Shown piece after piece: positions 1 to 64,000 of a DNA stretch of 64,000 nt. The stretch is from the NCBI GenBank assembly GCA_024305745.1, contig JAHRBS010000005.1, forward strand, positions 1 to 64,000. Direction: 5' to 3'. The notes under the pieces were generated by a model. That model worked only from the letters and a program-made list of their open reading frames with translations. It made no database searches and was not told the DNA's origin. A program made the position numbers and the translations under genes. Each line of letters starts with the position of its first letter. Positions within the stretch are counted from its first letter, which is position 1. Source of the DNA: Polyporus tsugae (taxonomy: Eukaryota > Basidiomycota > Agaricomycetes > Polyporales > Polyporaceae).

Positions 1-177
1 TTCTAACTAACCCTAACCCTAACCCTACCCTAACCCTAACCCTAACCCTAACCCTAACCCTAACCCTAACCCTAACCCTAACCCTAACCCTAACCCTAAC
101 CCTAACCCTAACCCTAACCCTAACCCTAACCCTAACCCTAACCCTAACCCTAACCCTAACCCTAACCCTAACCCTAA
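1..177. repeat. Telomeric repeat tract (CCCTAA)n
   Basis: From the first bases the sequence is an almost uninterrupted run of CCCTAA, about 28 units, with two imperfect units in the first 35 bases. The C-rich strand runs inward, as expected at the left end of a chromosome. The tract ends cleanly at 177, where unique sequence starts. This fixes the orientation: low coordinates are telomere-proximal. Confidence 0.98.
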
Positions 178-366
178 GTGTCCTCGCATGACTGTGACGC
201 CGACGTATACTAGCAACAAACGTATGGCTTGCGGCACTTGTGAGGAGTGAGGATGATATTATATGGTGAAGTTCATGAAGTAAAATACGTCGACGCAGTA
301 CGTATGACACGGTAAACTAGAACAATACGGAAGATAAAGGATGTAGAACAGGGCGTCATGATACCT

Positions 367-3300
367 CTAGCGGCGGCGTCTGGCGCGCTGTCTCTCGTCC
401 TCAGAATCAGAGACCTCCTGGGGTTCAGCGCGGCGTTTGGTCCGGATTGGAGGAGGGACGGCCGGAGAAACGATGGCGGGACGACTTGGGAACTCGCCGG
501 ACTGTACGAGATGGTTTGTGACATTACTGCGGAAGATCTTGAGCACCAGGCTGTAGATGGAGTCGTTACCACGCTTGAATGCGCCAGTGACTTCGTTCTC
601 CCATGCTTGCAGAGCGATGTCAGTTCGCGCGAAGTAGGCCTGGTTAGCTTTCGGCGAGTTGAGAATGGCTTCTCCCTGGGCTTCAAGGACGCCCAATCGT
701 ACCATGTTTGCGACGCCGAGGGCTTTCGCAGCTGTAGGTCGGGATAACAGTGAGCAGACGGCACCCTGACATCGAGAACAAGGCGGGAGAGAGGGACGCA
801 CTGTGCTTGGAATTGAAGAGCGAAATGAGTTCGCTCTTGCTCTTCTTCAACGCGAGCTCTTTGCGGAGTGGGGACGTACGGTCGATCCAGGCCAAGATGA
901 CGACGCTTGCCTGAGTGTAGTAAAGCGCACGGTTTGTTGTCCCCTTGCGAGCGGGTTTGTCGATCCAAGGAAGTTGGCGAGTGATGGTGATAGATTGGGA
1001 GCGGGTGGCGGGAACGAGGCCACGTAGCTGTTTGCACACGGCAGTCATGACGGGATACAAGGCGACTTTGGTTGTATCAGGGCAGAAAAGACGGTCGGGG
1101 GTGAGCCTACTGAACAAGAAAGCGAGGGCGAGGGCGAGGCGAGTACACCAGTCTTTTGTAGGGTCCTTGAGACGGTTTTCGGCCCATTGGTATACCTGGA
1201 GTACGAGGGGATTGCCCTGAACGGCGGTGTCGTCTTCGTAACTCCAGTCGTCAGGGAGACAGACGTGGTGCATGTAGGATGCGAAGGACTCGAGCGTACA
1301 CTCCAAGATGGACCAGCTGGCTGTGACGTCGGCCTGGCTGGCTTGGCGGGCCTGTTCGTCGCAAAGTCGCAAACGGCGGGCGCCGATTGTCTCGAGGTTG
1401 TTGCTTGCGATGTCGACGGTGTTGGGTCGGTTTCCGAGGAAGGTCCAGACGTCCGGCGAAGGGTTTGGGTGACCGTCGTCAGGGCCGTTGGGGAAGAAGT
1501 GGACGTTCTTGTTGAGGAGAGCGTCGGTAAAGAACTTGACGATCTGCTTGGCTTTGTCGTCGTCGGTGACGTCTGGGCCCATGCGGGAGTGTGCGTTGGC
1601 GATGGCGATGCGGGCGACAGCGGGTAGATTTCCGTCGCGCCAGACAGGAGCTCGGATCTGCTGGCGCAGCTCGGCGCGGTGGCAGATGTCATGGATAGAG
1701 CGAGCGAGGTCGCCGACGGTTATGGACTTGATTTTGCCTTGGGGCAGGCCGTGTATTTGATCAGCCTCGGAATGGGCGAGAGCGTGTGCGAGAAGAGTGT
1801 AGGTGTCGTGATTAGGGCCATAGTCGAGGCGCTGCTTGATCTGCTCCCAGCGAGAGAAGCTATCCCAGCGGACCTTGACCCACTCTATGTCGTGATTCTC
1901 GGGGTGAAGGTCAGCGTCGTCCTTGACAGCTTTGACGGCCTTGCGGACGAGATTGGTGATGTCGTCGATAAAAGCGTCGATGGCGACCTCGGCGAGAATC
2001 TGAAGGCAAGTGTTGATCTGGACGTTCTTGGGTGTCTGGTCGTTGCGAACGAGCACTCTAGAGATGCGGAGCTGAATCCTGAAATACGCAAGGTAGCCCT
2101 GTGGATACAAATGTCAGTGAAGATGCAGAGGAAGATGAGGGATGAGAGGACAGACAGCGAGATGAGCAGCGCCATAGGTGAGAGACTGTGCACGCTTTGA
2201 TGCGAGGAGGGGTTCCTTGATGTTATCGACAGGCCACTTGTGGAGGAGGAGTTTTGGGAGGAGCGGGGTGTGGTCTGGGATCTCAAGGCCGTCCCAAAAC
2301 ATGGGGAGATAGCCGTCGAGAAGGGCACGACTGGTGTAAGTGCGCTTCATGAGGGCGTAAGCGAGGGCGGGGGCGTTGCCTGTGTGAGCGAAGCAGATGC
2401 AGCGCTCGAGGATGGCGAGGAGCTCGAGCCACTCTGGCTTAGGGACTAAGGCGAGACGGTCGATGGGAGGGGCACGGCGAGAGCGGGGGTTGTTGATGAT
2501 GGCGGAGTTCCTGGAGAGCTGTGTCTTGCGTGTGTCTAAGATGGGGCGGATGTGCCTGTCCCAAACTTCCTCCAAGAGGACGGTGACAGGGTATGCTGTC
2601 CAGAGGAGCATGGAGGGGTAGACCTGTAGGGAAAGAAAATGAGTGGGAATGAGAGGTATGAAGGGAGAGGAGGGGACGGACGTCAGGCTTCAGGACGGTG
2701 GATGTGGAACGCAAAGCTTCGAAGACGTCTGGGTGGCTGCAAGCGTTGATGAGGGGCTCGATGACAAAGTCGAAGAATTCTTCGCCATGGAGGAAACGAG
2801 GTTCCAAGCGATTGCAGTGGATGGTGAAGTTGTTCTCGAAGCGAAGACAGGTCTCGTCGACTGATTCTACTTGTTCTTCGAGGGCCTTGTGTGGGAGGTC
2901 TGAGGAGACGCGGTGGAAGAGTTTTGCAGCAGTTGTCTCTGCAGGAGTGTTGGCGGCCCAAGCGCCTGCAGCAGCGCCTGTGAGGATGCCGCGTTGTACG
3001 ATGTGGTGACCTGCGCTGCGACGTGTATGGTGGCTGAAGTTGTTGTAGCACTGGGAGATTCTGGGCTCTACTGCGGGGCCTGCGCCTGGAGCGCTGCGAA
3101 TTTCGGTGTTGAGGTCACGGATGAGGGATAAGAGGGGATCTATGATGCCCTTTGCCTGCCAATTTCCGAGGGAGGGGATGTATGCGGTGGGATAAACCTG
3201 GAAGGCGACGTCGTGTTGAGATGTGGAGTGAGAGGGGCGGGGGTTGTAGTCGCCGAAGTTGCTGCCGAAGTCGAGCGCGTCTTCGACTTCGGCGGCGTCG

Positions 3301-5419
3301 TCGTCGTCGTCGTCGTATACGGAGAGAGTGGATGAGGAGGAAAACAGGGAGCGGCATTTTGGAAGATAAGGGAGGAGGGCGCAGAATTGAGGGCCGTTGT
3401 CAGGGACGATTGCTGCGCGGCGGGGGATGGGGACTCCAGCTGGGGAGTATATGGGTATTTCGTGGTGTTGATTGTCGTATATGTCGGGGAAATTGAGAAT
3501 GTCGATGGGGGAGCGAGAGATTGGGTCGCTGCTGTCGTACAGCTCGTTGCCATGGTCGAAGATGATTTCGTCTGAAGGGATGGGATCCCAGCGGCCGACT
3601 TCGGAACACCTGAGAGGTCAGAGTGTTGAGCGGGATGAGATGTGGTGGGATGGGAGTGGAGTGGACTCACTGGATATGGAGTGCGAGGGCGACTTTGTAG
3701 ACACTGAGGTAGCGATGGTCTACTGCGCGAGCCCAGAAGTTGCGCTGTAGTTCGCGGGAAGCGTCGCCGTCGATGAGGCGGTTTTGGCCGTGCTTTGATG
3801 AGAAAGCGACGGGGACGCAAGCTCCGCAAATGGTGGCTCTGTATTGGGGAGGGGCGTCGCTGATCCAAGAGTTGTAAGAGCGGCGGATCTCTTTATGAAG
3901 GCGGAAGGTGGTGTCGAGATCGAGGTCGAAGTACTTGCTTGTGCTGGAGATGGGGGTGAGTGGTTTATCAGTGTGTGACGGGGCAAATATGCGAAGATGC
4001 AGGAGAACTGCGTCCTGGGAAGAAACCGGTAATCTGCGAGGATGCAGGTGAACTGCGTTCTGGGAAGAACCTGATGATATGCGAGGACGCAGGCGAGCTG
4101 CGTTCTCGCAGGTTTTGACGGAGAGCGACAGGTATCAGGATGCGGGGGCAGAGTGTGATGCCACATGTGCGAGAACGCAGATGAGCTGCGTCCTCGCAAG
4201 CTGCATACTGCACGGCGAGAGCGATTTGTCTAGTGGTATGAAGTGGTTGCATAGTATGCTGACAGAATTGAAACCTTCGACAGTCCGATGAATGGTTGCG
4301 AGGTTGCAGGCGACCTGCGTTCCCGCAAAGATACGGATGATACGAGGGACTTACAAGATATTGAGTGCAAACTCGCTGATATCCTTGTCGCTGTCGAGTT
4401 TGGGATACCTGCGGGTAACGTGGATGTCGCGGTAGTTGATCTTCGACAGCATGAAAGCGAGCATGACGAAGACCGCTCGGCCTGAGCGTGCGTCCATGGG
4501 ACGGATATTCTTGTAGGAGACGGCGCCAGCGCGATCGACGGGCGCACCGACCAAAGTCTTCGGCACCATGACGAGCCAGCCGTGCTCGACCTGGCGTGCG
4601 ACGCCGATGTACAGCAAGTGCTCATGGGGTTCGAAAGAAAGGAAGTCTATGGTGCCGTTGAACTGCATGTATCTGCGGTCGGTCATCAACTTGAAGGTCC
4701 ACTGCGGATCGTAGTGAGCGACGCGATCGGCCATGTTGGGGAGAATGGCGTCGAGTCCGACGCGGTTACCCATCATCTGACGGAGGTCGAGGTGCATCTG
4801 AGTTTGGTCCGGGACGAGTCAGAACGGCGTACAATCAATAGGACGAAGAGACTTACGCCCATATTCGAGTAGACAATGTCGTTGCTGTCCTTGTCGTGGA
4901 CGAGAGCGGGATCGATAGAGACCTTGATCTTCTGTTTGAGGAGACGCATGGCCCTCTCGCGGACGTTGATATCGGCGCCGTGGAGGTACATCTTGCGGAA
5001 GTCGGAGAGGGGGATGGAGCGAGCAGCGATTTGGTCATATCGTTGATCGAGAGAGTTGTCGTCAGAAAACTGGGCTAGGATGGTGTTGGTGAGCGTGACT
5101 TGGTCTATCCCCTCGCCGTCGTCCCAAGCGGGCGGCAGCCCGTTGGTATCGAAGTCGATTTCATCTCCTAATGCGACATCGTCTGGATCGAATACCTGTG
5201 TCCCCAATCCCTCCTCAGGGACGATCGCGGTCGTCTCGCCAGAGTAAGGGGTGGACGAGCGAGCTCTGAAAAGTGAGATGGGGTGGAAAGAAGGCGTCAG
5301 GCAGCGAGTATGTCAGAAGGGAGAAGAACGTACCGTGGCGCATCATGATTCTCGATGGGGTTCGAGCTTGAGCCCTGCACGAACTCAGGATAGGAGAAAT
5401 CAGAAGCATTGTGTGGCAT
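367..5419 (-). CDS. Large subtelomeric protein of unknown function (gene 1), multi-exon
   Basis: I do not recognise this family. The start at 5419 gives MPHNASDFSYPEFVQG. Splices I could check are exon 5419-5334, exon 5265-4857, an exon starting at 4797, and a 411 bp intron 4354-3944 that rejoins in frame as FTSKYFDLDLD. Further exons run through about 3870-2700, 2611-2200 and 2110-820. The last exon ends at 367 with a very basic tail (KRRAEPQ...RQRARRRR). The long middle part is rich in helix-forming residues and has no obvious catalytic motif. The protein should be well over 1,000 residues. It is the most telomere-proximal gene and points at the telomere. The 411 bp intron holds five family A palindromes, whereas its other introns are short. 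The basic and acidic tail suggests a nuclear protein, but this is inference only. Confidence 0.7.
3990..4327. repeat. Family A palindromes inside an intron of gene 1 (5 copies)
   Basis: Copies lie at about 3990-4019 (decayed), 4034-4063 (right arm decayed), 4080-4110, 4168-4198 and 4297-4327. The good ones are exactly 31 bp: TGCGAG-RWH-GCAG, a 5 bp variable spacer, then the inverted half-site. They occupy most of the 411 bp intron at 3944-4354. Confidence 0.9.
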
Positions 5420-6049
5420 GGCTGAGAGAAATGGTGTGGAACAGAAGAGGCGACAGCGATAAAATGATGGGGGGAGAAGACGCGAAGAGGGTACAACGAT
5501 GAACGCGATTTTCAGAGGGACATGTCGATGACCGCACCTCGGCTCGTTCCGTGCAGGGTTGCGTCAGTGTCAGCGAGATTGACTTTGGACCAGTCCTTGG
5601 TGGATACAGCTTAGTGGCAGGCGCATGATGGGGGCCGTTGTTACGCCGAGTTGGGACTAGAGGCCATGCTCAGGCACTGGTTGTGCGCGCTACTCTGAAG
5701 GTCCGTGGATGAACATTAGAATGAGCACAGCCCATGTACTGAGTGCGCTTCGCAGGGTTGCGACCGTCCAGGCAGACGATGTTGAGAAGATTATGTTATT
5801 GGTAGAAGACGTGGCTGAGTACCAAGAGAGACAGGGCAGCGGAAAGGAAAGTGGTCAAATGAGCGTGAGAGAGAAGGGAGCGATGAAGTGGAGTGCGGGG
5901 GCGGAACACGGAATGAAGAGAGACGGTGGATGTGTGGGACAGTGGGCAGAGCTGATTTCTGATGTGGCAAATGCGCAAAGAAGCAAATGAATGATTTTTG
6001 AACACAAAGTGAATACATCGAGGCATGTAGTGTACGTTTGGGTGTCAGG

Positions 6050-6828
6050 GGAGGAGTTGGCTACTGCAAACGACAACTGTCATGCCAATTTTTCTTGTGC
6101 ACGTTGCGTGCACGAGAGGGGGCGGTTGAGGGAGCGAAGCTGATGACTGATAAGTCAATGGACTTGAAGTGGAAGAAAGGGCGCTTACGGAGGGCAGGAC
6201 ACGTCCCTGAGGCGTGTGGTGGGACGACCAAGCGCACCGTTGGTGGAAGGACGAGAGGAAGGAGAGGGGAGTACGCGGAGAGGGGAGGGTGGTGCAGTGT
6301 GAGCGCGGGGTGGAGCGTCGCGGATGGGCGAGGGATGCTGACGCTGTGAGGGGATGTGATGAGGAGGGGGGGGTAATGGGCCGTGAGGGGTTGGCGGCCG
6401 TGGAGGGAGCTAGTGCAGCGCGATCAGGAAAGGAGCGCGGGTAGTACTGAACATGAAAGTAGAGATCTCACCGATTCGTGTGACCGTGTTCTGAGGGGAA
6501 GACGGGGAAGAGGCTTGGGGAGGGTATGTGCAAAGTCGCAATTGAGGGTGCGCAAGCCCAAGGGGGACTGGAAGGAGAGTTCGTCGGTGAGGACGATTTG
6601 CGGTATGGATGTGCGCGGAGCGGACGGAGATGTTGTGGTGGCAGTACGGGACTTCTCAGGAGTGCGGCGCTCGTCAGACGGATTGTCATTGGCGTGAGAG
6701 AGCGGGTCTCGGATCTGCGGGTTCGGGGAGTCTGTCATATGGAAGAGGTCAGACTGATGTGGTAGCGGGCGAATGGTCTCGTCGGTGTCCGTGCTATCGG
6801 ACGATGCTACGGAGAGGGGGCGCATCAC
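6050..6828 (-). CDS. Possible small Ser/Pro-rich protein gene
   Basis: The reverse strand reads from MMRPLSVASSDSTDTDE at 6828 through an open frame of about 120 codons. After a possible short intron near 6475-6450 a second Ser/Pro-rich frame stays open to about 6050. There is no recognisable domain. The composition fits a disordered fungal protein, but long Ser/Pro-rich open frames also arise by chance in GC-rich DNA. The rest of the 5420-8001 gap shows only the family A inverted repeat at 7464-7724. Confidence 0.25.
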
Positions 6829-7463
6829 GAATTGACGGGGCTGGTTGTGGGGAGAGGGAGGAGGCTAAATATTGTTGGAGGGAGTGTGAGAAATGTGCTT
6901 TGTGAACGGCGAGCGCGGGTGCGGCGAAATAGGCTGGAAGTGCAGAAGCATGTGTGGGAGCGGGAGAAGTGATGAGCTTCTGAAGCGAAGTGAGAGCTGA
7001 CGTTAATTACGCTAAGCAGTGCGAAGCGAGTCCAGATTAGGAGAGCGCTGGACCGGGAGTGGGTGAAATGGGCTTCCTGCCGAGGCTGTGGAACGGGAGT
7101 GTTACGTCACTGTTTGCAATTGCAGCTGATGGAGTAGCGGGACGAGGTGTCGGTTGCCACGTCTACTCTCCTGGACAGCTGGATATGAACTGTAGAACAG
7201 GATGATTGGAAGGGGTGGTTTTACGAGAAGCCTGGTGGTGCATGGTGGAAGAGCGGATGTGTTGCTGTATGAACCATTGCTCAGAAGTTGTCTGCGTAGG
7301 AGAGATGTTTGAATGACAGATATGTAACGAGCCTGCGAGATGTGTGGCAAATGCGCACAGAGTGTACGCATTCTGTGGGCGATAAGAGGATGTTATTGTG
7401 ACGACCGGTTGCTTGAACACAACGCGCCTTTGTGGCCGGACTGATGATTGAACGGATGGATGT

Positions 7464-7724
7464 TGCGAGAACGCAGTGCGCCTGCTTCCTCGCACGATTG
7501 GGTGCGTAGCGAGCACCGCAATGTTGCGAGAACGCAGGCGAACTGCAACCTCGCAAGGATCGATATCTAGGGAGGTCGGTAAAGGATCGTCAACCGTCCG
7601 GCGAGCTTCAGAGACACGATACTCTTGACATCTGCGAGAACGCAGTTCGCCTGCGTTCTCGCAACCTTGCGGTGCTCGCTACGCACCCAATCGTGCGAGG
7701 AAGCAGGCGCACTGCGTTCTCGCA
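7464..7724. repeat. Inverted repeat built from family A palindromes
   Basis: Arms of 83 bp at 7464-7546 and 7642-7724 are reverse complements with one visible mismatch, separated by a 95 bp loop. Four family A palindromes lie within: 7464-7494, 7525-7555, 7633-7663 and 7694-7724. The structure is therefore palindromes nested in a larger palindrome, in the spacer between genes 1 and 2. Confidence 0.88.
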
Positions 7725-8001
7725 GATGTCAGCGGCACGGACGCACTGTGTCCACACGATGCAGTCTCCAAATACGTGTGTCGCACTCAGTATGAACTGC
7801 AGGGGCAGTCGTGGCACGCGATGTGAGCTGCGTCGACAGAGTATATATCGTACACAACAGCACAGAGATGACGGACATACATGGGTATTCTTACAAGCAA
7901 CTGGAGAGGGTACAACGCGGGATGGACAAGAGGAGGGGTCGAATGACAATGCTGACGATCCGCACTGGACTGCACACCCCGCGCACCAAAGCGACACTGT
8001 C

Positions 8002-11000
8002 CTAGTTCTTGCGCGGAGCCATCTGCCTACCTGCGACGCGACCCGGTCTGCCCGACCCACCGCGGCCTTCTTTGTCGTCGATCGCGCGGTCCTCAACCTC
8101 GTCTTCGTTGACCGCCGCCAGCTTCGCTGCCTTCTTCGCCGCGGCGGACTGGCGGGTCGTGGTGCCCGCTCTCGCGCGCGTCGATGCTGGCGCCTTCACC
8201 CCGCGCCCACGCGCCAGGGGCATGGCTTTGGGCTCGAGCGTGTCTTCATCGTCGTCTCCGGGAGTAGGCAAAGACGGCGGCGCCATAGCCCTGGACGCAG
8301 ACGCATTCTGCCTCAACCTCGACTTCGGCGGGCTGACTCCTCCGGCCTCACGAGTGTCCTGCACAATCGAACTCGACCGCTCCCGACGCTTTCGAGACGG
8401 TCCTCCAACATCGCCCCCTGTCAATCCGTTAGAAACGCCAACGTGTGCCAACAGCACAAAATAATTACCGGTCGATTGATCCTTCGCCGACTCCTGAGAC
8501 GTACTGTGCTCATCGCCTCTGGCTTCACGCTCATACACAGGGCCTTGGTCCACTTCGGCGCGCCGCTGCATCCGCCCAGAAGCAACGTCGTAGAGTAGCC
8601 CCGCGACGTCCTCCACCCCCCAGTCCTTCACAAAATCGTCCCAGCCCACCGGACAGCCAATGGTGGGGTGATCGTCGCGGATGTGGGCCACAATCTCGCC
8701 TGCAAGGGCGTCGCCCGAGCGCATCAACACCAGGTGCCAGAACTTCCCTCGCCGCGCCTCGTAACGGGCGTCCGGCTCGCCCTCAAACCAACCCACCGCA
8801 GGGTCATCAGTCACCTCGGCGAGGGCCGTCTGAAACATCCGGCTGACAGCCTCCCCGTCCATCGCATCCAACAGCGCTCCGAACTCCCCGACCTCGTCGT
8901 CAGTCGGTGGTGCAAGCTGCGGCCTGAACGTCTCGTACCGCGGAGCCTGCGACGGCTCGTTCGGGAACGTGCTCGGAACCACGTCAGGCAGAGGCGACAT
9001 CGGGATCCGGTCGTCCGACATCGGCACCTCCCTCTCCACCTCGTTCTCAGGCTCAGGCTCAGGCACAACCTGCGATGATGACGGCACAAGCACCGTGCCT
9101 GGCTGCGACGCTTCAGCCGGCAAAGCCAACGCCGGCGGCCCCATTTCTCCTGGAAGGTCAACGTCCATGGCGTCTTCTCCCTGTCCCGTCCCTGCGCCCA
9201 TCGACGCCACCTTCGGCTTAGGAAGCACCGGGAACGTCTTCAACCCGCCGGGCAGGTCGTTCGCGGGAGTCGCAGACGCAGACCCCGTTTCTGCAGGGGT
9301 CGAGGCCGCACCAGTCGCTGTTCCCCGGCGCGCCGGCGCTTCGCCCGGTCGTTCAGGGCCATCTTCTGGCAGTGAGGTACGCGGCTGTGGATCCGTCGGC
9401 ACTGCACGACGTTCGACCGCGGCGTCCGTCGCAGACTGCCCCGTGGGATCGGCCTCCACAACCTCGTCATTCAACGCCGCCTCTTCAGCCTCACGCTTTG
9501 CCTTCAACGCCGCAACCGGGTCCGGCAGACGAGACCGGTCGAGACGTTTCGCCTCCATCTGCGCCCAGTCCGCGCTCCAGTTCATATCCTGCGTGTAAAC
9601 CTGCCCGGACGGCCGCATTGCCTTGCGGCGAACGGTCGGCCCTGTTGATGGCCCGGCTTCCAATTCCGTCAGCGCGTCCTCGTATCCTTCTTCGACCAGT
9701 CCATGGCAGTAGACGGTGTAAGCGTCCGGGTCTTCCAACGCGAACTCCTCTAGATCCTCGAACTCGTTCTCCCCTAGCTCTCTGGCCTTGGGCAGATCAG
9801 GCAGGTATTGGGCGAGGTCCTCGTCCGAGATGTGGGTGTATGGTGCGTTTGGTGTGGGGAACGCCAGATTGTACTCTGCCTGCAGCGTGTTGCGCATCAT
9901 AGCCTGAAAATGTTGGTCAGCCGGTGCCAATACAGCGTGGGGAATCATAGACGACTCACGCAGGCGAGCTTCCTCGTGAGTAGCGCAACTTCGTGGCTCC
10001 ATGGCTCCTTGCGCAACTTCCCGGATGTCATCGTCAACGAGTCCGCGTTCGGACCCAGCGCGAGCGGGCATCGGCTCAACCCGTCGATCGCCTTCTTGAC
10101 GGCCAGCGTGTGCTCCGCCATTCGCGACGCGTCCGGGACGAACATGTTGCTAGCGAGGTAGGTGACCGCCGCCTTGTCCTGGCCGCCCGCAGCCTCTTCT
10201 GGCGGCGAGAGCGGTTGACCCGAGAGGTCGACGAAGCGCGACAAGAGATCTGAGTCCCAGTTCGCGAACTTCGTCGTTGCGCCTGGGCGACCGAAGAAGT
10301 CCGCCAGATTGGGCTGACAATGTTCGCCCAGGAACGTGAACAGCGAGTCGCGCAGGTCGATGTACGGCTGGTGATTCAGCATCCTGCCGAGCGTGTCGCC
10401 GTAAACCCGCCAGCCGACCACCATCAGGTACGCGTAGCACAGGAATCCGTTCGACACGCCCGTCTTCGCCCCGCTCTCCGGCTTTTCCCACGTCAGAGCG
10501 TGCCGGTACAGCAGTGCGAGACAGGGGTATCTCTTGACGTCCGTGACCGGCAGAGAGGGGATGATGCGCCCGACCATGTCGTTCGTGGCGCGCTCGATGA
10601 CGGACCTGTCGATCGTCGTGAGTTTGTCGGAGCCTTTTAGCGAGCGGGTCACCGTGTCGCGGAGGACGTTGTACACCGAAAACACTTCCTTGTAGTCGTC
10701 CTCGCCGAAGGTGACGGACTTGAACGCTTCCTTGAGACTCTTGGGGAAGTCGTTCGCGGCCTTGACTTCTTGCTTCGCCCTTGACCCCGAGATGTGCAGC
10801 TTCGCGACTTCGCCGTTTAGCTGGTTCATCGACACCGCGTAGAACGACTCGTGTTCCTTCTTGAAGAACGACGTCGCGTACTCGTCGCCGCACGTCCGGA
10901 TCGTGTCGATGTTCGCCAGGAGCCATTTCGCGAGCTACACTATCATCAGATGGGATACGCATGACGGAGCAGCTGGATCGTACCGCGTCATGGATCTCCG

Positions 11001-14000
11001 TCGTGGTGGTGAACGAGAACCGATCGGTGTTGCCTAGTAGGTTGCAGACGTAGGAGAGGTAGTCAGGGAACACGGACTTCCCGTCGCCTTGCGCACGCAG
11101 CATCCCGATTTGCGCCAGCGGGTCGAGTGTTCGGGTGATCTGTGTCGGGCCATGTGAGTTGACATGTCTTACATCCAGCATAGACGTAGCTGTGCGAGGA
11201 CGCAGTCTGCCTGCTTTCTCGCAACATTCCACACGATCATTGCGAGGACGCAGCACGACTGCTACCTCGCAATATCTCGAACGATCATTGCGAGGTAGCA
11301 GGCAGACTGCATCCTCGCATACTTCCCATCCGTACCACCGTCACGGACGCGCAGGACATCCGATGTCTGCGAGAACGCAGTGCCTCTGCATTCTCGGACG
11401 GATCGAAGGACATTGTGCCCGGATCCGTGCAGCTGCGAGGTCGCAGTCCGACTGCTTTCTCGCAACAGTCTTGCAACCGCTCGAACGCTGCGAGGACGCA
11501 GACGGCCTGCAACCTCGCAACAATCTTGCAACCGCTCGAACGCTGCGAGGACGCAGACGGCCTGCAACCTCGCAACAATCTTGCAACCACTCGGACGCTG
11601 CGAGGACGCAGACGGCCTGCAACCTCGCACACTTCGCACCTCCAGCGCACTCCCGCCCTCGCCCAATACCTGATCCCGTTCGGCGAACTACTCACCACTT
11701 TAAACCCCATCTCCGCCCGGCTGATCACGTTGCTGAAATCTTCCAGGAACTTGTCGCACAGGAACGGGATGTTCAACCGACGCTCACCGAGCACTTGAAG
11801 CTGGTGGAACCACGCAAGCTTCTTCGCAGCCTGGCTCACCGCCAACCGGTTGTCGTCCGTCTCAGACATCGTCGCCAGCGCACGCTTCCACTCCACTCCC
11901 AACACGCTCGTCACCTTCTCCCGGTACTTCGTCATCGCCGTCGTCCACACGTCGCTCTCCCAGTCCCCGATCTTCGTGTTCGCCGTCGTCACCCGGAACT
12001 GTTCGTCGTACATCCCGTCCAGCTTCTCCAGAATCTCCTTGCTCCACACAACAGGCGACAGCTTGTGCAGCTGAACAAGCTTGTCTTCAGCGCAGTCGTA
12101 GTGCCGCTTCGCCCGACTAATACCCATCTTCTCCGCTTGCCGCTGCGCCGCAACCGTCTGTCGCTTCGCAACATTCGCCAACGACGCCGCCGCCCAGATC
12201 TCTTCCGTCACCACTATCTTCGGATTCACCTGCGTCAGCACCTGCTCGTAGTTTCGGAACACGTGCGCGTCCTCGTCCTCCGCGTCCGCCAGGTCCGGGA
12301 AGATGTCCGTCGTCCCCACAAGCCGAATGTCCCGCATGCACGCGTGAACCATCCACCGCCAAAGCTGCAAACACAACATATTCAGTACCCCCCCAGTTTC
12401 CCTCCCTCCCTCACCAAAATCATCCACGTTCACGTACCATCGCAGATCCAGACTTCTTCGACAAGTCCTTCTTCGAAGGTCGACCCAGCGCCGCACTCAG
12501 ACGCGCAAGTGGAACGCACCCTGACACCTTGAAGTACGCAAGCTGCCACAGATCCCGGATCAGCGCAAGGTTCTCCTGTTGCGTGAACAGGAAGTTCGTC
12601 GTCCCCTCCTTCAACTCCGACTCCTTGAACACCACATTCAGGATCCCCGTCCGAAACTGCGCCGTCCCCGGCACTGGAAGCGTATCCCCTCCGTGCTCCT
12701 CGATCCACCGCCCCATCTGCGCCTCCAGCTTCCAAAACATAATCTGCGCCCGCTCCTGCACGTCCTCCGCCTTCGCAGGCCGCGCTTCGTTCGACGCAAG
12801 CTGCGCAACAAGTGCAGGCTTCCGCTCCAGCTTCGCTGTATCACCCTCGTCAGCGCACACACTTCATTCCTCTCTCACACACACTTCACCACTCACTTGA
12901 GTCGTACAGCGTCGTCGTCCACAGCGCCATCTCTTCCTCCACCTTCGTCAGGTCCTCAATTTGCTCCTCAAGCCTCGTCCCCAACGTGTCCACCATTTCC
13001 CCCTGCATGTTCAGCTCCCCCTGCGCCCCCGCTGCCTGCTGCGCCTGGTACAACTCCAGTTGCTGCTGATACCCAGACTCCTTCTCGACGAACTCCTGGT
13101 GCAGCTCTTGCATCGCCTCCTGGCGATGGTTCCCGCTCAGGAAGTGGATCCGCCGCTCCGCCGCAGGACACGTCCACGAGATCTCCTTCAGGTCCTTCAT
13201 CGGCACAGGCGACAGCGAGACGCACGCCGGGTTGATGTGCGCCCCGTTCACCATCGCGATCATCGGGTGCTCCCAGTCCACCTTCCGCAACCTCAGGCTC
13301 TGCTTGATGCTCGCCAAGTGCGCCTTGTTGATCGCCCGCTCGTTCACCACCGTCCACTCCTGCTTCACCGTCGGGTCGGGGAACACGATCCTCACCCGCA
13401 CGAACCCGATGATCGCGGCGTCCAGCTCCACCTGGTCAGGAGTCGTGAGATTCACCTTGTCCAGATCCAGGTCCTCCACCTTCACCGTAACCTTCGGCGC
13501 CTTCGGAGCCTTCCCCTTCTGGAAACGCGCCCCACCGTCAGCATCCCCCTCGCCATAACCCTGTGAGCCACTCACCGCGCTCCTCCTCCCCTTCGCAGCT
13601 ACCGTCGTCGGCACGCGGTTCGACTGAACACGTCCCCTCATCAGCCCATCGCCGTCCACAAGCCCTGCCACAACACCCACCTTCGCAGCCGCACCCTTCG
13701 TCTCCGTCTTCCCGGCCGACGGACCTCCGGCCGACCCTTGCGCCGCCGCCCCGGCTCCCTGCTTTCACAAATCCAATCAGACGTTACGCGTCGCACCATC
13801 AGATTCTGGGTACCCACCTGCGCTTTCGCTTTCCTCTTCGCTTCCATTGTCTTCTTCAACGCCTCCATTTGGGCGTCCAGTTCGGACAGTCCCGCCGACT
13901 CGTCCTGTTCAATGTCCGCCGTCATTAGCTCATTGCAATTGTCATCATCGCCTCCATCATCGTCGACGTACCCCGTCGTCGCCCTGCGTCTGTTCCTGCC

Positions 14001-14076
14001 CATCCGTCGTCTCCGCGTTGTCCTCCCGTAGCTCCATATCCTTCCCTTTCCCTCGCCTCTTGCTTGCTCCAGACAT
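8002..14076 (-). CDS. Large ParB/sulfiredoxin-like domain protein (gene 2), multi-exon
   Basis: The start at 14076 gives MSGASKRRGKGKD. A short intron leads to a coiled-coil exon (LSELDAQMEALKKTMEAK). At roughly residues 180-300 (13.45-13.08 kb) the sequence has the layout of a ParB/Srx N-terminal domain: a segment like ASIKQSLRLRKVDWEHPM, then IHFLSGNHRQEAM, which contains GNHRQEA and fits the GxxRxxA nucleotide-binding signature of ParB. A Gln-rich coiled coil follows. The central helical region (12.86-9.95 kb) is unrecognised. The C-terminal 650 residues are acidic and Pro-rich, contain AMDVDLPGE, and end in a basic tail at the TAG at 8002. A 556 bp intron (11695-11140) holds eight family A palindromes. 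ParB identity rests on motif reading only; a sulfiredoxin-like or ParB-nuclease-like fold without DNA binding is the main alternative. Confidence 0.68.
11193..11629. repeat. Family A palindromes inside an intron of gene 2 (8 copies)
   Basis: Copies lie at 11193-11223, 11241-11271, 11289-11319, 11368-11398 (right arm decayed), 11434-11464, 11489-11519, 11544-11574 and 11599-11629. The last three form a 55 bp tandem repeat. The whole cluster lies inside the intron spanning 11140-11695. Confidence 0.9.
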
Positions 14077-14297
14077 GTCGACGTTGTATCGGTGTGTAAA
14101 GGCCGTCGATGTGCGAGAATAGATGGTGATGGAGGAGCGCAACATTGCGCTCCCGAAAATTTCCTTCGCTGATCACCTGGACCCCAGCCACTCCACCTGC
14201 CTGATTCGTCCTGCAGCGCGTGTCATAGCCCCCAAAGACCCTCGGCGCACTCGTTTTCTGTCGCGTACGTCGCCCGCTGTGTTCTGTTCCCGTACGT

Positions 14298-15171
14298 TGC
14301 GAGGATGCAGTCTCACTGCATTCTCGCACATATCATATACCTCACTTTCCCATCCAACTCCTGCGAGAACGCAGGACACCTGCTACCTCGCACCAATGCC
14401 ACTATCCACGTTCGTGAATGCTGCGAGATAGCAGTTGTCCTGCGTTCTCGCAATCATTCACAGTGTCTGCCTCTGCGATTGTTGCGAGAACGCAGTTCGC
14501 CTGCGACCTCGCACCATATGTCCGTTCTTTGCGAGAATGCAGTTCATCTGCATTCTCGCACTCATCCGTTTCACGCACTCATACAACAAATGCGAGGTTG
14601 CAGTCGCCCTGCGTTCTCGCAGTCGATCTCACCCATCCGTGCGAGAACGCAGTTCTCCTGCATCCTCGCAGTCGCCCATTTCAACTCATGTGTATACTGC
14701 GAGGTTGCAGTCGCCCTGCTTTCTCGCACCATCTCGACACTTCTCGTCGCTTGCAGGAACGCAGGCCACCTGCTACCCCGCAGTGAATCCTATATTATAT
14801 ATTTCCGTAGATGCTCCGTGATAGCAGGTGCCCTGCGTTCTCGCAGTCATTCACAATATCTACCTCCGTGAACATTGCGAGAACGCAGTTCACCTGCGAC
14901 CTCGCACCGTATGTCCGTTCCTTGCGAGAATGCAGTTCACCTGCAATCTCGCACTCTTCCGTTGGACACATTCCTGTAAACGCTGCGAGATTGCAGTCGC
15001 CCTGCTTTCTCGCAGTTGATCTCACGCATGGGTGCGAGAATGCAGTTGCCCTGCTACCTCGCACCTTATGTGCATTCCTTGCGAGAACGCAGTTCTCCTG
15101 CAATCTCGCAGTCACCCACTTGATGCACTCGTGTAAACGCTGCGAGGTTGCAGTCGCCCTGCATTCTCGCA
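14298..15171. repeat. Main family A palindrome array (16 copies)
   Basis: Sixteen 31 bp palindromes occur every 47-65 bp between genes 2 and 3, for example at 14298, 14362, 14422, 14483, 14530, 14591, 14640, 14698, 14876, 14923, 14984, 15033, 15080 and 15141. Copies near 14752 and 14815 have a decayed left arm. A higher-order repeat is visible, with 14483 onward resembling 14876 onward. TGCGAG and GCAG are nearly invariant, the three bases between them vary as R-W-H, and the 5 bp spacers differ. Confidence 0.93.
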
Positions 15172-15240
15172 GGTTTTCGGGATTCGTGTGGCCATAACCT
15201 AGGTCTAACCATAATCCCCCCCAACTTTGCACCCTTTAAA
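15172..15240. repeat. Boundary block next to the family A array, duplicated at 42.3 kb
   Basis: A 69 bp segment ends in CACCCTTTAAAT. It recurs with a few substitutions at about 42335-42404, again directly after a family A palindrome. After TTTAAAT the two loci have no similarity, so this marks the edge of a duplicated unit. Confidence 0.85.
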
Positions 15241-15384
15241 TTAAACAGGTTCTGGTTGAAATTGAGCGAACATCACCGGGTGTTTGATCCACAGGACTGA
15301 ACCGCCGCGTCCTCCTTGGTCGTGTTGTGCAAAGGCCTCTAATCCTAACATGACCAAACACACACTCCGGGACGCCTCTCGGGC

Positions 15385-15765
15385 ACCCGACCAGGTCGGG
15401 TGAGTGCGAGACAGAAACCCGGGCAGGGCATGCCTTTGTGGCACCCGACCTGGTCGGGTCAAGGCCGCCAGTGGTGTGAACCCGACCAGGTCGGGTGAGT
15501 GCGAGTCAGAGCCGCTGGCAGGGCATGCCTGTGTGGCACCCGACCTGGTCGGGTGAGTGCGAGACAGAGCCGCTGGTAGGGCGTGCTTGTGTGGCACCCG
15601 ACCTGGTCGGGTCAAGGCCGCCAGTGGTGTGAACCCGGCCTGGTCGGGTGAGTGCGAGACAGACCCGCTGGCATGGCATGCCTGTGTGGCACCCGACCTG
15701 GTCGGGTGAGTGCGAGTCAGAGCCGCTGGCAGGGCATGCCTGTGTGGCACCCGACCTGGTCGGGT
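15385..15765. repeat. Family B palindrome array, 153 bp higher-order repeat (8 copies)
   Basis: Copies of ACCCGAC-NNN-GTCGGGT start at 15385, 15443, 15480, 15538, 15596, 15633 (ACCCGGC variant), 15691 and 15749. The spacing pattern 58-37-58 gives a 153 bp repeating unit. The array lies between the 3' end of gene 3 and the family A array, and is the first appearance of family B moving inward from the telomere. Confidence 0.95.
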
Positions 15766-15971
15766 CAAGGCCGCCAGTGGTGTGGGCAGCCATATACACC
15801 AAGAACTCCACTAAATTGGCGGGGATGAGACATTTTACAAGCGTAGCAGTACCCAGGACAAAAAAAGCTAACAGATCCTAGCCAAGATTAGGAACTGTCT
15901 ATGAAGGCACATAGCAAGAAAATCATTCATTTTGTTCATCGTCGTCCAGTGCGAGCTCGAAAACTCCCGTG

Positions 15972-18900
15972 TCATACATCTTCGTTGTACGGCATGGGCT
16001 TGAACTCTCCAGTGTCGTCGTCGTCTTCGTCGTCGTATGGCATGGGCTTGAACTCTCCAGTGTCGTCGTCGTCTTCGTCGTCGTACGGCATGGGCTTGAA
16101 CTCTCCAGTGTCGTCATCGTCTTCGTCGTCGTACGGCATGGGCTTGAACTCTCCCGTGTCGTACGGCATGGGCTTGAACTCTCCAGTGTCATTGTTGGCA
16201 ATCGTGAGGGACTTGCGACGCTGAGAGGCGGATGAGAGTGAAGACTTTTGAGTCTGTCGAGGACGGACATTGCGTGCTGAGAAGATAGATGAATCAGAGA
16301 AATCGGACGGGGCTGAACGTTTCAATCCTTGGATAAAGTGCGCAAACGAAGACATCGCAGGGACTCGGCCGCGGGGGACCTCAGGGGAACTCAGGGCTGG
16401 GCTGGATTCCTCCTCTTCTCTGGCAAGAGGGGGCGGGCGAATATGGGACGGAACAACATGTCCAACGTCGTTAGGAGGCGGGCTGGATTCCTCTTCCTCC
16501 CTTCGGAGCGGAAGGGGCTGACTCGTGTCATCGCGCTCTTGGCGGATGGAGTCCAGAAGGCGGCTGCCATCCTGAAGGAAGCTGCGGTCGCCGTCCGGGT
16601 TAGACTGGCGAACCTGAACACGGTTATAGACCTCCGCGAAAGCCTCGTCCTCCTCCGCCATCGTCTGTGAGCCAGGCGGAGTGGGATTGATGAGAGAGAC
16701 GCAATTTGACCCTGAATAAAATCAAGGATTAACCACGACATTGACAGCGGGGCCTGTGGTATTGGCGGGAAATGCCTGCCAAAGACGTGTGGCTTCTCGG
16801 GGACGGGTTGGCCACATGCGATCGCTCTCGGCGTGGGGAAGCCATCGCAGCTGATTAAACTGCTCCCATAGAGCGGATCTGACCTGCTGGACAGCCCTAG
16901 GGCGAAGACGTGCGAGTTCGAGACTATAGGCGTTGAGATAGGTGCAGTTACGGAAGTTCTGTAAATTGGCGGAGAGCGCAGCTCCTGGGGGAGGAAAGAA
17001 CTTGTCAAAAAACAAGTCTCTCCATTGAGCGATATCCTGGCAGGTGCGAATGTATACCGCGTCGAAGGGGAGAGAGAAGGATTTGAACAAGTCGATGGTG
17101 ACGTCCTGACGTTCCTCTTGAGAGAGATGAATATAGGCAGGTTTGGTTCGAGTTTTATGGTTGGGGGAACACTGGATAAGATCAGAGGGAAATTGAGCCC
17201 AGAGCTTGGAGAAAGCGCGGTCAAGCGTCTCCTCAACATCATCGTCCTGGAACCTGTCCATGGGAACATCCTCGCCTGTCATAGCCAACAGTGGATGCGG
17301 TTGAATGCCATGAGCAGCGAGTTCGAAATCGTGGTGGCGGGGCTGAGACTGGAAGGCCGCGACAGGCACAGTGACTTTGCGGTTGGCCGTACGGGCCTTG
17401 TGGGATTTTGAGAGGGCAGACAACCCCAAAGCACCCGCTCCGAGGGCCTTGGAAACATCGGCCAAGTTCGAAAATGCATACAGGCGAGCCAGTAGGCCAC
17501 GGTCCATAAGACGAGCTCTGGGGAGTCTGAGATATTTGTGTTCCTCATCGCGCACGATCGCCGAGAGGAAATAGAGACCACGAGCAGTTGTGCAGGGTAC
17601 CATGGTCGGCTCCTCGATCAAATAGGCATCAACGTTGTCGGGATCCGCGGGATCCACTGTGGGATAAACCCACAGAGCGCATTGAGCGGCAAGAGCTGTC
17701 TCCGCTCGATCATCACTGGGGCGATAGATGAGAGCGTTGAACATGTAGAGGCACGAGGCACCCAGCATCATGCTAGGAATCCATGCCCGCGCTTCTGGTG
17801 GGGTTCGAGATAACTCCGAGAGAACGCGATAAATGGCGACCATACGAAAGAACTTGAATGTCCTAGAAGACTGGCTGTCAGTAGAGAAAGGTTTGGACAT
17901 GTTGAAACCCAGATTTACCACCAAGTTACTGAAGGAACCGCGATAATGCAATCTTCCATGGCGCGGCGCGGCATGCGAGCAAGAGTGACCTCCGCAAAAG
18001 CAATATTCACACGCGCTTCGAGACGGGCCGCACCATCTTGCGTGTCGCCCTGAGCACCTCCGCAAATAGACATGGTCTCACTGATCTGGTCAATGTCGTC
18101 CAAGAGCTGACCAATGTTCTTGGGCAACAGGTCTGTGCACCGTCTGCGGCGATAGATACCGTGGTTGAGCTGGTAAGTGGCAGCTTTGTCGGTGGTGTAG
18201 ACGTTGAGATACGTGACATAGTCACGGGAACCTAATTTTCCTGGCTCTAATCGAAAGCCAGCGAAGGATGTGAGATGGGCTGTGGGGTCAAGGATAAAAT
18301 GGGAGGAGCCCGTGAGGGAGCGGGCTTGATCCAGAGAGAGAGAGGGCAGAGTATGTTGAATGATGCGACTGTGTCCTTCGGTTGTCCATACGAGGCAATG
18401 ACCAGGTTCGTGGACCTCCAGAGCGACGTCGACAAACCAGTCTGTCGCCAGCTCCTCATCGGGAATGGAGGTAATAATCAGGGGATCCAAGACTCGCCTA
18501 AGGGCGGCACGACGGGCGCGGGCGTCGGAGGGATTGTGAATCGAAGTCCCCTTGACCCCCTTGGCCTCGATCTCGAAGAACGTGTCTTTGAATTTTGGAC
18601 CCAAATTCTGTAGACGCGTCAAGAATTCGTGTGCAAACTGCTGCACCAAGTCCGGAGGAATGTCTCGAGCGACAGGGGAGATGTGGCCGTTCTCACCGCG
18701 GCTAAGGCGTTCAGCAAGTCTGTAGTTGAGTGGCCAAGCAGAGGCCAGCTGAACAGAGCAAGCCTTGATCGCCGGCAAGACAACGCGGTCGTAAATCATG
18801 GGGAAGATGTCGAGGGGGATGGCAGGGGATTCATTCGGAGTGTAGAACCCAGGCAAGAAGACGCGGCCTTGGTGGCGCGTGTCAAACTTCAGGACCATGT

Positions 18901-19386
18901 AGTTCGGAATGCGGTGGAGAGGAACGCGCTTGTTAGCACGCTAGATTGGAGGATGTTAGTTCAACACACGTGCGCCGAACGAAAGGGACTAACCCCAACT
19001 GAGATCTTGCGCGTGATGTGTGTGTTCTTGGTGAGCGTCTCCTTGAAAAGGGGAATAACGTGCCACGAGATGGCCTTCGCGAACGGAAGTCGTTGGGTGA
19101 TCCCGATAACGGAATCAAAGTCACCGACGACCGTGGGGTCGGTGGGAGGCGCAAGGCCTGCACGTGCATTGATGAATGTGCGAACCCATGACAGGTCAGG
19201 GCTACGAGAACGCTGCGAGTCCTCGTGGGAAGGATCCCCAGCGTCTGCACCCAACAGTCCGGTGAGCATGAACTGTTGCAAGGCTCCAGGGTAGGGATCC
19301 TGGTCGACGATGAGAGCGGCCGCCTCAACGAAATGGAACAGAGAGGAAGTCACAGGAGGGAGGTACTCGTCGGGAAAGTCGGGCAT
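15972..19386 (-). CDS. Large subtelomeric protein of unknown function with acidic C-terminal repeats (gene 3)
   Basis: Four exons join in frame: 19386-18994, 18940-17930, 17870-16734 and 16664-15972, giving 1,077 residues. The start MPDFPDEYLPP has no competing upstream start in frame that I see. The first three quarters are globular and unrecognised. The C-terminal 230 residues are disordered and contain a REEEESSPP-type motif twice, then repeats of a 17-residue unit DTGEFKPMPYDDEDDDD (four copies plus one shortened). The 51 bp DNA unit lies at about 15980-16190 and could change copy number by slippage. The gene has the same strand, size class and domain-free body as gene 1, but I could not align the two by eye. 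It is flanked on both sides by family B palindrome clusters. Function unknown; nuclear location is a guess. Confidence 0.75.
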
Positions 19387-19537
19387 GGGGAATACAAAGC
19401 AATGTGTTGTCGGGGAGGGAATGTGTTGTTGGGGAGGGAATGTGTTGTCGGGGAGACCACCAACGACCTATATGGAGGTCCAACGAAGACATCCTCGGGA
19501 ACATGTTGGGGAGTGGCAGGGAGCAGAGGTGCAAAGA

Positions 19538-20219
19538 ACCCGACCTGGTCGGGTGCGTGCAGACGGACGTCGAGCGTAGATTAGTCACTGTTGAAGAAGC
19601 CCCCCTGGCTTCAAGCCTGGTCGGAGCAGCGCAACACAAAAGGAAAGCGAGTAACCTCGAATGCGACTAGCAAGCAACGGAGGTACAGAGAACCCGACCT
19701 GGTCGGGTGCGTGCAGACGGACGTCGAGCGTAGATTAGTCACTGTTGAAGAAGCCCACCCGGGCTTCAAGCTTCAAGCCTGTGAGTGGGTTAGCGTTTCA
19801 GACGCGTAGGATCACGACAAAAGGAAAGGAGTAACCCGACGTGGTCGGGTCTACCGGGGGGGCCGAGCAAACGTCAAGAACTGCGCTAGTAGTTTTGGCC
19901 CCTGGACTAGCTGTTCGAACCAAGATCGCGGCTAGCCGAGCGAGCGCGGGGGGCCCAAGGCGAAGGAGGCCCGCTGTGTATGACCCGACCTGGTCGGGTG
20001 AAAGGACAGTAGGGTAAGTGGTGGGACCCAGCCGCAAGACCCGACCAGGTCGGGTGTCGCGCACGTCGGCCTCGTGCGGTTGAAATCCCCCCTAAACAAA
20101 AAGTGGGCTGCGTGTACGAACCCGACCTGGTCGGGTGTCGCGCACGTCGGCCTCGTGCGGTTGAAATCCCCCCCCAAAAAAAAAAGTGGGCTGCGTGTAC
20201 GAACCCGACCTGGTCGGAT
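19538..20219. repeat. Family B palindromes in the spacer between genes 3 and 4 (7 copies)
   Basis: Copies start at 19538, 19692, 19834 (centre GTG), 19983, 20039, 20120 and 20203 (last bases altered). The first two belong to a 154 bp tandem duplication. The pair at 20120 and 20203 belongs to an 81-83 bp tandem repeat that includes a C/A-rich tract. The cluster lies just upstream of the start of gene 3. The remaining spacer to 20733 shows nothing I can identify. Confidence 0.93.
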
Positions 20220-20733
20220 TGTCATGAATCATCGGCCGCATGCCGTCGAGTAGAAGCCCGTAACTATCAATGAACATCCGATAGACAATTTATTGGTCGT
20301 TGTTAACTTATATCGAAAAGATTAGCCTTGGTGAGGACATAGCTGTCTCTTAGTCCACCCGGAGCACCGGCCGGCGATACATCGCAAAGAGGGAAATCCA
20401 ACTTAAGTTATTCTTTACAAAGTGATGCAAGTGTACAACACTACAGCTGAAGCAGTCCGTGGGGCAGGCGAAAGTGCGCGGGGAGGTGATGGGAGTGAAT
20501 AATGTCCGACGTACATGACAAACGGTACAAATATATGATACATGAGGTCTGAGCGATGCGGAATTGTTTCGACGAGTCCGTGTCTACCTACCAGTGCCTT
20601 GCCCAAGCTGACTAGCACGAAGAGGGAGGGTTGCACGGAGCTTCTGCAAGTGCGCCAGGCTGTCCTCCTTGGTCCGCGTGCCCTCGCCTGCTGCGCAGAT
20701 GACGATCAGCCAGAGCGCCAAAACACCGAACTA

Positions 20734-23700
20734 CTACGCACCCCCCCTCTTGGCACGCTTGACGGCAGGCGCCTCGGGATGGGCTGCGGGTGGAGACCGT
20801 GGAGGACGCGGTCCACCGGTCTGTTGGCTCGAGGATGGCTGAGGGTCGACGTCCATGGGCTCGGGATCCTCGCGCCTCGGTTCCTCATCCTCCTCAGCCG
20901 GGGTGAGTTCATCCTCGAAGCCTTGCTGGATGAGGCGGTCGACAGCGCTCGACACGCCATCGTCGTCATTCTGGGGTTCTTCCTGGCGGGGGCTTGCGGC
21001 ACGTGTAGACTTGGCAGCCTTCTTGATCCTCCTGGAAACCTCGACGACCCCAGAGAAGGAAGGAAGGGCGGGCAGAGCGTCGTCGATGTCGTCGTCGTTG
21101 TCGTCGCCGTCGTTGTCGTCGACGATGGATGCAGATTTGGGCTGAGCCTTTTTCTTGCGACTGGAGACCTTGGACTGAGCCGGCGTGGCCTTCTTCGAAG
21201 CGAGATATGCGAGGGTGAGGTTCCACTCCGCCTTGTCCTGGTCACTTGCACCGGGCGCCTTGACGAGTTTGTTGAGCTTCCGGGTCACAACTCCGCGTTG
21301 GTTTGGAGTCATGTCATCGATGTCGGCGTGGTTCGGGATGCCTTTACGGCCGGAGCTGGCCTGAGGGGCCATGGGTGGCGGCGGGGACCCTGTGGTGGCG
21401 GATGAGCGAGGAGCGGAGCCCGGTACGGGTGGAAGAAGGGGAGTAACATTGATTGTGCACTTACCAGATGGTGGAGACGGCTCCGGCGCATCTTGCCCGG
21501 TGTGCTCGTCTTGGATGGGGCTGGGGGACGCCTGCCTGGCCTTGCCCTTGCCCTTGCCCTTGCCCTTGCCCTTCTGTGTGGACTTTGAGGGCGGTTGCTG
21601 GGCGCCGGACGCTGTCGCTTTGGGAGGCGCGGGGGGCTGTTGCGGACCGACGGCCGGGTGACCAGACGTGGATGGGGCAGCCTTGGCTTTGCCCCGCTTG
21701 CGCGGCTTGGGAGGGACCACCGGCGCCGGGAGTTCGCGCGTCTGGGTCTCCTCGGGCATCTCGATCTCCTCGATCTCATCCTCGTCCGCCGTAGAGCCTG
21801 TGCCCATGGACTTTGGGAGGAAGTAGGTCGCGGCCTCCTCTGGTAATTGCAAATGGTTAGTTCAACGAACGTCCTCGGACGGAGCATACTTACCAAGCCC
21901 TTTGCTGGCGTCGCTGAACTTGAGCATCATCGCCTGCTTGGTGAAGGACAAGACGGTGAGGGACATCTCCGTCGAGTCCTTCAGGAGAGGGTGGTAGACA
22001 ATGACCTCCTTGTCCTGCGGGTGTCGCCACACGCGACCAAGGAGCTGCGTCGTTTCTTGATGCGACCAGAGGGAGTCCTGAGGCAATGTGAGTGGCGCAT
22101 ATGAATCATGGGAAGTACGGCTTACCAGAACCACTAAGACGCACGCCTCCGCCAAATTTAAGCCGGCCATACCAACGCCAGAGAGCAAGCAGACCCGAGG
22201 CCCGTTCCGATCAGACTGCTTGAAGGTGTCGATGTCTGTCTGGCGGGCATTGCCAGCCTTCAGGCCGTTAACCTCGACGTAATCGATGTCGTGGAGGGCG
22301 AGAACCTAAGTGGAATGGGATGATCAGTGAGAGGTGTGAATGAATGACACGAGTTACTGACCCTGGTGATGAGCGCATTGTTGGAGGGGAACGCCACGTA
22401 AACTACGATGCGGTCGGGACACGAGTTCGGAGTGCGGGGCGTGGAAGTGGACCATTCGGGGACCTGCTCCAGTTCATTGACGTCGCCGTCGTCGGCAGGA
22501 TTTTCGCACGTGCGTAGCATCGGGCGGTCATCCTCCTCCAAATGCCATTGCAGAATGGAGACGAGGGTTAGGAGTTTGGTCGAAGGCATCTGGTGCCATT
22601 CCTCAAGGTCTTCGGGCACCCAAAACGGGTCGTTGATGAGGTGGTAGTGGGTGTGGGTACGGCGGAACTTCCCGTAGAACGCCTGTAAACAAGTAGTGAG
22701 CAATTGTCGCAGTGGACGACAATAAGTGTGGAGCAGGTCGACCGAAGTGAAGAACGTGTGTCCAGCTTGACCCGACCTGGTCGGGTACGCACACACGGGC
22801 CCGCTGAGCGCCCTCAGTGGAAGCTGGGCAGCCCAGGGAGCCTTGAGAGCTTGAGCAGCGCAGCAGGGGTAGGTGAGCACCCGACCAGGTCGGGTGCACG
22901 CTGGCAGCCCCTGCTGGGCGGCAAACGTATTCGCGAGTGCCCGAGGAGGCTGAACCCAGGGAGGTCACCCGACCAGGTCGGGTTTCCCGTGGCGACCACC
23001 GTCGACATCCGCCAGTGGCACCCAGAAATCGCCATGCTCAGTAGCGCACCCGACCGAGTCGGGTTGACGCCACCGTCAAACGCTTGGCCCCTTCGCACTC
23101 CAGCGGCGACGGAGCTGGGGTTGCTGGCGGTGACCCGACCTGGTCGGGTCACCGCCAGCAACCACAAGACCCGTGGGACTTCACTTCACCGCGGATTCTG
23201 CAGCTGCGGTGTGGACACCCGACCAGGTCGGGTGGTGCGGGAGCTCGTGTCCACGTTCCGCGAGGTGAAGTCCTGGCACCGCCCTCCACATTCCTGACAT
23301 ATTAGTAGCCTAAAATTGCACTCACGTTGTCCGATCTGTTGAGGTATGTGCCCTTCGTGGCGTTGTCGTCGTGAACGATCTCGTTGGCCATCGCAACGAG
23401 CGCCGCCTTCTCCGCTTCAGAGGGTTGCAGCGCGAGGACCTGCTCGTGGAGGAGCGGAAGGCCAGAGATTGGGTCGCCCTTCCAGTCGAGCGACTTGATC
23501 GTGCGGTGGATGACGCTGCCCTCGTACATCTGGCGGAACTGGTCCATGTATTCGTTCATCGTCTCCATCTGCGCCCTCTTCACCGGGAGTTCGACTTCCC
23601 GAGCGATCAGCTTGCGCACGAAGTCGTCCGCCACCCGCGCCTTCCGGAACTCGACCGTCGCCTTGCGAGAGACCTTCGCCATCTCCTTGGTGATCCGTTT

Positions 23701-25871
23701 CCCCAACTGCCCGTCTCGGCAGCGAGGAAGATCGAGAGCCAAGCCCAAGTTAAACAGGTCCTGCGCAACGTGAGTTAGGTGGTCGCTGAGCGAGGAGGGA
23801 CATACTGCTTACCATGGGTCCGTTTTGGATTGGTGTCGCCGTCATCGCGATCCTGCAGCGTGATCGTTTGAAGAGTTCCCAGGTACCGACGTACACATTG
23901 TTGCAGTTGCGCAACTTGGAAGCTTCGTCCATCGCGACGATTCCGTATTTGCCTTGCTCGAAGATCGTCAACCCGACAGTCATCTCCGTACGTCTCGCCC
24001 GGCCGGTGTCCTCCCTCGCCGGTAACGGCGGACGCTCGTGAGGGCGCAAGAAATAGTGTGCCCCGTCGGATTCCACCGCCTGCGAGTCTTTATCAGCAGT
24101 TTCAAACCGTGACTTAGATTCTAACACTCACCACTGTTGTCGCGACAACAATTCGCCGGCATCGAGGCAGGCCTCCGCGATCCTCCTTCATCTTCGTCCA
24201 GAAGGGCTCGCGCCTTTCGTGGCTGTAGTGGTTCGTGTAGGGCAAGACGTCGAAGGCACCAAATGCGAGATACCGATGGAGCTCCCTCATCCACTGAGTG
24301 TGCAGGGGGGGCGGAACGATGATGATGTGGGGTACGTCCGGCAAATTGCCATCTGGAGTGTTGCATTTCTTGTCGCCTGCTCAATGTTAGTACTAGTCCG
24401 AGGTGTAACCTGAAGCTAGCTTACGGAGACGGCCGGGGAAGTGCCCTTTCTTGATGTAAAACTCCCGGAATGGCGCATACAGCGCGATGCCACCGACAAG
24501 TTGCATGGTCTTGCCGATGCCGACTTCGTCCATGACGAGTACCGGCTTGCCCGTGATGACGTGGTCGATGAGGTCAGCCATCCCGACAAGTTGGTGCCAG
24601 AAGGGGGCGAGAGGGGTCGCTTTGCCTGTTTCGAGGAAGGCCTGCCACTCTGCCACGTGCCACGGGTCGAGGATGCCATTCGGATCTTGCTGGGTGTTGA
24701 ACCCCGGCACCTGGCCGTTGGGGATGCCGAGGTGCTTCCACAAGTCGTCGGGGCTCATGAGCTGGAAGCGCTCTACTCCGGTGTCCCAGTTCCCGACGTC
24801 GTATGGCGTCGCCTCGACTTCCGAGTCGTCGCCGCCGTCGCCGTCGACATACGACATCATCGTGGCGGCTTCGTCGAGCTCACTGAGCACAACCACGACA
24901 TAAGCCTCATCGGCCAACTCCTTGAGAGCCTTGCGGAGAGGCGCGGGGAGCTTGCTGTTGGCCTTCGGGGGCGCCTTCTTCGAGGCAACGAGCTTCATCT
25001 CTTCCAAGCGTTCCTGCCATTCCTCCACGCGCGCTACCATCTCTAAGTCGCCGAACCGGCGGGCGCGGGTGAGGAAACTCTTGATCCTGTTGATAATCTC
25101 CAGGACCTGCTTGTGGGGGACGTCCTCCGGCAGCTCTGGAAAGACCGTTAGCACCTCGCTCGATAAATGAAGCACAAACGTACGTACGCTCGAGGTCCCG
25201 CAACAGATCCACGTTGCTCTGGACGGCGCCGGCTTGCACCCTAGCCCACTGTTTGCCCGCTCCCTCCCACCGCAACTGCACCAACCCTTTCGTGAATGTC
25301 AGCATGTCCGCGTCCATGAGGCCGTAGTCGTCGAACGCGTCTCTTCCGAACAAGTCCCCAGCCAGCGCGTCGTACACATTGTCCAGCTTCAGCAACCCAA
25401 TCGGAATACCCTGTGCAAAATATCAGTTAGCTCTCCAAGCGCCGAGACAGCCCCGGGCCATGCCAACTTTACCTCCTTGTACTTCCTATCGCGGTGGTAC
25501 TTGTAGTAATCGAATTCGCACTCGACCATGACCTTCTTCGTGAGCTCAGCAAAACCGGCGTCTTTCCACGCATTTTTGACGTAATCCTTGAGGACGTTGC
25601 GGCCCGCAGTGTAGAAACTGTCCTCCTTGGGCAGCTTGCCGGAGAGGAAGTTGTGGCGGGGAGTCGCATTGACTTTGGCCTTGTAGGCCTCGAAGGCCGC
25701 CTTGGCCGACTCGTACTGGGCTTCGTCCATCTTGAGGTCCTGGGGGGTGCAGGCCGGACTGAACGGCGCGACCGTGAACCCCGTCTGGGCCTGGAACATC
25801 TCCCAAGTGAAGGCTTCAGGATGGTCGGCGGCGAGCGTGAGCAGCATGTCGGTGGTGGTGTTGGAGGGCAT
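20734..25871 (-). CDS. SNF2-family helicase/chromatin remodeller-like ATPase (gene 4), multi-exon
   Basis: The start at 25871 gives MPSNTTTDMLLTLAADH. After about 400 N-terminal residues the Superfamily 2 motifs appear in order: I, MDEVGIGKT (24.52 kb); Ia, IIIVPPPLHTQWMREL; II, VAMDEASKLRN; III, AMTATPIQN; IV, RIVVYVAFPSNNALITR; V, LLSGVGMAGLNLAE; VI, QLLGRVWRHPQ (22.04 kb). The complete set argues for an active ATPase, although motif I has DEVGIGKT rather than the common DExGxGKT with Leu and motif II is DEAS. The C-terminal 370 residues are Pro-, Lys- and Asp-rich, with a GKGKGKGKGK run, EPMDVDPQPS and a KRAKR ending that looks like a nuclear signal. SNF2 proteins move or remove DNA-bound proteins in the nucleus. 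Intron 23325-22683 (643 bp) is full of family B palindromes. The closest subfamily cannot be set by eye. Confidence 0.85.
22770..23233. repeat. Family B palindromes inside an intron of the SNF2 gene (6 copies)
   Basis: Copies start at 22770, 22879, 22967, 23048 (centre CGA), 23133 and 23217. All lie within the 643 bp intron 22683-23325, whose borders rejoin coding sequence in frame. Several copies have complementary flanks that lengthen the palindrome. Confidence 0.93.
23119..23163. repeat. 45 bp perfect palindrome centred on a family B copy
   Basis: The 17 bp core at 23133-23149 is extended by complementary flanks to 22 bp arms around the single central T at 23141. I checked each base pair from 23119/23163 inward. 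The flanks are not part of the family B consensus. Confidence 0.95.
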
Positions 25872-26347
25872 AACGAGGACAGTTGTAGACAGTGCAGAGT
25901 TGGGGGGTGTTCGTGGAGGGGAACTCGTAAACGGGGGGCAAACGTTCACTGAGTGCGCCTTTTATCAGTCTCCCTCGGCGACGATCTCGATTTCAGGAAC
26001 AGTGAAACGATGCCATCGCTCAGTCCCATCAATCAGTGTCAACGGCGGCCGCAATTCGACCCTGATCCGCGACACGGGAACCCTGAACTTGCGCAAGCCA
26101 CGAGGCGCGGCGACGTTGAGGCGACGTTGAGGCGACCCTCTCTCGCGGCACTTCGGTGTAAATAGAAGCGAACGTCTCCTTCTCGTTTGGCATGTGTCCA
26201 CAGTGACTCAAATTATGGCATCGGCGCCATTTCACGAGAGGGTAGAGGACAGAAAGAAGTTTCTACTGATGATTGCACCGAAGTGGGCGCGTGACGACTG
26301 ATATCACCGTTTTCATACGCCCAAGGTGGGCAGCGTCGGCCGCCGCA

Positions 26348-26869
26348 CCCGACCAGGTCGGGTCATACACCGCGGACCCCATAGCCGCCGTGATCCCAGA
26401 ACGGTAACTGCCTCGGCGCGGTGGCTTGGGCTGGTGCCCATTCACCCGACCAGGTCGGGTCACACACAGTGGACCCCATAGCCGCCGAGATCCCAGAACG
26501 GTAACTGCCTCGGCGCGGTGGCTTGGGCTGGTTCCCATTCACCCGACCAGGTCGGGTCACACACAGTGGGCCGCGCCTCCAGAGCGGTAACTGCCTCGGC
26601 GCGGTGGCTCGGGCTGGTTCCCATTCACCCGACCAGGTCGGGTCACACACAGTGGGCCGCGCCTCCAGAGCGGTAACTGCCTCGGCGCGGTGGCTTGGGC
26701 TGGTTCCCATTCACCCGACCAGGTCGGGTCACACACAGTGGGCCGCGCTTCCAGAGCGGTAACTGCCTCGGCGAAGTCTCCAAGTCGCAGCTCGAGGTGT
26801 CCATTCCGGCCGGTGATGCCATATTGCTCGCCTCGCCATCTGGTGTGCATTGACCCGACCAGGTCGGGT
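26348..26869. repeat. 86-97 bp satellite, each unit carrying one family B palindrome
   Basis: Family B copies start at 26348, 26444, 26541, 26627, 26713 and 26853. From 26444 to 26770 the intervening sequence repeats with an 86 bp period (first unit 97 bp) and few substitutions. The satellite lies upstream of the SNF2 gene. No gene is visible between 25872 and 27328 apart from this. Confidence 0.92.
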
Positions 26870-27328
26870 GCTCACCTGCGGCAAACTTCGACGCTCCACC
26901 GCCAATGGCCCAAACCACTAGACTGCAGGTGGGGGTGCATTCGGTTGAAATATTTACTCGACTCAAGTGCACGCAAAGCATGTAACGATGAATCACATTT
27001 GATTACAGAACATTTGCGTATGTCTTTAAACTGATCAGTCACACAGAATGAAGTCACACCTGTGATCCTCGGACTTGCTCATTCTAGAATGTCCAGCAAG
27101 ACCCTTGTGGTGTTCGTTCAGGGGAGCCTGTCAGTCAATAGCTTCTATTTTACTTGCTCTTCTTCGTACGAAGGCTTCTATTTGACATCTTCGGCACAAT
27201 TACGCAACCTCCTTCTCCACCTCGCCGTCCTCCCCATCTACCACCTGAGTTACCATTCCAGTTCCCCGTCCTACATATTTAATCCTGCTGCATTGTGTTT
27301 CTCTCGCCTGTACGCAGCCCCCGCCACC

Positions 27329-27845
27329 ATGTCGCCCAGCCGCCCCCCCTCTGTAGCTTCCTGCGCATCCACTGTCAGCACCATCCGACCTGTGTGCACC
27401 ACCGAACCTGGTCCCATCCACTCTTTCCATCTCCCCACTCCTTCTCGGAAGTCGTCAGAAGGCACCATGGTCGAGACCGAGCTGTTGAGCACCGACAGCG
27501 ACTCCACCTACACTAAGATTTCGGAGAATCCGCCCTCCAATCGATCATCCACCTGCTCCCAATTATCCGCCTTCCAGGCTGATTCAATGGCCCCGTTTCG
27601 CGACTTGTTCTACGAGCAAGGTCATGGGCATCCCTACCCAAACTACAAGCTTCGTTCTCACAAGGCAAGCACCGCTAAACTCACGTACTTCCTTGTCTAA
27701 CGAATTTTCAGCTCCCTACGCGTCCTCCCACTCCCATTGCTCCACTTCCGCCCCTCCCTGGTTCCATTCAAATGTAAGTGGCGACGTTCTTGACCGACTT
27801 ATTTGTAGCTCATTGTCACCGAAGCAGTTCACAATCAAGCTTTGA
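27329..27845 (+). CDS. Small Ser/Thr/Pro-rich hypothetical protein with a GC-AG intron
   Basis: The start at 27329 has a good context (CGCCACCATG), and a TATA-like CATATTTAA lies about 50 bp upstream. Exon 27329-27664 encodes 112 residues beginning MSPSRPPSVASCAST and is followed by a GCAAGC...CTAAC...CAG intron (27665-27711). Then comes a Pro-rich exon 27712-27773, a very short GT-AG intron (27774-27808), and a stop at 27845, giving 144 residues. The exon 2 motif and its donor recur about 130 bp downstream (Pro-rich, then GTAAGTCGC at 27899), so a longer isoform is possible. No domain recognised. There is no neighbour with which it forms an obvious unit. Confidence 0.5.
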
Positions 27846-28364
27846 GGCGCTTCCCACTCCCACCCCTCTCGATGCAATTCCCCCTGTTCCGATTCCAATG
27901 TAAGTCGCAGCATCTGGCGCCTCATTGCCCGTGGCTCATTCCCGCCAACCAGGACTTTACCCTCTTTTATCTCTTTGGCAAGCTTTGATACTATCCCTAC
28001 ATTTTTCGAGACCATCCAGTCGCCTTCTTGGTGGCGCTGCTGTTAGCATGCCACACGGACTCTTATCATCTCACCACCATCCAGTTCTTGGCTTTGACGA
28101 GTGGCTGTAGGGGGTGCTTGCAGTAACGTAGTCCTAGCATGTACGACGCATAACATGATGTGAACCGCTTTGAATCCGCTGTCATATCCCAGAGCGACGG
28201 CACGTGTGGTGTGATGCAACATAACTGTGGTGCTGAAACCGCGCCCATGGAGGCTTACCATGACCTACCAACGCGCTGCAGGCTAATCCGGCATAATCCC
28301 CTTTCCATGGACTGCGCGCAGAGATCGGCAGAGAAACTTCGGGGCAGAGGCCCCGAGCCGGATA

Positions 28365-28459
28365 ACCCGACCTGGTCGGGTGTAGACTGTGCGCTGCGCC
28401 GGCCCAATGACCGGTTGACCCATCGCAGGTCGCTGTTGGGTGACCCGACCTAGTCGGGT
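28365..28459. repeat. Two family B palindromes beside the large inverted repeat
   Basis: Copies are at 28365-28381 and 28443-28459 (centre CTA), a short distance outside the left arm of the inverted repeat that begins near 28511. Confidence 0.93.
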
Positions 28460-28510
28460 GTACGCACCAGGGCTCCATACTCAGGCACATGAGAGGACCA
28501 CTTCTTGAGG

Positions 28511-29430
28511 AATTGAGAACAGAAATCGGGAGTCGAACCTGGGGCCTTACTCCTCCCCCAAAAACATAAGTATCCCGCTCATGGCATATGCTCAACGACG
28601 CAATCTCCCTGTGAGCTCAAAAATCGAAAGCTTGTCATATCTCTGAGATATGGCAAACTTATGCGACGCAACGGCCAGGAATCGAACCTGGAACCTCCAG
28701 GATTCCGCGGGGATACCTTGAGAGCACCTAGACCACTAGGCCATTGAGGGACGACAGTCAAAGCAATACATTCCCATTAGTGCGGCCATCGCGAAGCGCA
28801 GCGTGTTATTATCCTTGGGACAGAACACCGCAACACAGTGCAATGTTCGGGGTGGCATACTTCCCTGGGCAGCGATGGGATTCGAATTCCAGTGCTCCTA
28901 GTCCGGTCGCTTTTTGACCACTTTTCCTGCTCCCCATTGGCCCGCTGCACCCGACCCGCTGCACCCGACTTCGTCGGGTCAGCGAGAGCCAATGCAGGAG
29001 CAGGAAAAGTGGTCAAAAAGCGACCGGACGATTCAACTATGAGCACTACTGGAATTCGAATCCCATCGCTGCCCAGGGAAGTATGCCACCCCGAACATTG
29101 CACTGTGTTGCGGTGTTCTGTCCCAAGGATAATAACACGCTGCGCTTCGCGATGGCCGCACTAATGGGAATGTATTGCTTTGACTGTCGTCCCTCAATGG
29201 CCTAGTGGTCTAGGTGCTCTCAAGGTATCCCCGCGGAATCCTGGAGGTTCCAGGTTCGATTCCTGGCCGTTGCGTCGCATAAGTTTGCCATATCTCAGAG
29301 ATATGACAAGCTTTCGATTTTTGAGCTCACAGAGAGATTGCGTCGTTGAGCATACGCCATGAGCGGGATACTTATGTTTTTGGGGGAGGAGTAAGGCCCC
29401 AGGTTCGACTCCCGATTTCTGTTCTCAATT
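28511..29430. repeat. 920 bp inverted repeat centred on a family B palindrome
   Basis: The left arm (about 28511-28962) and right arm (about 28980-29430) are reverse complements over roughly 450 bp, with a few small indels near the centre. The apex is the family B copy at 28963-28979 (ACCCGAC-TTC-GTCGGGT). Similarity stops abruptly outside 28511 and 29430. Each arm contains tRNA-like Pol III box sequences. Two further family B half-sites lie in the left arm next to the apex. Confidence 0.93.
29191..29275 (+). other. tRNA-like/SINE-like Pol III box pair (mirrored at 28665-28750 on minus)
   Basis: TGGCCTAGTGG at 29198-29208 fits the A-box and GGTTCGATTCC at 29253-29263 is an exact B-box. The T-arm pairs well (CCAGG with CCTGG). 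The acceptor ends (CCCTCAA and CCGTTGC) do not pair and no anticodon stem is clear, so this is not a normal tRNA gene. A second exact B-box (GGTTCGACTCC) lies at 29402-29412. Both are repeated in the left arm. A tRNA-derived SINE fragment is likely. Confidence 0.55.
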
Positions 29431-29488
29431 TGCACCCATGGTCGGCTCAGGGCATGCGATGTCGTGAGCTGGATACCCCTGCTATGTG

Positions 29489-29739
29489 ACCCGACCTGGT
29501 CGGGTGCACCCCGGGTGCAGACCCCGCATACGTGAATCAATGCATTGGGGTGCACACCGCCGTTGGGTGACCCGACCTGGTCGGGTGTACCCCGAGCATG
29601 TACTCCGCATAGTCAAATCAGCGCATTGGGGGGCACAGCCGCTGTTGGGTGACCCGACCTGGTCGGGTGCACCCGGGGCATAGACTCCGGACACATCAAT
29701 CAACGCATTGTGGTGTTGGGTGACCCGACTAGGTCGGGT
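29489..29739. repeat. Family B palindromes in an approximately 81 bp tandem repeat (4 copies)
   Basis: Copies start at 29489, 29570, 29652 and 29723. The sequence between the first three is similar (AATCA...GCATTG...GTTGGGTG). The last copy, centre TAG, is flanked by complementary GTTGGGTG/CACCTAAC. Confidence 0.93.
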
Positions 29740-30064
29740 CACCTAACAGCGGCCTCCTGCCGACCGTTCACGTACAGCTCCTAGTGACAGCTGCAAGATC
29801 CACGATCCCCAAGCCAACCGCCAACTTGCTGGTATGCCCTTTACTTCATACTGGTCATCTGCAAGAGGACCCATGACATTTGTTACACAACAATATGGGA
29901 GCGACAACATCTCCGCGCGCAACATACAGGCACCTCGCAACCCCACCAAGACATCACCGTCGGCAACCCGCATGCACCCTCCTCCCGTCTTCTCCGTCTT
30001 CTTTGCCTGATTTTTACCCACCGGAGGGTATCGAGGACGGCCGCAGGAACGACGACATCGACGC

Positions 30065-30687
30065 TCACGGTGCCGCTGCTGTGTCCCAGTACACACCGTG
30101 CCTGACAACGGTGGTCACTGCAAAGAAAACAGTTAGCGACACTACACTGCGAATAGATCGGGTTAATACGCACGCTCGTTGAGACTGGTAATGTCTTCTT
30201 TGAGGCGTGCCAAAAGACGCGCCTTCGCATCCGCGACCTCCCCATCCGCCATGTGCAGCTCGACCTCTGTCCTATTGTTCATATGCTCGGCGTACTCAAC
30301 CGCGGCTTCCTCGGCCCTCCCGCGTGCTTGCAAGAATGCGTGCATCGCCGCGCAGAAGCGGTCTTGCGTCGCCTTCATCCGCCTCACCCGTGTGATGATG
30401 GAGTACTCCTCCCCAAACTCCCGCAGCTCCCGAGGGGAAACCCGCTCGTTGTGCGGCAGGGTGGCGAGGTGCCTGTACAGCATGGTGAACTCTGCGTCCA
30501 CGCTCTCCAACGGAGGCAGCGCGCGAACTAGCATGAGGAACACCGACTTCGTGTACGACGTGTTCAAGGTGGCATGCTTCTGCCTCCCGCCTGGGATGGG
30601 GTTCGAGAGTGTAGATGGGTGGCCGGAGAGGACGCGGGCGACGAAGTCGATGACCTCGCGGTGCACAAAGTCGTCGATGCGGCTCAT
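30065..30687 (-). CDS. Small hypothetical protein, paralogue A of a divergent pair
   Basis: Exon 30687-30174 starts MSRIDDFVHREVIDFV. An intron of 55 bp (30173-30119 or one base either side) joins to exon 30117-30065, which ends with WDTAAAP and a stop. The protein is about 189 residues, mostly helical, with a conserved block around REFGEEYSIITRVRRMKATQ and an Ala/Glu-rich coiled-coil-like C-terminal half. It is clearly homologous along its whole length to the plus-strand gene at 31624. Family unknown. The two genes point away from each other across 936 bp holding four family B palindromes. Confidence 0.7.
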
Positions 30688-31138
30688 AGTGGTGAGAATG
30701 ACAGTGATGTGATGGTTGTACTCCCAACTTGCAGTCCCTTTATATTCATCTCCAGGCGGGCTCACCCTCGTCGAGTCAGCGCTACTGCACACGCGGCCAT
30801 CACCTTGACGGCCTTCCTTTTCACTTCACCGTCCATCGCATAATTCCTCGTGTCTCAATCACCACTCCTTAGTATGTTGTCCATCAGTTTCATTCTAAAT
30901 GTAGACAGTTACATTCTCCACTAGTAACCTTCCCTGACACTCCTCGGTACCGCGGAACATCTCTTCGCTTTCTACAACAGATAACGTAATTTCTATATCG
31001 GGCTCCTTCCTGTCCGCTTCAGAAGTTAAACGTGCGCGTAAACCTACTTTATTGTTCCAAATCACCATGGTTTTGTATCTCATGTCCATCTTGTCAAGCA
31101 ATGTGGCCGGTTCGCGCAAATGGACCGCTGGTGCATGC

Positions 31139-31413
31139 ACCCGACTAGGTCGGGTCACCCACCAGCGGTCCCTGCCCGGGGCCATTCGGTTTGTACGCAC
31201 CCGACCAGGTCGGGTCACTACCGTGCAACCCGGCCAAGGCATGCAGGCTTCCGAGGGATGGCATGGCCCATGCGCATTGACCCGACCAGGTCGGGTCTCT
31301 ACCCACAGCCCCTCCTCTGCCATCGGCTATTGGGCTGTGCTCTAGGAAACACTCTACTTGATACAATCGACTTCGCTCATTGCGTCTCACCCTAACACCC
31401 GACCAGGTCGGGT
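31139..31413. repeat. Family B palindromes between the divergent paralogues (4 copies)
   Basis: Copies start at 31139 (centre TAG), 31199, 31280 and 31397; these are the innermost copies found. The first is flanked by GCTGGTG and CACCAGC, which extend the stem with an interruption. The last is extended to ACACCCGAC...GTCGGGTGT. Confidence 0.93.
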
Positions 31414-31623
31414 GTGCTGAGCCAGGACCTGAACGCACCCTGGCTGGTAACCCCGGCCCAAGGGTCAATCAGCGTCTATAGGATGTAACCCTAGTGTAGG
31501 GGTGAGTAACCCTACAGTAGGGGCTATTTTCATCCCTGGGATGGCTCACCAAACAGTATCCAATAACCCTAAGGGACCGCAAGTTGGGAGAGCAGCCATC
31601 GCATCACTGTCATTCTCACCGCT

Positions 31624-32252
31624 ATGAGCTTCATCGACGACTTTGTGCACCAGGAGGTCATCAACTACGTCACCCGGACTGTCTCCCGCCACCCATCCAC
31701 ACTTACACAATTGACCCCCATCACAGGCGCGACGCTGCAGCCTGCTAGTTTGAACGTGTCGTACACGATGTCGGCGTTCCTAATGCTAGTGCGCGCGCTG
31801 CCTCCGTTGGTGAATGTGGATAGCGAGTTCAGCACGCTGTACAGCCACCTCGCCAGCCTGCCGTATCACGAGCGGCCTGGCCTTCGGGATCTGCGGGAGT
31901 TTGGTGAGGAATACTCCATCATTACGCGGGTCAGGCGGATGAAGGCGACGCAAGACAACTTCTGCGCAGCGATGCACGCGTACTTGCAAGCACGCGGAAA
32001 GGCCGAGGAAGCCGCCGCTGAGTACGCCGAGGAGATGAACCAGAGGACGGAGGGCAAGCTGCACATGGCGGATGCGGAGGTCACGGAGGCGAAGGCGCAT
32101 CTTTTGGCGCACCTCAAAGAAGACATCACGAGTCGCAACGAGTGTGAGTATCAACCCGATCTGTTCGCGGTATAGAGTTACTAACTGTTTTCTCTGCAGT
32201 GACCACTGTTGTCAGGCACGGTGTCTACTGGGACACAGCAGCGGCACCGTGA
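31624..32252 (+). CDS. Small hypothetical protein, paralogue B of a divergent pair
   Basis: Exon 31624-32143 begins MSFIDDFVHQEVINYV. The intron (32144-32199) is in the same position and phase as in paralogue A, and exon 32200-32252 ends WDTAAAP-stop. The protein is 190 residues. Blocks such as FLMLVRALPP and EFGEEYSIITRVRRMKATQ match paralogue A residue for residue, so both copies appear to be under constraint. The direct telomere-like CCCTA-rich motif at 31495-31550 lies just upstream. No function can be assigned. Confidence 0.72.
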
Positions 32253-32739
32253 GCGCCGATGTCTTGGGTGAGAAAGTAGGACGGTGTCTGTACTGCGTGT
32301 ATTGCTTAATATGTTGTCGCATTGCATATTGTAACTCAATGTCATGGCCTGTCTTGGTCTAGGAGATGGACTTAGTCAATGAAGTGGACGGACAGCTCAG
32401 ATGCTTGTCCTGCCTCCCGCTGCAAACTGGCTTGCAAGGTTATTATATCAGTATTGCTTCGTTCAATGCCACTATTAAGTGGTCAATTGATCAATGCATC
32501 AATGTCTTTACCCCGCCGTGTTATTAGCATACGGGACAGTATTCATTAGTAGCAGTATATCAGCTAAGTACTGCACTTGGTCGCACCCCATGCACAGTGT
32601 GTCCGTGCAGGATGGAGACCTATGGCCCGACGCCTGACCGCACACGCACTACCGATGGGCAGAACAACAAGATATGGGCACTAGTCTACCAATAATTCAG
32701 CCGAATAAAGACTTAAAGATCAGTTAATGTTAATGCATC

Positions 32740-33190
32740 AATGCACCGCATAATAGGGGCATTGAACGAAGCAAAAGAGATAGGTGCTTTGTAATGACCA
32801 TGCAGGCCAGTTGGCACATCATTGCAATATGAGCCAGGTCTAACACCGGACCTGTCCGTCCTGGACGGACACCTGCGGGACTGCCCTTGCCCCACCACAT
32901 GTGCGTGGTCCTATACTCGGCTGTCCGTCCAGGACGGATACCCCTGCTCTGCCCCCTGCTCTCCTTTATTCTCAATAGTGGCATTGAACGAAGCAAAAGG
33001 GATAAGTACTATGTAATGACCATGCAGGTTGGCACATCATTGCAATATGAGCCAGGTCTAACACCGGACCTGTCCGTCCTGGACGGACACCTGCGGGACT
33101 GCCCTTGCCCCACCACATGTGCGTGGTCCTATACTCGGCTGTCCGTCCAGGACGGATACCCCTGCTCTGCCCCCCGCTCTCCTCTATCTT
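32740..33190. repeat. About 220 bp tandem duplication carrying family C palindromes
   Basis: Two copies, about 32740-32970 and 32971-33190, are nearly identical. Each carries two 19 bp palindromes TGTCCGTCC-N-GGACGGAYA: 32853-32871 and 32922-32940, then 33072-33090 and 33141-33159. The edge motif GCATTGAACGAAGCA also occurs inverted near 32455. Between 32253 and 32740 I see no gene. Confidence 0.88.
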
Positions 33191-33389
33191 CCCACCCTTA
33201 TCCTCTTTATATCCTCCTTGCTCACTCCATCAATGTGGATGTAAGTCCACTTACCACTCCGATTCTCAGTTGCTAATACCGGACTCCTTACTCCCTTATC
33301 ACATCCGACTTACTGTTCTCTTTGTACGGTGCTGGCGCTAATGGTCCCTCGCTTAGGAGCCAAGCGCTTAGCGCTGGCTAGGCAGGCGC

Positions 33390-36300
33390 TTAGTGCTGTT
33401 TAGCCGGTCGCTTAGGAGGGCTAAACCCTACCCTAGGGGTTATTTCATCCCTAGGGATAGAGGGCTGAGATGTTCCCATAACCCAGTCGACATAGTGAGA
33501 GTGGCCAGCCTGAGCAGAGTCAACGGTGTCTTGATCCTCCAGCCACTGCTCCTCCATCCCAGCATGCCGCCGCCGGAGAGGGGTAGAAACCTGCCTCCAG
33601 TCTCGCACACCCAAGCCATAGCCCAAGCCCTCCTCTGTCCACTTGCGCATTGCACCAGTAATGTCATCACCGGTAAATGGCTTGGTGATGTTGACAAAGA
33701 GGAAGTCGTGGTACAAGGACTTGATGTAGGAGTCGCCCGGATAAAGGACACTAATGCAGAGCTGGGCAAAGGGACGGCAGATGGCTTCTTTGTAGATCAT
33801 CAATGCCGCAAAAGCAGCATTGAGAGAGTGGGGGATGACACGGTCATGGCCCTGGGCAGCACGCATCTTGTGGTATGAGCACATCAAAACCACATGACCG
33901 TCGATGATACGGAGAGCACGAAGCATGCCATGAAGTGTGTTTGAGCGAGGCATAGCCGTCAGCTCTGTCGTCCGACCAGGTGCACCACAGTTCATCTCTG
34001 CCTGAATCAAGCAAAGAAGGTCCACCTCTGCATAGGTGGAGAGCCAAGTAGCCAGGGCAATGATGTTCCACTGGATCTGGCCATCCCTGACATCGACAAT
34101 GTACTGGGCACGGAGGGCAGGAGTGTCGATGATGTGCTGAGCTAGTTGGTCGATAGAGCCCAACATAGGCTGATTGACACGGTCGGTGAACATGGAGTAT
34201 CCAGGAGTGGTGTTGCCCATGTCATCTGTGAGGTGGGGAATGTCGATGAAGAAAGGATGGTCATGGAGTAGAGTGCCAGTGAGTCGAGTGCGGGAGTAGT
34301 CTTCAATGGTGGCAGCCAGGGTGGCTAGCTTGTCCAAGCCAATCTCATGACCTTTAAAGATCAGAGTCTTGAAGTCTGAACCGTGCTTCCATGCCATGTT
34401 GGGCTCGCTCTGTGTCGACATCACAATGCTAGATGCCCGGTGTTGAAGAGTGCGGAGGGTGTGGAAGGTTGACTCAGATCCTTCTGTAAACCAAGGCCGA
34501 AGGGTACGAGCAGTAGAGGTGACAGTGACGGTGTCTGGGTGTAGACCCTGACGATCAAAGCACTCTTGTAGAAAGACCAACCGCTGTATTGCTTAAGTTA
34601 ATATTTATATCTATACATGCAACAAAACACTCACCATGCAGTACACCAGCTTTGCGATAACTCCTGTGACATTGTGAGGATCTTTGATTGACCCGTCGTG
34701 GTTGGCCTGGGTACAGACAAGGAAACGGATGGTGGGATCAGGAACAGGATTGTCCTTCTTCTCACCATCTAGCTGATATGGAGATGGGATCCAGGCCTGT
34801 GTCCAGAGAGCAAAGAAAAGAGTGTGGAGGGCTTTGAAGATAGGTTGGATAACCTCCAGCTCAGCCACACTATCCGTCTCTCCCAGAATGGGATTGGCGT
34901 CGAGGAGTGCATTTTTGAGAGCAGCGAGTAGTGGTGTAATGCAGTCAGGGAGGGGAAGGGGGTAGAGAGGACTGTCGAATGTGCGGAGTAGGAAAACCAC
35001 AAGCTGAGAGAGGAGGCGTTGGCAGTTGATGAAGGAGGTCCGGTCTTGATGCTTATGGAATGGTGTATGGTTGAGCTCACTGAAATTATTGATTAGCTAC
35101 TATGGCACAAAAAACAATGATACAAGTCTTTACACTTACCCAGTTAGACTGTCGGTATTCAAGATCTGGCGGCAGATCTCTGGTGTCTGTGAAAGCTGGT
35201 CGTATGGCCCCTCCAAATAGCGATACACAAAGGTCTTGACATAGCGGAGATTGTCATTATGCTGGTTGGCCTGTGGAACCTCAAGCAGGCGAGGCTGGGC
35301 ATAAGAGGGATAAAGGCCGGCATAGACTTGCCAGCCAGTGGTGATGAGCCATGGGTTGATGTGACGAACATCTATCTTGTCGGAGGGGAGAGCTGGACGC
35401 TCGTTGAGCTGTTCGCGGAGGTTGACGAGGTACTGTAGTGGAGGAGTAAAGGTGGCCGCATCGACGGGGTGGACCTGGAACCAAGTCTTGGCCTGAGGGT
35501 TCTGTGAAAAGCGCTGCATCCACGGCTGATCGAGTTTGACATGCCAGATTTGTGTACCATGCTTTTCGGTACTGTGTTGACAAACCTGTTTTGGCTTGCT
35601 CCCCATGTAAGGACAAGTAGGACATAAGAAGCCTTGGGCCAACTCAAGACCGGTGAAGGAGGGAGGAATATTGGTGGGAACTACTGGCCAGTCCCTCATT
35701 AGACCCTCTTGAATGACGATCTCCTCCAGATGATCCTTGTTGATTTGGATGCGAGCTGACTTGTGAGCATATGTCAGGTGAGGCTGGACGCTCTGCGGCT
35801 GGATAACGACATGGCAGGTCATGCAAATTAGAACCCGAAGACGGCGGTTGATGCGCAGACCCCAACTGGCCAGTGTGCCATCTTCGACATCGTACAGCTA
35901 TATTTAAAGTCAGTCCATTATATGGAACAGAAAACAATTCAAGTACTGACCTCGGAAGCAGCAGGAGTAGGCTGCATATCATTGTCCAAAGGAGTGATGT
36001 CCATGTTGTTGTCGAGCCCATCAACGTAGCTGAGACCTGGACTTGGAAGATTCTCCTGTCCAACAGGAGCAGGGGACAGAGGGGCTGGAGATGGAGTGTC
36101 CCGAGCAGTGTCCATCTAATAGCCAGTCAACTAAGCGATAACAGTTAAGGAGATAACAAGGAACATACCGGCTGCCCAGAAGCACTGGTCGACAGCTCAG
36201 AGTCCACGGCCATCTGGTTGACCGGAAGAGGAGGAGGCACCTCTTGTTCAGCAGCAAGGGCTGCAGCAAGCGCGTCTGGAGCCTGTAGCCAGCATCAGCA

Positions 36301-36618
36301 AAGAGATGCATATGTTCTGCTAAGTGCACTTACGACCCAGTAGACAGGCTTGACCTTGGTCAAGTGCTTATCCAGAGCTGTGCGGCTGACATAGGTCCTA
36401 GTACAGGCCTTGCCATTGCTTGACACACACTTGCAAATAATATCACTTTTACTGTTACGAGTGACAGTGACCATGGGACCCTTTTTCTCTGCAAACAGAT
36501 GAGAGATCTTCCAGGTGAAGTGACGGCAGGTACGGTAGTGGTTGGCAGGATGCCCAGTGAAGAAGTTGTCACAGAAGGTGCACTTCTTACTGTCAGTGGA
36601 GGTGGAAGTGGAAGCCAT
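33390..36618 (-). CDS. OrsD-type zinc-finger protein with the recombinase-like region of fungal RecQ/TLH proteins, no helicase domain
   Basis: The start at 36618 gives MASTSTSTDSKKC. Exon 1 holds Cys/His motifs (CTFCDNFF...H; CxC...C...H). After several short exons the exon at 35890-35140 holds an OrsD-like (PF12013-type) core: LRVLICMTC...H...H, then GFLCPTCPYM...H...H. The C-terminal exon (34580-33390) carries motifs that in other fungal proteins sit next to telomere-linked RecQ helicases: CGAPGRTTELTAMP, MCSYHKM, RDWRQVS and QAGHSHYVDWVMG. Their Arg...Lys...Arg...His order recalls tyrosine recombinases, but that link is inference. The frame ends at 33390, and a RecQ helicase domain, often fused or adjacent in relatives, is absent. 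The last 30 codons run into a low-complexity repeat that resembles 31.5 kb, suggesting truncation. About 900 residues. Confidence 0.7.
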
Positions 36619-36771
36619 GATGACGAACAGAGATGGGGGATGGTGGTGGTTGAAGGTCAAGAGGGAGGAGGAGCTGAAGCAACTTTGGAGCTAACTTAAG
36701 GTGCTTCAGCTGTAGCACCCTTGTGTTCGACTTTTGGGAGCTTATTTAGCGCCAAAAAAGCGCCCAAAAGA

Positions 36772-36802
36772 CGCCCATATGCCTCGGCGAGGCATATGGG
36801 CG
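36772..36802. repeat. 31 bp perfect palindrome upstream of the OrsD-type gene
   Basis: Arms of 15 bp (CGCCCATATGCCTCG and its complement) surround a single central G. It lies about 150 bp upstream of the gene start and matches none of the other palindrome families. Flanking it, an approximately 55 bp motif beginning near 36705 recurs as a direct repeat near 36890. Confidence 0.9.
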
Positions 36803-37024
36803 CTTAATTCACCATTAGTAAGCGGATAAGTAAGGCAACAGGCCCAAAATTGGCTCAAATACTCAGATAATGTCACTGACGGAAATCTAGCTACAGCACC
36901 CTTTTGTTCGACTTATGGGAGGTTGCTAGATGCCAAAAAAGAAACTTATCAAGGATAGTTATAGTCAAGAGGCTGGGAGAACTCAAGGTTGGCCTCCATC
37001 ACTGTCACCAGTTGCTATACCAGA

Positions 37025-40000
37025 GGACCGACACAGCTAAATGTGCAATACTGCGTATTTTCAGTCAGAGTGCTGGTGAGCGGGAACAAAGACAGTGACG
37101 ACCACCCAACCACCTAGGGAGGGACGCTGTAGTCTATAGACATCTAGAATACAAGGTCGCCCCTCGTCGCCCCCACCCGTTGCTGTACCAGAGGACCAAC
37201 ACAGCCAGATTTGCAATTTTTACCTCCATGCACGGTATTCCAAGGGCCGGCAAGCAAGAACGGAGAGGGCAATAGCCACAAAACTACCTGGGGAGGGTAA
37301 CTATAGTGTATAGACACCTGGAATGCAAGGTCGCCCCCTGTTGCCCTCACTCGTCTCTACGCTATGAGCCAGTTACTTGCAAAATTCACCACTACAATGC
37401 AGTCAGAGAGCCGGTGAGCAAGAGCAAAGATAGTGGCACCCTTAAAACTACCTAGAAAGGATAGCCATTGTCATTAGGTATCCAGAATATTAGGTCGCCC
37501 CCTGTCGCCCCCTAATTTTCCCACTCTAGAAGCTGAATACTGCAAAAACTCTGGCCCTAAGGGGCTTAGGGCCAGTATTATAGAGATAGGGCGCTTTTTT
37601 GGGCTTATCTAAGCGCTCCAAAAGTCGATTCGACTTTTTGAGTATTACATAAGGAGACAGAACCTCCAAATGGACAAATGTAGACAGAAACAAGCTGGAC
37701 AATGCCAGTAGCCAAAGTATCAACAGATATAGTCCAATCATAGTCCTTGGGCACTGAAGGCACCATCTCACACTCATTAACCCCAGCTCATTCCTGCAGT
37801 GGTCAGATAAACCTTGCACTAACTAAAACTTCAGACAGTAGTGGAAAATATTGGCGCGAGGTCCATAGCACAGTGACAAAGATAGGTATCAAGACCAAAC
37901 TTATTCAACAACCTGTGGGAGATCTAGGGCTTTATAGAAAGTGCCTCGCGCTAGGAGGTTGTTAACTAGAAAGAGCCGTCAGAGGGCTCGCGCCACCTTA
38001 TAGCACCTTGTACTAGTCAATAGATACTTGGTTGGCGCGAGGTCCGGTGAGCAATAACCAAGAGGGTGACACCCCCACAATTATCTGCATGGGCTAGTCA
38101 TAGTCCTTAAGCATATTATAGACCACCTCACCCTCCCTCACCCCTCCTCACTCTAGCACAATGGACCTCGTGCCAATAAAAACTTCAAAAAATGGCATAA
38201 AATATTGGCGCGAGGCCTGTTGCACAACAACGAGCATAGATATCAACATAACCCTTGTGGGAGGGCCTGTAGAGGTTCTAGAGCTACCTTAAAAGTGCCT
38301 CGCGCCAGTCAGTTGTTAAGTAGAATCAGCCGTCAGACACCTCGTGCCACCCTGCACCAGCTAATACAGACTCAGTTGGCGCGAGGTCGGTTGTGCCAGA
38401 ATGAGAAGAGTCACCAACTTCGAACAGCTTAGAGGTGATAGAAGTGATCTTTAGACTTCCATATAATCACCTTACACCAGCTGAACACGCCTTGTGCTAT
38501 CACAACGGACCTCGCACCAACGTATTTCACCTATTTCTGGAGGGTCAGTTGGCGCGAGGTCCAGCGAGCAACAACGAGGAGGGTGGCAGCCCCAAAACTA
38601 CCTGCACAGGCTAGCCATGATGCATGGGCACCTAATGGACCACCTCGCCCCACCTCGCCCCACCTCGTTCCAGCACAACAGACCTCGCGCCAACGGATTT
38701 GGGGTACATTATGTGGTAGTTGGCATATTTGAGGTCCGGCAAGCAGCAACAGAGGCAGTGACGATCCCCAAAACACCTACAGGGCCTAGCCATGGTCCTT
38801 GGGCACCTAATATACCAGCTTGCCTCACCTCGCCCCAGCCGGTTGTTGCACAACGGACCTCGCGCCAATGGAAACTCCGAAAAATGGCCTAAAATATTGG
38901 CGCGAGGCCCGTTCCACAATGACGAGCACATGTATCGACATGAGACTTGTGGGAGGACGTGCGAGGGGTCTAGGGCTACCTAAAAAGTGCCTCGCGCCAG
39001 GAAGTTGCTAAGTAGAACGAGCCGTCAGAGCCCTCGCGCCAACCTCGCGCCACCTCGCGCCAATCCTTAAGGGGCTTAAGGACAGTATTATAGAGATAGG
39101 ACCAACACAGCTAAATGTGCAATACTGCGTATTTTCAGTCAGAGTGCTGGTGAGCGGGAACAAAGACAGTGACGACCACCCAACCACCTAGGGAGGGACG
39201 CTGTAGTCTATAGACATCTAGAACACAAGGTCGCCCCTCGTCGCCCCCACCCGTTGCTGTACCAGAGGACCAACACAGCCAGATTTGTGATTTTTACCTC
39301 TATGCACGGTATTCCAAGGGCCGGCAAGCAAGAACGGAGAGGGAAATGGCCACAAAACTACCTGGGGAGGATGTCCATGATTACCAGGCACCTGGAACAC
39401 AAGGTCGCCCCTCGTCGCCCCCACCCGTTGCTGTACCAGAGGACCAACACAGCCAGATTTGCAATTTTTACCTCCATGCACGGTATTCCAAGGGCCGGCA
39501 AGCAAGAACGGAGAGGGCAATAGCCACAAAACTACCTGGGGAGGGTAACTATAGTGTATAGACACCTGGAATGCAAGGTCGCCCCCTGTTGCCCTCACTC
39601 GTCTCTACGCTATGAGCCAGTTACTTGCAAAATTCACCACTACAATGCAGTCAGAGAGCCGGTGAGCAAGAGCAAAGATAGTGGCACCCTTAAAACTACC
39701 TAGAAAGGATAGCCATTGTCATTAGGTATCCAGAATATTAGGTCGCCCCCTGTCGCCCCCTAATTTTCCCACTCTAGAAGCTGAATACTGCAAAAACTCT
39801 GGCCCTAAGGGGCTTAGGGCCAGTATTATAGAGATAGGGCGCTTTTTTGGGCTTATCTAAGCGCTCCAAAAGTCGATTCGACTTTTTGAGTATTACATAA
39901 GGAGACAGAACCTCCAAATGGACAAATGTAGACAGAAACAAGCTGGACAATGCCAGTAGCCAAAGTATCAACAGATATAGTCCAATCATAGTCCTTGGGC

Positions 40001-42086
40001 ACTGAAGGCACCATCTCACACTCATTAACCCCAGCTCATTCCTGCAGTGGTCAGATAAACCTTGCACTAACTAAAACTTCAGACAGTAGTGGAAAATATT
40101 GGCGCGAGGTCCATAGCACAGTGACAAAGATAGGTATCAAGACCAAACTTATTCAACAACCTGTGGGAGATCTAGGGCTTTATAGAAAGTGCCTCGCGCT
40201 AGGAGGTTGTTAACTAGAAAGAGCCGTCAGAGGGCTCGCGCCACCTTATAGCACCTTGTACTAGTCAATAGATACTTGGTTGGCGCGAGGTCCGGTGAGC
40301 AATAACCAAGAGGGTGACACCCCCACAATTATCTGCATGGGCTAGTCATAGTCCTTAAGCATATTATAGACCACCTCACCCTCCCTCACCCCTCCTCACT
40401 CTAGCACAATGGACCTCGTGCCAATAAAAACTTCAAAAAATGGCATAAAATATTGGCGCGAGGCCTGTTGCACAACAACGAGCATAGATATCAACATAAC
40501 CCTTGTGGGAGGGCCTGTAGAGGTTCTAGAGCTACCTTAAAAGTGCCTCGCGCCAGTCAGTTGTTAAGTAGAATCAGCCGTCAGACACCTCGTGCCACCC
40601 TGCACCAGCTAATACAGACTCAGTTGGCGCGAGGTCGGTTGTGCCAGAATGAGAAGAGTCACCAACTTCGAACAGCTTAGAGGTGATAGAAGTGATCTTT
40701 AGACTTCCATATAATCACCTTACACCAGCTGAACACGCCTTGTGCTATCACAACGGACCTCGCACCAACGTATTTCACCTATTTCTGGAGGGTCAGTTGG
40801 CGCGAGGTCCAGCGAGCAACAACGAGGAGGGTGGCAGCCCCAAAACTACCTGCACAGGCTAGCCATGATGCATGGGCACCTAATGGACCACCTCGCCCCA
40901 CCTCGCCCCACCTCGTTCCAGCACAACAGACCTCGCGCCAACGGATTTGGGGTACATTATGTGGTAGTTGGCATATTTGAGGTCCGGCAAGCAGCAACAG
41001 AGGCAGTGACGATCCCCAAAACACCTACAGGGCCTAGCCATGGTCCTTGGGCACCTAATATACCAGCTTGCCTCACCTCGCCCCAGCCGGTTGTTGCACA
41101 ACGGACCTCGCGCCAATGGAAACTCCGAAAAATGGCCTAAAATATTGGCGCGAGGCCCGTTCCACAATGACGAGCACATGTATCGACATGAGACTTGTGG
41201 GAGGACGTGCGAGGGGTCTAGGGCTACCTAAAAAGTGCCTCGCGCCAGGAAGTTGCTAAGTAGAACGAGCCGTCAGAGCCCTCGCGCCAACCTCGCGCCA
41301 CCTCGCGCCAATCCTTAAGGGGCTTAAGGACAGTATTATAGAGATAGGACCAACACAGCTAAATGTGCAATACTGCGTATTTTCAGTCAGAGTGCTGGTG
41401 AGCGGGAACAAAGACAGTGACGACCACCCAACCACCTAGGGAGGGACGCTGTAGTCTATAGACATCTAGAACACAAGGTCGCCCCTCGTCGCCCCCACCC
41501 GTTGCTGTACCAGAGGACCAACACAGCCAGATTTGTGATTTTTACCTCTATGCACGGTATTCCAAGGGCCGGCAAGCAAGAACGGAGAGGGAAATGGCCA
41601 CAAAACTACCTGGGGAGGATGTCCATGATTACCAGGCACCTGGAACACAAGGTCGCCCCTCGTCGCCCCCACCCGTTGCTGTACCAGAGGACCAACACAG
41701 CCAGATTTGCGATTTTTACCTCCATACACGGTATTCCAAGGGCCGGCAAGCAAGAACGGAGAGGGCAATAGCCACAAAACTACCTGGGGAGGGTAACTAT
41801 AGTGTATAGACACCTGGAATGCAAGGTCGCCCCCTGTCGCCCTCACTCGTCTCTACGCTATGAGCCAGTTACTTGCAAAATTCACCACTACAATGCAGTC
41901 AGAGAGCCGGTGAGCAAGAGCAAAGATAGTGGCACCCTTAAAACTACCTAGAAAGGATAGCCATTGTCATTAGGTATCCAGAATATTAGGTCGCCCCCTG
42001 TCGCCCCCTAATTTTCCCACTCTAGAAGCTGAATACTGCAAAAACTCTGGCCCTAAGGGGCTTAGGGCCAGTATTATAGAGATAGG
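37025..42086. repeat. 2.25 kb tandem satellite array with family D half-sites (2.3 units)
   Basis: Unit 1 is about 37037-39110 (2,074 bp). Unit 2 is 39111-41358 (2,248 bp). A partial unit 3 is 41359-42086. Units 2 and 3 are nearly identical at an exact 2,248 bp offset; unit 1 lacks 174 bp that are an internal duplication in the others. Each unit contains many GGCGCGAGG half-sites in both orientations, plus a 19 bp palindrome AAAAGTCGA-T-TCGACTTTT. Unit edges share CAGTATTATAGAGATAGG. Open frames inside are short, repeat-derived and not gene-like. Confidence 0.95.
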
Positions 42087-42404
42087 TTGCAGTCGCCCTG
42101 CGTTCTCGCAGTCGATCTCACCCAACCGTGCGAGAACGCAGTTCTCCTGCATCCTCGCAGTCGCCCATTTCAACTCATGTGTATACTGCGAGGTTGCAGT
42201 CGCCCTGCTTTCTCGCACCGTCTCGACACTTCCGGTCGCTTGCGGGAACGCAGGCCGCCTGCATCCTCGCAGTGAATCCTATATTATATATTTCCGTAGA
42301 TGCTCCGTGATAGCAGGTGCCCTGCGTTCTCGCAGGTTTTTGGGATTTGTGTGGCCATAACCTGGGTCTAACCATAATCCCCCCCAACTTTGCACCCTTT
42401 AAAT
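42087..42404. repeat. Copy of the distal family A array, with internal deletion
   Basis: From 42087 the sequence matches 14598-14846 (five family A palindromes, the first truncated), then jumps to match 15171-15240 and ends at the same TTTAAAT edge. It is joined directly to the truncated third satellite unit. It is the only family A sequence outside 4.0-15.2 kb. Confidence 0.94.
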
Positions 42405-43560
42405 GAGAGTGAGAAGAGCGTGAGCGGTGACCACAGAGGTCATGGTCACCGGGTGAGATGAGTGAGAGTGAGGTGAGAGCAATGATCTGAGATGCAAGGA
42501 GGTTCATAAGTGTGATAAATAGTAGAGCCACCCTTGGGCTAAGGCCAACTAGGTACTTGTACCTCCTATCAATGTCACAAGCCCCACCTTGTGCGCAAGG
42601 CCAATCTTATCAGCTCCCGCGAACCAGCGTCACGGTACGGGCCCGGGCCGCCCGCCCGCCCCCCGATGGGATCTCTAGCTCGAATCTCTTCAACTTGCGT
42701 CTCCCTCGATTCTTGAGCGTACTGCTCGAAGACTACGATGGTACCTCCTGTACATTAATTCCTGGTGCGCCGATAACTGATACGGTTGCTTGAACCTAGT
42801 TGATATGGCATAAGCTTTCCCCAGTTTCTCGATCATGAATAAATCCTCGCACGACGAAGTCGCATCGTGCTCCCCCAGGTCCGAGTCGGTGTCCTGACCG
42901 AGTTCCCCAGACTCCACAGCATGCAGTTCAACTATGTAAGTCAGCTCACCTTCTAGCCATGATCCCCATCGACATCTCACTCCACGAATATATCAGGCCG
43001 TATGGATCCGTGTATGGGATGCTCGCGCGACTCGGAGACGTCGCTTTGGCTCGTGCTATCGTTGGTGGAGCAAGGCTCGACAGCGTGCCACAAGACCGTC
43101 GCGCAGGAACTGGATGTGCTGTTCATTTCGGGTCCGTCGTTCCGTCTTCGTTCATAGCCTCTAGTATTTGCGTAACTCCAACTTCCCTCAGACTCGTCGC
43201 GTTTTGCGAAATTTTGCATCTTGATCAACGCGCATGTAGGAGCCCGTTCTTGGGGGTATTGTTGACGATTCGTGATTCGGAAAGCGGTCCCAAAACCATT
43301 CGTTATTAACTAATGACCGCAGACTCGGAATCCCATACGCCTTTTGATCGCACCAGTCTCAACAGATGTGTTCTCCAGTATTGTCGCTTCCGACTTGCAA
43401 ATTTGCCATCGATTCGCTAGCGCCGGTCAATGTTACATTAGGCAAATCTCCTGCAGGGAATCGTGAGTCTTGGTGCCGATGTGCCTCTGAAGGAACACCG
43501 GAGATTGGGTGCAATTGACTGCGAATCGCGCCCGCGACTCGCCTCCGAGTCGTTTCGTCG
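42405..43560. other. Region without a supported gene
   Basis: The stretch contains short open frames on both strands and isolated splice-like sites. None forms a chain of exons that I can defend. No repeat family from the subtelomere is present. It marks the change from repeat-rich to ordinary sequence. Confidence 0.5.
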
Positions 43561-44560
43561 AATGCCCCTCTAAATCTTCCCCTTTGACTACCCCGATGGG
43601 ATGAGTGTACACTTTGAAGTGCTCGTGTACTCTCGAAAACACGCTGCACTACATATGGTCTATCAGTACGTAAGCATCCATGTTGTAAACCTCAATCACT
43701 CGTAACATTTACTGATCGTTTCTCCAGAAGTATACCATCTTCACCGTTCCAGCCACAGCTGGCTTCGATCAGCTTTCACGGCACGACCGGTACCACACCC
43801 GCAACCTTTCCCCCATTATGGATTAACGAGGAGTCTTGGCGAACTTGCAACTCGCGTAAAGAAGTTGGGAAAGGCGCTGAATTCCGAGAGCGAGATACCT
43901 ACTATGAAGGTACCGTGGACGGTGCATGTTCCGGCCATCTCATGCTTCCTCCCGTGAGTTCGTATGTGAGATGCCATGGGAAGAGCGGTGGGTGTCAATA
44001 CTTCCTACACGTCGTAAACGTGCCCTGTTTGCAGGTGCTGTGCTAACTCGACCCTTGGTCTAGACTTTGCCCCTTTGGCCTTTCCACTCGGATCGTATGC
44101 GGTGGGTCTGTGGAGATGATCACCGTTACCCGTGTCCGTCAAAACCATGATAAGACCCCGTCCCCCATTCGGCCTAGTGCCAGTCGACGAGCGAACCTCG
44201 GTTCCCGAACCTCTTCCACCATGGCGAACATCCCATTTGTATTGTCCCGGGCTGCCTCACAGCTGGCTGAGAATGCGCGTTACTTGGTACGGACTGTGAA
44301 GCTGTTGCCCGTGCCGCTAAGGTGGATCAAAACTGACACGGGAGTCAACACCTTCCGTTCGGGGACTGATACCTACCCAGCGGCATACAGCGAAGCCAGA
44401 AACAGACCAAGGCACAGAGAGCAGGACACAACTGGGCACGATGAGTACCCGTTCCTGATAGTTATGTACGGCAAGCTCACCTTCTTTCCGCACCCGAGTT
44501 CGATGGTGTGCACGCTGCTTCTCTTCTGTAGACGATACACTGACGCTCGTACAGGGTACA
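43561..44560 (+). pseudogene. Fragments of an unidentified gene
   Basis: A plausible exon (FDYPDGMSVHFEVLVYS at about 43585) joins through a GTACGT...CAG intron at 43669-43728 to an open stretch containing GTTGTTPATFPPLWINEESW up to 44045. Upstream, a GIVSLGADVPLKEHRR-like frame is in a different register and hits a stop. Downstream, 44110-44565 is open but unlike known families. It could be a real gene whose introns I misplace, or a decayed one. Confidence 0.3.
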
Positions 44561-44655
44561 CCTGAACGTCCCGGTAACAGCGCGTTCTCGTTGTCATCCT
44601 ACTTCTACTCCCGCTTCGCACACACTTCTGTGGGATCCCCCGCCTCTGTCGTAGC

Positions 44656-46386
44656 ATGTCCCACCAACCGCCTCAACCCCGTACGCCAGTTGCTGCTCAC
44701 ATCGCAGCGAACGCCGAGCGTGTCTCCATCCACACCACTCTCTACAATGGTCGGAAGGCTTCCCACCAGCTCCATGTCCTCATCATCGGCTGCGGCATGG
44801 GCGGGCTCGCTGCCGCACACTGTCTGGGCAAGGCAGGCCACAAGGTGACGCTGTTCGAGACCGCGTCCGCGATTGGCGAAGTTGGCGCGGGCATCCATCT
44901 CACTCCGAACGCGTCGCGATTGCTCCATCGATGGGGCGCAGGGCCCGCGCTCGGAGCAGTTGCTGTCCGATCGGAGGCGATCGTCCTTACAAAGTACAGC
45001 ACGGGCGAGCGGGTAGGCTACACGCGATTGGCGGGTATGGACGAGAAACACGGTGCGCCCTACTACCACCTCCACCGCGCGGACCTGCACAAGATCTTGT
45101 TCGACCTCGCCGCGCCGTTCATGACGCTCCGCATCAACTCGACCGTTGTGGGTGTCGACCCGGATACGCCGTCCGTCACCCTCGCGTCCGGGGAGGTCGT
45201 GCGCGGGGACTTGGTCGTCGGCGCCGACGGCATCAAAAGCTTGACGCAGCGGGTGGTTCTCGGCTACACCCAACCAGGAGAGATGTCGGGCGACGCTGCT
45301 TATCGCGTGATTTTGCCAACGCACCTGCTTTTGGATGACCCGGAGCTCAGGAGTCTGGTAGAGGTCCCGGAGATGACGGGCTGGATGGGTCCTGGCCGGC
45401 ATATCATGGCATACAACATTGTACGTTGTCCCTCCATGTTCTCATCCGCTACCCGCGTGCGCTGTTGCTGAAATTCGGCTGAAGAGGGCGAAGAAAGAGT
45501 ACTATCTCGCTCTCTTCCTCCCCGACGACGGCTCCGTGGAGGCGTGGAGGGCCCAGGGCAGCGTCGATAAGATGCGCGCCGAATTTGCCGATTACGAGCC
45601 TAGGTGCGTGCAGCCTTGCGTCATGAGTGTCGCTTAGATCACGTCTTGATGAGCTTTTTCGCACTTGACAGGATACAGAAGCTCCTAGGCTTTGTGCAGT
45701 CGACGCTCAGGTGGCGGCTTGTTGACCGAAAACCGCTCAAGACCTGGATCCATCCATCCTCCCTCGTCATACTCCTAGGTGACGCCTGCCACCCGATGCT
45801 GGTCAGTCCCGTCACATACTACTCGCACTCGTCGAACTCTATCGAACTAACCTGCCGATCTTTCCCCTCGATCCTCACATTTTCCACTGTCTGCGGTGTC
45901 TGCCACCTGCCACAGCCGTACCGCGCACAAGGCGCAGCGATGGCGATCGAAGACGCAGCTGTGCTCGGCAACCTCCTCTCGCGCCTTGCCTACCCCGAGC
46001 AGCTTCCCGTCCTCCTGCAGGCGTACCAGGACCTGCGGCTCCCGCGCACGGCAGATGCACAGCGTCAATCGCGCTTGAACCAGAATATCTTCCACATGCC
46101 CGACGGGCCGGAGCAGGAGCAGCGCGACGCGGACATGCGCAAGGCCGCGGAGCTCGAGCTGCGACGGATGGGCGGAGACACGCGGTCTGCGGGGGAAGCC
46201 CTCGAGGGCAGCGCGAACCAATGGGCGGACGAGAAGAAGACCCGCATTCAGTTTGGGTACGACGCGGACGAGGTGGCGGAGCAGTGGTGGCGGGACGTCG
46301 GTGAGCGGGCGCTGCGGTCGGATAGTTGCACGGCGAAGGGGCGAATCGATCATGGCACGGCCCCTCTCATCCGCTCGCGACTGTGA
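44656..46386 (+). CDS. FAD-dependent aromatic monooxygenase (salicylate hydroxylase-like)
   Basis: Exons 44656-45420, 45485-45603, 45672-45801 and 45916-46386 join in frame to 494 residues. The group A flavoprotein monooxygenase signatures are all present: the N-terminal dinucleotide fold VLIIGCGMGGLAAAHCLGKA with an acidic residue ending the second strand (VTLFE), the DG motif VVGADGIKSL, and the GD motif LVILLGDACHPMLPYRAQG followed by AAMAIEDAAVLG. Such enzymes use NAD(P)H and O2 to hydroxylate aromatic rings. There is no signal peptide, so it is probably cytosolic. The substrate cannot be told from sequence; fungal relatives act on salicylate, other phenolics or secondary metabolites. No biosynthetic partner genes lie nearby. 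It is the first clearly conserved gene inside the subtelomere. Confidence 0.88.
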
Positions 46387-47341
46387 GCGTTTTCTCGTGA
46401 GTGTTTTCTGCATAGAGGTGACCGGCGTTGTTCTTGGCCTCGACTCGAGCGCGGGCGTGGACGTTTACGTGTGTAGTGCGGTGATATCATCCTTCGCGGA
46501 CCTGTACTACAATAAATTGCGGGAGGTTTCGGCAGAGTCGTTCGCTGTTTGAGCTAACGATGGGCTGAGCACGCAAGCGCTAGCCTCGATGGTTGCGACA
46601 CTGTGCTTAAGTACTATCTCGGCAGGTGAGCATTCAATCGTCTACAGTCTTTCCGACGACGGCCACTAATCCACGTGCGAAGGAATACGCACCGCTTGCG
46701 TTGCCCATGCTGCAAAATCCAGACATCACGCTCGTGCGCTGACAATACCGTGGCGTGGAGGTTATGACCACGAGGACGCGTCTATGCTTCCCTGCGGCCA
46801 TGTAAGACTCGAATTCTGCTGGCTGGCTCGGCGTCGCTGGTTCACCAGTTTCGGAGTCTTACAGGCCCTTAAGAACTGTTGCAGATGCGTTGGGCTTGTG
46901 CCGCTCACGATAAGACAAGAAGCGATTCGGATGACGGATGGCATACATACCCTCAGCGCGCGATGGGGCAGGGAAACGGCTTCTTCTATCGTCCCGTCCC
47001 ATGACCACGACGACGGGACGTCAACGTACCGATCCGCACCCCCGAATTTGTGTTTGCGCTCCCATGCGAACGTAAAAACACTGGGCGATGGGACGGACGT
47101 ATAAGCGAGCCTCGCTCGGACAGAGGTGACCCACTGCGCGCGGTGTTCATTCGCCTTATACGTTTGTATCCCAATATTCGTGACGATACAGAGAGAACGA
47201 TAGAGGTGGTATATGTATGTCGGTCGGTGTGGACCGTGCCCGAGTGATCCCAGCACGCGAAGCGGGCTCGCCTGCCGATAATGACAAGCATGAAGAGCGC
47301 GGTACGTTGCTGGATACCGTGCAGGAGCTCAGAGTAGGTGG
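46387..47341. other. Intergenic region, no gene seen
   Basis: The stretch has only short overlapping frames on both strands with no start context, splice pattern or domain. It would hold the 3' regions of the convergent monooxygenase and hypothetical gene. Confidence 0.5.
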
Positions 47342-48290
47342 TCATCGCCCACGGGCTTTCTTGCACGTGTCCGCCTCCGCGCTGATGTTGTCCTCGTAGT
47401 CATCGTAGGGGTCGCTCCCGGTCTCGTCTGCCTTGAACTCGGCGGGGATGACCTGTTGCCCCAGTCCGGAATCCCATCTTTCGGGGCATCGCACGGGTAG
47501 TACCAGGCGCCATCGACCTTCTGGCAGTAAGCATCCGCATGTGGAGGCCGGCTGGCCGGTTTCCACATTTGCAGAGGACGAGGCCAGGAATGAGATTGTT
47601 GGCGATGACGGCCTTGGTCTACATCACAACACAACAGATTGTTGAGAGAAGAGGGGGACGGCTTTGACCACTCACAAACTCTGTCTGGATTGTGGCTTCA
47701 TTCCCCTTGAGCTTCCCGAGATTGTTGAGCCTTTTGAAGAGGTTCTCGATATCGGGCCTCGGATTGTTGTGGCTGCAGGGGAAGTACTTGTCACAAAATT
47801 CCTTGAGCTCGGCGAGAACGTTGCGCGCGATACTGATCGAGATCTACGCGTCTTTCTTCGGCAGTACCGAGAGAACGCGCGTGGTGGCCGCTGGCGCGAC
47901 CTTTGGAGAGAGGAGTATCTGAGTTTACGACTGGTTCAGACATGGGGAGGACCGGGGGGAGGAGGACACACTTACGGGGGGAGAGAAGCAGGCTGGGAAT
48001 TATAACGGTGAACTTCAGCCAGTGCCTCTTGGTTGGGCAGATGACGCATCCCAAAGCGCGTCATCTGGTGCCGAATCCCGCGTTGTATCAGTTGCGACAG
48101 AGAAGGGAACGACTTGAACGGAGTGCCGGCAGGTGGATAATACGGGTGCTCAGCGCTCATTTCTTCGAGACGTAAGCCCTCGGCATACCGGGCGAGCCAG
48201 CGCATGAGCTTCGGCAGGAGGTCATGGCGGCCTTGGGCTCTCAATCGATTTGGAGGGCCCGTTGCATCCCCAGTGAGAGATGACACATAT
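47342..48290 (-). CDS. Hypothetical protein, multi-exon, boundaries approximate
   Basis: The last two exons join well. The exon 47844-47676 encodes LAELKEFCDKYFPCSH and more; an intron 47675-47619 follows; the exon 47618-47342 encodes CKCGNRPASTCGCLLP and ends in an acidic segment and KKARGR-stop. An upstream frame (48286 down to about 47972) reads RHDLLPKLMRWLARYAEGLR and MTRFGMRHLPNQEALAE and is probably the previous exon, but I could not find a donor in matching phase. Four closely spaced cysteines could bind a metal. Family not recognised. The gene converges with the monooxygenase. Confidence 0.4.
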
Positions 48291-48551
48291 AAATCAACAG
48301 TTGGGTCGCGATAGGGCGGAGGGAGGAGTAGGTGCAGGAGAAGGAGAGAACATCTGAGACGTACGCGTCGGGAAGAATAACCCTACAAACCCTAACCGTG
48401 TGGCCTTGCTCACGACGAGCCAGAGTTGGGACGAGATCGGAATCGGCAGAAACTTCAAGTTGATAGACTTTAGGCACTCAACATCCTGCAAGGGGTGTTG
48501 AGATCGTTGCGTTAAAATTGAGATGTAATAAGATACAAGGGGCGTGTGCAA

Positions 48552-49900
48552 GCCTATGCCAAATCCAACAAGCAGAACGAGTGCTCGGAGTGCTTAGGAC
48601 ATGCCTACATGGGCGCGCGCGATCCGGTCCAGTGCTCCGTTCAGCCGGTGGTTTCTGAGACCAAGCAGTTGCGAAGCTCGCGGGATGGTGAATCGTGTCG
48701 TCGGCCAGAGCAGTGGTTAATACTTGCTCGTCGGAGGTCAACCGAAGGGGCTCGGGTTGGATCATGGGTGGCGGACGATTTTGCGGGGGTAGTGCCGCAA
48801 ACCCATCCGGATGTTACCGAGAGATCTTCCGGCGCTTTTAAAACATCGTGGCGGAGGCCCCAGAAAGTCCTTTGGAATATGAGACAATGGTCAGTTGCAT
48901 AGCGCCGAGTGTAAGAAGTTGAAGTTGCAAAGCCTTCATTACGACTGATCAGCGAGACGGCATGCCATGCGACTGTTCCTTAGGTCGCCAAGGAGTACAC
49001 TATTGCATGGAGGACCATCTCTGGCTCCCAACTAGGGTGGGGATGGTAAAACGCGTTCTGTGCCTTTGTGAGATTACGCATAACCGTGGACGAAGGATGG
49101 TCTGAGAATGGGCTTCGATTCTGGGTTATAATACTACGCACCTTATACCGATCGATTCCTTGTCAAACGTTGGTCTAAATCGAAGACACCGTGCGGTCGT
49201 AGCCTGGATGAGTCCTCGAGATGGTTCCCGTGTTGACCTGTGAGCGTTGGAGAGCAAAAAAAGATCACGACTGTACGGACGTGATGCAACGACGGGCAAA
49301 CAGGGATATAAGTAGGACGGGCGAGGCTGGGCAGGTGAGTCGGATTGGGTGGCGGAGACGTGGCGACGCGGGCTGTGTCGTTGGATGTGCAAGGTAGACG
49401 GAGAGAACGTTGTGCTAGCACAACGTGGTGGAGAGGCGACATCCAAAGTAAGGACACGCACACGAAGCCAATGGGCTGAGTCGGATAAGTATGGTGAGCG
49501 TTGTGGGTTATCGACATGTTGGAAAACGGCAGATGAGTAGCAGCTCATCGATAAGAGAGAGAGGCTCGCCTGTGTGTGCACTGGTTGCAAGGGGGAACCG
49601 GGAAGCATACACTGTGCAGTTGCGGACCGCGGACAGCGACTCGGATTCCCACTAGTAGTAGTACTTGGCGTCGGCACGTGTGAAGACGCCCATGGAGACA
49701 AGGCGCGTCCGTCGACGTCGCGGCAGTGTTTCTCTCCCTCCTCGTCCTCCTCGTCCCCATCTCGTCCCCATCTCGTCCCCGTCTCGCACTAACCCCCATA
49801 TCTACCTGCTTCGTTCTTTACTCTCTTCTTCTTCGGTCTTTATTCTCACTCGCTTTGTCGACACACTACTCCTCCCCCACACACTCATCGATCCTCCACC
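48552..49900. other. Intergenic region, includes the SPA2 promoter
   Basis: No supported gene. The last 150 bp before 49901 are strongly pyrimidine-rich, which is common just upstream of well-expressed fungal genes. A short CCCTAA-like stretch (AACCCTACAAACCCTAACC) sits at 48377-48396. Confidence 0.45.
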
Positions 49901-52900
49901 ATGAGACGCGCCGGCTCGACCAGGGCCACTTCCCCCACCAATACCACCTATTCTGGCATATCCAACTATCGCACAGACTCTTACAGGCCCCTCCAACCAG
50001 ACCCTCCCTCCAAGGAGTACTCCAATGTCGACCCCCGCGCCGTCGCCCGCAACCATTTTGAGGAGCTTAGCCACTATCTCGCCGCCTACCTAGCCAAAGG
50101 TACGTTCCCCCATCTTCGTCCTTCGTGTCTGTCGCATGGGTTTCCGACCACCGGTACATGCTTTCCGCGAATGGCCGCACACATACAATGCGGGGACAGT
50201 GCGTCGCCCTTGTCTTCCTTCCTGGTTGCGTGCAGCCCTAAGAAGCCGATCTCAACCACGCTCTGTAGCCACCCACTGTCTACTCTTAGAGTCCAGTCCA
50301 TTGGGCGGTCTGTCACGCGTTCCACAATTTTGTCCCGACGGCATCATCGGCCGGTTATTCAGGCCGTGTCCCCGGAGTAGCGCAAGTGAACGAGCACCAG
50401 ATTGTCCACTTATCCCCTTGCCATTCGCTTTCCGACTGGTTGGCGTGCGCTATTCCATACATGGATCATTCTCGCTGCATTCTGCCGTCCTCGAACCTTT
50501 CTCTCTTGCGGCCTCCACCTCTTGGAACTCCAATTGTTCGCCTCTTTTACTCCATCTCTGCTGACGGCTGTCACGCCTCGCCGTGTTCATGCCCGCACGC
50601 GGTGACTTCAGTAATCTATGTCGTCAGTTGTCATTTGTCTTCCATTCTTTCAAGGACATTGACCCCCCAACGGTGCGCCACAGCGGAGGTACCAGCACGG
50701 ATCCTGTTAAAGCTCCTCGGTGCTTATGAGGCGTAGAAACTCCGGAAGACCTCCCTGGCGCCCTTACATCTTCCCGTACTTCACGACGAACCCAGAGTGC
50801 GTGTACAATTCATACTCGAGGACGGCGTGTGGAGACGGTTCCCGCATTTCGGGCTTTTCCACCACGCACAATTCTGATATTCGTCCATGGCATTCATCAA
50901 TTATCCGTCGGTGCGGGGCCACACCCTGCCAATCCTAAGCTAAATGTATATGGCATTCATCGTGTGGGACTCTGTAACCAGGCTGTTTTATTACACTAAG
51001 GAAGATCGAATGGTGCATGAGTGTACCCATTCACAACGATATCACCGACTTCTCAAAAGTCGTACGCATCGCTATTCTAGAGTCTCCCTGCACCCTCATT
51101 CCTGCTACTCTGCCGTCGTCTTCACATATCCCTGCTATCGTGTCGTGCCCTATCCATGGCACCTAGACACGCCCGCTCGGCAACAACATTCACTTACAGC
51201 TCGTTTCCAGAACCGGCCAACTCGCGCTCGACTGCTCGCCAGAAGCTTACCCGGTTGACCCGCCAGCAATTCCAGGAGCTCTCTACAGATGTTTACGATG
51301 AGCTCATGCGACGCAAGAACAACACTAGCGACAACGAAGGTATACTCTTCCCCTGTCTCTGTCTCTCTAGGTCGTCCTTGACCTTCATGCTTTAACGGTA
51401 GTACCGTTCCTTCCCGTTCGCGATGACTTCCATCCGAAGCGGAATCAAGCACGGCAGAAGCTCGCGACTCTACCCACCGGCAGGTTTAAGGACTTGTCTA
51501 GTGATGTTTACTACGAGCTGGCTCGGCGATACCCCGATTTCAAGGAGGAGGTATACATACCTCTTGACCATTGTGTATCGCCTTCACTCATCCCTTTTGT
51601 GCAGGCTCTAGACGCACCAACGTCAGCGCTCTCGGCGGCATCTGCCTACGACGACTTCCCTTCCCCCGACTTCCCGCGTAATGGGCGCATTTCCGAAGAT
51701 AGAGGAAACGATTCCGGCTATGGCGGCAGCACCCCCGGCACGTCTGCCGGAGACGCGTACTCCCGGCGCAAACCCTCGCAAGACATCTACACTGGTTCCG
51801 ACCGCAGGCGGCCCTCGCAGGACATCTACATCGGTTCTGACCGCAGGCGGCCCTCGCAAGACACCACGCTCGGCCGACGCCCCAGCGAGAGCGCAAGCGT
51901 GACGAGCGGGGGCGATGCGCAGAGCGCGACCGCGGGCATGGGCATGATCATTCCGAACAAGTCGACGATCGCTGAGGAAGACATCGAGGTCCCGTACGGA
52001 CGCGACTCCAACATGACCGCGCGCAACCGCAACGGAGGAGGCGGCTTGAGCGACTCGGAGAGGGACCTCGAGGACGACTTGAGCCCTCGGAGTCCGCCGG
52101 AAAGGGGGTTGGGCGGCCTCAACGGCCTCAGCGCGCGGCTGCAGCAGGCGGACGAGGGTGACGACTACTACGACCGGGCGTCGTATGGGCGGCAGAGTGT
52201 CACGTCGGACCGGTCGGCGGGCGGGTCGAAGTTGCTGGCAGGGGGAGGGAGGTCGAGCGTTGCCGGGGACGACGACAGGGTGAGGAAGGAGTATGAATTC
52301 AAGATTGCAACGATGCAGACGAGGATTACGGGCCTCGAGCGGGATCTCGAGGGCGCACAAGACAGGGAACAAAAGTGGCTAGACGGCGAGCAGCAGGCGA
52401 GTGCAATGGAGCAGGAGCTCAGTGAGCTTCGTCTGGTGAGCCACGGAGGTCTCTTCGTTCGCGCAGGTTCATCTGACAGAATCTCTTTGACAGCGGGCGG
52501 AGGAGAAGAGCTCGTCGATGTTGTCGTTGCAGCAGGAACTCGATGCGTTGAGGGAGGAGCACGCACGTGAGACGGACATCGCCCAGCGACAACAACGACA
52601 GGACCAGGATGAGATTCAAATGCTGCGTGAGCGGTGTGAGGTTCTCGAGTCGAGTGGTGGGGGAAGTGTAAGTGTGACTTGTTGCCTTTAGTCTCTCCCG
52701 GCGCTCACTCTCGGTCTAGGTCGACTCTGCAATACTGGATCAGCTCCAATCGGACATGGAGGGGCTGATGACAGAGCTATCGGACTTGGCTCGACGCAAT
52801 GACGAGTTACTAGATGAAAAGGATAAGGATCTCGCTCTTATCCGCGAACTCGAAGGTCAGGTCAAGGAGTACAAGCGGAAGTACGAACAAGCAAAGACGG

Positions 52901-54114
52901 AGCTCCGGAGCGCGAAGGGTACGTTCTTCCGCGACCATCTCCTGACTTTAGAGCTGATGTTAGGATGTGCAGCGACGTCTCAGTTGTTCCTTCAGCCGCC
53001 GAAGGTGGACGACCAGCTACCTGTCGCTCGGGATGGTGGCCTCGTCGACATTCATGTCACCGGTTTCGTCTCGTCCATCGACAGTCTCCTTACCGCTGGC
53101 CGTTCGAACGCCCCTACGCGGGTCCTTCAGCCGATGAAGGGCGTCATCAATGCGGTTACCGCCATCATCGAAGACGTCCGCGCGTTTGAGCGGCGACCGC
53201 AAAGGGACCGGGCCGAGGTTGATTTGGAGGCACTTCAGTTTCTTCGCGAACGCCTGGATGCGACCCTCAGCAACCTCGCTACCGCCGCAAAGACACACGC
53301 AACTGGCGCGGGCATGTCTCCAGTTAGTTTACTCGACGCGGCTGCTAGTCATGTATCCTCGACTGTCACAGAGACTGGCAAGACCATCCACGTTCGCAAG
53401 GCGACGAGGGCGGAACAGGATGCCTTCACGCCAGGTGTTTCCTCATCTGCCTCCACCGGATTCACGCCTTCTCTGCGCGCCGTTGAGGAACTCCGTTCGC
53501 CTCCACCACAACAGCGCAGCGGCAGCAACTCCAGTTCGCGTGGAGTTGACGAACGCTTTAACGTCTCGCCCTCGTCGTCTCCTCGCGCCACCCCTCGTCG
53601 GCCACCCTCCAACATGTCGAGTTCCAACGCAAGCTCGCCGCCGCCGCTATTTGAGAAGCCAACCGCGAACGGCAGCATCAAAAGCGACAGCTCCGTACCT
53701 GCAGAGGGTACTGAGGACGCCTGGGCGGAGCTCAAGGTATGTATTGGGGCTTCAAAACATGAACGGAGTGCTAACATCACTTCTTAGCCTTATCTCGAGG
53801 CTCAGACGGAGTCCATTGTGTACGCTATCCAGAGCGTACTTTCCGGCGTCCGCAGCCCCACACCGTCCACCACCCTCAACGAAAACCTCACTCAGATCAT
53901 CACTATTGTATCCAGTATTGTCGCAGTATGCAAGGACAACCTCCCGCCGGCTTCGAAGACCCAAGGCGAGGAGATTCTACGCGAGCTCGGGGAGCACGCA
54001 AACAAGCTTAGCGAAGTGCAGGCGCAGACGGACATCACGAAGGAGTCGCGACAGGTGATGGCGAAGTCGAGCTTCGCCGTCGCGAATGCTATGAAGGGTT
54101 TGATGAAGCTGTGA
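49901..54114 (+). CDS. SPA2: Spa2-like polarisome scaffold (GIT/SHD domain)
   Basis: Eight exons join in frame to 923 residues: 49901-50099, 51211-51339, 51402-51550, 51605-52435, 52494-52667, 52720-52918, 52973-53736 and 53788-54114. Two tandem Spa2 homology repeats lie at residues about 70-160 (LTRQQFQELSTDVYDELMRR and LATLPTGRFKDLSSDVYYEL). They are followed by a disordered Ser/Arg region with short repeats (RRRPSQDIY), coiled coils (EFKIATMQTRITGLERDLEG; LQQELDALREEHARETD), and the conserved C-terminal helical domain from ATSQLFLQPPKVDDQLPV to the end. Spa2 organises the polarisome at hyphal tips, binding formins and MAPK-pathway proteins. The first intron is 1,111 bp while the others are 50-63 bp. 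Confidence 0.93.
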
Positions 54115-54655
54115 GTGTACGATATAATATGATACATACCCTTTGCCAGCGCGGCGCTGGTGCAGTAGTCTACCCCGGTATTCCACCCACGCATGTTGGT
54201 TGTAATTATCCCATCTTCGCCTGCTTCGTGGATTTACTTTATTTTGTCTACGACAGAGCACATGTGGGCTCGCAAGCTAAGGGATCGATCCTGGTGATTG
54301 GCCACATACTATGAGCAGGCTTTGAAAATTTGACGTTCCAGAGGGGAGCCACACCAGCCCGCCGACCACATATATCATAGTATTGTCACCACAGCGTGTC
54401 GCGTGAACGAGCGAGGGGTTTGGTACGAACCCACGGATGTATTGTATATTCGTACTGCTGATGTATGGTCTCTCGGAGCAACTCTCAAGCACGTTATGTG
54501 GGGAGCAAGCAGCGCCGGTTTCAGATGGTCTCCGTCGCGATGGCTCACTTTCGAACTGTTCATTCAAGAGCTGTGCGCGACCCACGGTCCCAGCAAGAAG
54601 GTAGGTGTGGTATTACCAAGGTATATTTTAGCTACATATATTGTATATATAGTCT
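54115..54655. other. Intergenic region between convergent genes
   Basis: This 541 bp separates the stops of SPA2 and the ADCK gene. I see no third gene or repeat; both 3' untranslated regions must lie here. Confidence 0.5.
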
Positions 54656-57052
54656 CTAACCCTCAAATACGCCGACAGGGACGTCGATACCAAAGTTCGA
54701 TTTGGCGAAGGTGCGCATGGAAGCCTCAAGTTCGTCCTCGAAGCTCTGGCTCGTGTGCCCGAACATGTGCCAGACCCACTGCCGCGCCTTGGTCGCCCAG
54801 AAAATGACGTCCGAGGTGAAGAGCACCGACACGAAGAGGAGGTGGTTGAAAAACTCTCGGGTGCGGCGTCCCAAGCTGAGCTTGTTGGACGTCACCAGGG
54901 AGCGGGATGCCCAATGCCCAATAATGCGGATGCGGTTCACTGGGGATGCGTATGACTGGTTGTTACCTGGACACGAGGAGGTTGTCAGCACGACACGGGA
55001 CTTCTGAGCACTCCCCATCACCAACCTTGGACGATACTGCGAGATCCGAATATAAAGACACTCAGATACGTTCTAGAACACTGTGGCAGGGGGAGGCACG
55101 TACCGCATATTGCGACCAATGAACAGGAGCTCCTTAGGCATCCTGTCCGTGTCAATGAGGAAACCTTTCAACTTTTCCTTCATGAATACGCCTCGTTCGT
55201 AGTCGTTCATCTTGTCCAGGTCCGGTGTATCAGTCTGCTGGAAGCGCACAGGACGCATGAGTGTCGCGCTAGCGAACAGGTCAGGGGTGCCGATGCCCCA
55301 GCCCGAGGCCACGTCCTTGACGACGTCGAAGTCGAGCGTGAGCAGGCCCTTCCAGAGGCGAGCGTACTCGTGCTGGAAGGCGGCCGAGGCGCGCACGTAC
55401 AAGCCGTGGTCGAGCAGGACAAACTGCGGCTGGCCTTGCTTCGCTCTGCTAGGGTCGGGGTGCGGGCGGACGATGATGTTGCCGGGATGGGGGTCGCAGT
55501 GAACCCAGCCCCAGCGGAAGATTTGGGCCGAGAAGAGATCGATCATGGTGCGCATGACCCATTCTGATCCCCCCTTGAGAGTGGGGAAGCGGTCGGCCGG
55601 AAGGGGGGGACGTGCGGACTCGCGCGCGTCGTTACCCATGAGTCGTTCTATGCCGCGCCGGTCGGAGAGGCGGACGCCGTCGATCCATTCGGCGGTCATA
55701 ACCTTCTTGGTCGAAAACTCGGGGTAGAACTTGGGGATGTAGACGCGGTCTGCAAGACGTGGTTCAAGTGCGATGTAGGAAGCAGTTTCCATGGCGTTTC
55801 GGGCTTCGGACTCGAAATCGAGCTCGCGCCGGAGGTGGTCGTTGATGAAATCTGCCCGAAAGAGATGAGCGGGAGGGTTTAGGGGAGACGTTGGGGGAGA
55901 CTACTTACTGACGGCGAACATGGCAGGGATGTTGAAGAGCCAGTGCTCATACATCCACATGACTGCTGTGAATGCGCCGAGGTCCCAATCAACCTGCTTG
56001 CTCACGTCAGGCTTCTGGATCTTGACGGCGACCCACTTGTCGGAACCATCGGTCGTCTTGAGCTTTGCACGATGGACCTGAGCGATGCTGGCGCTGGCCG
56101 CGGCTTGCTCCTCGAATACTTGGAATATGCCGTCTGGTCCGGCTGGGGGGCGACCGAATTCGGAGATAAAGACCTTCTCGACAACGGAGTAAGGGACTTG
56201 TGGTGCGTCGTCGAAGAGACGGGCAAACTTTTCTTGCATGGGGCGGGGGAGAAAGGCGGCATTACTCGCGAATGCTTGGCCTAGGATAAGGAGGGGAGAT
56301 TGAGCGGAGCGCAAGAAAGAAAGGGTGGTAAACAGGTATGTGTGCGCACCGATCTTGATGTATAGACCACCGTTGGAAGTCAAGAGGTCGTAGACACGCT
56401 GCGCAACGCGCTCTTGAAGGGCTGGGATATCTTCTGCCTTGTCTGGTTTGAAATTGAGTTTGTAGTCTAGTGCGATGAGTGCACACTAGATAGAGATCAC
56501 GGAGATGAATAAGAACTGGGTTTCATGCGATGGGGGTGAGCAGAGAGGGCGATAGAGGCTTGAAACGAGCATGCACGCGACCCGACGAGAAGGCTACAAC
56601 GGTGGGTGTGTATACCGCGGACTCAACAGCCTCAGGTACGTTTGGAGGCGTACAAATATGTGATGCGTGCCCACTTCCTGCGAACGAAGAGTGTGTGGCC
56701 CACCGACCGCTATGAGCGTCGGTCAACCCAGAGGCACGCGGGTAGTGGATGTTGGCGTCCGTTCAGGAAGTAGGGGTACACTCACTGTCCAAAGGGTCCT
56801 GATGTTGCGAATGATGGCGGATGCATGGAGTTCCTTGTCGACCTCGTAGGCGACGCCCAACCCAAAAGCTGCGACAGCGGTGCGGAAGGCATAGCGGTGC
56901 AATCGGGATGGTGGTTGTCGGCCTGCGTTGGACGAGGAAAGACGTTGAGATGGAAGACGTGGAAACAAGGGAGCGTTCCTGCGAGGTGAGCAAAGGAAGG
57001 CGGGGGTCGAGTGAATGCGACATGGACCCGGAGATGGCAGTCGTGCGAGCAT
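54656..57052 (-). CDS. ABC1/ADCK atypical kinase, ADCK1/Mcp2-like, mitochondrial
   Basis: Six exons join in frame to 614 residues: 57052-56786, 56485-56350, 56280-55909, 55851-55104, an 11 bp micro-exon 55036-55026, and 54966-54656. The N-terminus (MLARLPSPGPCRIHSTPAFL) is Arg/Ser/Pro-rich like a mitochondrial presequence, with a hydrophobic segment near residue 60. The ADCK hallmarks are present: the KxGQ motif (YIKIGQAFASN), the Ala-rich loop (AAASASIAQVH), the lysine of VAVKIQKPDV, the catalytic WVHCDPHPGN, and DHG in place of DFG (FVLLDHGLY). The C-terminus continues NNQSYASPVNRIRIIGHWAS. Yeast Mcp2 and animal ADCK1 act in mitochondrial lipid homeostasis. It lies head to head with the MBD4-like gene. 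Confidence 0.92.
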
Positions 57053-57204
57053 CGAGGGACAGGCGGAGAGGCAGACAAGCCCAGAGAGGAATACAGTATA
57101 CGAGTAAGTGAATAACTATGGCATCCTTTTCATCCTCGTCGTGGAGAGGCCGAGTGCAAGAAGCTCGTCACCGTGGCTGACGACGACGGCAAGCTACATA
57201 AGCA
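57053..57204. promoter_or_regulatory. Probable bidirectional promoter (152 bp)
   Basis: Only 152 bp separate the divergent start codons of the ADCK gene and the MBD4-like gene, so they very probably share a promoter. I see no defined TATA element. Confidence 0.5.
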
Positions 57205-58365
57205 GTGCCGCTCACCGTGGCCGATGACGCGCGCGGACGGCAGCCCACCAAGTCCCCGCTCTTCTGTCAGCATCATCCACGTTGGCTGCCCATGGTCACG
57301 CCGACGAGCGCACAGAAGCGCAAACGCAGCCAGGGTGCGCACCTAGGCCTCGAGTCGCGCTACTTCTCAGCCCCAGCCCAGGAGCGTAATAAGACTCGGG
57401 GTGGACGCGATGGTCACGACCTCGAGACACAGATGTGCCCCCTCCCGGCGAGCACTACTCCAACAAAGTCCCGCTTCTTTCAGCCCAAGCTTGATCTCGA
57501 CGCCATCCTTGCAGACCCCGCCTTTCTCCTCTTCTACGACGATTTCATCTCCGCCATGCTCGACCTATATTACGCCAAGCCTCTCTTGATCCAAGGTACG
57601 ACCTCCCTTTACCTCCCCGCCCATTTTCATTTCCCGTTTGTTCTGCCGTGCTCATCTAGCGCAGACTATGTTTCCCATAGCCCGTGGAAAGTGCTCATAG
57701 CCGTCACCCTTGTCAATAAGACCGCCGGATCCAAGGCCATCCCCGTCTTCTTTGACATCATCCAACGCTGGCCTAACCCCGCCGCCCTTGCAGACGGTAT
57801 CCGTTCATCATCTTCTCCCTACCACCATCTCGAGCTTACTCACGTCAACCATCTCCATCAGCCCCCTTCTCCCTTCTCTTCGAGACCCTCAAGGATCTTG
57901 GTTTAGGACAGATCCGTTCCCAACGCCTAATCGATATCTCCCAAGCCTTCCTCGACCATCCGCCTCGGCTCGATAAACTACATCCCTCACGAGGAAAGCA
58001 TACTGCCCTCTTCATCACCTCGGATGGTTCCTTCGTGCTCGATCAAGTCAAATATCCTCCCACTCCCATATCCCATATTCCCGGGTGTGGCCCCTACGCT
58101 CTCGACTCCTACCGCATATTCTGTGCCGGAGGCGATGAGTGGAAGGCCGTTCGCCCCACGGACAAGGAGCTCGTCAAATACCTTGTGAGCGTCTTCCGTA
58201 CCCCTAATATGTATCCCTTACCCCGTCCGTCAGCAGTGGCGCTGGGCCGTTGAGGCATATCGCAAATGGGACCAGACCTTCGGGCCTGGCGAGTCCATCG
58301 ATTTGGACTACGTTCGGGCACTTACTGCAGCCTTGACCGGCAACTCAATCTCTCGCCCCAGCTAG
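57205..58365 (+). CDS. MBD4-like mismatch-specific DNA glycosylase (HhH-GPD)
   Basis: Exons 57205-57595, 57665-57796, 57862-58184 and 58234-58365 join in frame to 325 residues. The C-terminal half matches the MBD4 glycosylase domain: WKVLIAVTLVNKTAGSKAIP, then FETLKDLGLGQIRSQRLI, then the helix-hairpin-helix IPGCGPYALDSYRIFC, whose Asp (of DSYRIF) is the catalytic aspartate position, then DEWKAVRPTDKELVKYL and WRWAVEAYRKWD. No methyl-CpG-binding domain is present; the N-terminal 110 residues are basic and disordered. MBD4 removes T or U from T:G and U:G mismatches, such as those from deaminated 5-methylcytosine, in the nucleus. Such activity matters where CpG methylation is used. Confidence 0.9.
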
Positions 58366-58495
58366 ACCCTCTCACTGTAAGTACGCCTGAATGAGCGAAC
58401 TCTATTCAAGCTACCAGACGCCGTCCCTACTCTGTCAACCGGGAGGAGCCCAAAAAGAGATTCGCTGTCCCACCGCGTATCCCGGGTGATTTCAG

Positions 58496-59348
58496 GACCG
58501 GATCCCTGGAGCCCTTCTCCGTCAGGACGTCAAGGTGTACTTCTTGAGCGAGTACGGCGTGTGGGTGTTGTTGCCATTGTCGCTCCTTATACCAGGCTCA
58601 TCGTGCATTCCACAGCGACTATCGTATCATCGATTTCCCGGGGTACGAGCACGTTGAATGGTCCACGAAGCGCAAGATCACCCCGGCGACTCGTGCCGCA
58701 ATGCAAGGCAAGACGAAGGTCGTCGAGCTCATGACTGGCATCTTCCAAGGCTGGGTTATCAAACCCGACCGTGCGTCTCACGGGCCTTCCCTCTATACCG
58801 CTAGGATATTATGAGTAAATACTCGATCGATATGTTGGCATCGACGTTGATAAGAACGTCTATACTCCTCTCCGGCCCGGAACCCTGCGGTTTGCGACGA
58901 CAGACGAAGACGACCGTTCCCTCGCCTACCTCTCCATTCTCGCACTCAACCCCGCCATTGTCGCGACGGTCCCCGACCGAGTCCGCATCGCGGGGCTCTG
59001 AATGTTTCCGTTTGTCAGCGCGCCGCGAGCCTTCTTTACGAAATTCGATATCGTGGCGCGCGTCAAGGGCGTGCCAACGGGTGCCGTTCGGATCGGAAAC
59101 TTGAAGGCAACGAAGGACAGTGACCTCAGCAAGCACCCGACTGACAACATACTGGAATATATCATGTGGGTGTGCTTGCGTGTTTTCCGTTGGTTCAAGA
59201 GGACGCGAGCTGACACTCGAATTGTCTTAGTGTGGTCATTGGAGAGGGCAAGGTCGACTTTAGTGACAACGCGAACGAGCTTGTGAACCCGGGCCAGCGG
59301 TTGTGGAAGTGGAAGTCCATCGAGGACGAGTTGCGCAGCAAGGAATGA
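58496..59348 (+). pseudogene. Truncated and frameshifted NmrA/isoflavone-reductase-like gene
   Basis: Fragments read in order: IPGALLRQDVKVYFLSEYGV, DYRIIDFPGYEHVEWSTKRK, LAYLSILALNPAIVATVPDR, FDIVARVKGVPTGAVRIG and a C-terminal NANELVNPGQRLWKWKS ending at 59348. These match the middle and end of NmrA-like NAD(P)-binding proteins. The N-terminal Rossmann motif is missing; there are only 130 bp back to the MBD4-like stop. A stop and frame change occur near 58999-59030 with no convincing intron. This points to a pseudogene; an assembly error at the frameshift is possible. Confidence 0.6.
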
Positions 59349-59541
59349 GGCGTTGATCTGGTTGTGGGATAGCATTCAAGAAAGTCGCATACAAACAACG
59401 CTTCGAGCGACAGTATTTGAGTAATAATCATGCATTCACATACATATATGTTGCAGTCACCCATCAGCTAATCGCGTTCATTCCGTTTGTTTCATCGACC
59501 TTGCATTCTCCGTGTCGAGAACCTGTGCACAGGGCTATCCG

Positions 59542-60715
59542 TCAAGATACGATCCGATGGTGCTTCAACAGATGAAAAACACACCATCTGCGGATGACAT
59601 CCATGGGCACTCGGAGCTCTCGATTGAGGTGTTGTATCTCTTCCTCTCTGGGGTAGGCACTCTTGCGATAAGATCTCTCAAGCTCCCTCAAGTGACACTC
59701 ATCGAGTGACAGAGTCTCTTCGTTCTTCCAGAGTGCCTTGATGACGTTCACATCTGCCGCTGGGTTCCCGGTGGAGGCACGGGTACCTGTATCGGAATGA
59801 CGAGCAACGCTCGAACGAGATGATTCGGACTTGCGGTGATGAACTTGAAGATCAGGGGTGTCCACGTCGCGCAATTTGCCCATGCGTAGCCCCCCGCCGC
59901 CGCAGCTGGAGATCGTCTATGCTGGTGGTTAGTGGGCACGCTCCGACACACAGACGACGACGGAGACCTTACCTGGTGTATTGCCACTTCGCGCGGCGTT
60001 GCGTATCCCTTCCCGCATCCGGGGGTGGTGCAGAAGACCAGCGTCCCGCGGTCGTGCTCAGCGAGGTGTTCCTCCAGCATGAAGCGGTACGTGAAATCGC
60101 GCGGGCAGCGATAGCACACCGGGAAGTGGCATATCATCGGGTGACCCTTTGCGGTCGCGCCTTTCGCCGTGTGTGGAGGTACACCTTGTCCCGGGGCGGC
60201 GGAGGTTGAGGGAGGCCCCGGGCCCGGTTGGATGCTGGTGGCGTGGGCGCTAGTAGGTGGTTGGGCACACCACTGGCAGCTATCGGAGCCGGCCTAAACG
60301 TCGGGTCGAAATATTGAACAGCGATTATTTCCTGGCAATTAGCCTGCGTTTCATTTGGGATCCATCGTCAGAGGCTTAGAAGTCCATATAAATGAATGAG
60401 TCATACCTGGTGCTTTTGCAACGCCGCCCCCGTCGTGTATCCTTCCCCGCACTGAGGAATGCACCAGTACTGCACTTGGCCCTTCCTATGCGCGTCCCGG
60501 TGCTTCTCCAGATCACGCCGGAGGTCGAATTTGCGGCAGCACTTCTCGCATACCAGCTGCGAATGTCGGGGAATAGTGCCAGGATGGGGCAGTACGGCGT
60601 TGGTGGTCGTGGTGGTTAGACCTTGGGTAACCGGCGCAGGCTCCCAGCTTGAATCCCAGACAGGTAACGCGCCGGGATTGAGGTGCGAGGTGAGATATTG
60701 GTTTCTGGTGTCCAT
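59542..60715 (-). CDS. C2H2 zinc-finger protein with C-terminal homeodomain-like segment
   Basis: Exons 60715-60407, 60293-59973 and 59916-59542 join in phase 0 to 334 residues. The first exon has CEKCCRKFDLRRDLEKHRDAH and a degenerate second finger (CIPQCGEGYTTGAALQKH). The second exon has CHFPVCYRCPRDFTYR..H....H and CTTPGCGKGYATPREVAIH. The third exon has LRELERSYRKSAYPREEEIQ and DVIRRWCVFHLLKHHR, which resemble homeodomain helices 1-3, with WCVFHL where WFxNRR is usual. The protein is probably a nuclear DNA-binding regulator. The target is unknown. The pairing of fingers and a homeodomain-like segment is unusual, and the latter needs a profile search. Confidence 0.72.
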
Positions 60716-62866
60716 GCTGATGTATTGGGAGTGGGAGGACGCGTCGAGGAAATAAGGATGGCGGGAAGAAGAGCGAGTTCAAATCATGAGAGGAGCGCTT
60801 GGGCTTGTTGATGTTTTATATACGCTTGGAAACAAGCGACGGGAGGACATCCTTTTAGAGCACACAATTGAACACGACAGTGGGTTATTGAATAGTGTTC
60901 ATTGAGCTGGCCGCTTTTCCATAGCTGGTGATCAAGTGGCCACCCACCTATGAGCGCGTTGCTTTATCCACCCACGTATACGCTTTGCCTGGCCCACGCA
61001 GTTTTGTCAGCATTTCATTTCCACGCACTAGTGGTCGTTGTTATGCGTATCCCTGGCTGCATCCCGGCTTGACGTAGGTAGAGTCTACGCACCAAACTTC
61101 AATACCGGACGCTGTCCCAATTCCACCGCTTTAGCCGGTCCCCGTCCCCTGGCACGCTCTGTGACTGTCAGTTCGGCTGGTTCCCTGCTCCCCCCGATAC
61201 ACTAGGGCCTATCTCGGTCTTTTGGCAAAGACGAAATGGGGTTAATGGGTTGTAAAACAAGTTGGCTCTCCCTAGAACAGTAAAAGCAAACTGTACCACG
61301 TTCAGCTTAGGGATTGGTTGAGCGCAGCGCCGCCACATAAGCCTAGGCCGCTATACCATTATTGCACGATACACAAATTGATAATAGTGAATGGTATCAC
61401 CCAATTCACCGGTCTCCTTGCGGCGAAAAAAAACATGTATAGGTTTCGTTTGCTTCAATATAACCTACATAGAACGTTAACAGTACGCCGATTTGGCCTG
61501 GGGGGTACGTACTCGAATGGGTGTGACGGACGAAGGACGAAGGATCCAGTCAAGCACTGGCGCCAATGGCCATCTGGGCGCCTCGACTTGCCGGCGAACC
61601 AAACAGGTGAGCGTCTACCACATCGACGCTCCCCAACTTCAAGTACCCACCTGGATCCAGTATACGTACTCCCACCTCCAGTATACGTACTCCCACCTCC
61701 AGTATACGTACTCCCACCTCCCACTCTACTCTGTGCATCGCTAACGGCTTGCCGGGTCGAAGGCCGGCAACAACACTTGCACACTCTTTCTCTGCGTTCG
61801 ATTGCCCCGGGCTAGGCACGTCCCTGGAGATTCCGGCACCACACATTTCCTCCGCCGAGTCGATGTGGGACGAGTGACAGTCTTCAAGAAATCGGACATT
61901 TAATCTGGCTTTTAAGGACGTGAATTAGTGAGGTATCTGCTGCAATAAGAGCATTGGCGCGAATAGGTAAGTTCTTCAATTACTCGTTTGCTGCCGTCAT
62001 GGCTGTTATGAAGTACTGGAGGGTGCGACGTCGACGCAGGCCGCCCCCCAAAGTCGTTCGCCCTGTGCAAAAATGACGGCGACCTTCTTAAGGTCAAAGC
62101 CTGGGCGGCGAACGTACACCGTGGGCGATGCCGTAATGTTGGTTTAATGGGTCTTCTGCAGTATATTGTACAGTCAAAGTCCTCCTCTGCCAATTTTCTC
62201 GTACGCTGCTAAGCGACGAATGCTACCCCTCAACCACATCATCAATATCTGTCGAGGTGAGGGTCTTCAATGTGGCGACTTCTGGCATTAGGTCAGCACT
62301 CGCCGAGACCGCCATACTTCGCTGACAATCAATCAGTTCCCCAATCGCTATGGACAGATTCAACCGTGGCACACTCCGGCCTCGAATCGGCAGTGAAATC
62401 TCCCTTATCAGGCGAGTCTCGTAGCCTTCGAGACGATGTCTGTTGCAGAACATGCCTTCTAACGCGACGCGACGATAACCGAACTTGTTTCAGAGGTGAG
62501 TCAATAACCAAGTTCGCGCTCGTATCTCAGTGACGACGCATCCGTAAGTAGCGTCCCGAACTCTCGCGTTTCACAACAGGAATATATAGCTCTGCTAGCT
62601 ATTAGAGCCCATTCTCCTTGCACATGGCCTCAAAAGTCCCTCAACGATTATGGTAGCTGGGATTCTTGCTTGGGTACCAGCGCCGTCGAAGCGTCGTCCA
62701 TGACATGACAGACTCGGTTTCCTAGAATGCTCGGCGCAGTCTATGACAGCTTCTTAGATGCTAGCCACCGATCTCGCCGGCGACAGCGGCACAGCTCCAT
62801 GGAGTGACCACTTTCTAAGTACCCAGCTCTCATCCTGCCGGCCTCACACCCCACTCCACAGTCGCC
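60716..62866. other. Long intergenic region with one minisatellite
   Basis: No gene is supported in this 2.1 kb. Three copies of a 21 bp unit (CCAGTATACGTACTCCCACCT) lie at 61657-61720. The rest has short frames without splice or start support. Confidence 0.55.
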
Positions 62867-64000
62867 ATGCCGGTCACCTTCCAAGTCGCAAACCACGATG
62901 CAAAGCCCATTACAAGACGCTGTCAGCAGCAGAAGGCAGAGAACTCCTTCAAAGTTTCATGCTACCATCAATGGAAGGCCAGCGGGGAAATGCTTCAGTC
63001 CTCCGTTACGGAATCCTCTCTCCAGACATTGAAGCCGCAGAAGAACGGATTTGTCCATACGGTCGTTGAAGCATATGGCCAACATCACCATCTGAGGATT
63101 CGGTAAGCTCCTAGAATGAAAAGCACTGACCGGATTTCTGACCCTTGAGCCCACGCGTATAGACCAGACGACGTTTGTTTCGCGATCCTGTCTCAGCTTA
63201 GCTTCTAGTGAGTTCTCGCCGGCTTTCCTGCGGGGTCGTTTGTACTCATCTTGCTCGACTGTAGCGTCAACAAGCACGCCGAGGAGCTGAGAAGCTACTT
63301 CGTCGCGCACAAGGGCAAGGAGGAGCTTTACGTTGAGACGTTCGGCACGCGGTATACAGTCGACTTTGGACGCTTGGCCATACAGATGTCAAGTCAGGTT
63401 CACAAGCACGTACGCGCACCGATTCACCCTCTCGGGACTCGAACACTCAGGCCATACGATTATAGGTCGTTGATAAGACCCTAGTCGAATGGGTCCTTCC
63501 GGATTTCACGACTTCGACTCCTCAAGATGCAACGATCTGCTCCGTTTTGCTGATGTCGACGCTCCAGGCGTACGCGTTTCTTCCGCTTAATGGAGATGAA
63601 AGATACTCATGTGACTCGCTTGATAGGTACTTCTCGTACACGATGATGTTGACCTGTGGAATCCCTTCTGTCGCGCTTGAAGGGGAGAAGGCTGACTGGG
63701 AGAGGCTATACATGCGCCTGGACCGTCTGCCGGAACTCGGAGATGAGCCCAAGCAATGGGCCGCCATGCTTCGCCCTATCCTGCGACGGTTCGCGGCGGC
63801 CTTCGATGGGAATCCAGACGTGACATTTTGGGAACACGTCGTGAATCGGAATAGGGCGATGTGCGGCCTTGACACACTTTCGGGTTGGATCACCGCCTTC
63901 TGTGTATGGGATGTGGACGGGGAATGGCTGGCCCACAATCGAATACCGCGGACAAGCGAGACTATGGGGAGTGTCATGACTGCAAGTGAGCCGTCTTCTC
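62867..64000 (+). CDS. DUF4419 domain protein, 3' end outside the window
   Basis: The start at 62867 gives MPVTFQVANHDAKPI. Exons 62867-63102, 63163-63207, 63265-63409 and 63466 to about 63988 join in frame. The hallmarks of DUF4419 are visible: RPDDVCFAILSQLSFYVNKH, AEELRSYFVAHKGKEEL, VEWVLPDFTTSTPQD, CGIPSVALEGEKADWERL, RLDRLPELGDEPKQW and SGWITAFCVWD. This domain is widespread and often multicopy in Agaricomycetes; its function is not known. A GTGAGC donor at about 63989 suggests a further exon beyond the window. At least 315 residues are seen here. Confidence 0.88.

Follow-up and report, generated by a model that had tools for sequence, protein, structure and literature searches.

Why a 17-bp palindrome should recur 38 times in 16 kb of one chromosome end, and what might read it, is the question raised by the first 64,000 nucleotides of contig JAHRBS010000005.1 of Polyporus tsugae (the window, lying on contig C5). 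It bears on two questions that are open more widely: how selfish elements set their own DNA apart from the rest, and how more than 30 sites can change jointly with the DNA-binding specificity that reads them. An earlier note, made from the letters of the window alone, had counted 38 copies of ACCCGAC-NNN-GTCGGGT (family B) at 15385-31413, and both the count and the coordinates were confirmed (38 copies at up to two mismatches, 36 of them exact, with one mismatch each at 15633 and 20203). The density is as far beyond chance as had been proposed, the expectation being 0.37 copies (100 dinucleotide shuffles, largest count 2). The arms are near-invariant as described, but the central triplet, which had been taken to vary freely, reads CTG in 17 copies, CAG in 15, TAG in 2, and CTA, GTG, CGA and TTC in one each. 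Because CAG and CTG are one site seen from either strand, a freely varying triplet was rejected, and the unit is 8+1+8, ACCCGACC-W-GGTCGGGT, in 32 of 38 copies. The intergenic, satellite and intronic settings were borne out (tandem arrays at 15382-15784 and 26493-26773; 6 copies in an intron), and none of the 38 copies falls in the coding stretches counted. That the surroundings are often unrelated holds for 17 copies, which have no 20-bp flank in common with another copy at 15 or more of 20 positions (ungapped, same side), but not for the other 21, which do.

The region is one lineage of a subtelomeric element that has two core genes, gene 1 for an orphan protein (about 850 aa) and gene 2 for an SNF2 ATPase (Table 1). 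Gene 1 has no Pfam match and a best PDB match of E 0.89; a known DNA-binding domain was looked for in it and not found, and a structure prediction for exon 3 (4 rows) gave a pLDDT of 37. The open reading frame adjoining its 3' end likewise has no Pfam match, and it begins with a sequence (...EVYNRVQ) similar to that at the end of the C2 copy of gene 1 (...ELYNRIQ). Gene 2 was modelled with 10 exons and 1356 aa, an extra intron in the last exon being possible; eight of its introns are 48-62 bp long and one is far longer. It matches SNF2-rel_dom and Helicase_C, its best solved relatives being Chd1, CHD4 and Rad54-like proteins. Gene 4 has no Pfam family above cut-off and is considered accessory because its paralogue, gene 5 (85% DNA identity, inverted), gave no match when used as a query on C2; the gene 5 protein is 97-99% identical to full-length copies at other chromosome ends. 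VANC proteins carry the label DUF1985, and no Pfam domain of that type or of the Mutator transposase type was found in genes 1, 2, 4 and 5 or the other selected open reading frames scanned (35 proteins); most of the other selected subtelomeric frames had no Pfam match at all. A 920-bp inverted repeat (28511-29430, 94.6%) is centred on copy 28963, an inverted duplication has its centre about 10 bp or less from copy 31139, and cluster 6 is duplicated at C17:3029473-3029747. From 31571 onward the stretch is 98.5-99.7% identical to the element on C6. No known RNA family scored above its gathering score in 14001-34000. The segment 28680-28760 and its inverted copy look tRNA-like by eye; ARAGORN found no tRNA genes in the window.

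Table 1. Genes and palindrome clusters of the C5 element (positions in the window).
Feature	Position	Strand	Basis
Family B cluster 1, 8 copies, 58/37-bp tandem array downstream of gene 1	15385..15765	.	Motif positions, array search
Open reading frame adjoining gene 1 3' end, tandem peptide repeat DTGEFKPMPYDDEDDDD	15972..16663	-	
Gene 1, orphan protein of ~850 aa, 3 exons (18994-19386, 17930-18940, 16725-17870)	16725..19386	-	
Family B cluster 2, flanked by the 5' end of gene 1 and the 3' end of gene 2, 7 copies	19538..20219	.	
Gene 2, SNF2-related ATPase with Helicase_C	20734..25871	-	Pfam, gene model
Long gene 2 intron, 643 bp, 6 family B palindromes (22770-23233)	22683..23325	-	
Family B cluster 4, 5' of gene 2, 6 copies, includes tandem array 26493-26773	26347..26869	.	
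Family B cluster 5, 7 copies	28365..29739	.	
Gene 4, ~174 aa, accessory	30175..30687	-	
Family B cluster 6, in the spacer separating divergently oriented genes 4 and 5, 4 copies	31139..31413	.	
Gene 5, paralogue of gene 4	31624..32142	+	
Four family C palindromes, GTCCGTCC-W-GGACGGAC exact in two, with one mismatch in two	32853..33158	.	

Family B is one of three palindrome dialects carried by paralogous subtelomeric elements. The element on C6 and its kin carry family C, GTCCGTCC-W-GGACGGAC, and that on C2 carries family D, TGGNCYTCC-W-GGARGNCCA, the core CCWGG being common to all three. At up to two mismatches the mapped elements hold 38 B (C5), 35 C (C6) and 34 D (C2) copies, Markov controls for each family gave at most 1 match in 20 sequences, and none of the 107 copies pooled lies in the coding stretches counted. 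The central W is present in 37/38 B, 30/35 C and 30/34 D copies; D is looser than B and C, with 22 of its 34 copies an exact fit to an already loose consensus. No cross-family matches (two mismatches or fewer) were found in C6 or C2, and the five family C matches in C5 comprise the four in the C6-derived stretch and a two-mismatch site at 16252. Both core genes are present in every lineage, gene 1 at 41-61% identity by exon (48.5-61% in exons 2 and 3, 41-45% in exon 1 between the C5 gene and its paralogues in the other two) and gene 2 at 27-59% by stretch. The long intron of gene 2 occupies the identical phase-0 position in all three (directly before AFYGxFRR), measures 643 bp on C5, 647 bp on C6 and 607 bp on C2, and holds each lineage's own palindromes: 6 B, 7 C and 7 D, the last at up to three mismatches (6 at up to two). 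Outside the palindromes this intron is unalignable between lineages, and other matching non-coding places also hold different palindromes in different lineages.

Across the whole genome 42 exact family B copies were found: 36 here, 4 at the C17 locus, which is another chromosome end, and 2 solitary copies at C4:276614 and C13:1521124. The even genome-wide distribution that the earlier note had named as refuting its reading was not found, 40 of the 42 exact copies lying at two chromosome ends. At up to two mismatches the genome count was 197 against 151 for a reversed-pattern control, so loose matches elsewhere are mostly background; among the matches listed, six one-mismatch places lie outside the cluster, all lacking a CWG centre. 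A solitary family C site at C4:276365 lies 249 bp from the family B site on the same contig, making three solitary palindromes outside elements among the matches listed (two B and at least one C, on C4 and C13). All 15 of the 15 matches to gene 1 fall no more than 40 kb from a contig end, and telomere repeats open C2, C3, C5, C8, C13 and C16, the start of C6 reading N. Family B marks one subtelomeric element lineage, not chromosome ends in general. A distinct subtelomeric satellite, counting 203 copies, makes up family A (presumably TGCGAG...CTCGCA).

Arms and flanks were compared in alignments seeded on the flanks only. In family B, 4 of 335 palindrome columns differed (1.2%) against 111 of 906 flank columns (12.3%), in family C 1.5% against 10.7%, and in family D 6.6% against 22.1%. 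As far as sequence can show, the claim that conservation resides in the palindrome itself stands, differences in family B being about tenfold fewer in the arms than in the flanks; the other outcome that would have told against it, equal conservation of the two, was not observed. Left and right half-sites of D agreed in 30 of 68 cases against 32.7 after permutation, showing no covariation; this test rests on D, B and C having too few variants. Arm conservation together with independent D half-sites favours dimeric protein sites over hairpins, which lends support from sequence to the suggested likeness to a dimeric protein-binding site, the binding itself being putative.

On these grounds we give a little better than an even chance to the palindromes being lineage-specific sites of an element-encoded dimeric DNA-binding protein that co-diverges with its element, in the manner of VANDAL/VANC. 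The three lineage-specific families, their matching places, the non-coding placement, arm conservation, independent D half-sites and shared core genes all support it. The most likely recogniser would be the product of gene 1, or else of gene 2. Such a protein would read the dyad core CCWGG plus private outer bases, the expected target of the B-lineage gene 1 or gene 2 product being ACCCGACCWGGTCGGGT, and would load on its own element at the non-coding stretches where sites are densely clustered, the gene 2 intron included. Once loaded it would recruit, or be, the SNF2 remodeller, so that chromatin remodelling would be confined to that element. Most plausibly this would relieve subtelomeric silencing so that the element can be expressed, the effect that VANC has on Arabidopsis VANDAL transposons; this direction of effect is itself doubtful, and self-silencing or autoregulation could apply instead. 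A broader proposal, which is tentative and falls clearly short of an even chance, is a fungal self-identity code independent of plants, in which each lineage writes its own palindrome and its own dimeric protein reads it, so that self and not sister chromatin is opened, new specificities arising through outer bases around the fixed CCWGG. Counted against the preferred explanation are intron RNA structure beyond the palindromes' share, which protein binding does not predict, the solitary copies outside elements, the lack of a known DNA-binding domain in gene 1 with the low pLDDT of its exon 3, and the greater degeneracy of D.

Host factors acting in silencing, boundary formation or telomere-position effects might instead bind the palindromes, having diversified to police each lineage as repressors chase transposons. 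Chromosome-end DNA is often silenced, and the sites lie at chromosome ends, with the solitary B and C sites on C4 in ordinary chromosome DNA; but the element would gain nothing by keeping 34-38 repressor sites, its arms are strongly constrained, and the three specificities follow the three element lineages, so we regard this as unlikely. The palindromes could also be sites of recombination, replication or end maintenance, used by a recombinase, nuclease or initiator for inversion and spread between ends. On C6, genes 1 and 2 do run opposite to their orientation on C5 and C2, each gene having palindrome clusters on either side, copies 28963 and 31139 sit at or near the centres of inverted duplications, and family C is present on many chromosome ends. 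Against this, the open reading frames scanned yielded no domain of a recombinase or transposase, six or seven sites within the intron of the same gene would make poor exchange points, and to our knowledge it is unusual for recombination sites to be maintained in more than 30 copies, which leaves the idea quite unlikely.

A role in RNA would have the palindromes form hairpins or pair mutually, yielding dsRNA for RNA interference or folding the intron for splicing. Compared with shuffled spacers in which the palindromes were left intact, the long introns do show excess folding in the three lineages (z of -4.1, -7.4 and -3.5, 15 shuffles each), 4 of the 38 B copies lie in clearly longer inverted repeats with complementary flanks, and C6 8463-9170 is a large inverted repeat. 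Yet 7 of 10 non-intronic clusters folded lacked excess structure (z of -1.4 to +1.4). Stems between neighbouring sites reached p<0.05 in 0/30, 2/26 and 2/32 cases (inner) and 2/30, 5/26 and 4/32 (outer), and pairing between neighbours was rejected as not general. A cruciform or hairpin role of single palindromes was rejected on the absence of compensation between D half-sites and the scarcity of complementary flanks in B. Sequence is moreover conserved beyond what pairing alone would need, and a role in RNA is considered very unlikely. Highly improbable is the view that these are functionless, whether as minute mobile palindromes or as neutral repeats that unequal exchange has homogenised: several clusters are tandem arrays, flanks are often shared, and around the C4 and C13 solitary copies there are only short matches to element copies, but homogenisation should drag flanks along, as it has not for the 17 copies noted above, and the arms are kept where homologous flanks have diverged. 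That just three solitary copies lay outside elements among the matches listed, and that the palindromes at matching places differ across lineages, also speaks against it. The preferred reading, recognition by an element-encoded protein, would be open to direct test, since one genome offers three dialects of one code with partner genes adjoining, and the intron common to the three lineages provides a control for protein-site co-evolution at each position.

Several known systems resemble this arrangement in part. Neisserial DNA-uptake-sequence dialects are likewise dense short tags of self DNA whose core is shared and whose outer bases differ by lineage, but they are a bacterial uptake signal and occur genome-wide, genes included. 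PfSIP2 of Plasmodium reportedly binds a repeated subtelomeric motif as a host regulator with one specificity; it differs in being without a set of lineage-specific palindromes. Fungal telomere-linked helicases and yeast Y' elements are subtelomeric helicase elements and are similar in being multi-copy, telomere-adjoining, near-identical on several ends and in encoding a helicase-like ATPase, but gene 2 is of the SNF2 type and not RecQ, and we know of no description of lineage-specific palindromes as a feature of such elements. PfSIP2 is linked to chromosome-end biology (PMC2829057), and TLH (telomere-linked helicase) is named in PMC8381367. Among the matches listed in open PMC text, a system such as the one proposed here is undescribed. 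In VANDAL/VANC, the parallel drawn on for the preferred explanation, VANC21 occupies a private motif that is dense in introns and in intergenic and terminal non-coding DNA, and the motifs of VANC6 are different (PMC5735166). Shared with that system (PMC5735166; PMC10398659) are an element-specific short motif dense in introns, intergenic and terminal non-coding DNA, a motif that changes between related element families, tandem repeats among the motif arrays, and conserved protein cores with variable repeat-rich parts, here the tails of genes 1 and 2. The motif here is a 17-19 bp palindrome with a CCWGG core, whereas there it is a shorter non-palindromic word, and the partner genes here are an orphan protein and an SNF2 ATPase, at fungal-type chromosome ends and with putative binding. 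If the VANC-like reading is true, sequence-specific anti-silencing would exist outside plants, carried out by different proteins.

The palindrome ACCCGACNNNGTCGGGT (family B) was found 38 times in the window at up to two mismatches, 36 of the copies being exact and all lying inside 15385-31413, which bears out the count in the earlier note; shuffled sequence gave a mean of 0.37 and a maximum of 2 (100 shuffles). Family B is dominant among the short palindromes of the window (scan with arms ≥7, gap ≤4). The earlier note had described the central triplet as varying, but 32 of the 38 copies have CTG or CAG there and, because CTG and CAG are one sequence on two strands, the unit is taken as ACCCGACC-W-GGTCGGGT, W marking the dyad.

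The genome (43.2 Mb, 18 contigs) was searched for exact family B copies and yielded 42: 36 in the window, four on C17 and one each on C4 and C13. C5 (2.13 Mb), whose first 64 kb form the window, begins with CCCTAA telomere repeats. The genome size, the telomere repeat and the shortness of the introns suggest a fungal genome, probably that of a basidiomycete. Restriction to chromosome ends holds for 40 of the 42, at the ends of C5 and C17, and not for the single copies on C4 and C13. At up to two mismatches 197 matches were obtained genome-wide versus 151 for a reversed control, so the loose matches are mostly background. The four C17 copies sit in a duplicate of window 31039-33484 that is 98.6-99.6% identical in its main pieces.

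Genes, long introns and outlying family B copies (coordinates in the window or in the contig named)
Feature	Location	Strand	Description
Gene 1	16725-19386	minus	orphan, about 850 aa
Gene 2	20734-25871	minus	spliced 1356 aa; SNF2-related and Helicase_C domains
Genes 4 and 5			inverted pair; about 174-183 aa as scanned
Gene 2 long intron, C5	window 22683-23325		643 bp; 6 family B copies
Gene 2 long intron, C6	12316-12962		647 bp; 7 family C copies
Gene 2 long intron, C2	11061-11667		607 bp; 7 family D copies (≤3 mismatches), 6 (≤2)
Family B exact copies, n=4	C17:3029473-3029747		~24 kb from C17 contig end
Family B exact copy, n=1	C4:276614
Family B exact copy, n=1	C13:1521124

Gene 1 had no Pfam family and its best PDB match was E 0.89; the solved relatives of gene 2 by sequence are Chd1, CHD4 and Rad54-like ATPases, and both genes have variable, repeat-rich tails. 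Family B clusters lie past the 3' end of gene 1 and in the gap separating it from gene 2. Others occupy the long intron of gene 2 and the DNA upstream of that gene, and two more are found at 28365-29739 and in the space that separates genes 4 and 5. Several other features were observed in the window. An inverted repeat of 920 bp (28511-29430, 94.6%) is centred on the family B copy at 28963, and each arm contains a stretch that looks tRNA-like by eye, where ARAGORN calls no tRNA. An ORF with an OrsD domain (PF12013) adjoins the element at 35139-35897, and 2.25-kb tandem repeats (37138-42086, 99.7% identical) contain a further palindrome, CTGGCCCTAAGGGGCTTAGGGCCAG, at 37551, 39799 and 42047. A separate subtelomeric palindromic satellite, TGCGAGNNNGCAGNNNNNCTGCNNNCTCGCA, occurs at 14200-15172 and also at 3986-4110, 11193-11629 and 42084-42404; it has 203 exact copies genome-wide and, among the matches listed, is found at the ends of C1, C2 and C3.

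Paralogues of genes 1 and 2 were located at the ends of C2, C3, C6, C8, C13, C14 and C16 (46 of 66 gene 2 candidates scored). The copies on C3, C6, C8, C13, C14 and C16 were taken as one lineage because of their near-identical search scores, and the C2 element is a third. Identity among the three lineages is 48.5-61% in gene 1 exons 2 and 3, and 41-45% in exon 1 (C5 versus C6 and C2). In the fetched stretches of C6 and C2, DNA matches of C5 to C2 (E ≤1e-3) were confined to coding parts and C2:18780-18864, outside the mapped element. C5 matched C6 in coding parts, around the palindromes of the C6 element (family C), over two short segments of window 6362-6826 and in the gene 4/5 stretch at 29.8-33.4 kb, which is 98.5-99.7% identical from 31571 on. 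The junction at window 31571-33484 is a chimera of two lineages with family C palindromes, and has been copied to the C17 end.

Each lineage has its own palindrome. The C6 element contains family C, GTCCGTCC-W-GGACGGAC (24 exact with any centre base, 35 at ≤2 mismatches), and the C2 element family D, TGGNCYTCC-W-GGARGNCCA (22 exact, 34 at ≤2 mismatches), alongside the 38 family B copies of C5. At ≤2 mismatches no cross-family match was found in the C6 or C2 elements, and C5 has five family C matches: the C6-derived stretch holds four (32854-33157), and the fifth, at 16252, has two mismatches; at three mismatches there are three more, all single. The centre base is W in 37/38 (B), 30/35 (C) and 30/34 (D) copies; CCWGG at the dyad is common to all three families, and CCG-W-CCWGG-W-CGG to B and C. 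Family C has 236 exact copies genome-wide; its one-strand pattern gave 168 matches, and among the first 100 listed all except C4:276365 are within ~40 kb of a contig end. Of the 20 matches to the A-centred form of family D, 18 fall at the C2 end and the remaining two near the right end of C13.

The families occupy matching places. All three lineages have the long intron of gene 2 between the same two codons (phase 0), immediately ahead of AFYGxFRR, and outside the palindromes and splice signals the three introns are unalignable beyond short matches of marginal significance. Clusters flank genes 1 and 2 on both sides in the three mapped elements, despite the flipped orientation of these genes in C6 compared with the other two. 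None of the 107 palindromes (38+35+34) falls in the counted coding stretches, whose share of the mapped C5, C6 and C2 elements is 49%, 38% and 43%; coding spans in C6 and C2 are match spans, with small introns included and variable tails left out, and the three-mismatch matches at C6 13413 and C2 6533, which fall in coding spans, are below the threshold used for this count.

Constraint was measured on alignments seeded only outside palindromes, with flanks that had diverged by 5% or more. Palindrome columns differed at 4/335 (B), 5/342 (C) and 33/503 (D) versus 111/906, 175/1636 and 371/1676 flank columns, counts that are not independent because alignments overlap in tandem arrays. The arms of family B are better conserved than their flanks, and are nearly invariant as first described. 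The aligned partner was again a palindrome in 64 of 66 cases (21 B, 21 C and 22 D kept; two lost, both D). Seeding on the palindromes as well gave 15/799, 5/862 and 13/710 (B, C, D) versus 306/1884, 400/3201 and 437/2539 in flanks. The surroundings, earlier said to be often unrelated, share no flank with another copy in 17 of 38 family B copies, and do so in the rest. Solitary sites also occur away from contig ends: a family C site (C4:276365) and the C4 family B site are 249 bp apart in the interior of C4 (276365-276630), in surroundings with no recognisable element genes, and the C13 site is likewise interior, on a contig of 3.9 Mb.

The sites are symmetric, lineage-specific and constant in their architecture, lie in the non-coding DNA of an element whose core genes are two, and are swapped as a set between lineages, which points to a cognate dimeric DNA-binding protein. 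The palindromes are thus most likely sites of such a protein, putatively encoded by the element, which would recognise the palindromes of its own lineage. Since gene 5 has no match on C2, and ORF 27035-27700 none in the C2 or C6 stretches examined, the shared candidate readers among the genes identified so far would be the product of gene 1 and the SNF2 protein. The alternative is that the palindromes act as hairpins. Half-sites of family D vary independently (agreement 30/68 at two variable positions versus 32.7 permuted; outside the tandem array, 12/44 versus 18.5), and deviant copies are mostly broken on one side (7/8 in B, 11/11 in C). Clearly self-complementary flanks accompany 4/38 family B copies (22879, 23133, 28963 and 31139), and stems between neighbouring palindromes are rare, with a slight outer-stem excess in C and D. 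Folding was compared with 15 shuffles each in which palindromes were kept and spacers shuffled. No excess was seen in 7 of 10 non-intronic clusters folded (z -1.4 to +1.4); the other three, which fold better than expected, were C5 29480-29760 (z -4.7), C2 14470-14870 (-2.5) and C6 8460-9280 (-37), the last a large inverted repeat. As a caveat to the protein-site reading, the three long introns of gene 2 fold better than the palindromes alone explain (z -4.1, -7.4 and -3.5). This structure may reasonably be regarded as a putative splicing aid for the 640-nt intron, the other eight of the nine modelled introns of gene 2 being 48-62 bp.

No such system was described among the matches listed in open PMC text. 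The closest published behaviour is that of VANDAL/VANC, in which a dense private motif in non-coding DNA differs between lineages. VANC21 is located at introns and at intergenic and terminal non-coding regions with such a motif (PMC5735166), VANC6 recognises other motifs, and the targets form tandem repeats (PMC5735166; PMC10398659). The proteins have conserved cores and variable, repeat-rich parts (PMC5735166; PMC10398659), a likeness to the tails of genes 1 and 2. The ORFs scanned contained no Mutator transposase or VANC domain, so the C5/C6/C2 system is not a VANDAL/VANC member; by analogy, we infer that its palindromes may work as the VANDAL/VANC motifs do.
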